This document shows positions 1-64,000 of a DNA stretch of 64,000 nucleotides, piece by piece. Each line of letters opens with the position of its first letter. Positions within the stretch are counted from its first letter, which is position 1. The stretch is taken from contig CM020618.1 in assembly GCA_009829735.1 (NCBI GenBank), forward strand, positions 18,275,346-18,339,345. Direction: 5' to 3'. The notes beneath the pieces are model-generated. The model ran no database searches. It was not told where the DNA came from and saw only the letters and a list, made by a program, of their open reading frames with translations. The translations under genes were made by a program, and so were the position numbers. The stretch comes from Pyropia yezoensis (lineage: Eukaryota > Rhodophyta > Bangiophyceae > Bangiales > Bangiaceae).

Positions 1-1661
1 GCCCCCCGGCGGCGGCGGCGGCGGGGGCGTTGGCGCTTGACGGGGATGAGGAGGAGGCGTTTACCGCCACCGTCTACCGTGTCCGGCCGGGGGCGATTGA
101 CGTGGTGCTCCCGCGGGGGTCGGCGGGGGCGGCAGAGGTGGGTGCCACCGCCGACCGTGGCGGCCGTCGTGGGGGGGGCGGTGGGAAGGGGGGGGGAGGG
201 GCTGGCGGCGGTGGCGGCGGTGGTGACGGCGGCGGCGGTCCCACCCGTGGCCGCTGGCGCCTGACGCCCACCGTCAATGGCGTTGGCTACGCCCGCGCCC
301 GTGACGCGGTGGCGGCGGCCGCCGCCGCGTCGGTGGCGGGGGACGGGGTGGGGGGGGACGGGGGCGTGCCCCGCCTGCTCGTCCGCTCCTTTTCCGCGGC
401 GGCCGTCGCCGCCGCCGCCGCTGCGGATGCCGCCGCCGACGGGGTAATGGCGGGGGGGGACCCCCCGTGGGGGGGGAGCGGTGGCGGCGGCGGCGGCGGC
501 GCTACCACCCCGCCCGACGAGGCCGCGGCGTGGGAGGCTGCCGCCCGGCAGCGGCCCCGTGGGGCGCCTGTGCGCCCCGCGCACCTCCCCCCCGACCCAC
601 GAACCGCGGGGTCCGGCGTGACGGACGCGGCGGGCGCGCCCCCCCCCCCCCTCAACGCGCCCCAGGCGGCCGCGGCGGCCGCCGCGACCGCCCGGTCCGT
701 GACGCTCATTGCGGGCCCGCCCGGGACGGGCAAGACCGCCACCGCCGGCGCGGTGGTGCGGCGGCTGGCCGCTGCCGCGCCGCGGGGCGCCCCCGTCCTG
801 GCGGCGGCGGCCAGCCACGTGGCCGCCGACCACCTGGCGCGGGCGGTGGTGGCGGCGGGCGTGCCGCGGGGGCGGGTGGTGCGGCTGGGCAAGGCCGCCG
901 CGATGGGCGAGGACCTGTGGGGGGTGAGCCTGGACGCGCGCGTCGCGGCACTGCTCCGCAGGCGGGGGGAGAAGGGCGGCGGCCGGGGTGCGGGCGGCGG
1001 TGTCGGCGGCGGCAGCGGCGGCCGTGGGGGCGGCGACCGCCGTGGTGGGAGTGGTGGCCGAGGTGGCCGTAACGGTGGCCGCGCCCGCGCCGACGCTGCG
1101 GCGGCCTATGCGGCGCGCGTTGCGACGACCGACGCGGTACTCCGTTCCGCGTCGGTGGTGGTCACTACCTGCGTCGGCGCCGGCCACGAGGCGCTCGCGG
1201 GGATCCGCGTGTCGGCCATTGTCATTGACGAGGCCACCCAGGCCACCGAGGCAGACGCCCTCATCCCCCTCTTCCTCCCCGGCCGGGATGCCCCCCCCGC
1301 CGGCGGCGGCGGCCGCGCCCCGGCCGGCGGCTGCCCGCCGCTGGTGCTCGTAGGTGACGACCGCCAGCTGCCGCCGACGGTGCTGTCCGAGGCAGCCGCC
1401 GCGGGCGGGCTGGGCGTCAGCCTCTACCGCCGCCTCCGCGGCGTTGGCGTCGCCGTCTCTCCGCTGCGCGTGCAGTACCGCATGCATCCGGGAGTGGCGG
1501 CGTGGCCGGCGGCCACCTTTTACGGGGGAGGGCTGGTCAATGGCGTGACGGCCGCCGACCGCCCGCTGCCGCGGGCGTGGCGGCGGGGGGGGGGGCTCTT
1601 TGGGGGGCGCGCCCCCGTGACCTTTGTGGACATTGGGGGGGAGGGGGGGGGGGGGGGGGGT

Positions 1662-1695
<34 letters not shown>

Positions 1696-2599
1696 GCCGG
1701 TTCTTCCGCCAGGGTGGCGGCGTGCCGAGGCGGCCGCGGCCGAGGCGGCCGCGGCTGCGGCAGCCGCCCAACGGGCCGCAACGGTGGCGGCGGTGGCCGC
1801 GTCGGCAGGGGGTGCGCCCGTGGCCCCCCGTGTGCGCGGGAGCCTCAAGCGGGTGCCTCCGTCGTCTGCTGCGGCGGCAGCGGCGGCCGTGCCGGCGGCG
1901 GCGGGCGGCCAGACCCTTGCCGTCGACGGTGGCGGCGGTCCGCGGCGGCGGCGCGCCCTCCCCCCCCCTGCGGAGGAGCCGCCTGCGGGTGGCATGGCCG
2001 CCTTTTCCTACCGCAACGACGCAGAGGTGGCGGCCATCGCCGCGCTCGTCACCTTCCTTGTGTCCCCCCCCCACGGCGAGCCAGGCCGACCGGCCGGCGG
2101 CGGTGGCGGCGATGTCAGCGGCAGCGGTGGAACCCCCCCCGCCCCCTTTACCGCCGCCGACATTGGCATCATCACCCCCTACGCGGCACAGGCGCAGGCC
2201 ATCACCCGCGCTTTGGCCGCCGCCGCCGCCGCCTCCGCCGGCCTGGCCACCGCCCCCGCCGAGGTGGCCACCGTCGACGGCTTTCAGGGACGCGAAAAGC
2301 CGCTCATTCTACTGTCGACGGTGCGGTCCAACGGGGCGGCGCGGGTGGGCTTTGTGGCTGACCCCCGGCGGGCCAACGTGGCGCTGACGCGCGCGCGGGC
2401 GGGGGTGGTGGTGGTGGGAGACGCCGCCACCCTGCGGGGGTGTGCTCTGTGGGCCGACTGGCTCGCCTGGGTCGCTGAGGAGGGGCGGGTGGTGGGGAGG
2501 GGGGAGCTGCGGGATGTGCTGGGAGGAGGGGGAGGGGAGGGAGTGGTTGGCACGGCCGCGCCGGATGGGGGTGGTGGGACAGAGGGCGGAGCAAACTAA
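1..2599 (+). CDS. SF1 RNA/DNA helicase, UPF1/SMUBP2/senataxin-like, 5' partial, frame change in poly-G tract
   Basis: This is an ATP-dependent nucleic-acid helicase of the UPF1-like SF1B group. The reading frame is open from the left edge, so the N terminus lies outside the window. Motifs in order: Walker A GPPGTGKT (about 714-737), DEAD-like VIDEATQ (about 1225), motif III VGDDRQLPPT (about 1350), QYRMHP (about 1473), then VDGFQGREK (about 2272) and VALTRARAG (about 2380). The first four are in one frame and the last two in another. The switch falls in the G-homopolymer at 1643-1694, so an indel there (sequencing error or real) or a small intron best explains it. Long Gly/Ala low-complexity inserts separate the motifs, as is common in very GC-rich genomes. 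The family includes RNA surveillance and R-loop helicases; which member this is cannot be decided from a partial, low-complexity copy. It ends tail-to-tail with the Hint gene. Confidence 0.85.
1643..1694. repeat. Poly-G tracts (18 and 32 G)
   Basis: There is an 18-G run at 1643-1660 and a 32-G run at 1663-1694, separated by TC, inside the helicase gene. They encode polyglycine in the upstream frame. The helicase frame changes across this tract. Confidence 0.95.
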
Positions 2600-2977
2600 A
2601 GGAATCAAGGGGCGCGACAGTTGTGGCCGCGCCGCGTGGGGGTGTCCCGGCGCGCCTACAGTGTGTCTGTTTTGGTTTGTCGCAGCGAGGCGGGGATCGT
2701 CTATGGCACTGACCCTGTGGGCAATGGGGGTGTGCCCGTCGTCTGCTGTGCCCGGCAGCCACCAAACCAGTCCAGTGGTGGGGGCACCATAGGGCCACCG
2801 CCCTTAAATACACACACCAGCATGGATATGGCGCCCCCGTCTATTGCGACTGCATTGAACAGAAGGCGGCCCATGACCATGCCTTATGGTCGGGGACGAT
2901 ATCCCTTGACCAGTCAACAAGGCACAAAAGTGATGACCTCCTTGCCCTCCCCCCCTCTTCCCCATTGGCAAAGCTCT
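2600..2977. other. Intergenic between convergent genes
   Basis: This is the 3' flank of both the helicase (plus) and the Hint gene (minus). I see no ORF with coding character and no clear AATAAA signal. Confidence 0.5.
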
Positions 2978-4384
2978 CTAGCTCGATGCGTCCAGCGCAC
3001 CCAGCACCCACCCGCCGACGCTCGCCACCCGCAGCACCCCCTGCGCTACCAGCGTCTGCCACCCGCCCCCCAGCACCGCCGCCGCCCGCAGCACCCCCAC
3101 CGCCGCGTGCGCGACGGCGGGCGGGACGGCCTCGGTGTAGGCACTCACGACGAGCCCGTCCACCACCAGCCACCCAGAAGCCGTGTGCGGCGCGTACAAC
3201 CCGGTGGTGGACACACCCGCGCCCAGCCGCGTCACCGTCGGGTGGGCCGTGGCGTTGCACGCAGCGACGGGCGCGGCGGTCGTAGCCGCCGCCAGGAGGG
3301 CGTCGCCCACCACCAGCGCCCGCGCGGGCACCAGGCACCGCCCATCATGGTGGGTGCAGCGCGCATCGTCGGCGGCCGCAGTGGCCAGCGGCAGGTAGTG
3401 GCCCGGCGTCAGTGCCAGCGGCGCCCCCCACGCGGAGGTCGACACCACCACCAGCGGCGCCACGCCGGCCGGGTCGGCGTGGCTCCACCCAACCACCGGC
3501 GACGCGTCGCCGCCAACGCCACCGGCGCCGCCGGTGGCCATATCACCCACACGCAGGGCGTCCATGCGCACCTCCGCGCCGCCGGCAAGAGACACGACCG
3601 CATCGCCAGGGAAGCAGGTGGTGGCGCGGTCAAACGTGCTGGGCGCCGACGTTGGTGCCCCCTCCCCCTCCTCCTGCTCTGGGGCAGCGTACACGCAGCC
3701 CACCTCGGGGGTGAGGGCAATCATCTGCCGCCGTCCCGGGCGGAGGGTAAAGAGCGCGGGCATGTTGGGCCCCCGCGGGTCGGAAACCTCGAGCGCCTCG
3801 TCGACGCGAAGGAAGGCATAGGCGGCGTTGGCCGGGCTCTCAAAATCCCCACACTCCCGCTCCTCCCCGTCCACACACAGGACCACCGCGTCGCCGGCGG
3901 TGCGGGCCCGGTCAATGAGCTCACGCACCTGCGTGGCGAGCGCCTTGCCCGCCGTCGCCGACGCGATGGACAACACCCCTGATGGGATGGTTACCTCCTC
4001 CGCCTCGGCCACGGCGGCGCCAATGGCGACACAAAAGAGCTTGTCCTTGGCAGACGACTTGGAGTCGTCGCACTCTTCACCGCCGACGAGGATCTCATCA
4101 AACGGAACGCTGGAAAAGGTCTCATTGGTGAGCGCGTTCCACACCCGGTGCGTGATGGTGGCGCCGCACACGGGGGGGGGTGGCGGGAGTGCCCCCCCCG
4201 ACGGGGGCGGGGTGGGCGGGATGATCGTCTCCTCCAGTGTAAACGTGCCAACCAGGTCGGGCGGGCGAAACGAGGCCGCCGCCGCCAGGTGGGCGGGACC
4301 GCACGCCGCGAACACAATGGCTGTCGTCGCCGCCAGGGTGGCCGACAAGCGGCCAGGCAGCCGCAACGGGCTTGCAAGCGCCAT
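2978..4384 (-). CDS. Secreted Hint (Hog)-domain protein
   Basis: A 468-residue protein in one exon. The N terminus looks like a signal peptide: a short basic stretch, then a hydrophobic Ala-rich run to about residue 37. Residues about 40-255 are a Cys-containing region I do not recognise. The C-terminal part (about 257-440) is a Hog-type Hint domain: it begins TCFPGDAVVSL, has RVGDMA, then LTPGHYLPL (the TxxH motif), then VGDALL, and ends TGLYAPHTASGWLVVDG followed by VVSAYT. In hedgehog proteins this fold cleaves itself at the Cys through a thioester; the catalytic Cys and His are both present, so self-cleavage is plausible. No hedgehog signalling domain is visible. Hog domains joined to unrelated N-terminal modules are known in several protist and algal lineages. 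The ATG is the first Met and gives the signal peptide directly. Confidence 0.85.
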   Translation of the reverse strand: MALASPLRLPGRLSATLAATTAIVFAACGPAHLAAAASFRPPDLVGTFTLEETIIPPTPPPSGGALPPPPPVCGATITHRVWNALTNETFSSVPFDEILVGGEECDDSKSSAKDKLFCVAIGAAVAEAEEVTIPSGVLSIASATAGKALATQVRELIDRARTAGDAVVLCVDGEERECGDFESPANAAYAFLRVDEALEVSDPRGPNMPALFTLRPGRRQMIALTPEVGCVYAAPEQEEGEGAPTSAPSTFDRATTCFPGDAVVSLAGGAEVRMDALRVGDMATGGAGGVGGDASPVVGWSHADPAGVAPLVVVSTSAWGAPLALTPGHYLPLATAAADDARCTHHDGRCLVPARALVVGDALLAAATTAAPVAACNATAHPTVTRLGAGVSTTGLYAPHTASGWLVVDGLVVSAYTEAVPPAVAHAAVGVLRAAAVLGGGWQTLVAQGVLRVASVGGWVLGALDASS

Positions 4385-7009
4385 GATGACAGGAAAGGGG
4401 GGCCGGAAGGACCTCCAACTGCCCGGGGACAGTGACGGTGACGCACCAAGGATGGGGGGCAGCCGTCAAGAGCGGTCACGCGCGTAGGTACCAGTGGGGA
4501 GCAAAGGGAAAGCTCACGCCAGCAGGAGTCACGCTACTTGTATCACCCACGCACGCGGGGGGGGTGCCGGTAAGCTGCGGGCGCAGGGCTTGCGGCGAAG
4601 AGGCGCGCGACGGCCAACCGAGGTGTCCACGGCAGAGGGCCAGTCTGCGTGCGCCGCTCTCTGTAAATAGTAGACGTCTGGGCCACAGCCAGCGCGGGAT
4701 CTGTGGAGGGGGGCGGCCGGGCCGCTCGGACTTTGCAGGCCAGACTACTTAGGTGCGGCCCCCTCTCCCGTATCCTACATGCACGCCGCCCATTGGCAGG
4801 GTGATTGACCAGGATATAAACAGGAGGAAAGGCGACACAATGGTTGGCCAGCGCCCACTGTATGCAGGCAAGCGACCAAGCGGGCTCACGAGAGATGTGA
4901 AGGAACGTGCCGCAGCACGGAGCAACGACACGACGGCCGCGCAGGTCAAGCCCAGCCACCAAGCCCGCAACGCTGCCGGGTGTGGGAGCGGGGGCGGGCC
5001 AGACGGACATGCCGCCAGGATACGCCTTGGCCCCGCCACCCTAGCTAGCCCTCGCAAGTGCTCGGACCACAAAAATCCCACACATACCGCAGCTGAGGAT
5101 CACGTCCCCCCCGTCCGTCTTACACGCTTCTCCCACCAGCTCCGCCTCGCGCCGTTGTCAACGTGACAGGGGTGCGTGTCTTCCAGGCAGGACCATGCAA
5201 GCTCCATCATCGCCCCATCACACCTCCTTGGGCTGAAGAAGTCGTCGTTCCCCTCACCACGTACAAGCACGCCACACCCATCGGTGCAGGCGATGCCCCT
5301 GACGTTGTGCAAGAGCATATGCACGCCCGTAGAGCACACGTGGCACACTAGGGTGCGCACAACGCTGACCGTGGGTTCATGCCCTTGACGGGAGAGCAGA
5401 TACGTCACGACGGAGGCGACAACATTGACGAAGAGCGTGTCGACACCGACGGGGGCGGCGTCATGGGTTCAGGTAGTAGCGGCGGCAGTCACAGCCGTCC
5501 CTTCCAACTCGCCCTCCGCCCACTTGACCACCGCCGCGCGTTCACCGCCGTTGCCCGACTGGCCTTCACGCGTGACAAACAGCGGGCCACACATGCGGAG
5601 CGACGAAAGGGGGGAGGAGCGGTGCGCGCCGAGGCCGTCGGCAACGCGGCTGCACAGGCGGCGGCACGGAAAGAGGGTGGTGTGGGGCAGTACATGGCAG
5701 GTGGGAGAGTGCAAAGCAGGAGCCAGACCACGGCACAAAGAATAAAGAGATAGATGGCCGGACAGACGTGCAGGGGCAGGTAGACCTGCGCGCCACGAGC
5801 TACAAAGAATGGAGTGAGGAGATGGCGGCGGGAGACAGACAGGAGAGGACGTCAAGTGCATGCAACACGCTGGATGAAGGTACATGTCATGAGAAAAGAC
5901 ACGTGAAGGATGAGTCCTAAGTAGAGGGGGCAGTGGCAAACGAGAAGATGCGGAAGCGTCAGAGAACGATGATGTGGAGAGGGAGAAGGGGCGGGTAACG
6001 GGTCCCACGCAAGCCGCACGACCATGAACGGCCGTGCAGTGCGCCAGCAGCACCACAGTGTACGTACGAGGACGTCTGGCACGGAGTGGGGCAGGGGACA
6101 GGCGCGGGGCGACACGCTGCCACGGCCGCCTTGGGGACAGCAAAGGCGCGTCTTGATCGGACGGTCGCCTGCAGCAATGGCCTGCGCGAGAGAAACAGAA
6201 AGGCCTCGGTGATCAATGAGACCGAAACGGCCGGATGCATCACTTTCCAAGTATAGTACACAGTCCCTGACTTGACATTCATTGCACTCGTAAGTTGCGC
6301 GCGAGTGATTTCTCGTGCTCCTTTGAAAAAGAGGCACTGGGTGAGAGTCATGGTCCACTGGCGCTTCCACACGATACGCGCGACGTCGAAGGGGCTGTCG
6401 CCTGACGGTCGTCGCGCCGTGGCTCTCATGTGATGGTGCCGTCGCTGCCGCCTTCTTAATCGCACACTTCCTTGACCCGCTCGACACTGCCGCGCCCGCC
6501 GGAGCCGCCGGCTCTGCCGCCTATGGAAGGCGCATGACAGATCCCGCCTCTGCCGACGGGACAGCAGTCATGTCCGCCGCGGGCCGCGTGCAACTGCCGG
6601 TGTAGGTAGCCGAATGTGACCTCGAAGGTGGCTGGGACCTACACCCCACAGGAGATTGCTTCTGCGTACCACCACCGTTGGTGGACGAGAGAGAGGCACG
6701 CCGCCGCTGCAGCTCCAAGCCATGGCGGCGGCAGCGGCGGCTGCATCTGTGGATGCAACTAAAAGTAGTCCTCTCCCTCTCGGTACTGTGTACCGAGCCC
6801 GACCACCCTACCCCCACTGCTTTTCTCGGCCGCTGACCACTCCGAGTGCCCGGCCCCTCCGTCCATCGTACATGTCCTCACAACAAGGGCGACACCGATG
6901 AGGCCTGTTTCGGTGGATGGCCGAGAGCAGACAGTGGTAGGAGGGAGGAGACGCCGCCGCTGCTAGCACAAAAGTCTGCTGCAGACGTTGAAAACGCGGC
7001 AAAAAGACG
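4385..7009. other. Mostly unassigned sequence
   Basis: This holds the upstream region of the Hint gene and several overlapping ORFs on both strands with no recognisable domain or consistent codon usage. A TATA-like element (gatataaac) lies near 4813. A Cys-rich minus-strand ORF (5100-5468) is listed separately. Otherwise I see no gene I can support. Confidence 0.4.
5100..5468 (-). CDS. Hypothetical Cys-rich protein fragment
   Basis: A minus-strand open stretch of about 123 codons containing paired cysteines (CHVC, CTDGC) and a hydrophobic-amphipathic start (VDTLFVNVVASVVTYLL). It lies immediately downstream, in the same frame, of a longer ORF (5469-6143), with one TGA codon at 5469-5471 between them. 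It could be an exon of a spliced gene, a gene with one nonsense mutation, or chance. I recognise no family. Confidence 0.25.
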   Translation of the reverse strand, partial: THDAAPVGVDTLFVNVVASVVTYLLSRQGHEPTVSVVRTLVCHVCSTGVHMLLHNVRGIACTDGCGVLVRGEGNDDFFSPRRCDGAMMELAWSCLEDTHPCHVDNGARRSWWEKRVRRTGGT

Positions 7010-7095
7010 TGGAGCAGCAGGGGATCGATCCCTGGACCTCGCGCACCTACGGAGTCTCATGCGAAGCGCGCACTCTACCACTGAGCTACAACCCC
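7010..7095 (-). tRNA. tRNA-Ala(CGC) with a 14-nt intron
   Basis: Read on the minus strand: acceptor GGGGTTG pairs with CTGCTCC (one mismatch, G-U pairs allowed). The D arm is GCTC/GAGT. A perfect 5-bp anticodon stem CGCGC/GCGCG holds the loop TTCGCA plus T. The variable loop is AGGTC and the T arm is CAGGG/CCCTG. The anticodon CGC (7061-7063) reads alanine GCG. Fourteen extra bases (7046-7059) follow position 37, the canonical site of nuclear tRNA introns. A run of five T follows just past the 3' end, consistent with Pol III termination, and the 5' flank is AT-rich. Its CCA-tailed 3' end is complementary to 18 nt of the retrotransposon primer-binding sites in this window. Confidence 0.92.
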
Positions 7096-7898
7096 ATTTG
7101 GATACAACAATCAAGATATTATAATACTTAATCAATATAATATATTGTTCCAGCTTTCGGGATTCTGAGGGCGGTTTCATCGATGAGCGTTGGACACTTG
7201 TCGCGATAAGAACTGGGCCATCCTGCCCTCTTGGCCCCATGGCTGAGGTGCCAAGATCCGTGACCTGTCTAGTCTGACAGTGACGCCACGCGTTTCTCCA
7301 ATCAAGGACGAGGGACTCGACCCACGTCGGATTTTGGTCTTCCGACCGGTCCGCCGTCAAACCGCGCCCGCGTGCATATGCAGCCGTTTCCTTGCACCCC
7401 TCTTGCATGCTCGTTGGCAGACTCTCGTCTCGCGAGCCCATCCAGCAAGCCGTTCGCCGGTTTCTGTTTCCTGTGTGCCCATATAGCAAACAACCTGGCA
7501 CAGCCTCCAGGACCGGAAGTGGGGAGCTGAGGTCATCTGGGTGAGGTGCCGAGTTGGGTTTGTGTGCCACATCGTCGGTCGTGCAAAGCCCTCTCCAGCG
7601 CGCAGCCCTTTGCACGCGAGCCCACGCTGTGAGTTCGGCTGCGACCTCCATAACAGAGCGTTCTCGTTGACGAGTACTGTGAGCTGACCCTGTGCCCTCC
7701 CTCTCCGCCTGCCCTCCCTACCCAAGCATTGGCATCTTGTGGCGACGCTGCGTTTGTACCTCGTGCGGGAAGATAATCTCTCCCCCCTCTCAAGCCTCTG
7801 GCCCCTTCCCTGTTCCCTCTTCCCCTTCCTCCCTTCTCACAGCTGCAACACCTGCCCCCCCTCCCCCCTTCGCTTCCCTTCATCTCCTCTTCATCATC
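7096..7898. other. tRNA 5' flank and CT-rich leader of the tetraspanin-like gene
   Basis: 7100-7160 is an unusually AT-rich island upstream of the tRNA on its strand (TATA-like words repeated). From about 7695 to 7898 the plus strand is a pyrimidine-rich leader running up to the ATG at 7899. Between them I see no gene. Confidence 0.5.
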
Positions 7899-8672
7899 AT
7901 GGGCCGCGGTGGAGCTCATGACGTGGAGAGCGACTATGGCGACACTGCTCCCCGGTCCAACAAGGCTGGCGCCTTCTTTGGCGCCCTCCACACTCTTTTC
8001 GCGGTGCTCACGATCGCGTGCGGTATCGCCCTCATTGTCACAGGTGGGTGGGCAATCGCGAATCAGAATGACGCCGCCTATAGCGACCTCAAGTGGAGCG
8101 GCTCCCTCCTGGCGGCCAACGTTTACCTCGGAATCGTGTCCGTCGTGGTTGGTGTGGCGCTGATCGTGTTGGCCATCCTGGGCATGCTGGCGATTGGTCA
8201 AGGGTGCTGCTCCATCTTTGCCGCCATCATCTACTTTCTGGCCATGCTCGTCCTCGTCGCTGCCACGGCCCTCACCGCATCCGTCTTGTTGCTGGTAGCT
8301 GCGGGAGGCGGCCCCGGCTCCAACACCCGCTCTTTTGTGTCGGACGTGTGGCAGGAGACGGTTGTGTCCGAGCCGCAGGCGGCGTGCGAGCTGGAGCGTG
8401 AGTTCCGCTGCCGGGGCTTTTTCGACAATGACTGCGTCGGGTGCTCGTCTGCCGCCGCCGCTGCTGGTACTTGTACGGCCGAGCAGCGGCGGGTGTGTGC
8501 CAACTGCACTTCCGTGCCCAGCAGCGGGGACTTTGCCACGGTGGGGTGCTACGATGAGCTCCTCTCGCGGATGCAGCGCGTGGCGCGGCCAGTGGGGATT
8601 GCAGCGGCGATCGCGGCGGGGGTGGGCGGCATTGGCCTCTTTGTCTTTCTGGTTGCGAGGTGCACGGTCTGA
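7899..8672 (+). CDS. Tetraspanin-like four-pass membrane protein
   Basis: A 257-residue single-exon membrane protein. A short hydrophilic N terminus is followed by TM1 (about 27-50), a short loop, TM2 (about 73-100), TM3 (about 104-130), a large Cys-rich loop of about 95 residues, and TM4 (about 233-253) with a tiny tail. That topology (small first loop, large second loop) is the tetraspanin plan. The large loop has at least eight Cys, including CELEREFRCRGF and CVGC, but no classical CCG motif, so membership in the tetraspanin family proper is uncertain; a claudin/MARVEL-like protein is the alternative. The ATG at 7899 follows a CT-rich leader and is the first Met that gives a normal cytoplasmic N terminus. 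It probably organises membrane proteins at the cell surface, by analogy only. Confidence 0.7.
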   Translation: MGRGGAHDVESDYGDTAPRSNKAGAFFGALHTLFAVLTIACGIALIVTGGWAIANQNDAAYSDLKWSGSLLAANVYLGIVSVVVGVALIVLAILGMLAIGQGCCSIFAAIIYFLAMLVLVAATALTASVLLLVAAGGGPGSNTRSFVSDVWQETVVSEPQAACELEREFRCRGFFDNDCVGCSSAAAAAGTCTAEQRRVCANCTSVPSSGDFATVGCYDELLSRMQRVARPVGIAAAIAAGVGGIGLFVFLVARCTV

Positions 8673-10237
8673 GGCGGGGAAAGCGGCCAAGCGTCTTTTG
8701 ATCCAGTCACATCGGTGGGGAGGGGAAGGTGATTGGGGGAGGGAACGTTGGAGGCAGCGGATGATTTGTATGGAGGACGGCGTAATGTGCTCCGGAGGAT
8801 GCTCGCGGGGAGCTGCTTGTGGGTGCACTTCCGATGACTTGAGTGCATTGATCAGTGTTGACAAGAGGTGGGGTGACCCACAGCCAACAACTGTCGACTT
8901 GATGGGCGCGCCGCCCTATTTCCGGTTCCGCACCGACGGGCGGACGCGGTGAGCGCCGTTCTTTCGCGGCGGTATAGCACCTGCCCCTGCGTGAGACAGA
9001 GAACGTCTTGAGGAACGGCGCATAGCGTGGAACACGGCTGGCGGGTGGGTGGGGGCGGCCTCCTTGACCCCACCCTCTGAGACAGGGTGTGTGGCGGCAC
9101 GGGGGGCACAGCCGAGCAGCACCACGCGGTAAAGAACATGAACCGCACCACAAAGTACAACAGACGCGGGGGGCACCCAACGGCCGCAAAGGACAGCGCG
9201 TCGTCAGAGGCGAGGCGCGGGAAGGGTGCGCCCGCCGCGTCCACACACAGGGTGGGGGTGGCTGCTGGACTCGGCCGCCGCGGGGCTGCGGGTGGAGTTG
9301 GGGGGGGGCGCGGCGGGGCCGGTGGGCGCTGCCGTCGTGCGTGTGCTGGACGGGGGAGTGGGGGGTGGGGGCAGGGGTTGGGGCGCTGCAGAGGGGGGGC
9401 GTGATGGTGGCGGGGGGGGGAAGGGGCACCCGAGATGGCGGGAACGGGGGGGGGAGGCGCCGCCGGAGAGGCAGCGGAGGGTCGGGGGGCGGAGTGCGGG
9501 GATCCTCTTCGGACGAGGATGATGGGCTGCCCTGAGGGGCGTGCTTCCTGGCCGGGCCGGGCGCGTGGGGGGGGGGAAAGGGGTACATAGGGTGTAAGGG
9601 GGCCGAAGTTGTGGAGAAGATGACCGGGTCGTGGCTGTTGATAATCTGGCCGTGCGACGGGACGGCGCGCGGCGTGTGGCGCGCGCACGTGTCGGCCGAG
9701 AGGCAGGGGTGGGGGCGGCCCCTGTCTGGCGGCAGGCGGCCGCTGCCGTGCATGGGTGGGATCGGCGGCGGCGGCGGCGATAGGCAGCGGTGGGGGCGGC
9801 GGGCTTGGCCCACCACCCCCATGCGGCTGCCGCGCTGCCGCTGCTGTGGACCGGCGGGCCCGCCGCCGCGCGGAAGCCGCGGCGCTTAGGGCAGAAAGCG
9901 CGCCTTCGCGGGGAGGGGTGATCTGCGCCTCTCCAAGAGCGCGTGCCGTCTGCGCCGCCGCCGTCCCGGAACACGGAACGGCCACTGCGTTTACCCTCCT
10001 TTACCGACACTGCCGTTGTGTGCATAAAACCGTCCGCGGCGGCCGTGACGGGCAAGGGGGCGGACGGCAGCGTGAGGGGGGGGTGGGCGGGGGGGCAAGG
10101 GTGTATCGTGGGGAGGGGAGGCGGCAAGGGAGAGGCGGCTGACCATGAGTGGGAGCACCACCATTTGTAGGGCCATGAGCTGGGCGTCCACTCTTTTGTC
10201 GGAACAGGAGCGTTCACAACTACTGACTCGACTGAGA
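8673..10237. other. GC-rich intergenic with a doubtful minus-strand ORF
   Basis: Several long minus-strand ORFs overlap here (notably 8852-9985, 377 codons), made mostly of Pro/Ala/Arg low complexity, which GC-rich DNA yields by chance. That ORF includes one hydrophobic stretch (LLYFVVRFMFFTAWCCSAV) that could be a membrane segment of a real exon, but nothing else supports a gene. Confidence 0.3.
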
Positions 10238-10289
10238 GTTGTCTCTGAGCGTTGTCTCTGAGAGTTGTCTCTGAGAGTTGTCTCTGAGA
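10238..10289. repeat. 13-bp tandem repeat, 4 copies
   Basis: Four head-to-tail copies of gttgtctctgaga; the first ends in c instead of a. Intergenic, about 670 bp upstream of the small secreted protein gene. Confidence 0.95.
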
Positions 10290-10956
10290 GCCGACGAGCG
10301 CGCAAGACGCGCGCTTCTACAGACACCGAAGACATCAGAATGGAAAGACGCAGCGGCCGTCCGTGCAACGCCCCGCCAATTCAATTGCGCCGTCAGCGGC
10401 GAGGATGGGCCGGCTGACAGTCTTGCCCAGACTGACGCTCAGCACCAAGCCGAGGACAAGTGCCCCAAGAGTCTATTCCACTGTTCGCCTCATTTTGGTA
10501 TCCCAACCTCTCGGTGGCGCGCACGTGGCTTCCACACCCGACACCTCTCCTGCAACAGGCAGCGCAGTGTTCGATGGGGTAAGCGCCGTTGGTGCTCCCG
10601 GCTATTCAGTCATTGCCCCCGTGGCGTTGCCCCCACCCCTTCCCGATCAACCTCACCCACGCCTTCCTCGCCCTTCCTCCACCCATTGGCACGTTGGACT
10701 GGCATCTCCGGCCCCAGACGGTCAGCGCCTAGCACGGGCGTGCCTGGATAGAAAAGAGGCGTCCTTGCGGCAGCTTAAAGCAGGGATCGACTGCTCTGTC
10801 TGGCAACGGAGTGAGTCATCCGCCCATTGCAGCTGCCCCTGCCAAGGTATTGCCCAGCCGACGCCCACTTCTTCTCCTCCCTCCCCATCAATAACACAAG
10901 CTTCCGTGTCCCGCCTCTCGCTCTCCCCCCCCCCCCCCCCTCCACCGCCTTGCGCC
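10290..10956. other. Upstream region and CT/C-rich leader of the secreted protein gene
   Basis: The frame of the secreted protein is open upstream from 10363, but the sequence before the Met at 10957 has no protein character and ends in a pyrimidine-rich tract with an 18-C run (about 10923-10940), like the leader of the tetraspanin-like gene. I therefore treat it as 5' UTR/promoter. Confidence 0.5.
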
Positions 10957-11508
10957 ATGAACGGATGCTTGCAAACGCTCATGACGATCGCCCTGGCGGT
11001 GGCCGTGGTGACCACCGCCGGCCCCGTCGCCGTCGACGCCGAGTATGCGAAAATGGCGCTCGTGTGGACGAACGCCTCCACGAAAGTCATTTACGCCAAG
11101 ACCACCTCCTACGTGTGCGGCCGACGCAACTTCATTAACCCTACTCGAGCTGTATCGAAAGTCAGGGAGACAAACGTCCACCCCATTTTTTTCTCTACGT
11201 GCCCGACAAAGAACACGGGCGGCTTGACTGTGAGCGTCAATGCCAACAGCTGCACGAATTCCGAGGTGACCGTTTCCGATCGGCAGAGCGACAGCTCCAG
11301 CCAGGTCTACTGTTCCTTCACTGCCTACTCGAGCCGCAGCTTCTGGCGCCGTACGTGCAAGCGAGGCTCCGTCACAATGCGCATGGTCTTGATCAGCAAT
11401 ACGGATCGCTTCCTACACGCCTGGACCTCAGATACCTCCTGGTGGCCATGCGGCCAGCTGACTTCTCCAGAACTGCGCGAGGCACGGCTGTTCGTCGACT
11501 CCATCTAG
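10957..11508 (+). CDS. Small secreted protein of unknown function
   Basis: A 183-residue protein. Residues 1-28 form a clear signal peptide (MNGCLQTLMTIALAVAVVTT followed by an Ala/Val-rich end). The mature part has about seven Cys, including SYVCGRRNF, FFSTCP, ANSCTNSEV, VYCSFTAYSS, RRTCKRG and WWPCGQL, spaced as in a disulfide-stabilised extracellular domain. No family is recognised. The chosen start is the Met that opens the signal peptide and follows a CT-rich leader. Likely exported or in the cell wall/apoplast; function not assigned. Confidence 0.65.
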   Translation: MNGCLQTLMTIALAVAVVTTAGPVAVDAEYAKMALVWTNASTKVIYAKTTSYVCGRRNFINPTRAVSKVRETNVHPIFFSTCPTKNTGGLTVSVNANSCTNSEVTVSDRQSDSSSQVYCSFTAYSSRSFWRRTCKRGSVTMRMVLISNTDRFLHAWTSDTSWWPCGQLTSPELREARLFVDSI

Positions 11509-13489
11509 CATACGTAGCGCGAAGAGAAAAGAGGACCTCGCGAATCAGCGTGTGACTGAATCAAGGGGTGGGGTGGGGGGGGGATTGAGAAGGGGGGAGC
11601 CGGTGATCGGGGACCGCCATCCGCCTGTGTTCCACCCCCCGTCCCCCCATAGCGGCGTCGTTGGTAAAAGACCGATAGCCATTTGTGAGGGTGCAGCGGA
11701 GGGGGGCATACTCGCTCTCTACCCCCACGCACGCGTTCTTATGGGTTCAATCCTGTTCCCGCCTGCCACGGCTGACGTCGAGGTACACGTCCGCCGCGGT
11801 GGAATACGAGGCGTCAAGGGGCCCGTCCGCAGCATCCCCCCCCCACCCGCCCCTCAGCCCCCCCCCCCGCTGGCTCCTACGCCTACTGCCCATCCTTGCC
11901 ACGGGCAGGAGACGTGGACACGACCCAACCACACGATTAGACTGGCAACCGAATCCCACGGTGTTGTCCCGCCCCCAGTCACACAGCTTTTTGCAGACGC
12001 TTCCTGGAATCTCAGATTGCCCAACCGGAACAGTCTTGACGAAATTCTGTGGAAGCTTGCAGTGACGATCACGGGATGGCCATGAGGACGACTCCAGAGA
12101 CACACGAGAGTCATGGATAGCAGAAATGACACATTTTTAATCTCGCTTTATTGCCGATTTCTGAACTTTGTCCTGGGGGTCAGAGACTCACTTTCGCAGA
12201 CGCATTATTAATTCATGAATCAAATCAGTAGATGAACTAATACATTTTATTGATGCAACTCTTGACGGGAGCATCCATCGCGACCTTTCATTAGCACAAA
12301 ACACTCAACCTTTCTGATAAAATACCAGGACACACTTCTGGAACGCCAAGAGCAGTCTTGAGATATCTGACGTTCTAAGAACCGCGAAAGTAATTCCTGC
12401 CGAGTCAGGGAACTGGGTCTGAAATGCGTTTTGAATGCTTCTTCTGTCGTGCTCTCAGGGCATGTCTTGATGGAATCTGAAAAGTGTCCGTGCATGTTCA
12501 AATCGCATGCATTAAAACTGTGCATGCACGCGCCAGACACGGGCTGTCTTCACGATGGACACGTCGAAAACAAACTAAAAAGGTGTTTGTCCTGGTCACA
12601 ATGAGCAACTTGTTGATTGTAGATCTCAGCATGCATCGTCTCGGTGCTCACGGCGCAGTGGATCTATCACCAGGTGCCCTATTTTCGGATAAAGCGCAGG
12701 AAACCACGTGTAGAAGCGTGCTTTAGAGGACATTTGGCCCGGTGACCGCTCAAGGAACGTGGGCCGAACGCGGGTCTGTGCACGTCGCTTGCCGCGCGCA
12801 TCATCACAGAATCGCAGATTCATGTTCTTTGAACACATACTGTGCAGAGAATGCGTGTTTGGGCGTCGTCAGAAAACACGCTGCATTTCCGCCCATATGG
12901 GATGCTTGTCTGCATCTCTTTCTATACTTAGAAGGGTCTGGGTAAGTTCTTGTGTCTGAGAGGCCTTGTTCGGCTGGTGCTCCGAGCACGTCTCGGCTTG
13001 TGACCCATAAGAGAGCTCCCTGGCAGTGTTTTCTGTCTGAGACATTTTTGGGCTCTGCCGTCAAGACATGCAGGAATAATATTGAAACGTGGTGTGGCGG
13101 AACTGACGCACTCCTGTCGCCGACACTATCCTTTAAAAACCTCGAGAGTGCTCCGAGCTGGGGATCTGGCAGCGCGCAGGCATGGCGGCTTGCAAAGAGC
13201 ACCGCGCCGCCACCTTGCTGTCGGCGCTGCCCACCCCTGGGGTGGGCGGGATTGCCATTCCGGGGGTGCTGCGTGTAGGGGTTGTCAGACCCCTATGCTC
13301 GGAGCTCCAGATGTGGGATGTCGTGATTGCGATCAGAGCCCCTAATCTGGCCTTGGGTGTCAAGATTCATCCTGTAGCATAGTGGTCTACAGCCTCTGGC
13401 TTACTCATGTGTGTCATGGCGCAGGTTCGAATCGGGATCCGACGTTCACAGTATCCGATTGCAGTTCGGTCTTGCACTACACTGCGCGC
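11509..13489. other. Unassigned region with an AT-richer segment
   Basis: 12120-12740 is clearly less GC-rich than its neighbours, with several T/A runs, and could be 3' UTR or decayed repeat. 13223-13300 has two tidy hairpins (a perfect 8-bp stem near 13229-13245 and a TAGGGG/CCCCTA stem near 13277-13296). A tRNA-like word series occurs at 13370-13440 but does not fold as a tRNA. I see no gene I can support. Confidence 0.4.
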
Positions 13490-13724
13490 ATGCCCGTGCG
13501 GCTGTGGCTGGGTGTGGCGCCGCGCTCCGTGCCGCCGGCCGGCCGGTGCCACTGTAGTGCGACGGCCGACGCTGCGGGCCGCACCTTTTTGGAAGCCTGC
13601 TCAGAGCAGCGCCCCCGCCACATGCTCCCGCAGAACTACGTTGTGCACCTCGTGGCGAAGGTGCTGCGCCGAGCCGAGGGGTGGGGGGAAGTGGCGGTAG
13701 ACGTCGGGATGGACAAGGCCCGCG
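13490..13724 (+). pseudogene. Non-LTR retrotransposon C-terminal remnant, part 1 (split by E1)
   Basis: The frame begins MPVRLWLGVAPRS, followed by a CxC...C knuckle-like stretch (RCHCSATADAAG, then LEACSEQRPRH), then a helix (YVVHLVAKVLRRAEGWGEV). This order, Cys knuckle, His/Arg-rich stretch, then an RPD motif, is that of the C terminus of site-specific type non-LTR retrotransposons with a restriction-like endonuclease. The frame is cut at 13724 by E1 and resumes at 33846, where the RPD motif lies. The 5' part of the element (RT) is not in the window, so it was truncated before E1 arrived. Alternative: a decayed host gene with a similar pattern. Confidence 0.5.
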
Positions 13725-14087
13725 TGTAGCAATATGGTTGTCCGTATTGTGACCCTAATATTAGGGGGGCTACTTCTAATCCTTGGCTTTCAATTTGAGA
13801 GTCCGGACTGGTCACGGTATCTATAAGTTACGTATGACCAGAGGGACTTGCATCTTGGGGTGGAGGGTAGTTAGTAGTGTCTCCGAGGGTTTATAACGTG
13901 GGGGCCGGCGGCGAATCCACCGCCGGCCAAGGTAGAACAACAAACCCCTCCCATTTGGGCTCCCATCTTGGTCCCGTGGCTTGCGCTCCAAGGACAGCAA
14001 CCTTGGCCTCCCGGTGACGTTGGTGCCGATCCCCCTTGGTGAGTGTTCCCTGAGAGTGGACGTGCGACGGATACCTATTGTGCTACA
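13725..14087 (+). repeat. E1 5' LTR (family A)
   Basis: Starts TGTAGCAATATGG and ends GTGCTACA. It has a TATA-like word (tctataag, about 13819) that could drive the genomic transcript. It pairs with the copy at 33477-33840. Confidence 0.95.
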
Positions 14088-14088
14088 T

Positions 14089-14106
14089 TGGTGGAGCAGC
14101 AGGGGA
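14089..14106 (+). other. E1 primer-binding site, tRNA-Ala
   Basis: TGGTGGAGCAGCAGGGGA, one base after the LTR, is the exact complement of the CCA-tailed 3' end of the tRNA-Ala encoded at 7010-7095. Confidence 0.93.
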
Positions 14107-14311
14107 CGGGTTTCCGTCACCCTTGTGGTGACGCCGTCTTCGGCCCTGGCACACGGATAGGGATCCGGGCCTTTTCTTGTACTCGTGGTGTTGCGACCCG
14201 ATCGATTGTGTTGAGTTTTTACCGTGACTGTGATCTACTGTTACTCTCCCCAATCTACCCCCTCGCTCTCTTATTCGTGGTGATTGTTACGTCGGTTGAC
14301 TGATTGTGACG

Positions 14312-16495
14312 ATGTCTACCCAAGAGACGGGGAACGTTCAAGAGGACGGATCGGCGTCAACGCCGACTCCGGAGGTGACTACGGGAGCCGGGATCGGGAA
14401 CCCGATCGACAACATTGAGACGTCAATGCTTTTCGGCGCCGGATCGACGTTTGGCACGGCTCGGACGGCAGGAGGCGGAGGCCCGCCTCAACTGTCATCG
14501 ACCGACCTCACTCCGCCGCCTCCTTCACCAGGGGATTCCCTGATGGCATCATTGGCCCGCATTGAGGCCCGGTTTTCAGGACTCGACGCTCGTCAAGATC
14601 GGACGGAGGACGCAATGGCAGTGTTGATGTCAACACGCCACACGACGGGACCCCGTCGTGTTCCTCCCACACCAGTACGGTTCGAACCGGCCGGACTACT
14701 TTCGGAGTCCACCAGGGTCAACCCCGGTGTTGCTACTCCTGGACAACCCCCGGACACGGCGGGGTATGGATCCGACTCGTCGGCTGAGTTGGAACGTAGC
14801 CATACGGAGCGCTACGCTCGGAGCACCCAGAGCGGGCTCCGCGGACATGGTCCGGCGGACACTTACGCCGGAACAGAGTCGGCAATGGGGGGGGACGGTA
14901 CCGTCTTCCATTACCCCCTCGACGACGGAAGCCAGGCAACTCGGGTTCCGGAGGTGCCGACGCCTGAAGTACCATCTTCAGTGGTGGAAGCTATGATCGC
15001 GCAGGTAACTGCGAGCCTACTGAAGCGGATGGAGTCGGATGAGTTTGCTCAACAACTGGCTAAGCGACTGGATATCCAGGACGCTGACACGGAGATCGTC
15101 AACGAGGTCTTTCGGTCGGTTCTTACTCCGGAACGTTATCGTTTGGAGGACCGCTCGACCACCGTATCGGAATCGATGCGTAATACGTCACATCGGGCGA
15201 TTCGCTCTATGCAGACCCTTATGAAGGGAGTCCCTATGTTCGGGGGCCCCAACGGACGCCCGTTGGCAGTCATTGACTTCTTGACTAGCTTCAAGGCAGC
15301 CGCGGACAAGGCCCTCGTTAACGAGGGGCTGGCCCTGGAGATCCTCCCGTTCTTTGTTGATGAACGGGTGCGAGGCATCCTTCACCAGGCATCCCCGATG
15401 CCGGGAATGACGGTCGCGGCCACCCCCATGGATTACCGTGGGATATTGAAGGAGCTGCTTAGCAGCTACCTCAGTGAGGACAAGTGCGAGGACCACTATC
15501 GGGCCCTTCGCACTGCCACCGCCCAGTCCTGGGAGGATGAGGAGATGTTTGGACGACGGATCCAAGAGCTCGACTACGAGCTGGGGAAGCTCCTCGGAGA
15601 AGGGGAGCTACGGGCCATCCTGTTCGCAGGAGTACCCAACTACGTGCGGATATCCGCACGGGGAGCCAATACGGCCCGGACGAACTTCAGTCGACTGATG
15701 CATATGTGCAAGTCCCTAGGGGATGCCTACCGGAAGCTTCACCCGGAGTGTGCTCTTGCCCCAAAGCCCAAGGGTGAGGGGAGCAAGCCCAGTCTTACCC
15801 CGGTACCTAGGCAAGAGAAGGTGGAACGTAAGGCCGCACCAGTACTGGTGGCGACCGAACACCCCCCTATTGGTGAGGATGAACCTCTAGTCGACCAACA
15901 GGGCCACCTGTTGCTACCGGCGACGCCGGTGATTGATGAGCATGGTACGGTAGCGTACATCGCCCTGGCTGGAACCCAGTTCCAGGTCAATGAAGGAGCG
16001 GGACGGCGCGTCCCGTATGTGCGGACTACGGGGTATGCCCCGGTTACGGGTAACCCCCATCAGCCCCTGCCTACATGGGCAGTACGTACGGAGGCACCTC
16101 CGCACATCGCTGGTAGAGCGAACCGGTTGGGGGAGTCCATGTTCCGGTTGACCCAAGGACCCAAGGCCTACCAGGGAGCAGGCACTCGGGCGCCCGAGGG
16201 AGGCAACCGTAGCTACGGGGCTACCCCGATGCGAACACAAGGGGGGACCGGCACATCCGGATGTATGTTGTGTGGGGATCCCCAACACTGGGTGTCTTCC
16301 TGCCCACTCATCCCCGAGGAGTCTCGGCGGGCAGCGGCGCAACGCAAGGCATCCACCGGGGGGTATCCCGCCAGGGCACCCGGACCCGCACCGGGTAGGC
16401 AGCCAGCTCCAGGCGGAGTACTGGCCGTCGAGGAGGCACCTCCTCAGCCGGATGTCCCGGCTGACAACACCCTACCAAGGGCGGGAAACGAGTAA
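14312..16495 (+). CDS. gag: E1 gag
   Basis: A 727-codon uninterrupted Gag. The N-terminal 220 residues are Pro/Ser/Thr/Gly-rich. A helical capsid-like region follows (about 300-480; e.g. RYRLEDRSTTVSESM, FLTSFKAAADKALVNEG), and a single CCHC zinc knuckle CMLCGDPQHWVSSC lies near residue 650. Gag forms the virus-like particle and the knuckle binds the genomic RNA. The Met at 14312 is preferred over a GTG two codons upstream. A slippery heptamer at 16483-16489 lies one codon before the stop, for a -1 shift into pol. Confidence 0.9.
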   Translation: MSTQETGNVQEDGSASTPTPEVTTGAGIGNPIDNIETSMLFGAGSTFGTARTAGGGGPPQLSSTDLTPPPPSPGDSLMASLARIEARFSGLDARQDRTEDAMAVLMSTRHTTGPRRVPPTPVRFEPAGLLSESTRVNPGVATPGQPPDTAGYGSDSSAELERSHTERYARSTQSGLRGHGPADTYAGTESAMGGDGTVFHYPLDDGSQATRVPEVPTPEVPSSVVEAMIAQVTASLLKRMESDEFAQQLAKRLDIQDADTEIVNEVFRSVLTPERYRLEDRSTTVSESMRNTSHRAIRSMQTLMKGVPMFGGPNGRPLAVIDFLTSFKAAADKALVNEGLALEILPFFVDERVRGILHQASPMPGMTVAATPMDYRGILKELLSSYLSEDKCEDHYRALRTATAQSWEDEEMFGRRIQELDYELGKLLGEGELRAILFAGVPNYVRISARGANTARTNFSRLMHMCKSLGDAYRKLHPECALAPKPKGEGSKPSLTPVPRQEKVERKAAPVLVATEHPPIGEDEPLVDQQGHLLLPATPVIDEHGTVAYIALAGTQFQVNEGAGRRVPYVRTTGYAPVTGNPHQPLPTWAVRTEAPPHIAGRANRLGESMFRLTQGPKAYQGAGTRAPEGGNRSYGATPMRTQGGTGTSGCMLCGDPQHWVSSCPLIPEESRRAAAQRKASTGGYPARAPGPAPGRQPAPGGVLAVEEAPPQPDVPADNTLPRAGNE
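16483..16489 (+). promoter_or_regulatory. -1 frameshift slippery site GGGAAAC (E1)
   Basis: G GGA AAC in the gag frame, followed by GAG TAA. A -1 slip here enters the frame that carries protease and RT. E3, of the other family, has the same heptamer at the same place. Confidence 0.65.
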
Positions 16496-16497
16496 GA

Positions 16498-17472
16498 GGA
16501 AGGACGACCGGGGGGCGCTGGGGTAACCCAAGTAAGCCACCCCGGAGTACCGCGGGGAAGGCCCCACGGAGAGCGCGGTTGAGCCGACGCCGCATCAGCC
16601 CCCGGGTACACCTTCCGGCCCCGACGACACGGAGTCAGGGGAATGATGAGAGCCCCCCGATAACGGGAGGCGAGGACGGGATGCCCCGTCACGTTGAACC
16701 AGCCAAGGGCCCTGTCCAGGATGCCCGAGGAACACCGGATATCGGTGTAGGCCACGTGCTGTTCACCTTGGAGAACTTCAAGGTATCAGCCACACTGGGG
16801 GCTGACCCCCAATCGACATGATCGTACTACCCTGTACTGGATACAGGGGCTGGACCCAACCTTATCCGGAAGGATACCCTCCCGGACAAGTGGCTTCCGC
16901 GAGTCAGAGTGACTCGGGGACCCACCATCAAGGACGCGAATGGTCGCCTCATTCGTACGACCGCAGCGATGTCGCTGCGGGTTACCATCGGGGAACTCAC
17001 CACGGAAGTCGACTTCCTGGTGTGTGAGACCCTATCGGTGCCCTGCATACTGGGGTGCACCTTCATCAACGTTCACGTTGATGCAATCCGGCCAGGCCGG
17101 AGGATCGTCGAGCTTCAAGAAGCCGACGGGACGAAGCGAGGACATACGGCTATCGTCAGAGACCTGACGCTACAAGGGAGCCACGTTAACGTGGCTGAGG
17201 TATACGCAAGCGTCGAGCCGAAGACACTTTGGTTGGCCAAGCGAACTCGCTTTGAGCCGTTGTCGGAGACAGTCCTCCCGGTGAACTGTGACCTCGCAGG
17301 CATCTGCAGAGTCCAGTGCAACCTGCGGACGTACAAGCGCCATGGGTTGACCATGGCCAACGGTCTCATAGACCTTCCAGCAGGAGGGTCGTCCCTCCTT
17401 GTGATGGCGAACTATCGCCGTAAGGCAGTCACCCTCCCGAAGGGAACTATCCTCGGGATTGCCGAGCTCTAA
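16498..17472 (+). pseudogene. pol: E1 protease region of pol, with internal stops
   Basis: This is the -1 frame relative to gag. A short basic N-terminal linker leads to HVLFTLENFKVSATLG, then an in-frame TGA at 16819-16821, then PVLDTGAGPNLIRK, the retropepsin active site D-T-G. The domain ends with VPCILGCTFIN, and the region ends at TAA 17470-17472. Both stops are in the same frame as RT. In family B this stretch is open and continues straight into RT, so the TGA is most simply a nonsense mutation. The TAA could also be a normal boundary in family A, since no second family A protease is available to compare. Confidence 0.8.
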
Positions 17473-20400
17473 GAAGGAGATTTCCTTACTCCTGACAAGG
17501 AAGGTCAAGTGGAACCACTTGAGGTACTGGCGGCCGCCGAGACCACCGAGCGACAGCTACCCGATGACGGGAAGCCTAACCCATCGGCGGTCCCGGCGGA
17601 CATGCCGCCAAAGGACCAAGAAGCATTGAAGGCACTGGCCGAGGCTGACCTCGACCACCTCCTCCCTTCGGTAGCCGAAGGGGTACGACGGATGTTAAGA
17701 AAGCATGACGTCATGTGGACAGGCGGAGCCTTGGGTACCATTGGGGCAACCCAACATCGTATTGACCTGGTACCAGGCGCACGCCCCGCCCGGTCACAAC
17801 CGCACCGAGCGGGACCTATGCAACGAGAGATCGTTGATGGAGAAGTGAAGAGGATGAGCGAAGCGAAGGTGATACGACCTTCGATGTCGGAGTGGGGTGC
17901 CCCAGTCGTCATCGTACCGAAGAAGGATCAAACCCCTCGGTTTTGCATCGATTATCGACGCCTTGACTTGGTTACCAAGAAGGACTCCTACCCTTTACCA
18001 AGGATGGATGAATGCATCGACTCCCTGGGGGAAGCTACGGTGTTTACCACCATCGACTGCAATGCCGGATACTGGCAGATCCCGGTGGCGGACGAGGATA
18101 TCCCCAAGACGGCATTCGTCTGTCACAGTGGAGTGTACGAGCTCCTAAGGTTGCCCTTCGGATTGTCCAACGCCCCCGCTACGTTCCAGCGGGCTATCGA
18201 CATTATACTGTCGGGGGTGAAGTGGCGTAACTGCCTAGTGTACCTCGATGACGTCATCGTCTTCTCGCGTAACATGGATGACCATGTCCAACATGCTGAC
18301 GAGGTACTCACCCTCTTGCGGAACGCCGGGGTAACCCTGCGTCTGAAGAAGTGCGCCTTCTTCCAACAGACAGTCGAGTATCTGGGCCACCAGATAACCC
18401 CTGGTAAACTAGGGGTACTCGAAGCCAATACCCGGGCACTCCGGGATGCCCGGTTCCCTAACACCCAGACACAGCTCAAGAGCTTCCTGGGAATGTGCAA
18501 CGTATACCGACGGTTCGTCAAGGACTTCGCTCGGATAGCTAAACCGTTAACGGTTCTTACGAGCAGTACCTTGCCCAAGGTACTCCAACCCCCTTCGCCT
18601 AGCGAAGAGGAGGCATTCGAGTCGCTGAAGCGAGCCCTACTATCCCCACCCGTCCTTGCGTTACCGCACAGACGGGGTACCTTCGTCATCGATGTCGATG
18701 CGTGCGACACCCAAGTGGGATGCACCCTGTTACAGGGAGAGACGTTGATCGGTTCCGATAACGTTATCCCGGACCTACGTCCGGTAGGGTACTTCAGCCG
18801 GACACTCAACCCGGCTGAGCGTAACTATAGTGCCATCGAGCGTGAATGCCTCGGAGTTATATTGGCAGTGCAACTGCTCCGTCCATACCTGGAGGGCTCC
18901 AGGTTCATCGTGAGGTCCGACCACGAACCCCTACGATGGCTCCTCAACCTTGGTGACAAGGATTCCGATAGCCATGGGAGGCTAGCCCGATGGAGGCTGA
19001 AGATGGCCAAGCACGACTACCGTACCGTTTATAAGGCTGGGTCAACCCACCATCTCGGAGACGCATTATCTCGACTCGACACCCCGAGCGGGGATACTCG
19101 CCCGGTGGACGAGGACATCCCGGTGGTACCGGTCTGCATGGTCGGCAACGCTACCCAAGGTATGGTTGACCATACCATGGCACACCGAGCATGCCCACTG
19201 ACCCTCGCGGACTTCCGCGAGGCACAGGCCAATGACGACGACTGTAGACGCCATCGCGCTAACCTCCTGGCCGGTACGGCCGGCATCTTCTCCGAGAATG
19301 AAGACGGACTCATATACCGGCGGGCACCCGCCGATGGACGACATCAAGTCGTGGTTCCCGTGTCCTTACGGCAAGCCGTCATGGAACGAGAACACGAGAA
19401 CCCTACAGCCGGACATCCGGGGGGTTCACGTATGTTCGCAGCAATGCGAAGGTTCTTCTACTGGCCAGCGATGGCCGTCGACGTGGTCGACCACGTAAGG
19501 GGATGCCACCCCTTTGCACGTAACCGCATGAGTCTACATAGGCAGGCGTCTGCCATGAAGCTATTCCCACCCGATGGGCCCAACGAGCAAGTCGCTATCG
19601 ACATACTCGGGCCACTTCCGGTAACGGAAGAAGGGAACAGGTACATCCTGGTCATGTCTGACCGCTTCACTAAGCTGTCACGAGCGGCAGCCATCCCGAA
19701 TGATACGGCATACACGATCATGAACGCAGTGGTTGACCACTGGATCAGTGCATACGGAGTAATGAAGCAACTCCTCTCCGACAATGGAGCAAACCTTACG
19801 TCAGCATTCTGCACTAAGGTCCTGGGCATGTTCGGCATCGAACCACGTCGGGCATCCGACTACCACCCGCAAACCAACGGGCAGGTGGAGCGGTTCAACC
19901 GCACCATCGTCAAGATGCTACAATGCTACGTGGCCGAGCACACAAACACTTGGGACAGGCTTCTGTCCGTACTCACCCTGGCATACAATGCTAGGCCACA
20001 TCGGAGCACGAATATTGCTCCGCTGGAGTGGGTCATGCCACTAGGCGTCGGTAACCTGACGCTGCCACCAGGCAGATGCACTCGGTATGATACACCGAAA
20101 GGCCGACCGGCCGAACGTATCCACCTAGCTTGGTTGTCCAAGCTATCGTGGATGATACCGAAGCTCAAGGGTGCCCTTGACAGAACACAACTTCGATACA
20201 AGAAGAACTTCGACGCCCGACTACGGGTGCGCAACGCTACCCTGATGACAGGTGACTGGGTCTACATCAGACACCAGAAGTTCCGGGGGAACAAGCTCAT
20301 GCAACCGGTCAAGGGACCGTACCAGATTCTCCACAGAGATGACCACTCTGTTATCTTACACTCCGATACGGAGATCCAACGCATCAGTGTGAATGATGTC

Positions 20401-20670
20401 ACACCTGCTCCGAAGCCGGAACAGCCTCAGCCGGTACCGGCTGGGTTGCTACATGAAGCTCTTACAACCCACCGGTCAGATGACCCGGTGGGACTGGATG
20501 GGATTCCATACCAAGTAGAGAGCGTGGTCGGACACACCGACCCGGACCTACCAGGACCCTGGTACGTCAAGGTTATGTGGGTCGGATACGACTCACCCAC
20601 CTGGGAACAGGCGGCAAATATACCCCGCCAACTCCTCATGCCTTACATGAGGCGACGACGCCTACTGTAA
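17473..20670 (+). CDS. pol: E1 pol: reverse transcriptase, RNase H, integrase, chromodomain
   Basis: Open for 1,066 codons after the TAA at 17470 (first possible start is GTG 17509). RT: FCIDYRRLD, LPFGLSNAPATFQRA and catalytic YLDD (about 18241). RNase H: DVDACDTQVGC and IERECLGV. Integrase: the DD35E triad is D in AIDILGPLP, D in LSDNGANL, and E in QVERFNRT, with exactly 35 residues between the last two. The HHCC zinc finger has lost its last Cys (TTT at 19513-19515, CHPF where family B has CTSC). The C terminus (about 20515-20660) is a chromodomain (YQVESVVGH ... YVKVMWVGYDSPTWE), which in chromoviruses directs integration to modified chromatin. As a polyprotein it depends on frameshifting and on the upstream stops being bypassed. 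Confidence 0.93.
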   Translation, partial: EGDFLTPDKEGQVEPLEVLAAAETTERQLPDDGKPNPSAVPADMPPKDQEALKALAEADLDHLLPSVAEGVRRMLRKHDVMWTGGALGTIGATQHRIDLVPGARPARSQPHRAGPMQREIVDGEVKRMSEAKVIRPSMSEWGAPVVIVPKKDQTPRFCIDYRRLDLVTKKDSYPLPRMDECIDSLGEATVFTTIDCNAGYWQIPVADEDIPKTAFVCHSGVYELLRLPFGLSNAPATFQRAIDIILSGVKWRNCLVYLDDVIVFSRNMDDHVQHADEVLTLLRNAGVTLRLKKCAFFQQTVEYLGHQITPGKLGVLEANTRALRDARFPNTQTQLKSFLGMCNVYRRFVKDFARIAKPLTVLTSSTLPKVLQPPSPSEEEAFESLKRALLSPPVLALPHRRGTFVIDVDACDTQVGCTLLQGETLIGSDNVIPDLRPVGYFSRTLNPAERNYSAIERECLGVILAVQLLRPYLEGSRFIVRSDHEPLRWLLNLGDKDSDSHGRLARWRLKMAKHDYRTVYKAGSTHHLGDALSRLDTPSGDTRPVDEDIPVVPVCMVGNATQGMVDHTMAHRACPLTLADFREAQANDDDCRRHRANLLAGTAGIFSENEDGLIYRRAPADGRHQVVVPVSLRQAVMEREHENPTAGHPGGSRMFAAMRRFFYWPAMAVDVVDHVRGCHPFARNRMSLHRQASAMKLFPPDGPNEQVAIDILGPLPVTEEGNRYILVMSDRFTKLSRAAAIPNDTAYTIMNAVVDHWISAYGVMKQLLSDNGANLTSAFCTKVLGMFGIEPRRASDYHPQTNGQVERFNRTIVKMLQCYVAEHTNTWDRLLSVLTLAYNARPHRSTNIAPLEWVMPLGVGNLTLPPGRCTRYDTPKGRPAERIHLAWLSKLSWMIPKLKGALDRTQLRYKKNFDARLRVRNATLMTGDWVYIRHQKFRGNKLMQPVKGPYQILHRDDHSVILHSDTEIQRISVNDVTPAPKPEQPQPVPAGLLHEALTTHRSDDPVGLDGIPYQVESVVGHTDPDLPGPWYVKVMWVGYDSPTWEQAANIPRQLLMPYMRRRRLL

Positions 20671-20716
20671 CAACCCAACCGACACCGACTTCGGCTGTTG
20701 GGGGGTGAGGCTTATA

Positions 20717-20813
20717 CCTACTAAGTAGGGTGTGACATGGTTATGGCAGACTTAGGTTTCTAAGTCAAATCTGACTTAGGTTTCTAAGTCGAACCAAACT
20801 TAGGTAACTAAGT
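20717..20813. repeat. Four short hairpins after E1 pol
   Basis: A CCTACT/AGTAGG stem (20717-20729), two identical 18-nt hairpins GACTTAG/CTAAGTC with loop GTTT (20749-20766 and 20773-20790), and ACTTAG/CTAAGT with loop GTAA (20798-20813). An AATAAA follows at 20828-20833. They lie between the converging pol and antisense ORFs and may be a bidirectional 3'-end region. Confidence 0.6.
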
Positions 20814-20888
20814 AAAACCTGAACCTTAATAAAATAACTTAAAGGTGAAGGCTAACTCCGATACTATCGAAGTAACTAGGGGGCTTAC

Positions 20889-20946
20889 GAAGGAGGATGA
20901 CCTCCCCAAGCCAAGACACAGAGTGAAGGAGGATGACCTCCCCAAG
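20889..20946. repeat. 22-bp direct repeat, two copies, 36 bp apart
   Basis: gaaggaggatgacctcccca plus ag occurs at 20889-20910 and 20925-20946. Each copy contains the stem GGAGG/CCTCC. E5 has one similar copy near 54800. Confidence 0.85.
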
Positions 20947-21124
20947 CATGAACCAACCGGTAGAAGTTGGACTGGAGGCAAGGCACCACTGAGCCAGAAG
21001 GGGTACTCCCCAGGGCAGCAAACAGAGGCAAGCAATGCCCCCAAAGGGGATCAGTTTATACTCACTAATACCCGGCCACCATAAGGGTCACCGGGGCCCA
21101 GTCCCTCACAAACAATAGCACGCC

Positions 21125-21797
21125 TCAGTGGGTAGACCCACTGCCCGAGGGAGGCCACTCACGCGTAAGCGCGTATACCTCCGTGCTCCACCGGTCGGCA
21201 ATCTCACGACGGTCAATCACCCGAGTTACCTCGGTGCATAGCTGGACGAGGGTGCTGCGGCCAGCCTCCACGTCCTCCAGAGCTGTCTGAAGGCGGTTCA
21301 GCACGCCACCGAAGCAACGCGCTGACCCAACTAGCGCAGCACCTGGGGGGATATCGCCCCAGCTAACAGAAAGACCCTCCCGCATTGCACGGGCAACAAG
21401 GGCGTCAACGCCCTCATACCAGAGACGGGGACCTCCGTCATGTAGGACAGGGGCGGAAGGTGACACTGGCGCAGCCAGAGGAGCCACAGGAGCCGACACG
21501 GCCACCACCGGAGCCGGAGGCGCCTGATACGAGGCCCGGTAGGACCCCACCGAAGGGGCTCCACCGTAACCCCGGCGGGACTCCGCCCGACGACGGGACA
21601 CCTCACGCTCCCCACCCGCAGAGCCCCACTCTCGGGGACGACGGCCAACCGCCGACGGTATCGGGTTACCGAACCACGGGGCAAGAACCTGAAGAGGGTC
21701 ATGGATAACCATGGGAATACCCAGGTCAGGAACAGCCTCGGTGGATGCCCACCCATGGCAACTGGGCTCACCCGGCTGAGTACGCGGGATACGCAAC
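21125..21797 (-). pseudogene. E1 antisense ORF, C-terminal segment
   Basis: The continuation of the family A antisense protein; its N-terminal part lies at 31174-32888 beyond E2. The frame here is open: a WASTEAVPDLGIP stretch, a Pro/Ala/Val-rich spacer, RLWYEGVDALVARAM, then a helix-rich end (LNRLQTALEDVEAG, LCTEVTRVIDRREIADRW). The same segment in E5 (54993-55640) is clearly homologous, showing selection or recent common origin. Function unknown; see the E4 copy for the family description. Confidence 0.75.
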
Positions 21798-22266
21798 TGT
21801 GGCAGTATTGACCCCCAGGTAGGGGGGCAACACGTGCCATGCAAGGGGCGGCAGGCCACTAGCCTGATCCGTTCCTCCCCCTGCATTTGGGTCCATATTC
21901 CCTAAGTTTGGGATAGTTAGCTAAGTAGTAAATCCAACTTGGATTTGAGGGTTTTCTGCATTTATCGTCTTGAATTTTCGTGTGGCCCGGTGGGCAGGTG
22001 CTGGGGTGGGAGATTCTGAGTGGCGAGATTCTGAGTGGACCCTGGGGGGATAAGGGGAGGGACAGCGGGGCTTGGCCCTGCGTCCCCGTCCCGACCAAGA
22101 AACTGTTGGACCACACACCATCCTCTTGTTTGTCCGTGGGGGGTTTGCCCCACAACAGGGACAGAGTGTGTGCGACTTGCACTTCTTCCGGTTCCCCCGA
22201 CACGGGAGGCAGCCCTAGCACACCGCCCCAACTTGGGTGCCGTGTGTGCTTGTGGTTTTTGCCACA
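21798..22266 (+). repeat. E2 5' LTR (family B)
   Basis: Starts TGTGGCAGTATTG, ends TTTGCCACA, 469 bp. Family B LTRs recur at 30705, 36489, 44713, 49263 and 51060. Confidence 0.95.
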
Positions 22267-22268
22267 TT

Positions 22269-22286
22269 TGGTGGAGCAGCAGGGGA
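22269..22286 (+). other. E2 primer-binding site, tRNA-Ala
   Basis: The same 18 nt as in E1, two bases after the LTR. Confidence 0.93.
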
Positions 22287-22288
22287 CA

Positions 22289-22318
22289 GAGGTAAACTTT
22301 ACCTCCGGGTGCACCCGG
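22289..22318 (+). promoter_or_regulatory. Leader hairpins after PBS (family B)
   Basis: A perfect 8-bp stem GAGGTAAA/TTTACCTC with a 1-nt loop (22289-22305) abuts a 14-nt self-complementary sequence CCGGGTGCACCCGG (22305-22318). E4 keeps both; E3 keeps the stems with changed loops. A candidate packaging or dimerisation element by position only. Confidence 0.55.
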
Positions 22319-22385
22319 GTGTAGGGGGCGCTCTGTCTCAGAGGAACGGTGGTCTTGGACCGTGTCATACGGATCGTCAGCCAAC

Positions 22386-24332
22386 ATGGCTAGCTCGGAC
22401 CCCCCGTCGTCCGGGGAGTACACGGGTGACGCACGTACTTCAGTGCCTTTGAATACTGGTGAGACACAGGTGGGTTTACCTGGGGTCGCAGAGGGACTAG
22501 AGGTCCCTCAAGCCAGCAGGACTGGAAGTACGGGCGGGCAACAGGCCACCCCGACTCAGTCGGGAGTTCACTCGGGTGACACTTCTGATGTGGGTGGGCC
22601 GAAGTCTGGCCACCGTGTGGTATACTCAACGGGAACGTCCCAAGGGGTGAGGACTGTCCCCGCGGGTTCCACTCGGGTTGGAGCCAACTTTGGCTTGGAG
22701 TCGTCGCCAACTAGGCTTTCGGAGGACGGTGGACCTCCGTTGGTCGGCGATGGGCTCGCGCCCATGCCCCCGGTTGAGACCCCTGAGGAACGTGGTTACC
22801 CCTCAGGTGGACTCCCGGAGGCGGACCGAGACTCAACTGGAGTCGTCAATCCCCTCCTCGCGGAAACTGTCCATCGGGAGGCGACCAATGTGTTGCGGCA
22901 GACTTTGCCGGACCTGGTGGTCACGATGACGAATACTATTCTGAATCAGATTGTGGCGAGTTTGCCAGATGGCCTTAATGTCCAAACCGGATTGGGGCTT
23001 TCGAGCCCGCAGGCGCAGGGGGAATCCCCTCTTACGCCTATCTCTGGTCGCCCCGAACGGGGGGCGACACCTGTGACTCCCAACGAGGGAGCCACACCAT
23101 ACTCGGTGGGGCGTACGCCCTTCACGGGGGAGTTCCCCCCGGAAACGCCGGCGGCTACACCAAGCGCGCCGCGCCGGACTACAGGCACTGAGAGTGAACT
23201 TACCCCAGTGCCACAGCGGCTGTTCCCTCAACGTGAGGTGCCGCCCAAGATCCAGGTAGCCAACCCGGTCTACCAGAGGATCTTTGACTGTGAGACCTAC
23301 GCCCTCCACAACAAGTCGGTGGCGTATGGTCCTGACCAGGCCCGAGCCATGGGCCGTGCCAAGAAAAATGCACTTCATTCTTTTGAGCACAAAGCGGAGT
23401 GGGACGGAACTCCCCCCCTCCGTGTCTTTGAGTTCCTACGTCGTTTCACAAAAGCCTGTGACGACAATGCCATAAGTGAAGGCATGGCTTTTTACATGCT
23501 ACAGGAGTTTACGAAGGGCGACCTACGGACAGAACTGATGGCCGTCATGCCCAGCTCCTCAAGTGGAGGCGCTGGGGAGGTGACGTCCTATTTGGAGCTC
23601 GTCAACTGGTTGTTGAGAGCCATGGTTGATGAGGCAGCGTTGGCTTCTCAAGTCGAGGAGTTTACGCAAGCCCATCAGGAAGAGGCGGAGGACGAGTTGT
23701 CCTTTGCGGAGCGAGTCCGTAAGCTCAACAATCTTTGTGGGTTTCTTCATCCACAAGCTGTGGTGAAGAATCCGTTTGTGGAGGGACTCCATTGGTCAGT
23801 CCGGATGGAGACCCGGGAGCATAACACTGCCCGGGCGACCCTGGCCGAGTTGGCCAGGTTCGCCTATCGCAGAGGCGAGGCCTACCGCAAGTTGCGGGAG
23901 GAACAACGCCAGGAGCGTCAGGCCGAGTTGGCCAAGGAACGGGAGGAGGCGCGCCAGGCCAGAGAGTTGAGAGAGGCACGCCGAATCCGCAAGGAGAGGG
24001 TGGTAGCTGCCGTGGGAACTTCCCAGGGTATCCCTTCGTCTTCCCCAGTTGGGAAGACCCCTCCCGGAACGGACCATCGGTGTTGGAACTGCAACTCCGA
24101 TGGTCACTGGGCATATGATTGCCCCAAGTTGAGTAAACGCATCCAACAACTTGTTAGGAATGCGAGTAAAAAGTCGGCTACGAACGAAGTACGTTCACGC
24201 CGCGAGGGTGGGTCTCGACCGGTCGTTGCGGTCGCCACACCGTCGGCGGAGGAGGCGGACACGTCGTCCTCGCACTCGTCGTCTTCCTCCCCGCCCTCAG
24301 ATTCGGACGCCAAGTCGGCGGGAAGCGAATAA
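22386..24332 (+). CDS. gag: E2 gag
   Basis: 648 codons, open. A Pro/Thr/Gly-rich N-terminal third is followed by a conserved core beginning YQRIFDCETYALHNKSVAYG and including WDGTPPLRVFEFLRRFTKAC and VTSYLELVNWLLRAMVDEA. Then comes a highly charged coiled stretch rich in Glu/Arg (about 23880-24000), a CCHC knuckle CWNCNSDGHWAYDC (about 24082), and an acidic-Ser tail. The Met at 22386 is the first in frame, and the start is conserved in E3. The gag end carries a degenerate slippery site GGGAAGC (24320-24326) where E3 has GGGAAAC, so frameshifting in this copy may be reduced. Confidence 0.9.
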   Translation: MASSDPPSSGEYTGDARTSVPLNTGETQVGLPGVAEGLEVPQASRTGSTGGQQATPTQSGVHSGDTSDVGGPKSGHRVVYSTGTSQGVRTVPAGSTRVGANFGLESSPTRLSEDGGPPLVGDGLAPMPPVETPEERGYPSGGLPEADRDSTGVVNPLLAETVHREATNVLRQTLPDLVVTMTNTILNQIVASLPDGLNVQTGLGLSSPQAQGESPLTPISGRPERGATPVTPNEGATPYSVGRTPFTGEFPPETPAATPSAPRRTTGTESELTPVPQRLFPQREVPPKIQVANPVYQRIFDCETYALHNKSVAYGPDQARAMGRAKKNALHSFEHKAEWDGTPPLRVFEFLRRFTKACDDNAISEGMAFYMLQEFTKGDLRTELMAVMPSSSSGGAGEVTSYLELVNWLLRAMVDEAALASQVEEFTQAHQEEAEDELSFAERVRKLNNLCGFLHPQAVVKNPFVEGLHWSVRMETREHNTARATLAELARFAYRRGEAYRKLREEQRQERQAELAKEREEARQARELREARRIRKERVVAAVGTSQGIPSSSPVGKTPPGTDHRCWNCNSDGHWAYDCPKLSKRIQQLVRNASKKSATNEVRSRREGGSRPVVAVATPSAEEADTSSSHSSSSSPPSDSDAKSAGSE

Positions 24333-27300
24333 CCGTTGGGGCTGGTCGTCCGAAGCTCACAACGGCAGCCTCGGCCAAGTGGGCCAGGAGGACGAACCAA
24401 CCGTGCCGGATACTGCGGCGACCTAAGGGGGTCCGCCCACCTCGGGTAGGACTCCCCAAGAACGTAAACCCACGTCGGGTCATCGCGGTGCTGACGGGTG
24501 AGAACTTCCAGGTGGCTGGACGGGTGCAACTTGCCCCCGGCCGTGCATGCTGTACCCGTATCGTCCTTGATACCGGATCAGGAGCCTCTTTGATACGAAA
24601 GTCGCTATTACCAAAGGAGGTGAAGCTCCAACGCTGGAGGTCCAAAGCTGACCATATGATTGACATCAATGGTGGGGTACTTCCCATCGTTGGTGCCGTG
24701 ACCCTACCAACTAGGTTGGGGACCCATGAGGTCGACGTGACCTATGGCGTAGTTGAGAATATATCGGTACCCCTGCTTCTGGGTACCCCTTATGTTGTTA
24801 CACAAGTGCCTTTGATTTGTGGCCCTGAGTACTGGGTCAAGTTGATGAATGGGGAGACTATCCCCATCCTTGGTAAGGGAAAGTCTGTGGCTCCTGTGAC
24901 AGTCTCACAGTCGAAGCCTGTTTGTTCGGTGAGGGAAGGGCTTACTGCTACCCTGCGTTTAGCCCGCAAAGTCATGTTGCCCCCCAACTCGGTGGCGCAC
25001 GTTGATGTTGTAACTGATTTTGCGGGAAACGGGTTGGTGCACCCTCACCCCCGTCTTGCTCTCAAGCACCAAGTGCATGTTGCCCTTGGCACGATGGACT
25101 CCAAAGCCGGAGTCCCGTGGAGGATCCAGGTGATGAACCTGGGCCCGACGCCCAAGTACTTCAAGTCGGGAGCCAAGTTCGGCTATATCGACCAACACGA
25201 GGGACCGGTAGTAGCGGTCACCCTCAACGCGGGCGCAAGTAGCGACCCGAAGTCCGGAAAGGAGAAGCATCAAGCCAAGTCTGCCGCCTCTCCTCGACCC
25301 CATGTGAACATGGAGGGTGTCCCCCCCAGGTTGAGGGTTCAAGTTTAACGCCTCTTGGACCAATATCACAAGTTGTGGGATGGTCAATTGGGACTCATGA
25401 GAGCCACCCAACACCGGATCGAGTTGAAGCCCGGTGCACCCCCTATACGCCAACAACCGTATAGGGGAGGACCTCGTTCAAGGGCCCTCGTTAAGGAGCA
25501 AGTTGCTCGCATGGAGGCCCTCGATGTGATCGAGGCCAGCAACGCCGAGTGGGCGAGTCCGGTGGTTATCGTCCCCAAAGTTGATGGGACCCCCCGGTTT
25601 TGTATCGACTACCGTAAGCTCAACGAGAGCACGGTGAAGGACAGTTATCCCCTACCTAGGATGGATGACTGTCTGGACTCTCTGGGGGAGGCAAACGTGT
25701 TCTCTACCCTGGACTGTAACGCGGGGTACTGGCAAATTCCCATTGCCCCGGAGGACAGGCATAAAACTACCTTTACCTGTCACTGTGGTACCTACCAGTG
25801 CAAGCGCCTACCGTTTGGACTGTGTAACGCGCCGGCAACTTTCCAGCGCGCTATGGACATGATTCTGGCCGGAGTACGGTGGCAGATCTGTCTTGTGTAC
25901 CTAGACGATATCATTGTGTTCTCCCGAAGTCCGGAGGAACACATTGGCCATCTTGGCCAGGTGTTCAAGCTACTTGCTGACGCCGGTGTGTCACTGAAGG
26001 CGAGTAAGTGCCACCTCTTCACTCAAGAGGTGGAATACTTGGGACATGTTGTCCGTCCGGGGCGTCTCAGTGTTAACGAGAAGAACTTGAGGGCCATTCG
26101 TAAGGCTCAGTACCCCCGGACCCAGACCCAGATGAGGAGCTTCCTCGGGATGTGTAACGTGTACCGACGATTCACCAAGGGCTTCGCCAAGGTGGCGAAG
26201 CCGTTGAATGAGCTAGTGAGCTCAACGCTACCGAAGAACCTGCCTCCCCCAAGTCGGGTGGAGCAGGAATCCTTTGAGACTCTTCGGGACCTTCTGCTGA
26301 AGCCCCCCATCTTGGCTATTCCCAGGTTGGGAGGCCACTACATCCTGGATGTGGACGCTAGCTACGACCAACTTGGTTGTGTGTTGCTTCAGCAGCAGCC
26401 GGACAAGGAGTACTTCCCGGTGGGATACTTTAGTAAGAGGCTGAACTCGGCCGAGAAGAACTACGGAGTCACCGAGTTGGAAGGACTCTCAGTGGTGTGG
26501 GCGGTGACGTCACTTCGTCACTACCTGGAGGGTGAGAAGTTCCTCATCCGCTGTGACCACCGCGCGTTGCAGTTCATCTTTAAGACGGACTGTACGAACA
26601 CTCGTCTCAACCGGTGGAGGGTGCGACTGGCACCCTTCAACTTTGACATTGAATACCGACCTGGCAGGCAACATGCCCTTGCCGACGGCCTCTCTCGGAT
26701 ACCGACCGAGCAGCTGGACACTAACCCAGTCGATGAGGACATCCCCATCGTGGGGGTAGTCACGCGCTCGGGTCAGGCGTTGAACCCCGAGGCGCCAGGG
26801 AACAAGAAGTACTTGCCCCTGTCCCTGGACGAGGTGGTGAAGGCCCAGGCCGAGGATCCCTTCTGCAAGTCGCAGAGGGATATACTGGATACAGTGGTAG
26901 AGACGCGTTTCTTTCTGGGAGACGATGGCTTCCTCATGAGGAGGGGGGTATTCCAGGGGACCGAACAACTTGTCGTCCCCGCATCCCTCAAGGACAGTAT
27001 CCTTGAGAGGGAGCACAACGCTCCCACGGGTGGACACCTGGGGTCGAGTAAACTGTACCAGACCCTGAGGACCAGGTACTACTGGCCGTACATGGTGGTG
27101 GACATCTACAGTTGGGTGGCTGCCTGCACAAGCTGTGCACAGAATCGTCTGATGGAACGGCGGCCTACTACGGCTATGCTATTGTTCCCGGCCAAGGAGC
27201 CCTTCGCCGCGTTGGCGATGGACATCCTTGGGCCACTGCCCGTGACCGAGGAGGGCAACCAGTACCTCCTGGTCATCTGTGACCGCTTCACGAAACTTAC

Positions 27301-28312
27301 GCGAGCGATCCCACTAGCAGAGATCACGGCCATGTCGGTCGTGTCAGCCTTCCTCGATCACTGGGTTGCCGCGTATGGCATCCCAGATAGTACACTATCG
27401 GACAATGGACCGCAATTTGCGTCTGTACTGTTTCAGGGAGTGCTGGATATGTTGGGGGTTAAGGCAAACTATGCTACCCCCTACCACCCACAAACTAATG
27501 GGCAGGTGGAGCGCTTCAACAAAACTATTGTTAGGCAGCTGCGCCACTATGTGAGTGAGCACGTGAGGACGTGGGACCAATACATTTCTATCCTTACTAC
27601 TGCCTACAATTCGCAGGTTCACTCATCTACAGGGGAAGTACCCCTCGCTTTTGTGACCCCCCGTCGCGTGCGGTCTATTGCCGTGCGGCGGTCGCTCCCA
27701 ACTAGGGAGGATGGTGGCAGTACGCCTACTCCTACTGAGAGTAAGGCGGAGTTCGCCGCTCGGCTTGAAAACCTCATCCCTGAAGTCAGGGCTGAGATGG
27801 ACAAAGCACAAAAGCGCTACAAGCGTACCTTTGACAAAAAGGTGCGCAATGCTAAACATGTCCCCGAGCAGGGTGACTGGGTGCTGGTACACTCGCACAC
27901 CCCAATTGGGGGTAAGCTGGTACTCCAGACGAAGGGACCGTACCAGGTCCTTCGTACTGATGGGCGGCGCTTCACCATCGAAAGTGACGATGGGGTCCGC
28001 ACAGTGAACGGACAGGACGTGGTCAAAGTTGCACCACCGCCTGCAGGCGACCCAGCTTGGGCGCGTGCTTTGGAAGCATGTCGCCTCCCCTCACTGCCTG
28101 CGGCCAAACAGGGCCCGCAGGAGTACGTGTTCGATAAGTTCATCGACCACGGATGGGATGAAGACACTGACCGCCTCATGTTGAGGGTGCGTTGGTTTGG
28201 CTACAAAGCCAAGGATGATACGTCGGAGTATGTGGAGGACCTTCCCGCTGAGAAGGTCCGGGCGTACTGTGCCCGGAATGAGATAGACCCTAACAGCCCT
28301 TCCTCAACGTGA
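24329..28312 (+). pseudogene. pol: E2 pol, one nonsense codon between protease and RT
   Basis: In the -1 frame relative to gag. Protease: ILDTGSGAS-like active site (VLDTGSGASLIRKS). A TAA at 25346-25348 interrupts QVERLLDQYH (E3 has GAA here), a single-base nonsense change. RT: FCIDYRKLNESTVKDS, LPFGLCNAPATFQRAM and YLDD (about 25903). RNase H: DVDASYDQLGC. Integrase: intact HHCC (H, H, CTSC) and DD35E (MDILGPLP, LSDNGPQF, QVERFNKT, 35 residues between D and E). The chromodomain is at the C terminus (DRLMLRVRWFGYKAKDDTSEY). Everything except the one stop is open, so it was probably active recently. Confidence 0.93.
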
Positions 28313-28423
28313 GGGAAGGCCGAGCAACAGTGCCAAGAGAGTGCTTCAAGTCGAAGTGGTATGCAGAGTGGCTTTTAACTACAGCCCTAACCCTCACACT
28401 CTCACAACAAAGGCAGCTGCCAA

Positions 28424-30366
28424 CTAGGCACGCATGCTAGACTCTCCCACTCCACGGCCCTCGCCCTCACGTGGAGGCGAGCGGCGAGACCCACGCCGAT
28501 AACGGTCTCCACTAGTTGGAGGGGGTGGCGGCTCCAAGTCGGAACCGTCGCGCCCCTCACGGTCGCGCAAGTGGCGCCGACCGTGGCCACTCTTCTGCCT
28601 GGTCTTGCGCGCAAGTTTGCGACGCAGACGCTGGACAGACTCCGTCTCCGATGGGGTAGAGGACTCCGAGACGGAGTAAGACAACTCGTCTTCCGATACG
28701 GAAGGAGAGTGCCGCGAGTGTCGGCGACGACGGCGAGGAGGCGAGTATGCCCGGCTCGCGCGACGTTTGCCACGCCCAAGTGGGGCTGGCTGGGGCATAA
28801 TAGCCCCAATGCGAGCCAACTCGGCTGTCATAAACTCCGCCACCGACTCGCAACTCGCGGTCGCCACTGCAGTACGAACGCGCTCCTCAAGTTGAGGAGT
28901 CTCGGAACTCTGTAGGGTTGCGGTCGACGCGGCCAACCAGGAAATGGTGCGCACCAACGTGGTGATCATCATCTCTGAGGTTAGAGGCGTGGGCGGCAGC
29001 ACCAACTTGGGGTACACCGTCAGGAGGGTGGCCCCCAAGTTGGGGGACACCGGGGTGGAAGACTCCACGGCCACGCTGATCGGGATGTTCCCGTGAGGTT
29101 GGAAAGAAACAGGAGGAAGCGGAGGGGCCCGCCGAGGTGGCGGTACCCGGGTGTAACTGCGACCCCGACTTGGGGCCCCCGCAGTGGGTTGAGTCATATG
29201 GTCATCATAGGACGGCACGGCCATAACTATGGGCTTGTCCGGGGGTGGCGCAGTGAGGCGATCCACCCCCGGGGCATACGGGTAGTCCCCGATGCCCAAC
29301 CCCTCTCGTAGGACCACACGGCCGTCGTGAAGTTCACGAGCGACCCACACGAACTGGCGAAGTGCGCCATCGTCCTTGGGCCCACGAGTGGGGCGGCGCA
29401 ACTTGTGCTCAATGCTCTCCCACTCGATAAACTTATGGAGCCGGAGCATCTCCTCAAGTAGAGTGAGTTGTCCTGATGAGCACCCCTCAGCAACTAGCTG
29501 AGGGGTGAGCTGTTCCAAACCTTGGAGGAGCCGGAGGGGGAGATGCCAGAGCATCCCCCGCCGCTGAACACAGGACACCCAGGTCGACATGACCTCGAGG
29601 AGCCACTGGGTGGCCAACATGGCCCACACCAGGTGATCAGGGGCAGCCGTCAACATGACGGAGCCGAAGTGGTCAAGCAACCGTGGCAACAACGCCGGGA
29701 ACCCGTAGGGGACCTCAACTTGAGGCCACCACTCGGGCTTCTTCGGATAGTACTGCTCCTTACTGGCAGCGGCTGCTGAGGGAACTCAAGTTGAGCCGAG
29801 GTCACCAAGTAGGGACCTCGCCGGAAGTCCTTCTCCATCCGCACATCAAAGTGATGAGTGTGCGGATCGGCCTCGTGGAGGTACCGTGGGCGAGTTGCCA
29901 CAGCGTCCCACGTGAAGGTCGGCAAGTCGCCGGGACCCGGGATAGTTCCCCCGCGGTCCACCATGGCCTTGGCTCGCTGAACGTCCTCAACCTCCTCATC
30001 GTCTAGGAAGGCAAACTGGTCCGTCCTGAAGCCGGCAGGGAACCCGACCCTACGGGGATACTTCTCCCGTAGGCGGTCCCAGACCCGGCCCATCGCTGCG
30101 CCAAGTCAGCCACAGCGAAGAACAGTCAGCCCCTCCTCATAGAGAGGCCAAGCGGGGTAAAACCACCGCCCCAAGGCCTCACGCGGGACAACTTGTCCCG
30201 CCTCCGGGGGAGACCCCGCCGTCAACCCAAAGCCGGGTGACGCGGGAGTCCCGTCCCCCGGAGCGATCGCGGAGCCCCCGCCGGAAGTCCCGGCGGGTGC
30301 TGCCCCGTAGGAGGTGTCCTCCATGCGCTCGTCAAGAGAGTCCGTCTCCACTCCCGGAGTCGCCAT
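28424..30366 (-). pseudogene. E2 antisense ORF (family B), nonsense and frameshift
   Basis: Homologous along its length to the intact E4 ORF (45522-47465). Starts at the Met ATGGCGACTCC (30366). Broken by TGA at 30106-30108 (CGA in E4) and by a 1-nt deletion near 29777. Its stop lies 111 bp from the pol stop, tail-to-tail. A perfect 10-bp hairpin sits immediately upstream of the start codon, as in E4. Confidence 0.88.
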
Positions 30367-30691
30367 GGCTCTCCCCAAGTTGGGGAGAGACGCTCTGGCT
30401 ATCGCAGCACGAGACCCGCCTCGAGTTGAGGGGGACTCGGATCGTGGGTATACAGGTGGCCTCCCCAGCGTGGGGCGGCCCAGTGGAAGGTGAAGGGGAG
30501 GTGGTGGTGATGGTGAAGTGGGAACTGAGGAGAGCAAGCTGCCGAGTGGGCAAGCTTGAGGAGAGGGGCGGTCAACGTGACCGCCTCCACATCCGTGTTA
30601 CGTACTCGATGGGGGACAGCAAGTCGCGCCCCCAACGCCGAGACGTGCGTTTACGCACCCCCTCACAGGGCCGACCGAGTCGGTCGGAACT

Positions 30692-30704
30692 GAGGAGAGG
30701 GGAG
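30692..30704 (+). other. E2 polypurine tract
   Basis: gaggagaggggag directly before the 3' LTR: the plus-strand DNA primer. Confidence 0.85.
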
Positions 30705-31173
30705 TGTGGCAGTATTGACCCCCAGGTAGGGGGGCAACACGTGCCATGCAAGGGGCGGCAGGCCACTAGCCTGATCCGTTCCTCCCCCTGCATTTGGGTC
30801 CATATTCCCTAAGTTTGGGATAGTTAGCTTAGTAGTAAATCCAACTTGGATTTGAGGGTTTTCTGCATTTATCGTCTTGAATTTTCGTGTGGCCCGGTGG
30901 GCAGGTGCTGGGGTGGGAGATTCTGAGTGGCGAGATTCTGAGTGGACCCTGGGGGGATAAGGGGAGGGACAGCGGGGCTTGGCCCTGCGTCCCCGTCCCG
31001 ACCAAGAAACTGTAGGACCACACACCATCCTCTTGTTTGTCCGTGGGGGGTTTGCCCCACAACAGGGACAGAGTGTGTGCGACTTGCACTTCTTCCGGTT
31101 CCCCCGACACGGGAGGCAGCCCTAGCACACCGCCCCAACTTGGGTGCCGTGTGTGCTTGTGGTTTTCGCCACA
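30705..31173 (+). repeat. E2 3' LTR
   Basis: 469 bp, nearly identical to 21798-22266; followed by the TSD gcaac. Confidence 0.95.
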
Positions 31174-32888
31174 GCAACGAGTGACGAGGCAAGGGGGAAG
31201 CCCCCGCCTGCGGATCCCGGTACGGGGGTAGTTTCAATACATCCGCCCAGTTCACGGCATCGTGAACAGCCAGCAGGGCCTCGAACTCCCGGGCCAACCC
31301 GGTCTTGGCAGCTATCAGGACCACGCCCAACTGCGCGACGTGCCGACGGACACCCGTCGGAAGATGAAACAGACGCCCCTGCCGACGGACGGACAGTATG
31401 AAGGAAGAAGCCTGCCCGAGGGTAACCTCAAGGGTGAAGGTACCCTGCAACGGGTGGACCGGCCGGGAGGCCAACACACTCCCGAAGTATCGGAGACAGG
31501 AACCGGTGTCAAACCGGAAAGCAGGGGCGGGCTCCCACCCCTCCTGCCACAGGGGCGGGCGCACGGGAGTGTATACCGGCGCACGACCGTTGCCGGTCTG
31601 CAACGCACACGTTATATCCATGCGGAACGCATCCGCCATGACACCATGGTTACGTCTCCAGCTCGACGCCGACTTCAACCCCGCCATAGGCGGGTAGAGA
31701 GCCGTCAACGACAGATACGGGCATACCCCCGGGTAACAAGCGAAGTTGGGATACCGACCGGTACTGCCCACCGTCTCCCCAAACGCCACCGGCTCCGCCG
31801 CCGCCGCAATCCCCCGAGCACTAGCCGGGTAGTCAGTCTCCCGCGGCAACGCGCCGCGGCAACGCGGGAGCAATCAGGTCGCATACCCCGAAGGCGGGGT
31901 CGAGGAAGACCTCACCCCGTCCCACCCGGGTGCGCCAGAGCTGCGCATGCCGGTCGTCCGGCTGACTCAGGATCCAATGGTGTTCCACTCGCACCGCGTT
32001 CGGCTGGTTGACCAGCCGCACCAACTCCCGCTCCCAACTCGGGTCCACCTTAACGCGCCGGGAGGACTCTCCACGGGGAAGGGGCTGGTGGAAGTCCACC
32101 CGCATCCGCCCATTGGACTCCATTGACTCTTGCACAGTCAGGCCTCGAACCCGAGCCACCAAGTCGAACATCGACATGGCGGGTTGACCCGCTGCCACGG
32201 CGACGCCGCCACCCAACGGGGCAACCCGGGCAGGAACAGGAAGAATCGGGGGCGCCGGGGGATGCCCCACCGGCAGATGAGCAGGTGCCGAAGGTGCACG
32301 GGGCCGAGGAGGGAGAACAAGGGCGGGCGCCCGCCCGGAGTAACTACCGCAGTCCACTGCCATCGGTGTAGACCCACCTTGACCACCAGACGACCGCGGC
32401 ACCGCGGGCAGAGCAACGCCGCCACCCGAGCCCGACTAGGGCACCTTGGGGGCAGGAGGGGTAGACCCGTCACCCGCAGCCGCGGATGAACCACCCGGGC
32501 GGGCACCCGCGCCGTCTTGACCCGCCGTCCCGGTCGGGGTGCCACCATACCCGCCCGACGCGCCGGCGACGCCGTCTTGAGGTTGAGCCGCGCCGGCACC
32601 GGCGACAGGAGCCATCCGGGCCGCCGGAGGAGTAGGGGTAGACGCAGCAGCTACCCGCGGTTGCCCGCCACCCGACGGAGCCGTCGAGCAGCTGCACACG
32701 GACGACAAACCGCCCGGAGCACCGTCCGGAGCCACGCGAACGGTCACCCGGTCGTCCTCGTCCTCCGACGAGCTCGCTAAGAAGCACTCGGCGGCGGTGG
32801 CAGAGACGGGAACGTCGTCCACCATCACCTCTTCCTCCTCCTCAGGCAGGAGGTCGTCCTCGCCCCCGGGTACCTGGGGGTCCGACAT
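31174..32888 (-). pseudogene. E1 antisense ORF (family A), N-terminal segment
   Basis: Begins MSDPQVPGGEDDLLPEEEE (32888), an acidic N terminus, then a Gly/Ala/Pro-rich linker. The structured part follows: LVARVRGLTVQESMESNGRM, WERELVRLVNQPNAVRVEHH, VMADAFRMDITCALQTGNGR, FDTGSCLRYFGSVLASRPVH, and RRQGRLFHLPTGVRRHVAQL. Lesions: a TAG near 32434-32436 and a frameshift from a 13-bp tandem duplication at 31841-31866. The protein then runs into E2. The region FGSV ... RRQGRLFHLP aligns by eye with FGSV ... RRGMLWHLP of family B, so the two antisense genes appear to be homologous. Confidence 0.8.
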
Positions 32889-33464
32889 GGTGCAAGCGGG
32901 GTAGCAGGGGCGCCCCGTGCAGAAAAGCCGAGGCCGGCTCGACCCGGTACGAGGAACGCTCGCGCGGGACGAGCCAGGGAAGCGCGGGTACCCGTGCTTA
33001 TAACCGCACAGCTCAGCACGAGCGATGCGGCAGCGCGGGACGACCCGCGCCAGCCGAGCTACGGGGGCGCTCCACCCAGGCACCTGGACCGGAGCCAGGC
33101 CCCCCCCACACGGGGTAAGCAAGGGGGGTCACCCCCAACCGCCCCCGCGCAACGCGGGCAGTTCCCGCCCCCACTCAATCGTCCACACGAGAGGGGCCGC
33201 CCTACCACCAGGCACCTGGTGGCGGATCCGCTTGCACCACCCCTCGGAAAGGGGGGTCGTGAACAGAACCCGCATCGGGAATATAACGGTCCGGAAAACG
33301 GATCGTGTGTGTACCACACAAAGGGGGGCACCCCCCTCAGACAACCTCGAAAAGGGGTGTCTGTCGCGACGGGGCGCAAAGCCCCACCCGACTGGTAAAC
33401 GGTCACGCGACCCACTTACATTCGGTAACCCGAATGCAACTCGACCCGAGGACGGGCCGAATCT
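32889..33464. other. E1 segment between antisense ORF and PPT
   Basis: Presumed leader of the antisense transcript and 3' UTR of the sense one. It contains stem-loop units of the type GGGGGGCACCCCCC (about 33325-33340); no ORF with protein character. Confidence 0.5.
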
Positions 33465-33474
33465 AAGGGGGGGA
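33465..33474 (+). other. E1 polypurine tract
   Basis: aaggggggga two bases before the 3' LTR. Confidence 0.8.
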
Positions 33475-33476
33475 TA

Positions 33477-33840
33477 TGTAGCAATATGGTTGGCCGTATT
33501 GTGACCCTAATATTAGGGGGGGCTACGTCTAATCCTTGGCTTTCAAGTTGATAGTCTGTACTGGTCACGGTATCTATAAGTTACGTATGACCAGAGGGAC
33601 TTGCATCTTGGGGTGGAGGGTAGTTAGTAGTGTCTCCGAGGGTTTAAAACGTGGGGGCCGGCGGCGAATCCACCGCCGGCCGAGGTAGAACAACAAACCC
33701 CTCCCATTTGGGCTCCCATCTTGGTCCCGTGGCTTGCGCTCCAAGGACAGCAACCTTGGCCTCCCGGTGACGTTGGTGCCGATCTCCCTTGGTGAGTGTT
33801 CCCTGAGAGTGGACGTGCGACGGATCCCTATTGTGCTACA
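33477..33840 (+). repeat. E1 3' LTR
   Basis: 364 bp; pairs with 13725-14087; followed by the TSD ccgcg. Confidence 0.95.
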
Positions 33841-33845
33841 CCGCG

Positions 33846-34225
33846 TCTCCCGCCGCCCTGACCTCCGCGCAACCCGTGCGACCAGGGTGGGGGTGGAGTG
33901 AATGGACGTCTCTGTGGCGTCTCCCGCTTCCTCGTTGCTGGCGCCGCGGGTGGCGGGCACCCCGCTCGCGCCCTTGGCGGATGTGACGCGAGAAGGCATT
34001 AAGGTGGGGCACAACGCTTGCCTGCTCTCTACCGGCATGCCTGCCCACACTTGTTCCTCCTTGGTGTAGGAGGTCTTTGCCCGCGTGGGCCCCTCCTCGG
34101 CGGCATGGCTGAAGGTCGCGCGGGGGGCCCCCACCAGACCACCACACGGGCGCGCCCGCTCAGCGCCATCTAGGGGGCGCTGTGGCGGTCCATCACCCGT
34201 GCCGTGGCCGATGAGTGCGCGTGAT
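33846..34225 (+). pseudogene. Non-LTR retrotransposon C-terminal remnant, part 2 (endonuclease-like)
   Basis: Reading on from 13724 across one TSD copy, the frame gives SRRPDLRATRATRVGVE, then TGA (33899-33901), then DVSVASPASSLLAPR and KVGHNACLLSTG, then TAG (34067-34069), then EVFARVGPSSAAWLKVA. After a frameshift near 34160 it gives ALWRSITRAVADECA and a stop. The series RPD ... DVSV ... K ... EVFARVG is the pattern of the restriction-like endonuclease region of R2/CRE-type non-LTR elements. Two nonsense codons and one frameshift show it was already dead or has decayed since. Confidence 0.6.
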
Positions 34226-36483
34226 GCCTTGGGGCTGAGGACCCGGCTGGGGTGGGCATGGAGGGTCCTTTGGGGTGTGCGAGCGTGGGGGTGTCCATTA
34301 GTGCGCAAGTAGTGGTGGTTCGTCCGAAGGAGCTGATCCTCAGGGGTGGTTAGGGAACGAAGATCCGGGTTCATTTGACGACCGGCCTTCTCGGTGAGAG
34401 AAATGTCATCTCTTTCGTCGACCCATGTAAACTCTATCGTGCATCTCCTAGGCAAGCTCTTTGCGCAGGAGGTTCAATGTTAGATAACGATCAAGCTGGC
34501 AAAGAAGAGGTGCACATTACTCATGCTGACAAAGGCAGTGCAGTTCTCCCAAGTTTATTCTTTGTGGACAAGAGCAAGAACAAGCTGTAACTGAGGAATG
34601 ATATGACTCAGATGGTGCCTCTCTGGTCAATGACTGCTCAGCACCAAGCAGCTCAGATAATCAGCACACTGCCCGATCGTCGGTGGTAACTGCCACTGCC
34701 ACTGCAGTCGGTGGGGGCACGCCGCCGCGGGCAACAATCTCGAGAGCAAGCCTCTCAACTGGCGTAGGCAAGTCCAAAAACCGTATTTATTTTAACATTG
34801 GCAAGTGGTCGTGGGGTGGTCGTCAAGTGGTCGTCCGGTGGTCGTTGGGTGGTTGTCGGGCGGTCGTGGGGCGGTCGTGGTGTGGTAGTGGTGTGGTCGT
34901 GGGGTGTTGCCAACCCGATCTGTGCCTCGCAGTGGCTAAAATCCTGCACTTTACAGGTCGTGATTTGGCGAACACGCGACGTGCTTCCACCCACGGGCCC
35001 GGCAATGTGGCCCCAGTGACCCTGCAAGGGCTGCGTTCTCTGTTCGCTCCCAAAGCGGCGCTTGCTACAGCGACGCCCCCGGAAAGGGAAACGACGGCTA
35101 CGATGGTCGCATCATGAGGGCCCGTTGTTGTATGAGTTTCTTTTCGACCGTCTTCTGAGCAGGTCCACCGGAGACGTGAGGGCGGCTGGGGCATCATAAG
35201 ATGTTTTAGCCGAGGATTCACGTGAGCGCGAGGAGCATGAGGGGAGATCATCGGAAAGATGAACAGTACTCTGACCAATGAGCTCTCGGATGAAGAAGCC
35301 CGAGGACCTGCCGCCAATCGCGTATTTCCGGGATCCGAGAGCATCGGCAATACTGCGCCACTCTCATGCCCTTCTTGAGCGTCATTCGCTGAAATGCTGT
35401 CAGCCAGCTGTTGTCGAGCAGTAGTACACATGCGCAACCGCAAAAACAAAAATTGCGAATACTGCAATCATTTTATTTGCGTTATGAATACGACTCCACA
35501 GCGTTGCGGCGAAAGAGGAGACGTGATTTGGTCTGCCTCTTCGAGAATGCCACCTTCTCGCCGCCTCTGGCCGCCTGTTCAGCTTGTAGAGTCGTGCACA
35601 AGAACTACAGTTTTGTTTTTTCCGAGCCATCCGTACCCGAGGTCGATCGCTCGTCTCGCGCCCGGTGCCGCAATTGACAGTCCGGTGTGGGGCAACCAAC
35701 CACCGTAAATCACTTGCGCCCTAGGCGAGCACATTGATCAAGAGAGTGCTTCCTGTAAGAACTCCATTATTAGTGCGCACCCCGTCAAGTTCTTGTATGA
35801 TGTTTTCCCTCCGCGCAACAACCATGTATTCCAAGATTGAGACAACAACGACGTCCGATGAGGTCGGCCGGCCAGTCACGCGAGTCAACCAGCATGCTCT
35901 CGTTTTGGCGCGCTACACGCACTTGCGACCCCTGCCTCTGACAGTAGAGGGGTGCAGGTGGGTGCCGTTTACACCCCTACTACTCAATCGGGGGCGGTAA
36001 GAAGCCATGGCGGCAGATTGCTTGACTTCAGTGGCAGTCCTGACGGCTGTTGAGGCGCTTCGCGCCGCCGCGACGACAACGGCCATGACGGTGGAGCGCC
36101 GCGACAATGCTCTGCATCTAGTCATGACGCTCTAGGCCAGCCACGGGCCGCGGTGTGACCGTGCGAGCGGGTCGGCGCTTCCGCATGGTTCGTCACCCGC
36201 TTTGGATTGACCGTGCGGGGGAAGAAGCGCCTTTGCTCCTCTCTGTATCCCCGCCTCCTGTTTGGGGGAGCTCTCCCGCCGCTCCCCCACTGCCCATGGC
36301 GGCGGGGTTGGTGGGTGCGGGGGCGGCCGCGACGGCGGTCGCGGCGACCGACTGCTCGGGGGTGGACGCCGCGGGTGGCGGATCTGCGGCAACACCGGCG
36401 GCGCCGAATACTCGCGGGGCGACACCGCCGGCGACGGCGGCGAGAGGCGCAAGGGCAGCGACACCTCGTGGAGAGGCCATCTC
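34226..36483. other. Unassigned region between E1 and E3
   Basis: Contains a minisatellite (34804-34912, listed) and stretches of more moderate GC (34440-34600 and 35200-35870). A 42-codon ORF at 36007-36135 (MAADCLTSVAVLTAVEALRA...) has plausible helical protein character but no recognisable family. An Ala/Gly-rich open frame runs from 36155 to the E3 insertion point. Confidence 0.35.
34804..34912. repeat. Degenerate 10-11 bp minisatellite
   Basis: About ten imperfect head-to-tail copies of gtggtcgtgg with small length changes. Confidence 0.8.
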
Positions 36484-36488
36484 CGCGA

Positions 36489-36956
36489 TGTGGCAGTATT
36501 GACCCCAGGTTGGGGGCAACACTTGCAATGTAAGGGACGGCAGGCAACTAGCCTGACCCGTTTCTCCATATGCATTTGGGTTCATATTCCGTAAGTTAGG
36601 GATAGCTAGCTTAGTAGTAAGTCCAACTTGGATTTAAGAGTTTTCTGCACTTTATCGTCTTGAATTTCGTGTGGCCCGGTGGGCAGGTGCTGGGGTGGGA
36701 GATTCTGAGTGGCGAGATTTTGAGGGACCCTGGGGGGATAAGGGGAGGGACAGCGGGGCTTGGCCCTGCGTCCCCGTCCCGACCAAGAAACTGTTGGACC
36801 ACACACCATCCTCTTGTTTGTCCGTGGGGGGTTTGCCCCACAACAGGGACAGCGTGTGTGCGACTTGCACTTCTTCCGGTTTCCCCCCGACACGGGAGGC
36901 AGCCCTTGGACACCGACCCAACTTGGGTGCGGGTGGACCAACCGGGTTTTGCCACA
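36489..36956 (+). repeat. E3 5' LTR
   Basis: 468 bp, family B, starts TGTGGCAG and ends GCCACA. Confidence 0.95.
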
Positions 36957-36958
36957 CT

Positions 36959-36976
36959 TGGTGGAGCAGCAGGGGA
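36959..36976 (+). other. E3 primer-binding site, tRNA-Ala
   Basis: The same 18-nt complement of tRNA-Ala as in E1 and E2. Confidence 0.93.
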
Positions 36977-37075
36977 CTGGGGTAAACTTTACCTCCGGGT
37001 GTTCCCGGGAGTTGGGGGCCCTCTGTCTCAGAGGAACGGTGGTCTTGGCCTGTGTCGTGAAAATCGATAGCCAAC

Positions 37076-37987
37076 ATGGCTGGTTCGGATCCCCCGTCGT
37101 CCGTGGAGTACACAGGTGACGCACGTACTCCAGTGCCTTTGAATACTGGTAAGACACTGGTAGGTTTACCTGGGGTCGCAGAGGGGCTAGAGGCCCCTCA
37201 AGCCAGCAGGACTGGGAGTGCGGGCGGGCAACTGGCCACCCCGACTCAGTCGGGAGTTCATCCGGGTGACACGCCCGATAATGGTGGACCGAAGTCCGGC
37301 CACCGAGCGGTACACTCAACGGAAACGTCTCAAGGTGAGAGGACTGTCCCCGCGGGATCCACTCGGGTTGGAGCCAACTTCGGCATGGAGCCCTCGCCAA
37401 CTAGGCTTTCGGGGGACGGCGGACCTCCGTTGGTCGGCGAGGGGCTCGCGCCATTACCTACGGTTGAGACCCCTGGGGACCGTGGTTACTCCCCAAGTGG
37501 ACTCCCGGAGGCTGTCTGAGACTCAACTCGAGTCGGAAGCTCCCTCCTGGCGGAAACTGTCCGTCGGAAGGCGACTGATGTGCTACGGCAGACTTTGCCG
37601 GAACGAGTGGTCACGATGACGAACTCCATTCTGAATCAGATCGCGGCGAGTTTGCCTGATGGACTCCATGTCCAGACCGGAGTAGGGCTTCCTAGCCCGC
37701 AGACGCAGGGAACACTTCCCCCTACGCCTGCAAAGGGGCGTCCCGAGCAGGGATCGACCCCTGTGACTCCCAACGTGGGGGCCACACCAACTTCGTCGGG
37801 GCGGATGCCTTCTACTGGGGCGACCCCCGCAGAGACGCCGGTGGCTACACTTAGTCCGCCGGTGGAGACGGCAGAGAGTACGGGTCAGTTTACCCCTCTG
37901 CCTCAACGGCTGTACCCTCAACGAGAGGTGCCGCCCAAGATCCAGGTAGCCAACCCGGTCTACCAGAGGATCTTTGACTGTGAGACC
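37076..37987 (+). pseudogene. gag: E3 gag, 5' segment
   Basis: Starts MAGSDPPSSVEYTGDART. An in-frame TGA at 37517-37519 replaces the Arg codon seen in E2 (PEADRDST). The frame then continues to FDCET, where the solo LTR is inserted. Homologous throughout to E2 gag. Confidence 0.88.
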
Positions 37988-38610
37988 TGTTGTTGCTTGA
38001 TAGGGGAGTAGGGTGGGTGTCCACGGTGAGGTGGTCGTGTGAGCAGAGCAGGTGTGGTTGAGTGCGAAGGTGCTTTGTTGGTTCTCTCCCCTTTCTCCTC
38101 GATCCGACCTACTCGACCCCGTATATGTACACGGGGTCGGCTCCCTCGCCGGCACTCACTCGCACTCGCCGGCACGCACTCGCACTGACACTAGTACGCA
38201 AATCAAACTAACATTCGATCAAGCACAACCCACAACAGCAGCAGACTTGGGGGTGCAACGAAGGCTTGTGACACGTGGCTGCCACGTGTCACACCCAACT
38301 TGGCCTTGTTCTTGCCCGGCGCCAGGGACCTCCTTAGGACACAGAAATGAAGGTGCCACTTGGCGCGCTCTCAGACGCCCACGTGGCAGCCGATCTTGAA
38401 AATCCGCGTCGCCTGGAAGCGCCAAAACGGGCAACATTGAGAGCTGCCAAGTGCCTTGGAGCGAATCCGTCCACGTGTCAGCCACGTGTCCGTAGAAGGC
38501 CCATTCTTGTCCACGTGTCGGCCACGTGTCTTGGTCACCTTGGCGATCAACGTCTTGTCCAGCAGCAGGGTGCCCTCGGCCATACGCGGGAACAAGTAAC
38601 AGTTCCAACA
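37988..38610. mobile_element. Solo LTR of a third family
   Basis: 623 bp with 5'-TGTTG...CAACA-3' ends and a 5-bp TSD agacc (37983-37987 and 38611-38615), inserted in E3 gag. No internal coding sequence. The TGTTG/CAACA ends are typical of many LTR elements. It carries seven CACGTG cores between about 38270 and 38530, including a near-perfect palindrome of 12-bp arms at 38268-38292. Presumed product of recombination between two LTRs of a full element. Confidence 0.85.
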
Positions 38611-38615
38611 AGACC

Positions 38616-39650
38616 TACGCCCTCGACAACAAGTCGGTAGCGTATGGTCTTGTGCAGGCCCGAACTATGGGCGGTGCCAAGAAGGATGTAACTCACTCCT
38701 TTGGGCACAAGGCGGAGTGGGATGGACCTCCCCCCCTCCGTGTCTTTGAGTTCCTACGTCGGTTCACAAAAGCCTGTGACGACAATGCTATAAGTGAAGG
38801 CATGTCCTTTTATTTGTTGCAGGAGTTTTCTAAGGGTGACCTCCGGACGGACATTATGTCCGTCATGCCCAGTTCCTTAAGTGGAGGAGCTGGTGAGGTG
38901 ACGTCCTACTTGGAGCTTGTCAACTGGTTGCTGAGAGCCATGGTTGATGAGGCCGTGTTGGCTTCTCAAGTTGAGGAGTTCACGCAGGCCCACCAAGAGG
39001 ATGATGAGGACGAGTTGTCCTTTGTTGAGCGTGTACGCAAGCTCAACAATCTCTGTGGCTTCCTTCATACACAACCTGTGGTGAAGAGTCGCTTTGTGGA
39101 AGGTCTCCACTGGTCGGTTCGTATGGAGACCCGGGAGCATAATACCTCCCGGGCTACGTTGGCCGAGTTGGCCCGTTTTGCATATCGCCGGGGTGAGGCT
39201 TTCCGCATGTTGCGGGATGAGCAACGCCGAGAGCGGCAGGCCGAGTTGGCCAACGAGAAGGAAGAGGCTCGCAAAGCGAGAGAGCTACGAGAGGCCCGCC
39301 GAATCCGTAAGGATAAGGTAGTGGGCGCTGTGGAGACTTCCCACAGCAGTTCGACGGGCTCCCAAGTTGGGAAGACCTTCCCGGGAGCTGAGAATCGGTG
39401 TTGGAACTGCAACGCCGATGGACACTGGGCCTATGACTGTCCCCAGTTGAGCAAGCGCATTCAACAGCTTGTTAAGAATGCTAGCCAGAAGACGGCAACG
39501 GGCAAAGTGCGCCCCCGCCGCGAGGGCGGCACGCAGTCGGTGGCGGCTGTGGCTGGGCCCTCGGCAGAGGGAGCGGACACGTCGTCCTCGGACTCGTTAT
39601 CCTCTCCTTCGTCCTCGGATCCCGAAGCCAAGTCGGCGGGAAACGAGTGA
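38616..39650 (+). pseudogene. gag: E3 gag, 3' segment
   Basis: Resumes at YALDNKSVAYG exactly where E2 gag predicts. Includes WDGPPPLRVFEFLRRFTKAC and the CCHC knuckle CWNCNADGHWAYDC, and ends KSAGNE. No lesion in this segment. Confidence 0.9.
39638..39644 (+). promoter_or_regulatory. -1 frameshift slippery site GGGAAAC (E3)
   Basis: G GGA AAC in gag frame, then GAG TGA. The -1 frame gives CGA GTG ACC and enters pol. Identical in sequence and position to the E1 site. Confidence 0.65.
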
Positions 39651-42600
39651 CCGCTGGAGCTGGACGTCCCAAGCTCACGGCATTAATCCCGGCCAAGTGG
39701 GCCAAGGGGGCGAACAAGCCTGGTCGGATACTGCGGCGGCCTAAGGGGGTCCGCCCACCTCGGGTCGGACTCCCCAAGAGCGTAAACCCACGTCGGGTCT
39801 TCGCCGTGCTGACGGGAGAGAACTTTCAAGTGGCTGGCCGGGTGCAACTAGCCCCAGGCCGCGCGTGTTGTGCCCGTATCATACTTGATACAGGCTCTGG
39901 CGCTTCCTTGGTACGCAAGTCGCTGTTACCAAAGGAGGTGGAACTCCAACGTTGGAGCTCGAAGGCCAACCATATGCTTGACATCAATGGTGGGGTACTT
40001 CCCATTGTTGGTGCTGTGACCCTGCCAACTAGGTTGGGGTCCCACGAGGTCAACGTGACCTATGGTGTCGTCGAGATCATGTCGGTGCCCCTGCTTCTGG
40101 GCACCCCCTATGTTGGAACTCAAGTGCCTTTGACTTGTGGCCCTGAGTACTGGGTCAAGCTGAAGAACGGGGAAACTATCCCCATCCTTGGCAAGGGGAA
40201 GTCTGTCGCTCCTGTGACAGTATCACAGTCGAAGCCTGTTTGTTCTGTGAGAGAAGGGTTTACCGCTACTTTGCGTTTAGCCCGTAAGGTCACGTTGCCT
40301 CCGAACTCGGTGACACACGTTGACGTTGTAACTGACTTCACGGGGAACGGGTTGGTGCACCCTAACCCCCGTCTTGCTCGTAAGCACCAAGTGCATGTTG
40401 CCCTTGGCACGATGGACTCCAAAGCCGGAGTCCCGTGGAGGATACAAGTGATGAACCTCAGTTCCTCACCGAGCTACTTCAAGTCGGGAGCCAAGTTTGG
40501 CTATATCGACCAACGTGAGGGACCCGTGGTTGCGGTCACCCTCAACGCGGGACAGGCAAGTCGCCAGGAACCCGTGGAGGAGAAGCACGAAGCCAAGTCG
40601 GCGGCTCCTCCTCGACCCCATGTGGAGATGAAGAACGTCCCACCCAAGTTGCGGGTTCAAGTTGAACGCCTCTTGGACCGATACCACGAGTTGTGGGATG
40701 GTCAACTGGGATTCTTGAAGGCTACAGAACACCGGATCGAGTTGAAACCTGGTGTGACCCCTACACACCAACAACCGTAGAGAGGGGGGCCCCGTTCAAG
40801 GGCCCTTGTCAAAAAGCAAGTTGCTCGCATGGAGGCCCTGGACGTCATTGAGGCCAGCAACGCCGAGTGGGCGAGCCCTGTCGTGATCGTCCCTAAACCG
40901 GATGGGACGCCACAGTTCTGTATTGACTACCGTAAGCTCAACGAGAGCACGGTGAAGGACAGTTATCCTCTTCCTAGGATGGACGACTGTCTGGACTCGC
41001 TGGGGGAGGCGAACGTGTTCTCCACCCTAGACTGTAACGCGGGGTACTGGCAAATTCCCATCACCCCGGAGAACAGGCATAAAACTACCTTTACCTGTCA
41101 CTGTGGTACCTACCAGTGCAAGCGCCTACCGTTTGGACTGTGTAACGCGCCGGCAACTTTCCAGCGCGCTATGGACATGATTCTGGCCGGAGTACGGTGG
41201 CAGATCTGTCTTGTGTACCTAGACGATATCATTGTGTTCTCCCGAAGTCCGGAGGAACACATTGGCCATCTTGGCCAGGTGTTCAAGCTACTTGCTGACG
41301 CCGGTGTGTCACTGAAGGCGAGTAAGTGCCACCTCTTTACTCAAGAGGTGGAGTACTTGGGACATGTTGTCCATCCGGGGCGTCTCAGTGTTAACGAGAA
41401 GAACTTGAGGGCCATTCGTAAGGCTCAGTACCCCCGGACCCAGACCCAGATGAGGAGCTTCCTCGGGATGTGTAACGTGTACCGACGTTTCACCAAGGGC
41501 TTCGCCAAGGTGGCGAAGCCGTTGAATGAGCTAGTGAGCTCAACGCTACCGAAGAACCTGCCTCCCCCAAGTCGGGTGGAGCAGGAATCCTTTGAGACTC
41601 TTCGGGACCTTCTGCTGAAGCCCCCTATCCTGGCTATTCCCAGGTTGGGAGGCCACTACATCCTAGATGTGGACGCTAGCTACGACCAACTTGGTTGTGT
41701 GTTGCTTCAGCAGCAGCCGGACAAGGAGTACCTGCCGGTGGGATACTTTAGTAAGGGGCTGAACTCGGCCGAGAAGAACTACGGAGTCACCGAGTTGGAA
41801 GGACTCGCAGTGGTGTGGGCGGTGACGTCACTTCGTCACTACCTGGAGGGTGAGAAGTTCCTCATCCGCTGTGACCACCGCGCGTTGCAGTTCATCTTTA
41901 AGACGGACTGTACGAACACTCGTCTCAACCGGTGGAGGGTGCGACTGGCACCCTTCAACTTTGACATTGAATACCGACCTGGCAGGCAACATGCCCTTGC
42001 CGACGGCCTCTCTCGGGTACCTACCGAGGGGCTGGACACTAACCCAGTCGATGAGGACATCCCCATCGTGGAGGCAGTCACACGCTCGGGGCAGGTGTTA
42101 AGCCCCGAGGTGCCAGGGAACAAGAAGTACTTGCCCCTGTCACTGGACGCAGTCGTACGGGCTCAGGCCGAGGATCCCTTTTGCAAGTCGCAGAGGGAGG
42201 CGCTGGACGCAGTGGCGGAGACGTGCTTCTTCATCGGAGATGATGGCCTCCTCTTGAGGAGGGGGGCAATACAGGCGACTGAACAGCTTGTCATCCCCGC
42301 ATCCCTCAAGGAGAGTATCATTTAGCGGGAGCACAACGCTCCCACAGGTGGACACCTGGGGTCTAGCAAAATATACCAGACCCTGAGGACCAGGTACTAC
42401 TGGGCCTCCATGGTGGTGGACATCTATAGTTGGGTGGCCACGTGCACAAATTGTGCACAGAATCGCCTCATGGAACGGCGGCCAACTACGGCCATCATGC
42501 TGTTTCCAGCCAAGGAGCCCTTCGCCGCGTTGGCAATGGACCTCCTTGGACCTCTACCAGTGACCAAGGATGGAAACCAGTACCTCCTGGTTATCTGTGA

Positions 42601-43630
42601 TCGCTTCACGAAACTGACGCGAGCGATCCCCCTGGCAGAGGTCACGGCCATGTCGGTCGTGTCCGCCTTCCTGGACCACTGGGTTGCCGCGTATGGCATC
42701 CCAGATAGTACCTTGTCGGACAACGGTCCGCAATTTGCGTCCGTACTGTTCCAAGGAGTGCTGGATATGTTGGGGGTTCGAGCAAACTATGCCACCACCT
42801 CCCACCCTCAAACTAATGGGCAGGTGGAGCGCTTCAACAAAACTATCGTTCGGCAGCTACGCCACTACGTGGGTGAGCACGTCAAGACGTGGGACCAATA
42901 CATCTCTATTTTGACAACTGCCTACAACTCGCAGATTCACTCTTCTACGGGGGAAGTACCCTTTTCTTTTGTGACCCCACGCCGTGTGCGGTCTATAGCT
43001 GTACAGCGGTCACCCCCAAGTAGGGAGGCCGGTGGTCGGACACCTACTCCTACTGAGAGTAAGGCGGAGTTCGCCGCTAGGCTTGAGTTACTTATCCCTA
43101 AAGTCAGGGCTGAGATGGACAAGGCCCAGAAGATTTACAAACGTACCTTCGACAAGAAGGTACGCATTTCCAAGCACGTCCCAAAGCAGGGTGACTGGGT
43201 GCTGGCACATTCGCATACCCCAACTGGGGGTAAGCTGGTGTTCCAAACGAAGGGACCATACCAGGTCCTTCGTACAGATGGACGAAGGTTCACCATCGAA
43301 AGTGACGATGGGGTCCGTACAGTAAACGGACAGGACGTGGCGAAAGTGGCGCCACCTCCTATAGGCGACCCAGCTTGGGCGCGTGCGCCACAAGCATGGC
43401 GTTTGCCTTACCTGCCTGCGGCCAAACAGGGTCCGCAGGAGTACGTGTTCGACAAGTTCGTCGACCACGGGTGGGATGAAGATACCAACCGCCTCATGTT
43501 GAGGGTGCGTTGGTTTGGCTATCGTGCCAAGGATGATACCTGGGAGTATCTAGTGGACCTCCCTGCTGAGAAGGTCCGGGCGTACTGTGCCCGGAACAAC
43601 ATAGACCCTGACCGACCTCCCTCAACGTGA
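39645..43630 (+). pseudogene. pol: E3 pol, two nonsense codons
   Basis: The same domain order as E2: protease (ILDTGSGASLVRKS), RT (FCIDYRKLNES, YLDD), RNase H (DVDASYDQLGC), integrase (HHCC with CTNC; LSDNGPQF; QVERFNKT) and chromodomain (NRLMLRVRWFGYRAKDDTWEY). TAG at 40778-40780 (TAT in E2) and TAG at 42323-42325 (GAG in E2) break it. From about 41040 to 42040 it is almost identical to E2, much closer than elsewhere, which suggests gene conversion or a shared recent source for that segment. Confidence 0.92.
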
Positions 43631-43739
43631 GAGAAGGTCAAGGGGCAGTGCCAAGAGAGTCTTCAAGTCGAAGTGGTATGCAAAATGGCTTTAACTATAG
43701 CCCTTACCCTCTCACTCTAACTGCAATGGCAGCTGCCGA

Positions 43740-44712
43740 CTAGGCACGCATGTTAGCCTCCCCACCCCCGCGACACTCACTCTCACGTGGAGGGGAGCGT
43801 CGCGACCCACGTCGGTGACGTTCACTGCTAGTCGGTGGAGCCGATGGCTCCAAGTCGGAGCCATCGTGACCAACTCGGTCACGTGCGTGGCGACGACTGC
43901 GGCTGTTATCTTTCTTGGTCTTGCGCGCAAGTTGGCGACGCAGACGCCGGACCGACTCGGTCTTGGTCGGGGTGGATGACTCCGACTCGGAGCAAGACAA
44001 CTCGTCTTCCGACACGGATGGAGAACGCCGCGAGTGGCGGCGACGACGACGAGGAGGTGATTACGCCCGGCTCGCCCGACGCTTGCCGCGCCCAAGTGGG
44101 GCCGACAAAGGCATGATGGAGCCGATACGAGCCAACTCGGCCGTCATAAACTCTGCAACCGACTCGCAACTAGCAGTCGAGACGACAGTGCGAACGCGCT
44201 CCTCAAGTTGAGTAGCCTCCGACGTCTGGAGGGTGGCAGCCGACGCGGCCATCCACGACAGAGTGCGCACCAACGTGGTGATTAGCATCTCCGAAGTCAA
44301 GGGCGCGGACGGCAACACTAACTTGGGGTTGGCCGTGAGTAGAGTAGCTCCCAAGTTGGGAGACACAGGCGTGGATGACTTCACCGCGACGCCGATCGGG
44401 ATGTCCCCGTGCGGCTGGAACGGGACAGGAGGAAGAGGAGGGGCTCGCCGACTCGGCGGAGCCGGAGGGTAGCCGCGACTTTGAGTTGGGGCCGCCAGAG
44501 CGCCTTGCGCCAGGTACTCGTGGTGGGTAGCCACACCCATCACCGTCTCCTTGTCCGGGGGTCGCGCATTGTGGCGCTCCACCCCTGGGGCATACGGGTA
44601 GTCCCCGATGCCCAACTCCTCCTTCAATACCACGCGGCCGTCGTGAAGTTCACGACCGACCCAGACGAACTGGCAAAGTGTGCCGTCGTCTTTGGGCCCA
44701 CCGGAAGATCGG
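43740..44712 (-). pseudogene. E3 antisense ORF, C-terminal segment
   Basis: Homologous to the C-terminal half of the E4 ORF: LCQFVWVGRELHDGRVVL, a Pro-rich region, then the Arg/Ser tail. A stop at 44061-44063 precedes the Arg/Ser tail where E4 has Tyr. Cut at 44712 by E4. Confidence 0.8.
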
Positions 44713-45180
44713 TGTGGCAAAAACCACTCGCACACACAGTACCCAAGTTGGGGCGGTGTGCGAGGGCTGCCTCCCGTGTCGGGGGAACCGGAAGAAGTGC
44801 AAGTCGCACACACTCTATCCCTGTTGTGGGGCAATCCCCCCACGGACAAACAAGAAGATGGTGTGTGGTCCAACAGTTTCTTGGTCGGGACGGGGACGCA
44901 GGGCCAAGCCCCGCTGTCCCTCCCCTTATCCCCCCAGGGTCCACTCAGAATCTCGCCACTCAGAATCTCCCACCCCAGCACCTGCCCACCGGGCCACACG
45001 AAAATTCAAGACGATAAATGCAGAAAACCCTCAAATCCAAGTTGGATTTACTACTAAGCTAACTATCCCGAACTTAGGGAATATGGACCCAAATGCAGGG
45101 GGAGGAACGGATCAGGCTAGTGGCCTGCCGCCCCTTGCATGGCACGTGTTGCCCCCTACCTGGGGGTCAATACTGCCACA
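44713..45180 (-). repeat. E4 3' LTR
   Basis: 468 bp, family B in reverse orientation. Confidence 0.95.
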
Positions 45181-45193
45181 CTCCCCTCTCCTC
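45181..45193 (-). other. E4 polypurine tract
   Basis: gaggagaggggag on the minus strand, adjoining the 3' LTR. Confidence 0.85.
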
Positions 45194-45498
45194 AGTTCCG
45201 ACCGACCCGGTCGGCCCTGTGAGGGGGTGCGTAAACGCACGTCTCGGCGTAGGGGGGGACGCGACTTGCTGTCCCCCCTTGAGTACGTAACGCGGATGTG
45301 GAGGCGGTCACGTTGGCCGCCCCTCTCCTCAAGCTTGCCCACTTGGCAGCTTGCTCTCCTCGGTTCACACCTCACCACCACCACCACTTCTCCTTCACCT
45401 TACACGGGGCCACCCCACGCTGGGGAGGCCACCCGTTTACCCACGATCCGAGTCCCCCTCAACTCGAGGCGGGTCTCGTGCCGCGATAGCCAGGACGT

Positions 45499-45519
45499 CT
45501 CTCCCCAACTTGGGGAGAG
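45499..45519 (+). promoter_or_regulatory. Perfect hairpin 2 nt before the antisense ORF start
   Basis: A 10-bp perfect inverted repeat (CTCTCCCCAA and its complement) with a 1-nt loop, ending two bases before the ATG at 45522. Present in E2; partly decayed in E3. It could hinder or regulate ribosome entry, or mark the DNA; inference only. Confidence 0.5.
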
Positions 45520-45521
45520 CC

Positions 45522-47465
45522 ATGGCGACTCCGGGAGTGGAGACGGACTCTCTCGATGAGCGTATGGAGGACACCTCCTACGGTGCAGCGCCTGCCGGGA
45601 CTTCCGGCGGGGGCTCCGCGATCGCTCCGGGGGGTGGGACTCCCGCGTCACCCGGCTTTGGGTTGACGGCAGGATCTCCCCCGGAGGCGGGACAAGTTGT
45701 CCCGCGTGAGGCCTTGGGGCGGTGGTTTTACCCCGCTTGGCCTCTGTATGAGGAGGGGTTGACTGTTCTTCGCTGTGGCCGACTCGGCGCAGCGATGGGT
45801 CGGGTATGGGACCGCCTACGGGAGAAGTATCCCCGTAGGGTCGGGTTCCCTGCCGGCTTCAGGACGGACCAGTTTGCCTTCCTGGACGACGAGGAGGTCG
45901 AGGACGTGCAGCGGGCCAAGGCCATGGTGGACCGCGGGGGAACTATCCCGGGTCCCGGCGACTTGCCGACCTTCACTTGGGACGCGGTGGCAACTCGCCC
46001 CCCGTACCTTCACGAGGCCGATCCGCACACTCATCACTTTGATGTGCGGATGGAGAAGGACTTCCGGCGAGGTCCCTACTTGGTGACCTCGGCTCAACTT
46101 GAGTTTCCTCAGCAGTCTGCTGCCAGTAAGGAGCAATACTACCCGAAGAAGCCCGAGTGGTGGCCTCAAGTTGAGGTCCCCTACGGGTTCCCGGCATTGT
46201 TGCCACGGTTGCTTGACCACTTCGGCTCCGTCATGTTGACGGCTGGCCCTGATCATCTGGTGTGGGCCATGTTGGCCACCCAGTGGCTCCTCGAGGTCAT
46301 GTCGACCTGGGTGTCATGTGTTCAGCGGCGGGGGATGCTCTGGCATCTCCCCCTCCGGCTCATCCAGGGTTTGGAACAGCTCACCCCTCAGCTAGTTGCT
46401 GAGGGGTGCTCGTCAGGACAACTCACTCTACTTGAGGAGATGCTCCGCCTCCACAAGTTTATCGAGTGGGAGAGCATTGAGCACAAGTTGCGCCGCCCCA
46501 CTCGGGGGCCCAAGGACGATGGCGCACTTCGCCAGTTCGTATGGGTCGCTCGTGAACTTCACGACGGCCGTGTGGTCCTACGAGAGGGGTTGGGCATCGG
46601 GGACTACCCGTATGCCCCGGGGGTGGATCGTCACACTGCGCCACCCCCGGACAAGCCCATAGTTATGGCTGTGCCCTCATATGATGACCATATGACTCAA
46701 CCTACTGCGGGGGCCCCAAGTCGGGGTCGCAGTTACACCCGGGTACCGCCACCTCGGCGTGCCCTTCCGCTTCCTCCTGTTCCTTTCCAGCCTCACGGGA
46801 ACATCCCGATCAGCGTGGCCGTGGAGTCATCCACACCGGTGTCTCCCAACTTGGGGGCCACCCTCCTGACGGTATACCCCAAGTTGGTGTTACCGCCCAC
46901 GCCTCTAACCTCAGAGATGATGATCACCACGTTGGTGCGCACCATTTCCTGGTTGGCCGCGTCGACCGCAACCCTCCAAAGTTCCGAGACTCCTCAACTT
47001 GAGGAGCGCGTTCGTACTGCAGTGGCGACCGCGAGTTGCGAGTCGGTGGCGGAGTTTATGACGGCCGAGTTGGCTCGCATTGGGGCTATTATGCCCCAGC
47101 CAACCCCACTTGGGCGTGGCAAGCGTCGTGCGAGCCGGGCATACTCGCCTCCTCGCCGTCGTCGCCGTCACTCGCGGCGCTCTCCCTCCGTGTCGGAAGA
47201 CGAGTTGTCTTACTCCGTCTCGGAGTCCTCTACCCCATCGGAGACGGAGTCTGTCCAGCGTCTGCGTCGCAAACTTGCGCGCAAGACCAGGCAGAAGAGT
47301 AGCCACGGTCGGCGCCACTTGCGCGACCGTGAGGGGCGCGACGGTTCCGACTTGGAGCCGCCGCCCCTTCCAACGAGTGGAGACCGTTATCGGCGTGGGT
47401 CTCGCCGCTCGCCTCCACGTGAGGGCGAGGGCCGTGAAGTGGGAGAGTCTAGCATGCGTGCCTAG
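45522..47465 (+). CDS. Intact antisense ORF (family B aORF), unknown function
   Basis: A 647-residue protein encoded opposite to gag-pol, between pol and the PPT. Starts MATPGVETDSLDERMEDTSY. Residues about 20-85 are Gly/Pro/Ala-rich. About 85-320 looks folded: ALGRWFYPAWPLYEEGL, VWDRLREKYPRRVGFPAG, HHFDVRMEKDFRRGPYLVTS, a hydrophobic helix block (LLDHFGSVMLTAGPDHLVWA), RRGMLWHLPLRLIQGLEQL, and EEMLRLHKFIEWESIEHKL. About 430-525 is Pro-rich with a helix. From about 527 the tail is Arg/Ser-rich (RRRRRRHSRRSPSVSEDELS) and could bind RNA or carry nuclear-localisation signals. No signal peptide or membrane segment, so not an envelope gene. I recognise no family. Copies in E2 and E3 are broken; family A has a homologue. 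The leader (45194-45521) is CT-rich, like the host gene leaders. The in-frame sequence upstream of the Met is not conserved as protein. Confidence 0.8.
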   Translation: MATPGVETDSLDERMEDTSYGAAPAGTSGGGSAIAPGGGTPASPGFGLTAGSPPEAGQVVPREALGRWFYPAWPLYEEGLTVLRCGRLGAAMGRVWDRLREKYPRRVGFPAGFRTDQFAFLDDEEVEDVQRAKAMVDRGGTIPGPGDLPTFTWDAVATRPPYLHEADPHTHHFDVRMEKDFRRGPYLVTSAQLEFPQQSAASKEQYYPKKPEWWPQVEVPYGFPALLPRLLDHFGSVMLTAGPDHLVWAMLATQWLLEVMSTWVSCVQRRGMLWHLPLRLIQGLEQLTPQLVAEGCSSGQLTLLEEMLRLHKFIEWESIEHKLRRPTRGPKDDGALRQFVWVARELHDGRVVLREGLGIGDYPYAPGVDRHTAPPPDKPIVMAVPSYDDHMTQPTAGAPSRGRSYTRVPPPRRALPLPPVPFQPHGNIPISVAVESSTPVSPNLGATLLTVYPKLVLPPTPLTSEMMITTLVRTISWLAASTATLQSSETPQLEERVRTAVATASCESVAEFMTAELARIGAIMPQPTPLGRGKRRASRAYSPPRRRRRHSRRSPSVSEDELSYSVSESSTPSETESVQRLRRKLARKTRQKSSHGRRHLRDREGRDGSDLEPPPLPTSGDRYRRGSRRSPPREGEGREVGESSMRA

Positions 47466-47576
47466 TTGGCAGCTGCCTTTGTTGTGAGAGTGTGAGGGTT
47501 AGGGCTGTAGTTTAAAGCCACTCTGCGTACCACTTCGACTTGAAGCACTCTCTTGGCACTGTTGCTCGGCCTTCCC

Positions 47577-48715
47577 TCACGTTGAGGGAGGGCTGTTAGG
47601 GTCTATCTCGTTCCGGGCACAGTACGCCCGGACCTTCTCAGCAGGAAGGTCCTCCACATACTCCCACGTATCATCCTTGGCTTTGTAGCCAAACCAACGC
47701 ACCCTCAACATGAGGCGGTCAGTATCCTCATCCCAGCCGTGGTCGATGAACTTGTCGAACACGTACTCCTGCGGGCCCTGTTTGGCTGCAGGCAGCGAGG
47801 GCAGGCGCCACGTTTTCAAAGCACGCGCCCAAGCTGGGTCGCCTGCAGGCGGTGGTGCAACTTTGACCACGTCCTGTCCGTTCACTGTGCGGACCCCATC
47901 GTCACTTTCGATGGTGAAGCGCCGCCCATCAGTACGAAGGACCTGGTACGGCCCCTTCGTCTGGAACACCAACTTACCCCCAGTTGGGGTGTGTGAGTGG
48001 ACCAATACCCAGTCACCCTGCTCGGGGACATGCTTGGCGTTGCGCCCCTTTTTGTCAAAGGTACGCTTGTAGCGCTTTTGTGCTTTGTCCATCTCAGCCC
48101 TGACTTTAGGGATGAGGTGTTCAAGCCTAGCAGCGAACTCCGCCTTACTCTCAGTAGGAGTAGGCGTGCTGCCATCATCCTCCCTAGTTGGGAGCGACCG
48201 CCGCACAGCAATAGACCGCACGCGACGGGGGGTCACAAAAGCGAGGGGTACTTCCCCGGTAGATGAGTGAACCTGCGAATTGTAGGCAGTGGTAAGAATA
48301 GAAATGTATTGGTCCCACGTTTTCACATGCTCACTCACATAGTGGCGCAGCTGCCTAACAATAGTTTTGTTGAAGCGCTCCTTGACGAGGGCCCTTGAAC
48401 GGGGCCCTCCCCTATACGGTTGTTGGCGTATAGGGGGTACACCGGGTTTCAACTCGATCCGGTGTTGGGTGGCTCTCATGAGTCCCAATTGACCATCCCA
48501 CAACTTGTGATATTGGTCCAAGAGGCGTTCAACTTGAACCCTCAACCTGGGTGGAACACCCTCCATGTTTACCTGGGGCCGAGGAGAGGCGGCCGACTTG
48601 GCTTGATGCTTCTCCTTTCCGGACCTCGGGTCGCTACTCGCGCCCGCGTTGAGGGTGGCTGCTACTACCGGTCCCTCATGTTGGTCGATATAGCCGAACT
48701 TGGCTCCCGATCAAA
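47577..48715 (-). pseudogene. pol: E4 pol remnant: protease end / RT start fused to integrase end and chromodomain
   Basis: A frame runs from RLRVQVERLLDQYHKLW to RALVKE, then jumps directly to RFNKTIVRQLRHYV of the integrase C-terminal side and the chromodomain (DRLMLRVRWFGYKAKDDTWEY). RT catalytic core, RNase H and the integrase active site are gone. The deletion joins two copies of GGAGC present at both ends in E2, a microhomology junction. Trp in DDTWEY is kept, where E2 has Ser. Confidence 0.92.
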
Positions 48716-49143
48716 GATACTTTCTTTGAGGGTGGCGGGGGTAGCAACTTGCTACGACCCCTGTCACAGGCTCGAGCCCATCACCGACGAGTGAAGGTCC
48801 GCCGTCTTCCACCCGCCTAGTTGGCGACGGCTCTATGCCGAAGTTGAATCCAACCCGAGTGGATCTCGCGGGGACAGTCCTCTCACCTTGGGACGTTCCC
48901 TTTGAGTGTACCACCCGGTGGCCGAAGTGCGAACCACCGGTCCGAGAAAGACCCTCAGGGTGAACACCCGACTGGGTCGGGGTGGCGTACCGCCCGCACC
49001 GATACCCACGGCCCTGCTGGCTGGAGTGCCTCTAGCACCTCCGCGACCCCAGGTACACCCTGTGTCTGGCCAGTATTCAAAGGCGCCGGGGTAAAGTCGT
49101 CACCGGAGAGTTTCCCGAACGTCGGGAGGTCCGATCCAGCCGT
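48716..49143 (-). pseudogene. gag: E4 gag remnant, start codon lost
   Basis: Homologous to the first 140 or so codons of E2 gag. The ATG is ACG (49141-49143), with several further changes. It ends at a deletion junction near 48715 that joins it to the end of the protease, with a few unmatched bases. Confidence 0.8.
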
Positions 49144-49242
49144 GTTGGCTAACGATCCACACGACACAGTCCAAGACCACCGTTCCTCTGAGACAGAGGG
49201 CCCCCTACACCCGGGTGCACCCGGAGGTAAAGTTTACCTCTG

Positions 49243-49260
49243 TCCCCTGCTGCTCCACCA
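49243..49260 (-). other. E4 primer-binding site, tRNA-Ala
   Basis: The 18-nt complement of tRNA-Ala, minus strand, two bases from the 5' LTR. Confidence 0.93.
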
Positions 49261-49262
49261 AA

Positions 49263-49730
49263 TGTGGCAAAAACCACTCGCACACACAGTACCCAAGTTG
49301 GGACGGTGTGCGAGGGCTGCCTCCCGTGTCGGGGGAACCGGAAGAAGTGCAAGTCGCACACACTCTATCCCTGTTGTGGGGCAATCCCCCCACGGACAAA
49401 CAAGAAGATGGTGTGTGGTCCAACAGTTTCTTGGTCGGGACGGGGACGCAGGGCCAAGCCCCGCTGTCCCTCCCCTTATCCCCCCAGGGTCCACTCAGAA
49501 TCTCGCCACTCAGAATCTCCCACCCCAGCACCTGCCCACCGGGCCACACGAAAATTCAAGACGATAAATGCAGAAAACCCTCAAATCCAAGTTGGATTTA
49601 CTACTAAGCTAACTATCCCGAACTTAGGGAATATGGACCCAAATGCAGGGGGAGGAACGGATCAGGCTAGTGGCCTGCCGCCCCTTGCATGGCACGTGTT
49701 GCCCCCTACCTGGGGGTCAATACTGCCACA
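49263..49730 (-). repeat. E4 5' LTR
   Basis: 468 bp, family B, reverse orientation; nearly identical to 44713-45180. Confidence 0.95.
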
Positions 49731-49735
49731 ATCGG

Positions 49736-50706
49736 CGCAACTTGTGCTCGATGCTTTCCCACTTGATGATCTTATGAAGGCGCAGCATCTCCTCGAGTAG
49801 AGTGAGCTGGCCCGACGAGCACCCCTCAGCAACTTGTCGAGGGGTGAGCTGCTCCAAACCTTGGATCAGGCGGGGCGGGAGGCGCCAGAACATCCCGCGC
49901 CTCTGGACGCAGGCCACCCAGGTCGACATGACCTCGAGGAGCCAGATTGTTGCCAACATGGCAAACACTACGTGGTCCGGGCTAGCCGTCAACATGACGG
50001 AGCCAAAATGGTCCACCAACCGCGGTAGTAACGCGGGGAACCCACAAGGGACCTCAACTTGAGGCCACCACTCCGGTTTCTTGGGGTAGAGTAGCTCCTT
50101 GTTTGCCGGCGCTTGTTGCGCAAGCTCAAGTTGAGCCGAGGTCACCAAGTAGGGACCTCGCCGGGTGTCCTTCTCCATCCGCACATCGAAGTGATTGGTG
50201 TGCGGATCGCACGTACGAAGGTACGGGGGGCGAGTTGCCACCGCGTCCCACGTGAAGGTCGGCATGTCGCCGGGGCCCTCGGTGGTACCCCCGCGGGTCA
50301 ATAAGTTCTTGACCCGCTGCACGTCTTCGACCTCTTCGTCGTCGATGAAGGAAAACTGGTCCATCTTGAAGTCGGGAGGGAATCCGACCCTACGGGGGAA
50401 CTTCTCCCTTAGGCGGCCCCATATGCGATCGATCGCTGTGCCAACTCGGCCGTAGCGGATGATCACCAAGCCCTACTCGTATAGGGGCCAGGGTGGGTAG
50501 TACCACCTCCCCAACGCCTCCCGTGGAGTGACGGGGCCTACCTCCGGGGGAAAGCCTGCCGTCAACCCAGAGTCGGGTGGCGCAGGCGTCCCATCCCCCG
50601 GGGCAACCGCGGAGCTCCCGCCGGAAGTCCCGACGGGTGCTACAACGCAAGGCGCATCCTCCATGCGCTCATCGAGGGACTCAGACTCCACCCCGGAGTA
50701 TACCTT
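49736..50706 (-). pseudogene. E3 antisense ORF, N-terminal segment
   Basis: Homologous to residues 1 to about 325 of the E4 ORF (RIWGRLREKFPRRVGFPP, FDVRMEKDTRRGPYLVTS, FGSVMLTASPDHVVFA, RRGMFWRLPPRLIQGLEQL). The start Met is replaced (AAG at 50704-50706), and a TAG near 50470-50472 follows WPLYE. Cut at 49735 by E4. Confidence 0.85.
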
Positions 50707-51046
50707 GCCTCTCCCCAAGGTAGGGAGAGACAACTCCGTCGCAAATGCCCGAGGCCCACCTCGAGTTGAGGGGGACCTGGATCGGGGGTAGACCGGGGGC
50801 CTCCCCAGCGTGGGGTGACCCGGGGAAAGGTGGAGGGGATGAGAAGGTGCGGTGAAGGTGGAGCGAGATGAGGAGGTGCGCGATGCTAGGTGCAAGCTGC
50901 CAAAAGGGCAAGGTTGAGGGGATGGGCGGTCGACGCGACCGCCTCCACGTCGACGTGACGTGCCGGAAGACAGCGAGTTTCGCCCCCGGCGAGTGCAACA
51001 CACGCTTTTATACCCCTTCTCAGGGCCGACCGGGTCGGTCGGAACT

Positions 51047-51059
51047 GAGGAGAGGGGAG
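51047..51059 (+). other. E3 polypurine tract
   Basis: gaggagaggggag directly before the 3' LTR, identical to E2. Confidence 0.85.
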
Positions 51060-51528
51060 TGTGGCAGTATTGACCCCAGGTTGGGGGCAACACTTGCCAT
51101 GCAAGGGACGGCAGGCAACTGGCCTGACCCGATTCTCCCTATGCATTTGGGTTCATATTCCCTAAGTTAGGGATAGCTAGCTTAGTAGTAAGTCCAACTT
51201 GGATTTAAGAGTTTTCTGCACTTTATCGTCTTGAATTTTCGTGTGGCCCGGTGGGCAGGTGCTGGGGTGGGAGATTCTGAGTGGCGAGGTTTTGAGGGAC
51301 CCTGGGGGGATAAGGGGAGGGACAGCGGGGCTTGGCCCTGCGTCCCCGTCCCGACCAAGAAACTGTTGGACCACACACCATCCTCTTGTTTGTCCGTGGG
51401 GGGTTTGCCCCAAACCAGGGACAGAGTGTGTGCGACTTGCACTTCTTCCGGTTTCCCCCCGACACGGGAGGCAGCCCTTGGACACCGACCCAACTTGGGT
51501 GCGGGTGGATCAACCGTGTTTTGCCACA
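51060..51528 (+). repeat. E3 3' LTR
   Basis: 469 bp, family B; followed by the TSD cgcga. Confidence 0.95.
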
Positions 51529-51533
51529 CGCGA

Positions 51534-51991
51534 CGGCGGCGGCGCCCCGGGGGCTAAGCTCGTTCGTCGTCTCCTCCGCATCGCCCACCCTCGTCGGGGC
51601 AGAGACTACCCCTGCAGTGGATGGCGGGGTTTTACGACGGGGGTGCCTGGTCCTAGATGGTCCGCTGTTGCATCTGCCTCCGCGCGGTGGCGGTCGCCTC
51701 GCTGGCCACTATCATGGCGGCCATTGCGACAGCCACCGCACGAGGTACCGCGGTGCCAGCTGCGGCAGCCGCCGTTGCGGGGACAGCGACAGATTCTTGG
51801 AGCCTGACGGACGGGCATGGGCGGCGAGCTGGCACAGCCCGCCCCAGTGCTGGGGCGCGCCCTGGAGGGGGCGGCCGCCTGGCGGCGGCTGCAGCCGCAG
51901 ACGCCATCCATTCGTCATCGGCCGAGAGTGCAGTAGCGGCCACCGTGAGGCTCACGCGTGTGGCCCCCGCCCGCCGGGCAGCCATGCCCCT
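51534..51991. other. Unassigned segment between E3 and E5
   Basis: Continues the sequence before E3 (36155-36483): an Ala/Gly/Arg-rich frame stays open across the E3 target site, but GC-rich DNA does this easily. No recognised domain. Confidence 0.35.
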
Positions 51992-52530
51992 TGTGGGAGC
52001 TTGGGCCGGAATTTGGTACCAATACTTTCGAGATTCGGGTCAAGTAGACTCGACCGGAAGTCGAAATTCACCCGACCCACGATGGTGAGGCTTTTGACTT
52101 CTGGACGGAAATTCTACTAGGACTTCCGACATACTAGGGCAGGGTCATGCTGCTGGTATTTGTTTCTTATGATTTTTGCACGGGAGCCAGACGGATTTCT
52201 ACGCTTTGAGTGCTTCGCGTGTAGAGTGATTTGATTGGTTTGTTCCAGGGTTCATTTTCTGAGTGTTTTGAGGGGTTGCGTGAGCGTGTGAGAAGGGTTG
52301 ATAAGGAGGGACAGCAAGGCGGGGAGAGCCCACCTTGGCTGGCCAAGCAAGTAAACACCGTCTGGCTCCAACACATCTTGTTTGTGCCTTGGTGAGTGGC
52401 CCCGCTCACCACACGCAAGTCGCGTGTTCGGCTGTGTGGAGGTGCTTGCTTCCTGTGTCCTAAGTTGGGCTACCAGCAATACCCCTCTTCCTTCCCTGAC
52501 TCGGGGTTGGTGGTTGGGAGTACTGCTACA
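51992..52530 (+). repeat. Probable E5 5' LTR (fourth LTR type)
   Basis: The end is fixed by TACTGCTACA just before a PBS-like sequence. The start at TGTGGGAG (51992) is the best TG candidate but cannot be proved without a second copy. Not similar to family A or B LTRs apart from the ends. Confidence 0.5.
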
Positions 52531-52532
52531 GT

Positions 52533-52550
52533 TGGTTGATCAGCGGGGGA
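52533..52550 (+). other. E5 primer-binding site, different tRNA
   Basis: TGGTTGATCAGCGGGGGA, placed as in the other elements but complementary to another tRNA 3' end; no such tRNA gene is in the window. Confidence 0.6.
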
Positions 52551-52847
52551 GAGGATATCGACTTTGGTACCTCCCTTGACCGGAGACGGGACCAAGTTGG
52601 CCCCTCTCCCCCTTCGGCACCGAGACTTCCGGTGACACGATCGACTCGCCTACGTTCCGAGCGATCGCTGGGTGACGAGTTTGGCCACCGTGAGTCTTGG
52701 TTGGAGACCCAGAGTTTCGGGAAACCTCACCGCCTTCCTTGAGGTAGGTCGAGGGGTGGAACGTGCTTTAGGAACTCCGTAGCTGACGATCCCCGACTCT
52801 GGACACCGTTTGGTCGTTTTGGTTGACTCCACGTGACTTGTGTGGAG

Positions 52848-54650
52848 ATGGCTGGCGAGGGACACCCCCCCATTGCGCCGAGTGTACCTGGGGAGGCGGA
52901 GCGTAGTCCTTCCCCGACTGGCGGAGTACCACCCAGGCCGGGCAGTGCGGAAGGGGTGGGTCCAGAGGTTGGACCCCGACGGCGGTCGCCCAGGTTCCTT
53001 CCCAGGCCGTCCCCGAAAGAGACGGGCGGAGTTCGCCCTTCTCCGGTGGGAGCGCCGAGCCAGCGTCAGGCTCTGGTAACCTCTTCGGGGAGTGACGACA
53101 CTCACTTCGGCATGGGACCGCCGACCGGCAGAGGTGACGGGACGGGGAGTTCCGTACCCCGGGTTGGTGGGTCCGCGCCACGACTGGTGCCGGAAGGACC
53201 AGGTGGGAGCTCGAGTCAAGCTCCACCTGGATCATCCGGTGTCATGGATGATTCGGTGATGTCCGCCATCGCACAAGTCGTGCGAGAGGAGGTGGGGAAG
53301 GCGTTGAAGGGGAACACCCCGCCGCCTGAGCAGGCCTCGAGACGGCAGAAACGACGGGAGATTCGACGTACTCTCCGTCGTTTGGTGGACTTGGAGTCCG
53401 AGTCCTCCGCAAGTGGTGAGTCGGGTGAAGAAGATCTTACCCGACGGGTTCGTGTGACTCAAACTGACCGTCCTGGGACTAGAGTCGTCCCAGGAAAGAT
53501 AGTGGTCAATAATCCACTGCTCAAGGATGTCTTCGACTGTGAGACATATGGGTTGGTCAACAAGTCGTTGACCTACTCGAATAGTCAGGCCCGTACCCTG
53601 GGCCGGCGCAAGAAGCACGTTGCGCAATCCTTCGGGGTTCGTTTAGAGTGGGACGGGACACCACCCCTGAAGGTCTTCCAGTTTTAGCGGAAGTTCGCAA
53701 AAGCCTGCGATGACAATGATGTCTCTGAAGCTGAAGCGTTTTTCATGCTTCAGGACTTCACCAAGGAGCCACTCTGCTCCGAGGTGATGAACGTCATGCC
53801 AAGTCGGCATGGTGGGAATCCAGGTGAGGTGACTTCCTACCTGGAGTTGGTGAATTGGATCCTTCGTCTTCACGCAGACGAGGCTTTCTTGGCTGGGCAG
53901 GTTGAAGAGTTCAACCGCGCCACCCAGAGTAAGGGTGAAGAGGAACGGGAATTCGCTGAACGACTCCGTCAGCTGAATGTCCTCTGTGGAACCCTACATC
54001 CCCAAGGAGTCATTAAGGGACGCTTTGTGGAGAAAGTCCACCGAGCAGCTCGAGCGACTGTGCGAGAGCGTAATACTCCGACCATGACTCTGGCGGAGTT
54101 GGCACGCATCGCCCAGACTAAGGGTGATGAATACCGCTGGCTCGTGTCTCAGCATCGAAAGGAACGAGAGAGGGAAGCTAAGGGAGTGGAAGCAAGTCGC
54201 TGCCGCAGAACTGCAAGGGTGCCCTCCTACACGCGGACGTACCCTGCAGTACCTTCGTCCTCAACTCGGGAAACGGAAGGCATGGTGGCCGCTATCCCTG
54301 ATAAGTCACAGGGAAAAGCGGGACCATCGGCGTCAATGAGTGATCGGCCGTGTTGGCAGTGTTCCAAGTCGGGACACTGGGCAGCCCAATGCCCCACTCT
54401 GGACGTTCGACTGAGAGCCCTGATGGCTCGTATCGGAAAGCTCGGTATTCCGAGGACTGATTCGGATACCCGGCCGCGCACCACACGTGTGACGGCCATG
54501 ACTCAACTTAAGTCAGAGGATGAGTCCACGCTTAAGAAGGGGGAAACCTCCTCCCCTAGCTCAAGTGGTGAGGGCACTCCATCATCCGAGTCGGATGAGG
54601 GAAACGCCTTGCCGCTTGGACTAAGACTGACCCAAAGGCTCCAGCGGTAA
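52848..54650 (+). pseudogene. gag: E5 gag, one nonsense codon
   Basis: Starts MAGEGHPPIAPSVPGEAE. The N-terminal Pro/Gly-rich region differs from family B. The core is clearly related (VFDCETYGLVNKSLTYSN, WDGTPPLKVFQF, VTSYLELVNWILRLHADEA). TAG at 53685-53687 stands where family B has Leu. CCHC knuckle CWQCSKSGHWAAQC near 54350, acidic Ser tail. The Met at 52848 is preferred over a GTG five codons earlier. Confidence 0.88.
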
Positions 54651-54795
54651 TGAAGCGGGTTGCTTCACACGCACCGACCCATGGGAGTGTGAAGGTCCTG
54701 ACTCGACCTCGAGGGGTGAGGCCTAGAGACAAGGCCCCTCCTCAGAAGCACGACCAGAGTCGGATTGTGTCAGTGCTGGTAGGAAGGAAGCAAAG
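54651..54795 (+). pseudogene. pol: E5 pol N-terminal stub
   Basis: In the -1 frame relative to gag: TRPRGVRPRDKAPPQKHDQS then RIVSVLVGRK, similar to RRPKGVRPPRVGLPKNVNPR and RVIAVLTGEN of E2. The match stops near 54795, where family A 3' sequence (ggaggatgacctcc repeat) begins. Nothing remains of protease, RT or integrase. Confidence 0.65.
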
Positions 54796-54992
54796 TAAGG
54801 GAGGATGACCTCCCCGAGTATTAACCAACCGGTAGAAGTTGGACGGGAGGCAAGACACCACTGAGCCAGAGGAAGTACTCCCCAGGGCAATCAACAGATG
54901 CAAGCAATGCCCCCAGAAGGGGATGAGGTTTACTCACTACTACCCGGCCACATTAAGGGCCACCGGGACCCTCACCCTCACAAAGCCAACCC

Positions 54993-57091
54993 TCAGTAGA
55001 AGGTGCCCCCGTCAGAAGAAGAGGGCCAGTCACGCGTGGTCGCGTACACTTCCGAACTCCAACGGTCGGCTATGTCACGCCGGTCAAGCGTCTGAGTCAC
55101 CTCAGTGCAAAGATCCACCAGAGTGCTGTGACCAGCCTCCACGGAATCCAGAGCCATCTGGAGGCGGCCAAGCACCCATCTGAAGCAACGCGCAGTACCT
55201 ACCAGCGCAACACCCGGGGGGATATCCCCCCAGCTAACCGGAGGCGCCTCCGGAAACTCACGAGAGATAAGGTCGGCAACGCCCTCATACCACATACGGG
55301 AACCGCCGTCGGACATGACGGGAAGAGGCGAGGCCACCGGCACAGCCGGAGGAGAGGACACATCCACCACCAGAGCCAGCGGGGCCGGGTAGGGAGCACG
55401 GTACGACCGTGGAGGAGGACTAGACTCCTGGGAGGAACGCCAACCGGGACTCCAGTGGGACTGCCCACGGCGGCGATGCGCCTCTCGGCCACTACCAGTG
55501 GAAGCCCACTCACGGCGACGGCGACCCGTCCCCATAGGAGCCGGGTTACAGAACCAGGGGGTCACCACCTGGAGAGGGTCAGGCAGGACTACGGGAATAC
55601 CCAAGTCAGGGACCGACTCGGTGGACGCCCACCCTTGGTATCCATCCTCACCGGAGGTAATTCGGCGGATACGGAGAGAGTGACGAGGCAGCGGGAGTGT
55701 TCCCGGAGACGCGTCACGAAACGGGGGCAATGTCGCCACCGCCGACCAGTTCACGGCATCGTGAACGGCCACAAGGGCAGTCAGCTCACGGGTGAGACCC
55801 GTCCCCTCAGTAATGGCGGCAATGCCTAGCTCCCCAAGGTGCCGACGGACACCCGTCGGAAGGTGGAACAACCGGCCCTGTCGGCGGGCTGACAGCAGGA
55901 AGGAAGAGACCTGCCCGAGGGTAATCTCCAGGGTGAAGACACCCTACAGCACATGCGTGGGCCGAGCGGCCAACATGCTGCCGAAGTAACGAAGGCACGG
56001 ACCGGTGTCAAACTGGAAAGCCGGGGCGCGCTCCCACCCCTCTTGCCACCCATGCGGGCGCAACAGAGTGTACACCGGCGCACGACCGTTACCGGTCTGC
56101 AACGCGCACGTTATATCCGTGCGAAAAGGGTCCGCCATGATACCATTGTTACGGCGCCAGCTCGACGCGGCCTTCAGCCCAGACATGGGCGGGAAGGGCG
56201 GCGTCAGCCACATATACGGGGGATCCCCCGGGTAGTACTCCAAACCGGGATACCGGTTGGTTCCAGGCACGAGTTGCCCGAACGCAACAGGGGTCCCTGA
56301 GGTAGCCACCCCGCGGGCAGCAACGGGGTAGTCCACCTCCCGCGGCATTGCGGGCGCGACCAAGTCGCACACCCCAAAGTCGGGGGGGAGAACAACCTCA
56401 GGCCGCCCGACCCGGGCGCGCCAGAGTTGGGCATGCCGGTCGTCCGGCTGACTCAATACCCTATGATGCTCGACGCGAACCGCATCAGGCTGGGTGACCA
56501 GCCGAGCCAACTCCCTCTCCCAACAGGGGTCCAGCGTGACCGGACGGGAGGTACCTCCCCGACGACCAGGGGGGTAGAAGTCCACCAACATCCGCCCATT
56601 GGAGTCCATGGGCTCCTTGACGGTCAGGCCCCTGACCCGAGCCACCAAGTCGGGCACCGACATAGCGCACGCCCCCAGCGTCGGCAATGAGACGCCACCA
56701 AACGGAGCAACCCGAGACAGCCCCGGAAGGACCGCCGGCACCGGCGGCAACCCCACGGCCATCCGCGCCGATTCAGCCACGCGAGGCCGGGGAGGAAGAA
56801 GAAGAGCGGGCACCCGCCCGGAGTAGCTCCCGCTATCCACCGCCATGGGCGTAGACGCCTCTGGCTCCACTACACTCCCACCGACGGCACCATCTTGCCG
56901 CTGCCCAAGGAAGATCGCCCGCTCGACGGGGCCACAACCGGCCGGCACGGCGGGTCCCCGCCCGCCTCGTCCTCGTCCGAGGAGCTCGTCGCCAGCTGCT
57001 GGGCAGGAGCAGGCGCAGCAACCGCGTCGTCCTCCATCTTTTCCTCCACCAGGAGGTCGGCTACGTCCCCAGGTACCTGGGGGTCGACCAT
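54993..57091 (-). pseudogene. E5 antisense ORF (family A)
   Basis: Starts MVDPQVPGDVADLLVEEKME (57091), acidic. Ala/Pro/Gly-rich to about 56700, with a frameshift around 56880. Then VARVRGLTVKEPMDSNGRM, WERELARLVTQPDAVRVEHH, IMADPFRTDITCALQTGNGR, FDTGPCLRYFGSMLAARPTH, a TAG near 55944-55946 (CAG in E1), RRQGRLFHLPTGVRRHLGEL, and the helical C terminus shared with E1 (21125-21797). It supplies the uninterrupted order of the family A protein, roughly 690-700 codons. Confidence 0.8.
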
Positions 57092-57467
57092 GGTTTAAAA
57101 ACACCGGTAGCAGGGGCACCCCTCGCAACCGGGCTCGCACCGGTACGGTAAGCGAACCGGGACGAGCCGGGGAGAGTGCGGGCACCCGCACTGATAAGCA
57201 CTGCCCCGTGTAGATAGGTATGCGGCTATCGGGATAACCCGAGCCACACGGGGCCACCAGGGCGTTCCACCCGGGAACGGGGCCGTACGCTTCACCCACC
57301 CACGGGGTGAATCGAGAGGGGGCACCCCCTCCGCAACCGCCCCCGCGGCAACACGCGCGCGGGTCCCGCCCTCGAGACAGCCGCCCCTACCACCAGACAC
57401 CTGGTGGCGGATACGCAGGAAGCCCTCTCCATAACGGGAGTGACACGAAACCTGCGACGGAGAACCG

Positions 57468-57640
57468 ACGGTCCGGAAAACGGGCCGGGTGTGAACGCCA
57501 CCGAGGGGGGCACCCCCCTCAGTCTACCCCGGAATGGTGCCGCGAAGGCCGCGTTGGAAAATCAACGGTCCGGAAAACGGATCGAGTGTGAACCACACAA
57601 AGGGGGGCATCCCCCTCAATCAACCCCGAAAAGGGGTGAC
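57468..57640. repeat. 97-bp tandem duplication with hairpins upstream of PPT (family A)
   Basis: Two copies (from 57468 and 57565) of a unit starting acggtccggaaaacgg and containing a G6/C5-6 hairpin. E1 has a single copy near 33288-33345. Confidence 0.8.
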
Positions 57641-57743
57641 TGCAGCGAACGGGCGTAAAGCCCCACGCAACTGGTAAAGGGTCGCGTGACAAGTGGACAT
57701 TCGGAAAGTCGAATGCGGATCGACCCGGGGACGGGCCGAATCT

Positions 57744-57753
57744 AAGGGGGGGA
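57744..57753 (+). other. E5 polypurine tract
   Basis: aaggggggga two bases before the LTR, as in E1. Confidence 0.8.
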
Positions 57754-57755
57754 TA

Positions 57756-58117
57756 CGTAGCAATATGGATGTCCGTATTGCGACCCTAATGCAGGGGGGC
57801 CACTTCTAAGCCTTAACTTTCAAGTCGGGAGTTCACTGTGGTTACAGTATCTAAGAGCTACATATAACCAGAGGGGCTTGCGTCTTGGAGTGGAGGGTAG
57901 TTAGTAGTATCTCCGAGGGTTTGTAACGAAAGGGCCGACGGTGAATCCACCGCAGGCCATGGTAGAACAACAAACCCCTCCCATTTGTGCTCCCATCTTG
58001 GTCCCGTGGCTTGCGCTCCAAGGACAGCAACCTTGGCCTCCCGGTGACTTTGGTGACGATCCCCCCTGGTGAGTGCTCCCTGAGAGTGGACGAGTAACGC
58101 CTCCCTATTGTGCTACA
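57756..58117 (+). repeat. E5 3' LTR (family A)
   Basis: Related to the E1 LTRs; the first base is changed (CGTAGC for TGTAGC). Ends GTGCTACA. Confidence 0.92.
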
Positions 58118-59029
58118 GGATGGCGCGCGCTTCCACCGGTCCGGTTTGGGGCCGCGCGCCGGCCCCAGCGCGCTCCAGGATGGACCTTGCGTAGCTGGCC
58201 GCGGGGGGGAGGGAGGGCGGTTCGGACCCGGGACGGGGTCACCAACCGGCGGCGGGCGCGACCCGTACGGCAGCTGCTGCCGCGCCTGGTGGGGAGGAGA
58301 GAGTGGACGCTCGTGAAGATGGACGAAACCCCGCCCGGCCGGCGGGGGGCGCGATTCGTGCAGCTGCTGCTGGGCGCGTTGAGCCGGCGCGGCTACCTGC
58401 GTTGAGTGCGGTGCGGCTCTCGTCCCGCCCGAAGTGGATGGCTGCCCGTCGGGCGCGAGCCTTGCTTGCGACGACTGACCCACCGACGGCAGCCCGTAGG
58501 CCGACGAGGTAGTCGCCCCGCGCGCAGGCTGCGGCCGGGAAGAAGCGGGGCTCGTCGCCAGACGGCTGCGGGCGTCCACCCCATGGGAATGAAAGAGAAG
58601 GGGTCGCCGCGCCGCGCCGGAGGGCACGTACGGGAAAGCGCTGCTTAGTGGTGGAAGTTCGGCGGGATTTGACCCGCTTGATGTAACCGGCAGCGGAGCT
58701 GGCCCCCGCGCCGGCGCTGGACCTGTCCGCCGTGGCACTTTAGGGCGCTCAACGACGGCGACACTCGAAAATGGCTCCGTCGTAGTTGCCGTAGCGGACG
58801 CAGCCGCTGTCCCCGCGCGCACTGCTGCGGAGGGCGTCGCGGTTGCGCCGGCTGCCTTCTTACCCGTCCCCGCCTGGTCCGCTGCCCTCGCCGTCCCCGC
58901 ACCCGCCCCCACTTGGATCGCTTGCGTCGCCGCCCCCGCGTCCACCTCCACTTGGCTGTCTGGGGTGATCGCCTCCGCGCCCGCCCCCACCTGGTCCACA
59001 GGGGTCGCAGCTTCCGCATGCGCTCTCGC
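58118..59029 (-). CDS. Hypothetical Ala/Pro-rich frame cut by E5
   Basis: A minus-strand frame open for about 300 codons up to the E5 LTR. It contains internal repeats (QVGAGAGTARAADQAG, QVEVDAGAATQAI) and a Pro/Arg-rich remainder. No Met near the start and no recognised domain. It may be the remainder of a host or transposon gene disrupted by the family A insertion, or low-complexity GC-rich sequence. Confidence 0.25.
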
Positions 59030-59522
59030 TTAGTCCGCTGCGATGGCCGCTTTCGCGCCGAGTTGACGCGACGTTCAGCAAACCGCAAGCAGACGACGCT
59101 GCCCTGGCGGCGGGGGCGCACAATGGGGGACCGGGGGGAGCCATTAGTGGCCTCGACGCACCGCGTCACCACCCTCAGGCCGCTCACAGCTGCGCCGCTC
59201 CAAGCACGGCGCCCGGCGCCCGAGCCGCGTCCTGTGGTGCCCACGGGCACCACAGAGGGAAGAGCGCTCACGCTAGGGGTGAAAAAAAGCGCGCAAAAGG
59301 CGTTGTGGCCTCGCGCGAAGTCACACAGGGGCCGCCACGGCAAAACAGGAACACCACACCGCGGGGGTTGGCGGCCGCGGCAGGCCGGCCAGCGATGAAG
59401 CACCCGACACCGAAAAAGGCCTCAACAGACACCTCCAGGGGGGGTGGAGGGGACCAGATCAAAGGCGCGCAAATGGTGGGGTTGCAAACGCGGCGACCAG
59501 AAACGACAAGCCGGAATGGGCG

Positions 59523-59692
59523 CCCACAGAGCGATTGGGGATGGGAGGGGCACGTTTCTGCGGCGAGTCGACTGTGCCGACCTCCACAGAGCGATTGGGA
59601 AGGGTGCGGGCACGTTGGTGCGGGCACGTTGGTGCTGCAGCGGGTCGACGACAGGGCCGGTCCAGAGCGATTGTGGTGGGGAGAGGCACGTT
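59523..59692. repeat. Three degenerate copies of a 31-36 bp unit
   Basis: Units at 59523-59553, 59583-59618 and 59660-59692 share ccacagagcgattggg followed by a G-rich run and gcacgtt. Spaced about 60 and 77 bp. Confidence 0.7.
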
Positions 59693-59700
59693 GCTGCGCG

Positions 59701-62700
59701 CGCACTGCTGCTGCGCACGGGTGCCACAGTCAATGAAAGGGGACTACGACATCGTCCGCGGCCGGGAGGAAAGCCTCTGGTGGGCCTTCCACACCGACGA
59801 CGTAACAAGACCATGGAGCGGAGTGACATGTATGATTGGAAAGGAGCGGGGGGGTAGCCGGGGTGGAGCGGGCGTGTGGTTGCGAAGAGCCGTCGACGAC
59901 GACCAAAGAAACGCTTGGGCCGCGTAAAAGCGAGAGAAGTCTTTGCGGTCACAATTCCCACGACTCCCCCCCCAGGAGCCCCATTATGGACAGTTTTTTT
60001 TGTCGACGCGCAACACAAGGGGCCCCGTCCAAGACCTCCGTGTTCTACTCTACAGCTGGTCCACAACGCTTCAAAGCGCCCTGCCGGCGCGTCGCCCGCC
60101 ACGTCGTCGCCGTGGGGGCATGCTCGCCACCCAGAGAGCGAGATAATGGAGGTTTGCGCCCTTAACAGCCGCCTCCGTGGGAAGAATAGAATGAAAATAG
60201 TTGACCTCTATCGAGCCCCAGCGCCAGGACCGGCCCGAGAGCCGTGCGCGCGACCCCCAGCCCCATGCTCTCTCGGGTGTCGCCTGCCTTCGCTCCAGGA
60301 GGCCCTCTCGCATTCCCCCGCCCCTCCCCCACCGCCCCTCGCCAATGGACGACTGGGTAACCACCCGCACAGCCGGTCTACATGCTCCGTAGCCACCTCT
60401 GCCCCTGTTCCGCCGCCCGCTCGCTCCCGAGACTTCCAAGCATGTGCATACATGCGGCTCTCTCCGTGTCAGAGCCACGAACGTTGAGCCTCTCCTGGCT
60501 CGCGGCTCCTGTGTCGTTGCGCCGGGCTGTATGCATTGAGCGACACTGCCGGCGTCTCCCACGTATCTCCCCCTCGTCTGGGGACGCTCCTGCGCAAATC
60601 AGGCTTCGAGACCGCCGACGTCGGGACGATCGGAAAACATTTCACAGAAATTTGACCCTGCACGACGAAACGTGTCTCACGATCATGCATGATCGACGTA
60701 GTATGCATTCAGATTGGGCGCTGACGCCTCCATTGGGACCGCACCGAAGCGACGTGGACAGCTCGATCGCACTCCTTCCGGCTCGTTCGCTTGCCTGTCT
60801 GAGTGGGGGATCGCGTATCTCCGCATCAGCCCAACGTCGGTCTCCATTCTGTCTGAGCGCGAGAAGTTCGCCACCGAAGCGGTCCCATAGCCCTTTTTTG
60901 GCCAACTCGCCCAGATCTGCTGGATTCTGGGCTTAGTCCTAAACTCCTTCCCCATTCTGTGTGGACGATGAGGGGGGCCTCGCTCTATTGGACGCTACCA
61001 GTCATACGCGCACACGTTGCAGTTTCTTCTCAGGATTGGTGGCCTTGGGGAGCACGACGCTGGCCATTCTCTAATCAAACCTGCCTCCCGCAAGATGAGT
61101 TCGCCAGGACCGCACACAGTTAATAAAATTTGTGCATGAATGGGCAGCATCATCATTATCACGATACACGGAACACGGCGAGGCTTGCCTTCATAAAAGA
61201 TAGGTTTTTTTAGCTCTCTCGTGGTAATGGAAGACCGCATGTGAATCACCACAGGAGGGCATTAACGTGCGAGCCCGCTCCCACGGGGCACGGCGGTCTG
61301 AAACTGGATTCCAGTTAGCTAAGCCGGTTTGCACGGTCCAATTCTGTCCGGTCGTAGCTCAGACGCTACTACCCTGTTTTACGCATTCCACTATCCAAGA
61401 GAAAGAGCAACTCACAGGTTTTCTCTTTCTGTGACAAGCATGTCTGCTTGTTGTACAAGGCATGCATGAGAAATATTTCCGCGTCACGAGCCCCGTGAAA
61501 TCGGGCACTTTTGTGAACTTAAAGTGCGCTCGCCCGCCTGGGAACATGTCTTGACAAGTGGTGTGGCTGCAGAACGTGTTAAGACACACATGAATGTAGA
61601 GCTTGCATACCAGTGAGTGGCCCCAACAGGTGTGCGCTTCAGGGCAGAGCGTGGAAGAATCGCCGTCAGATCACGTGGACGAGTCGATTCGGGCCCGATT
61701 GCAACATTGAATGTGCTCGATGGGGAACATGATGGGGGCTACTTTACTACCAGTTCCATCTGGAATGTGCCCGCCCATTGCCGTGATCCCACCTTGATCC
61801 GGCCTGGTGAGTGCCCGCCTTTTTCATCCTTTGCCATTGCTGACCAGGCGTGGCCGCGCCCACCCCAGGTGCCCTGCCGGCATGGCATACCGCGCACCCC
61901 TTAGGTGAACTCCGACTCGGAGTGCTCAGAGAGTGGATATAGTGGGGCCAGCGGTGAAGGCTCCGAAGGTACGGAGGATGAGGAGGAGGGATAAGGGAAG
62001 TTCCACGTCGCTTTTCTCTTTTCGCTTCGGTGTATGTGGCTGCAAGTCAGTAAGTGTGGGTTGCTTCGAGTAAGGTTGGCACGTTTTTTGTTAATGGGAC
62101 AGGGTTACTCGATGTGTCCAGCCGTACCTGTACCTCTAACCGAGCACCCGCCCTGGGCGGCAGAAATGGCGCCATTGGCACCAAAAAAGGCGCGCTGGGC
62201 GCCAAAAAAGTGGCGCGCACCCGGACCGGCGCACGCCCCCGTCGTCGCCACCCCGCCCCCCGTCGTTGCCACCGCGTCGACCGCCGTCGGCAGCGCGACC
62301 CGGTCGCCGCGCCGGCGCCTCGCGCTGTCGCCACCCCTTCCCGCGTCGTGGCCACCCTGCCCCCGGTCGTCGACACCCCGCCCCCCGTCGGCAGCGCGGC
62401 CCCCGTCCTGGGCACTCCGCCCCCCGTCGCCGCGTCGTCGCCGCCCATCGTCTGCACGCCGTCTCCCGTCGCCGCGCCGGCGCCCCCCGTCGCCGCGTCG
62501 TCGCCGCCCATCGTCGGCACGCCGTCTCCCGTCGCCGCGCCGGCGCCCCCCGTCCTCGCCACCTCGCCCCCCGTCGTGGACACCACCCCCCCCCCCTTTG
62601 GGTCATCGTTCCTGCCGACGTCAGTTGCTATCGAGTTGGAGATGGCAACTACGGCGGCCGGAGGGGTGGGAGCTGGAGATGCGCCCCCATTCCCGGCTTC

Positions 62701-62862
62701 CGGAGCCTCCGACGCCGGTGGGCCGCGTTGGGTGCAGGAGAGGAAACCTCTCTTCACCTGCCCGTGCTGGAAGTCGGTCCCAGACGGGCCAAGCGAACGC
62801 TGACGGCGGAGAAGGTGGTTGAGTGCCTCGTGGTGCCATCCTACCCGCAGACGTCGAGCTCA
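59701..62862. other. Mostly unassigned
   Basis: Many short ORFs on both strands with no domain. 60900-61620 is less GC-rich. 61905-61997 reads as an acidic Ser/Glu-rich tail (SDSECSESGYSGASGEGSEG) and could be a terminal exon; a GTGAGT donor-like word occurs at 61807, but I could not make the phases agree. 62100-62760 is a Pro/Ala/Val-rich repeat region in front of the gene at 62863. Confidence 0.35.
62426..62551. repeat. 63-bp tandem repeat, two copies
   Basis: Copies 62426-62488 and 62489-62551 differ at one position. In one frame each encodes VAASSPPIV, C or G, then TPSPVAAPAPP, 21 residues. Confidence 0.9.
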
Positions 62863-63483
62863 ATGACGAGCGGGGTCCTGACCTTGGTGCCAGTCGCATC
62901 GGTTGAGACGGGCCTGAGCCCTAAGAGCTTCGTGGCGTACAAGTCACCGGGGGGGGAGAGCCGCAAGCTGTCGGATCAGCTCTCGCTCAGCTTCGGCTTC
63001 TGCACGTACAGCTGGACCGAGTACCCGTGCTCTGGCGTGGACGCCTGCACCAACGTTCCTCGCGCTATTTTGGACATCTCTCACACGGCGCTTGAAGCGG
63101 GGGACGCGGACCAAAACGCCGTCTATGAGAAGGTCTTCGCGGAAGCCAGCTCCGAGACCGCCTCGGCCGACACGGAGCAGCAGGCGCTGGGAAAGGAATG
63201 GGACAAGTACACCTCTGTCGTGGCGCCGTTCCAGCACAAGCAGTGCCCCAACGTCCTCTGCGCGCGCTTGGGGACCCCACCGAACGGCAAGGTCGTGACG
63301 ATCCTGTCGTCGGGCAGAAAGTTTCTGGGGTGCGCCGGCTACTCAAGCGTCAACCGGATGAACCACAAGAACGCTTCCATTGCCAACATCCAAAATATGA
63401 GCAACATTGAGAGCTGGATGAGCGATGAGAGGTACCTTTCTATGTGCGTGGGGGATGCGGCTCGCTTTGAGAATGATTCGTGA
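62863..63483 (+). CDS. Unknown protein with Cys-containing C-terminal module
   Basis: At least 206 residues from the Met at 62863; the frame stays open upstream, and a Pro/Ala-rich N-terminal part may be joined by an intron or an indel near 62750-62830, where the protein-like frame changes. The body has ordinary residue composition, unlike the low-complexity neighbours: FGFCTYSWTEYPCSGVDAC, AVYEKVFAEASSETASAD and FQHKQCPNVLCARLG, then GRKFLGCAGYSS. The last two resemble a small zinc-binding module (C-x4-C ... GC), but that is a weak likeness. Function not assigned. Confidence 0.5.
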   Translation: MTSGVLTLVPVASVETGLSPKSFVAYKSPGGESRKLSDQLSLSFGFCTYSWTEYPCSGVDACTNVPRAILDISHTALEAGDADQNAVYEKVFAEASSETASADTEQQALGKEWDKYTSVVAPFQHKQCPNVLCARLGTPPNGKVVTILSSGRKFLGCAGYSSVNRMNHKNASIANIQNMSNIESWMSDERYLSMCVGDAARFENDS

Positions 63484-64000
63484 GCGAGACGGGCTGTGTT
63501 TTTTTACAACGCCCGGCGAGGGAGGTTTGGCGCACCTTTTCACAGCCCACCCCCATTGCACTGATTCTGCTTGAGCCACGCCAAGCCCCTACCGATGGCG
63601 GTGCTCCCCCGCTTGCCTCTGATCAATGGCCGACACGATTACTCGGCGGTCGACCCCCCGAGGTCGCGTGCCTTGCGGCAGTCCCGCCCCTCAACCATCT
63701 CGCCCCGCGGACGTCGCCGTGACATGGACCCCGCCCCCCTCCTCGCGACTGTCGCCGGCGGTGCTGCATTCCCGACGTATCTCTCCCAGTGGCATATGGC
63801 GAGGAGTCGTGCACACGCCCGGCCGCGGAGTACGGTGGCCCTATCTGCCCGCCAACTCTTTCACGATGGGCATTGTAGACGCACCCACCTCCATGCAACG
63901 GACGACCCCCCCGTCGCTCCTTGGGCGTCCATTCGACCGAGGAGACAGAGGAGCGGTCCCCAATGATGGGCGCCGGCCTCCCCCCCCTCCGCCGTGGTCG
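63484..64000. other. Unassigned right end
   Basis: Overlapping short ORFs on both strands, none with recognisable content. Confidence 0.4.

Follow-up and report, generated by a model that had tools for sequence, protein, structure and literature searches.

A conserved antisense gene in two families of Ty3/gypsy retrotransposons of the red alga Pyropia yezoensis

Within the 64,000-nucleotide stretch of Pyropia yezoensis DNA analysed here (the window), an open frame of 647 codons (45522–47465, + strand) lies across a retrotransposon, E4, and raises two questions: whether it is a gene, and what its product does for the element. The LTR positions and target-site duplication (TSD) place E4 on the − strand (5′ LTR 49263–49730, paired with the 3′ LTR 44713–45180; TSD ATCGG), so the frame is antisense to gag-pol, located between pol and the polypurine tract (45181–45193, − strand; sense-strand sequence GAGGAGAGGGGAG) with the adjoining 3′ LTR. 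E4 and its neighbours E1, E2, E3 and E5 are Ty3/gypsy LTR retrotransposons by their order of reverse transcriptase (RT), RNase H and integrase, their TG..CA LTRs, TSDs, primer-binding site (PBS) and polypurine tract; TSDs are 5 bp in E1, E2 and E4, and that of E3 could be read after a one-base shift of the LTR edge. E4 is young (LTRs 99.8% identical) and internally deleted, with gag and RT mostly absent and the integrase end fused to the start of the pol region at 48377–48381. The stretch spanning this junction recurred in 40 of 40 scored genomic places at ≥98% identity over at least 159 of 161 bp, and E4 is a member of an amplified, internally deleted subfamily.

We first consider whether the frame could be an accident of GC-rich composition or of the codon structure of a sense gene. 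Long spurious antisense frames are common in GC-rich DNA, and the window has a GC content of 62%. From stop to stop the E4 frame covers 45291–47465 (+, 724 aa; 647 aa from the ATG at 45522), whereas the longest frame in 1000 dinucleotide shuffles reached 389. Across the ORF the antisense frame contains no stop, compared with 12–25 in each of the other five frames (8–28 over five copies: E4 and the copies intact outside the window, L071 and L073 of the E4 family and L069 and L070 of the E5 family). The three sense-strand frames of E4 hold 12, 25 and 18 stops, leaving no overlapping open sense frame. A chance ORF was rejected on the absence of antisense-frame stops and the shuffle comparison, and we consider this explanation extremely improbable.

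Substitution patterns point the same way. Between E4 and L071 the antisense gene gave dN 0.009, dS 0.128 and w 0.07, with differences mainly at third codon positions. This strong bias begins at the ATG at 45522 (by codon position, 4/6/6 differences upstream and 2/2/19 just within the frame) and is present in the N-terminal, core, middle and tail segments. Across pairs of both families, antisense-frame dN/dS was well below 1, from 0.04 (E4 and L067) to 0.53: it ranged over 0.07–0.40 in 14 E4-family pairs and 0.28–0.53 in nine E5-family pairs, a check proposed beforehand that came out in favour of a protein-coding gene. Constraint was weaker than on pol, where w was 0.10–0.15 in five of six pairs, compared with mostly 0.2–0.4 for the antisense gene. 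All 68 scored near-identical genomic copies of the E4 ORF are open; fetched diverged copies have mostly decayed, with 12 of 37 free of stops and frame-shifting indels, 7 of these 12 being near-identical to E4. The E4 antisense ORF is thus a real protein gene under purifying selection. L064, which by its coordinates has the E4 deletion junction, gave w 0.10 against E4. The E4 antisense gene is also 99.8% identical to that of L002, which runs on into pol; recombination between the deleted and pol-bearing lineages is therefore likely, and it confounds any selection test within the non-autonomous subfamily.

The preliminary description had reported a long antisense ORF in every element that keeps its 3′ region. 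The gene is present in E1 to E5, but it is intact in E4 only. In E2 (LTRs 21798–22266 and 30705–31173, TSD GCAAC) it is in pieces (28424–30366, −), the longest open frame being 453 aa. The E3 gene is interrupted by E4 itself, which inserted between an N-terminal open piece (49735–50472, −; 79% identical to E4) and a C-terminal one (44061–44711, −; 75% identical). The E5 gene is split into an N-terminal open piece (55944–57386, −), the first part of which precedes the likely start, and a C-terminal open piece (54993–55943, −). E1 carries its gene in two parts, 31174–32888 (−) and 21125–21797, with E2 inserted between (coordinates of the earlier sequence reading); E1 positions 31340–32181 match E5 DNA at 75.5%.

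We then asked how the antisense genes of the two families, E2/E3/E4 and E1/E5, are related. A block aligned by eye between their proteins was borne out as a core domain at E4 residues 139–319 (45936–46478, +) by BLASTP, hhalign and a shuffle control: the E4 and L069 proteins matched at BLASTP E 1e-9, the profile-profile comparison of the E4 and E5 families was significant (hhalign E 3.7e-5, probability 71%), and 300 shuffles of the E4 core against L069 gave z 16.1. The shuffle controls were clear for the E4 core and marginal for the diverged L072 core. With this homology and dN/dS below 1, the proposal of a conserved antisense gene common to two families holds, although the accompanying statement that gag and most of pol set the families apart was overstated. 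Pol is 46% identical between them over about 1000 aa, Gag shows 24% identity across 214 aa (E 4e-17), and E1–E4 have a common PBS. Since homology between the families extends to gag, pol and the antisense gene alike, the antisense gene appears from sequence to have been inherited along with the element; common descent would suffice, and transfer between dissimilar elements is unneeded. Relatives extend to Pyropia vietnamensis, where MMPV_009242, MMPV_008948 and MMPV_008454, annotated as hypothetical proteins, are 44–60% identical to the E5-family protein. Conservation across both families and across species is further evidence against a chance ORF.

Could the gene instead have been captured from a host, with no role specific to the element? 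A process resembling retroviral gene transduction can give rise to extra ORFs, as described in PMC11963269, which offers a route of gain. This reading is nonetheless very improbable given that the gene occupies the same place in both families and that no recognisable cellular homologue was found among 7998 candidates scored per search, the P. vietnamensis and EukProt matches being known by sequence alone. The E4 protein had no match in Pfam, and a scan of viral contigs found no relative. Weak single-member Pfam matches among 15 members, to DUF6214 (E 0.014) and Fer4_19 (E 0.17), were taken as noise, as was the best hit of a PDB profile search (2-methylisocitrate lyase, E 0.036). Rfam gave nothing over 13700–58200.

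The protein has an acidic, probably disordered N-terminus in which Gly, Ala and Pro are abundant; after it come the conserved core (about 180 residues), a linker rich in Pro and a C-terminal part. The E4 family (E2/E3/E4) adds the Arg/Ser-rich basic tail previously noted for it (residues 531–647; 47112–47462, +), with a net charge of +17; E4 also has the basic clusters KRR, RRRRR and RRK. The E5 family has neither this tail nor E4's clusters, only RRR/RRRR near residue 658, so the tail and clusters cannot be the shared function. By hydropathy averages, no 19-residue window is strongly hydrophobic (maximum Kyte-Doolittle mean 1.23–1.58), and this, together with the antisense orientation, agrees with the earlier judgement that the protein is not an envelope. 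AlphaFold models were poor (mean pLDDT 36.0 and 38.1).

This layout prompts a structural reading, in which a second capsid-like or nucleic-acid-packaging protein would serve the virus-like particle and bind genomic RNA through its basic tail. In E4 the conserved core, for which helices appear only in low-confidence models, is followed by just such a tail, and the gene accompanies gag at a similar between-family divergence (24–25%). We regard a particle role as fairly unlikely: the E5 family lacks the basic tail, and the antisense position would give no obvious route to Gag-like stoichiometry. BLASTP of both antisense proteins against both Gags, moreover, returned only a 15-residue match (E 0.16), by which a Gag duplicate was rejected.

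With moderate confidence, and by analogy, we instead favour an accessory gene carried by a Ty3/gypsy lineage of a red alga, encoding a nuclear factor whose binding to DNA or nascent RNA of its own element would raise or protect that element's expression. We infer the following sequence of steps. An antisense transcript would start in or beside the 3′ LTR, which is its possible source, and run head-on toward pol; the protein would enter the nucleus, where it would bind DNA or nascent RNA of its own element; and, once bound, it would raise or protect element expression in a regulatory or anti-silencing role. The basic clusters of E4, its tail of net charge +17 and the lack of a hydrophobic segment are consistent with a nuclear factor. 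The analogy is with the products of plant antisense ORFs at this position, of which, in the accounts of PMC7264820 and PMC11963269, Grande GENE23 is nuclear and Retand TRP28 is predicted to bind DNA.

A contrasting possibility is that the protein or its RNA represses transposition of its own element as a form of copy-number control. If the 3′ end is transcribed in the antisense direction, the product would overlap the genomic RNA, and a dsRNA route has been raised for plants in a review (PMC7264820). Self-limitation is nevertheless quite unlikely, as selection acts on the protein sequence and not on RNA alone, and the carrier family has many near-identical copies, young E4 among them.

The nuclear-factor reading can be set beside several known systems. 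As described in PMC11963269 and PMC7264820, the antisense ORFs of plant Retand/Tat-lineage elements (TRP28, PF04195; maize Grande GENE23; rice RIRE2) likewise lie between pol and the 3′ LTR, are frequent in young copies and have a proposed nuclear or DNA-binding role. Here the host is a red alga instead of a flowering plant, and PF04195 (TRP28, Transposase_28) is absent from E4, from all 15 aligned members at E≤10 and from the whole genome by HMMER, the filters of which drop most weak matches. Retand is called a non-chromovirus lineage, whereas one integrase here ends in a weak chromodomain match (Chromo PF00385: 19.1 bits in L071, 12.2 in L069 and 11.4 in E1 pol, below the Pfam cut-off of 25.1; E2 pol and L070 had no listed match). 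The earlier term 'chromovirus-like' has backing only under that cut-off. The genes are comparable by position and direction, with no sequence relationship detected. The antisense genes of HTLV-1 (HBZ) and HTLV-2 (APH-2) also lie near the 3′ LTR, and their products are nuclear according to PMC11963269; unlike these, E4 has no detected bZIP, as it lacks any Pfam match, and there is no sequence relationship. Outside plants, an antisense mRNA is described for the mussel LTR retrotransposon MchSLE-1 (PMC10974842).

An unexpected feature of the two families is their short palindromes. The odd palindrome CAASTTG had 54 of its 57 window matches in the E4 family, spread over LTRs, gag, pol and the antisense gene at a density of about 2 per kb, and was rare elsewhere across the window and 73 fetched loci of the two families. 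Fifteen lie in E4, one of them (45506–45512) just before the antisense ATG. The E5 family has mainly even-centred palindromes with 2–4-base centres, such as GGGN4CCC. These palindromes are possibly cognate sites of the antisense proteins.

VANDALs, which are DNA transposons, offer a parallel. The VANC21 motif YAGTATTAY is enriched in its own VANDAL family in Arabidopsis (PMC5735166, PMC10398659). VANC anti-silencing proteins, like the E4 protein, are element-encoded accessory proteins accompanied by a short motif concentrated in their own family. VANC motifs are mainly non-coding, share one orientation and are often tandemly repeated, whereas the palindromes here are dispersed through LTRs and coding regions as candidate sites.

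No clear G-U preference on either strand was seen among single palindrome changes (G-U type, sense/antisense: L070 versus L069 4/9, E1 4/2, L019 5/4, L014 4/2), and we therefore prefer DNA-level palindromes over one-strand RNA hairpins. At homologous CAASTTG sites of the E4 family, a tally over distinct site strings gave 172 changes that were single breaks, 60 that were single GU, 28 double Watson-Crick and 18 double broken; most break pairs, and in copies that are mostly decaying this argues against strict maintenance. The palindromes may not be insertion targets: none of 36 LTR edges had a CAASTTG within 40 bp on the one side read (34 outer flanks; the inner primer-site side for L039 and L050), although E4 itself lies 7 bp from a CAACTTG of E3 (49738). 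It is an improbable conjecture that each family's own palindrome code and its antisense protein form a matched pair, a symmetric (dimeric) factor recognising its own palindromes or hairpins and keeping only those copies active. If true, this would be VANC-like self-recognition that arose independently in retrotransposons and is embedded in coding sequence.

Flowering plants are the main source of described antisense accessory genes in LTR retrotransposons, alongside the antisense genes of retroviruses, and the function of the plant genes is unsettled in these accounts (PMC7264820, PMC11963269). A protein with no detected relationship to the plant or retroviral ones, found in the same position and under clear purifying selection in two red-algal families, suggests that a common need has led to the position being reinvented. 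The gene's function is testable, given the high copy number, the intact copies and the candidate DNA sites. About half of the P. yezoensis crop genome is reported to be repeats, mostly LTR elements (PMC7423979), and antisense genes of such elements may explain some of its 'hypothetical protein' annotations.

The gene opposite gag-pol, between pol and the 3′ LTR, represents a real, selected and unrecognised antisense gene family of red-algal Ty3/gypsy elements. In E4 (45522–47465, + strand), the coding frame contains no stop and the remaining five frames contain 12–25 each. The same one-frame-open pattern recurs in loci elsewhere in the genome, L071 and L073 of the E4 family (E2, E3 and E4; family B of the preliminary description) and L069 and L070 of the E5 family (E1 and E5; family A); across these four and E4, the closed frames contain 8–28 stops each. 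Within 45181–47600 an open frame extends for up to 724 aa, whereas 1000 dinucleotide shuffles averaged 201 aa and never exceeded 389.

Codon-level comparison (Nei-Gojobori) of the antisense genes of E4 and L071 gave dN 0.009, dS 0.128 and dN/dS 0.071 over 647 codons. The ratio was 0.26 for E4–L073 and 0.32 for E4–L072, and it ranged over 0.07–0.40 across all 14 E4-family pairs and 0.28–0.53 across nine E5-family pairs, the two highest of which include the C-terminal piece of the broken E5. These values lie well under 1 in both families, in keeping with the preliminary description of a conserved antisense gene. For pol, five of six pairs gave 0.10–0.15, and the remaining pair gave 0.50 at a dS as low as 0.021. 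Sorted by codon position, E4 and L071 differ at 2/2/19, 2/2/21, 0/2/10 and 2/2/9 sites through four consecutive segments of the ORF, and at 4/6/6 sites in the open frame that precedes the ATG; E4–L073 showed a weaker contrast (9/8/11 upstream, 9/10/25 just inside the ORF). Because the third-position bias is present inside the ORF and absent upstream, constraint starts at the ATG. Among 37 loci compared with the E4 gene, many over only about 577 codons, 12 had neither a stop nor a frame-shifting indel, seven of them being the near-identical L002–L008; the others are decayed, several at 54–68% identity being probably misaligned. Ratios in this comparison ran from 0.04 (L067) to 0.91 (L048).

The P. 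yezoensis genome is reported to consist of 48% repeats, mainly LTR retrotransposons (PMC7423979). Element borders in the window were set by window-versus-window BLASTN and inspection of the edges. E1 (+ strand; LTRs 13725–14087 and 33477–33840, 97.0% identical; TSD CCGCG) contains the inserted E2 (+; LTRs 21798–22266 and 30705–31173, 99.4%; TSD GCAAC). E3 (+; LTRs 36489–36957 and 51060–51529, 97.2%; TSD CGCGA, with the LTR edge shifted one base) likewise contains E4 (−; LTRs 44713–45180 and 49263–49730, 99.8%; TSD ATCGG), and E5 has a 3′ LTR near 57757–58117. E1–E4 share a primer-binding site with TGGTGGAGCAGCAGGGGAC (14088, 22267, 36958, 49262) despite the differing LTRs of E1 versus E2, E3 and E4. 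Both nested insertions, E2 (21797/31174) and E4 (44712/49731), lie inside the host element's antisense gene, and the flank of L006, read by eye, also resembles the E5-family antisense gene. The sequence flanking the L064 LTR carries a perfect inverted repeat, GACGGTGCTGT..ACAGCACCGTC, near the insertion.

The antisense proteins of the two families are homologous, as had been proposed from alignment by eye. BLASTP of E4 against L069 gave E 1e-9 (25% identity over 189 aa), and hhalign of the two family alignments, both shallow, gave a significant match (E 3.7e-5, probability 71%, 181 columns). Smith-Waterman z-scores of the E4 core (residues 139–319) against L069, L070 and P0008 were 16.1, 10.3 and 12.5, exceeding all 300 shuffles. 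The more diverged L072 core scored 7.5, 4.6 and 5.2, its real scores against L070 and P0008 (63 and 65) being hardly above the best shuffles (62 and 63). Homology between the families extends to Gag (E 4e-17, 24% over 214 aa) and to pol, where identity is 46% across about 1000 aa. Since all three proteins are homologous between the families, the antisense gene was probably present in their common ancestor and has probably diverged about as fast as Gag.

In three protein searches for relatives outside the genome, each with 7998 candidates scored, the E4 protein gave one match; the E5-family query gave five, including three P. vietnamensis proteins annotated as hypothetical (51, 44 and 60% identity); and the combined alignment gave eight at E≤0.01, namely P0005, already among the earlier matches, and seven E4-family-type fragments of 143–209 aa from EukProt or unnamed sources. 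Pfam, PDB and Rfam searches returned no usable match, and TRP28 (PF04195), the domain of the plant Retand antisense ORF, was not found in the searched genome. Among the matches listed from the Pyropia/red-alga and antisense-ORF literature, where subscription journals are sparse and a printed account may exist, none described an antisense gene in a red-algal LTR element.

Intact copies are numerous in the genome searched (107,475,971 bases, 11 contigs). With the E4 protein, all 68 scored copies (of 3674 first-look candidates) were stop-free, with open frames of 723–724 aa; this is the best-matching set, so that the share of intact copies cannot be read from it. When diverged queries were used, open frames reached at least 800 aa in 75 of 126 scored E5-family matches and at least 724 aa in 61 of 150 E4-family matches, lengths that are upper values as stops within a match were read through. 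E4 itself (44713–49730) is 5.0 kb long and E2 9.4 kb; E4 lacks most of gag and RT and retains its LTRs, the antisense gene and portions of gag and pol. A 161-bp stretch over the deletion junction was matched at 98–100% identity along 159 bp or more in each of the 40 places scored (2541 candidates), and 17 of 40 scored matches to a longer query span the junction. Eight of these 17, including E4, belong to the intact-ORF set of the E4-protein search, and one further match, near 29.62 Mb of contig C1, has an open frame of 800 aa (an upper value). E4 belongs to a subfamily that has been amplified, shares one internal deletion junction and has kept the antisense gene. From its missing parts, we infer that the subfamily is non-autonomous. 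The E4 antisense gene is 99.8% identical to that of L002, which runs on into pol, and the youth of the copies may be the reason for the gene's retention.

The two families also differ in their palindromes. The odd palindrome CAASTTG recurs in the antisense region. Of its 57 occurrences in the window, 54 fall within E2 (21 observed/0.83 expected), E3 (18/0.91) and E4 (15/0.42), where no other 7-mer palindrome comes close. It is dispersed over LTRs, gag, pol and antisense gene at about 20 per full element (21798–31173, 36489–51529), for example at 45506, 45693, 46167 and 46995 and at the LTR sites 45038 and 44744. The other three sites lie in the left flank (12606), the E1 3′ LTR (33544) and the 51530–58117 stretch holding E5 (52593); the E1 gag-pol and antisense stretches and the E5 antisense stretch contain none. 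E4-family loci carry 302 copies in 166.8 kb (41 of 41 loci) and E5-family loci one in 130.9 kb (1 of 32), same-family loci not being independent. Flanking bases differ between sites, yet are complementary to each other: in E2 at 17 of 19 sites for the first pair (shuffle mean 4.6) and 15 of 19 for the second (7.0), and in E3 at 12 of 16 (4.9) and 13 of 16 (6.7).

Palindromes in which six or more of the seven pairs match were counted against 60-bp block shuffles (observed/expected). In the E4 family odd palindromes are in excess (E2 54/14.6, E3 53/14.9, L072 22/9.7) and even ones barely raised (20/14.7, 19/13.5, 15/10.2). In the E5 family even palindromes are in excess (E1 83/18.8, L069 60/12.7, L070 47/12.0, E5 28/10.8) and odd ones less raised (E1 31/19.0, L069 21/11.5, L070 15/12.4), the E5 stretch having nearly equal numbers (odd 26/11.6). 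The several-fold excess of E5-family even palindromes and hairpins involves 2- or 4-base centres, such as GGGN4CCC (13725–21797, 31174–33476, 51530–57756; L069, L070). By loop length, hairpins are mainly in excess at loops 2 and 4 in E1, L069 and L070 and at loops 3 and 5 in E2 and E3. Because smaller excesses occur at other loops (E1 loop 3 31/9.8, loop 5 26/8.7; E2 loop 2 14/7.1) and every loop length is raised in the E5 stretch, parity by family is a strong tendency with exceptions. All three genes of E1 and E2 (gag, pol and antisense) show the palindrome excess; the control, mirror repeats in these genes, does not go beyond roughly twofold (E1 pol 9/4.8, E2 pol 8/3.9) and mostly stays near 1 or lower. 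The left window flank shows a mild palindrome excess (even 55/38, odd 64/36) alongside an excess of mirror repeats (153/76), and the right flank gave 12/12 even and 20/11 odd.

With even-hairpin stems defined in L070, stem positions changed less than other positions in all four E5-family comparisons (L069 0.056/0.161, about one third as often; E1 0.032/0.123; L019 0.055/0.100; L014 0.039/0.104), and odd stems showed almost no difference against L069 (0.144/0.153). Part of this effect may be general, since the control class (loops 6–10) was lower too (L069 0.081/0.154, E1 0.045/0.118). E4-family odd stems (L073 0.054/0.082, E3 0.072/0.130, L072 0.204/0.212, E2 0.016/0.013) are indistinguishable from their control class (L073 0.045/0.081, E3 0.158/0.125, L072 0.158/0.213, E2 0.006/0.014), except perhaps against E3. 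The boldest reading, that the antisense protein is tied to the family-specific palindromes, is made slightly less probable by these control-class results, and we consider it quite unlikely. We know of no described system resembling such palindromes; none appeared in the literature among the matches listed, which is weak evidence.

The antisense protein consists of an acidic N-terminus, the conserved core, a Pro-rich linker and a C-terminal part, and has no strongly hydrophobic stretch. The AlphaFold models are too poor for interpretation; the E5-family model places helices in the C-terminal part with low confidence. Only the E4 family has a tail with Arg/Ser repeats (net charge +17). Antisense accessory ORFs are already known as a kind; those of plant Retand, Grande and RIRE2, for which a regulatory role in the nucleus or through DNA binding has been proposed (PMC11963269, PMC7264820), match the red-algal gene, a new variant in Ty3/gypsy elements, in position and direction. 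On these grounds, we favour a reading in which the product, whose transcription, localisation and binding we infer, would be a nuclear factor supporting its own element's expression.
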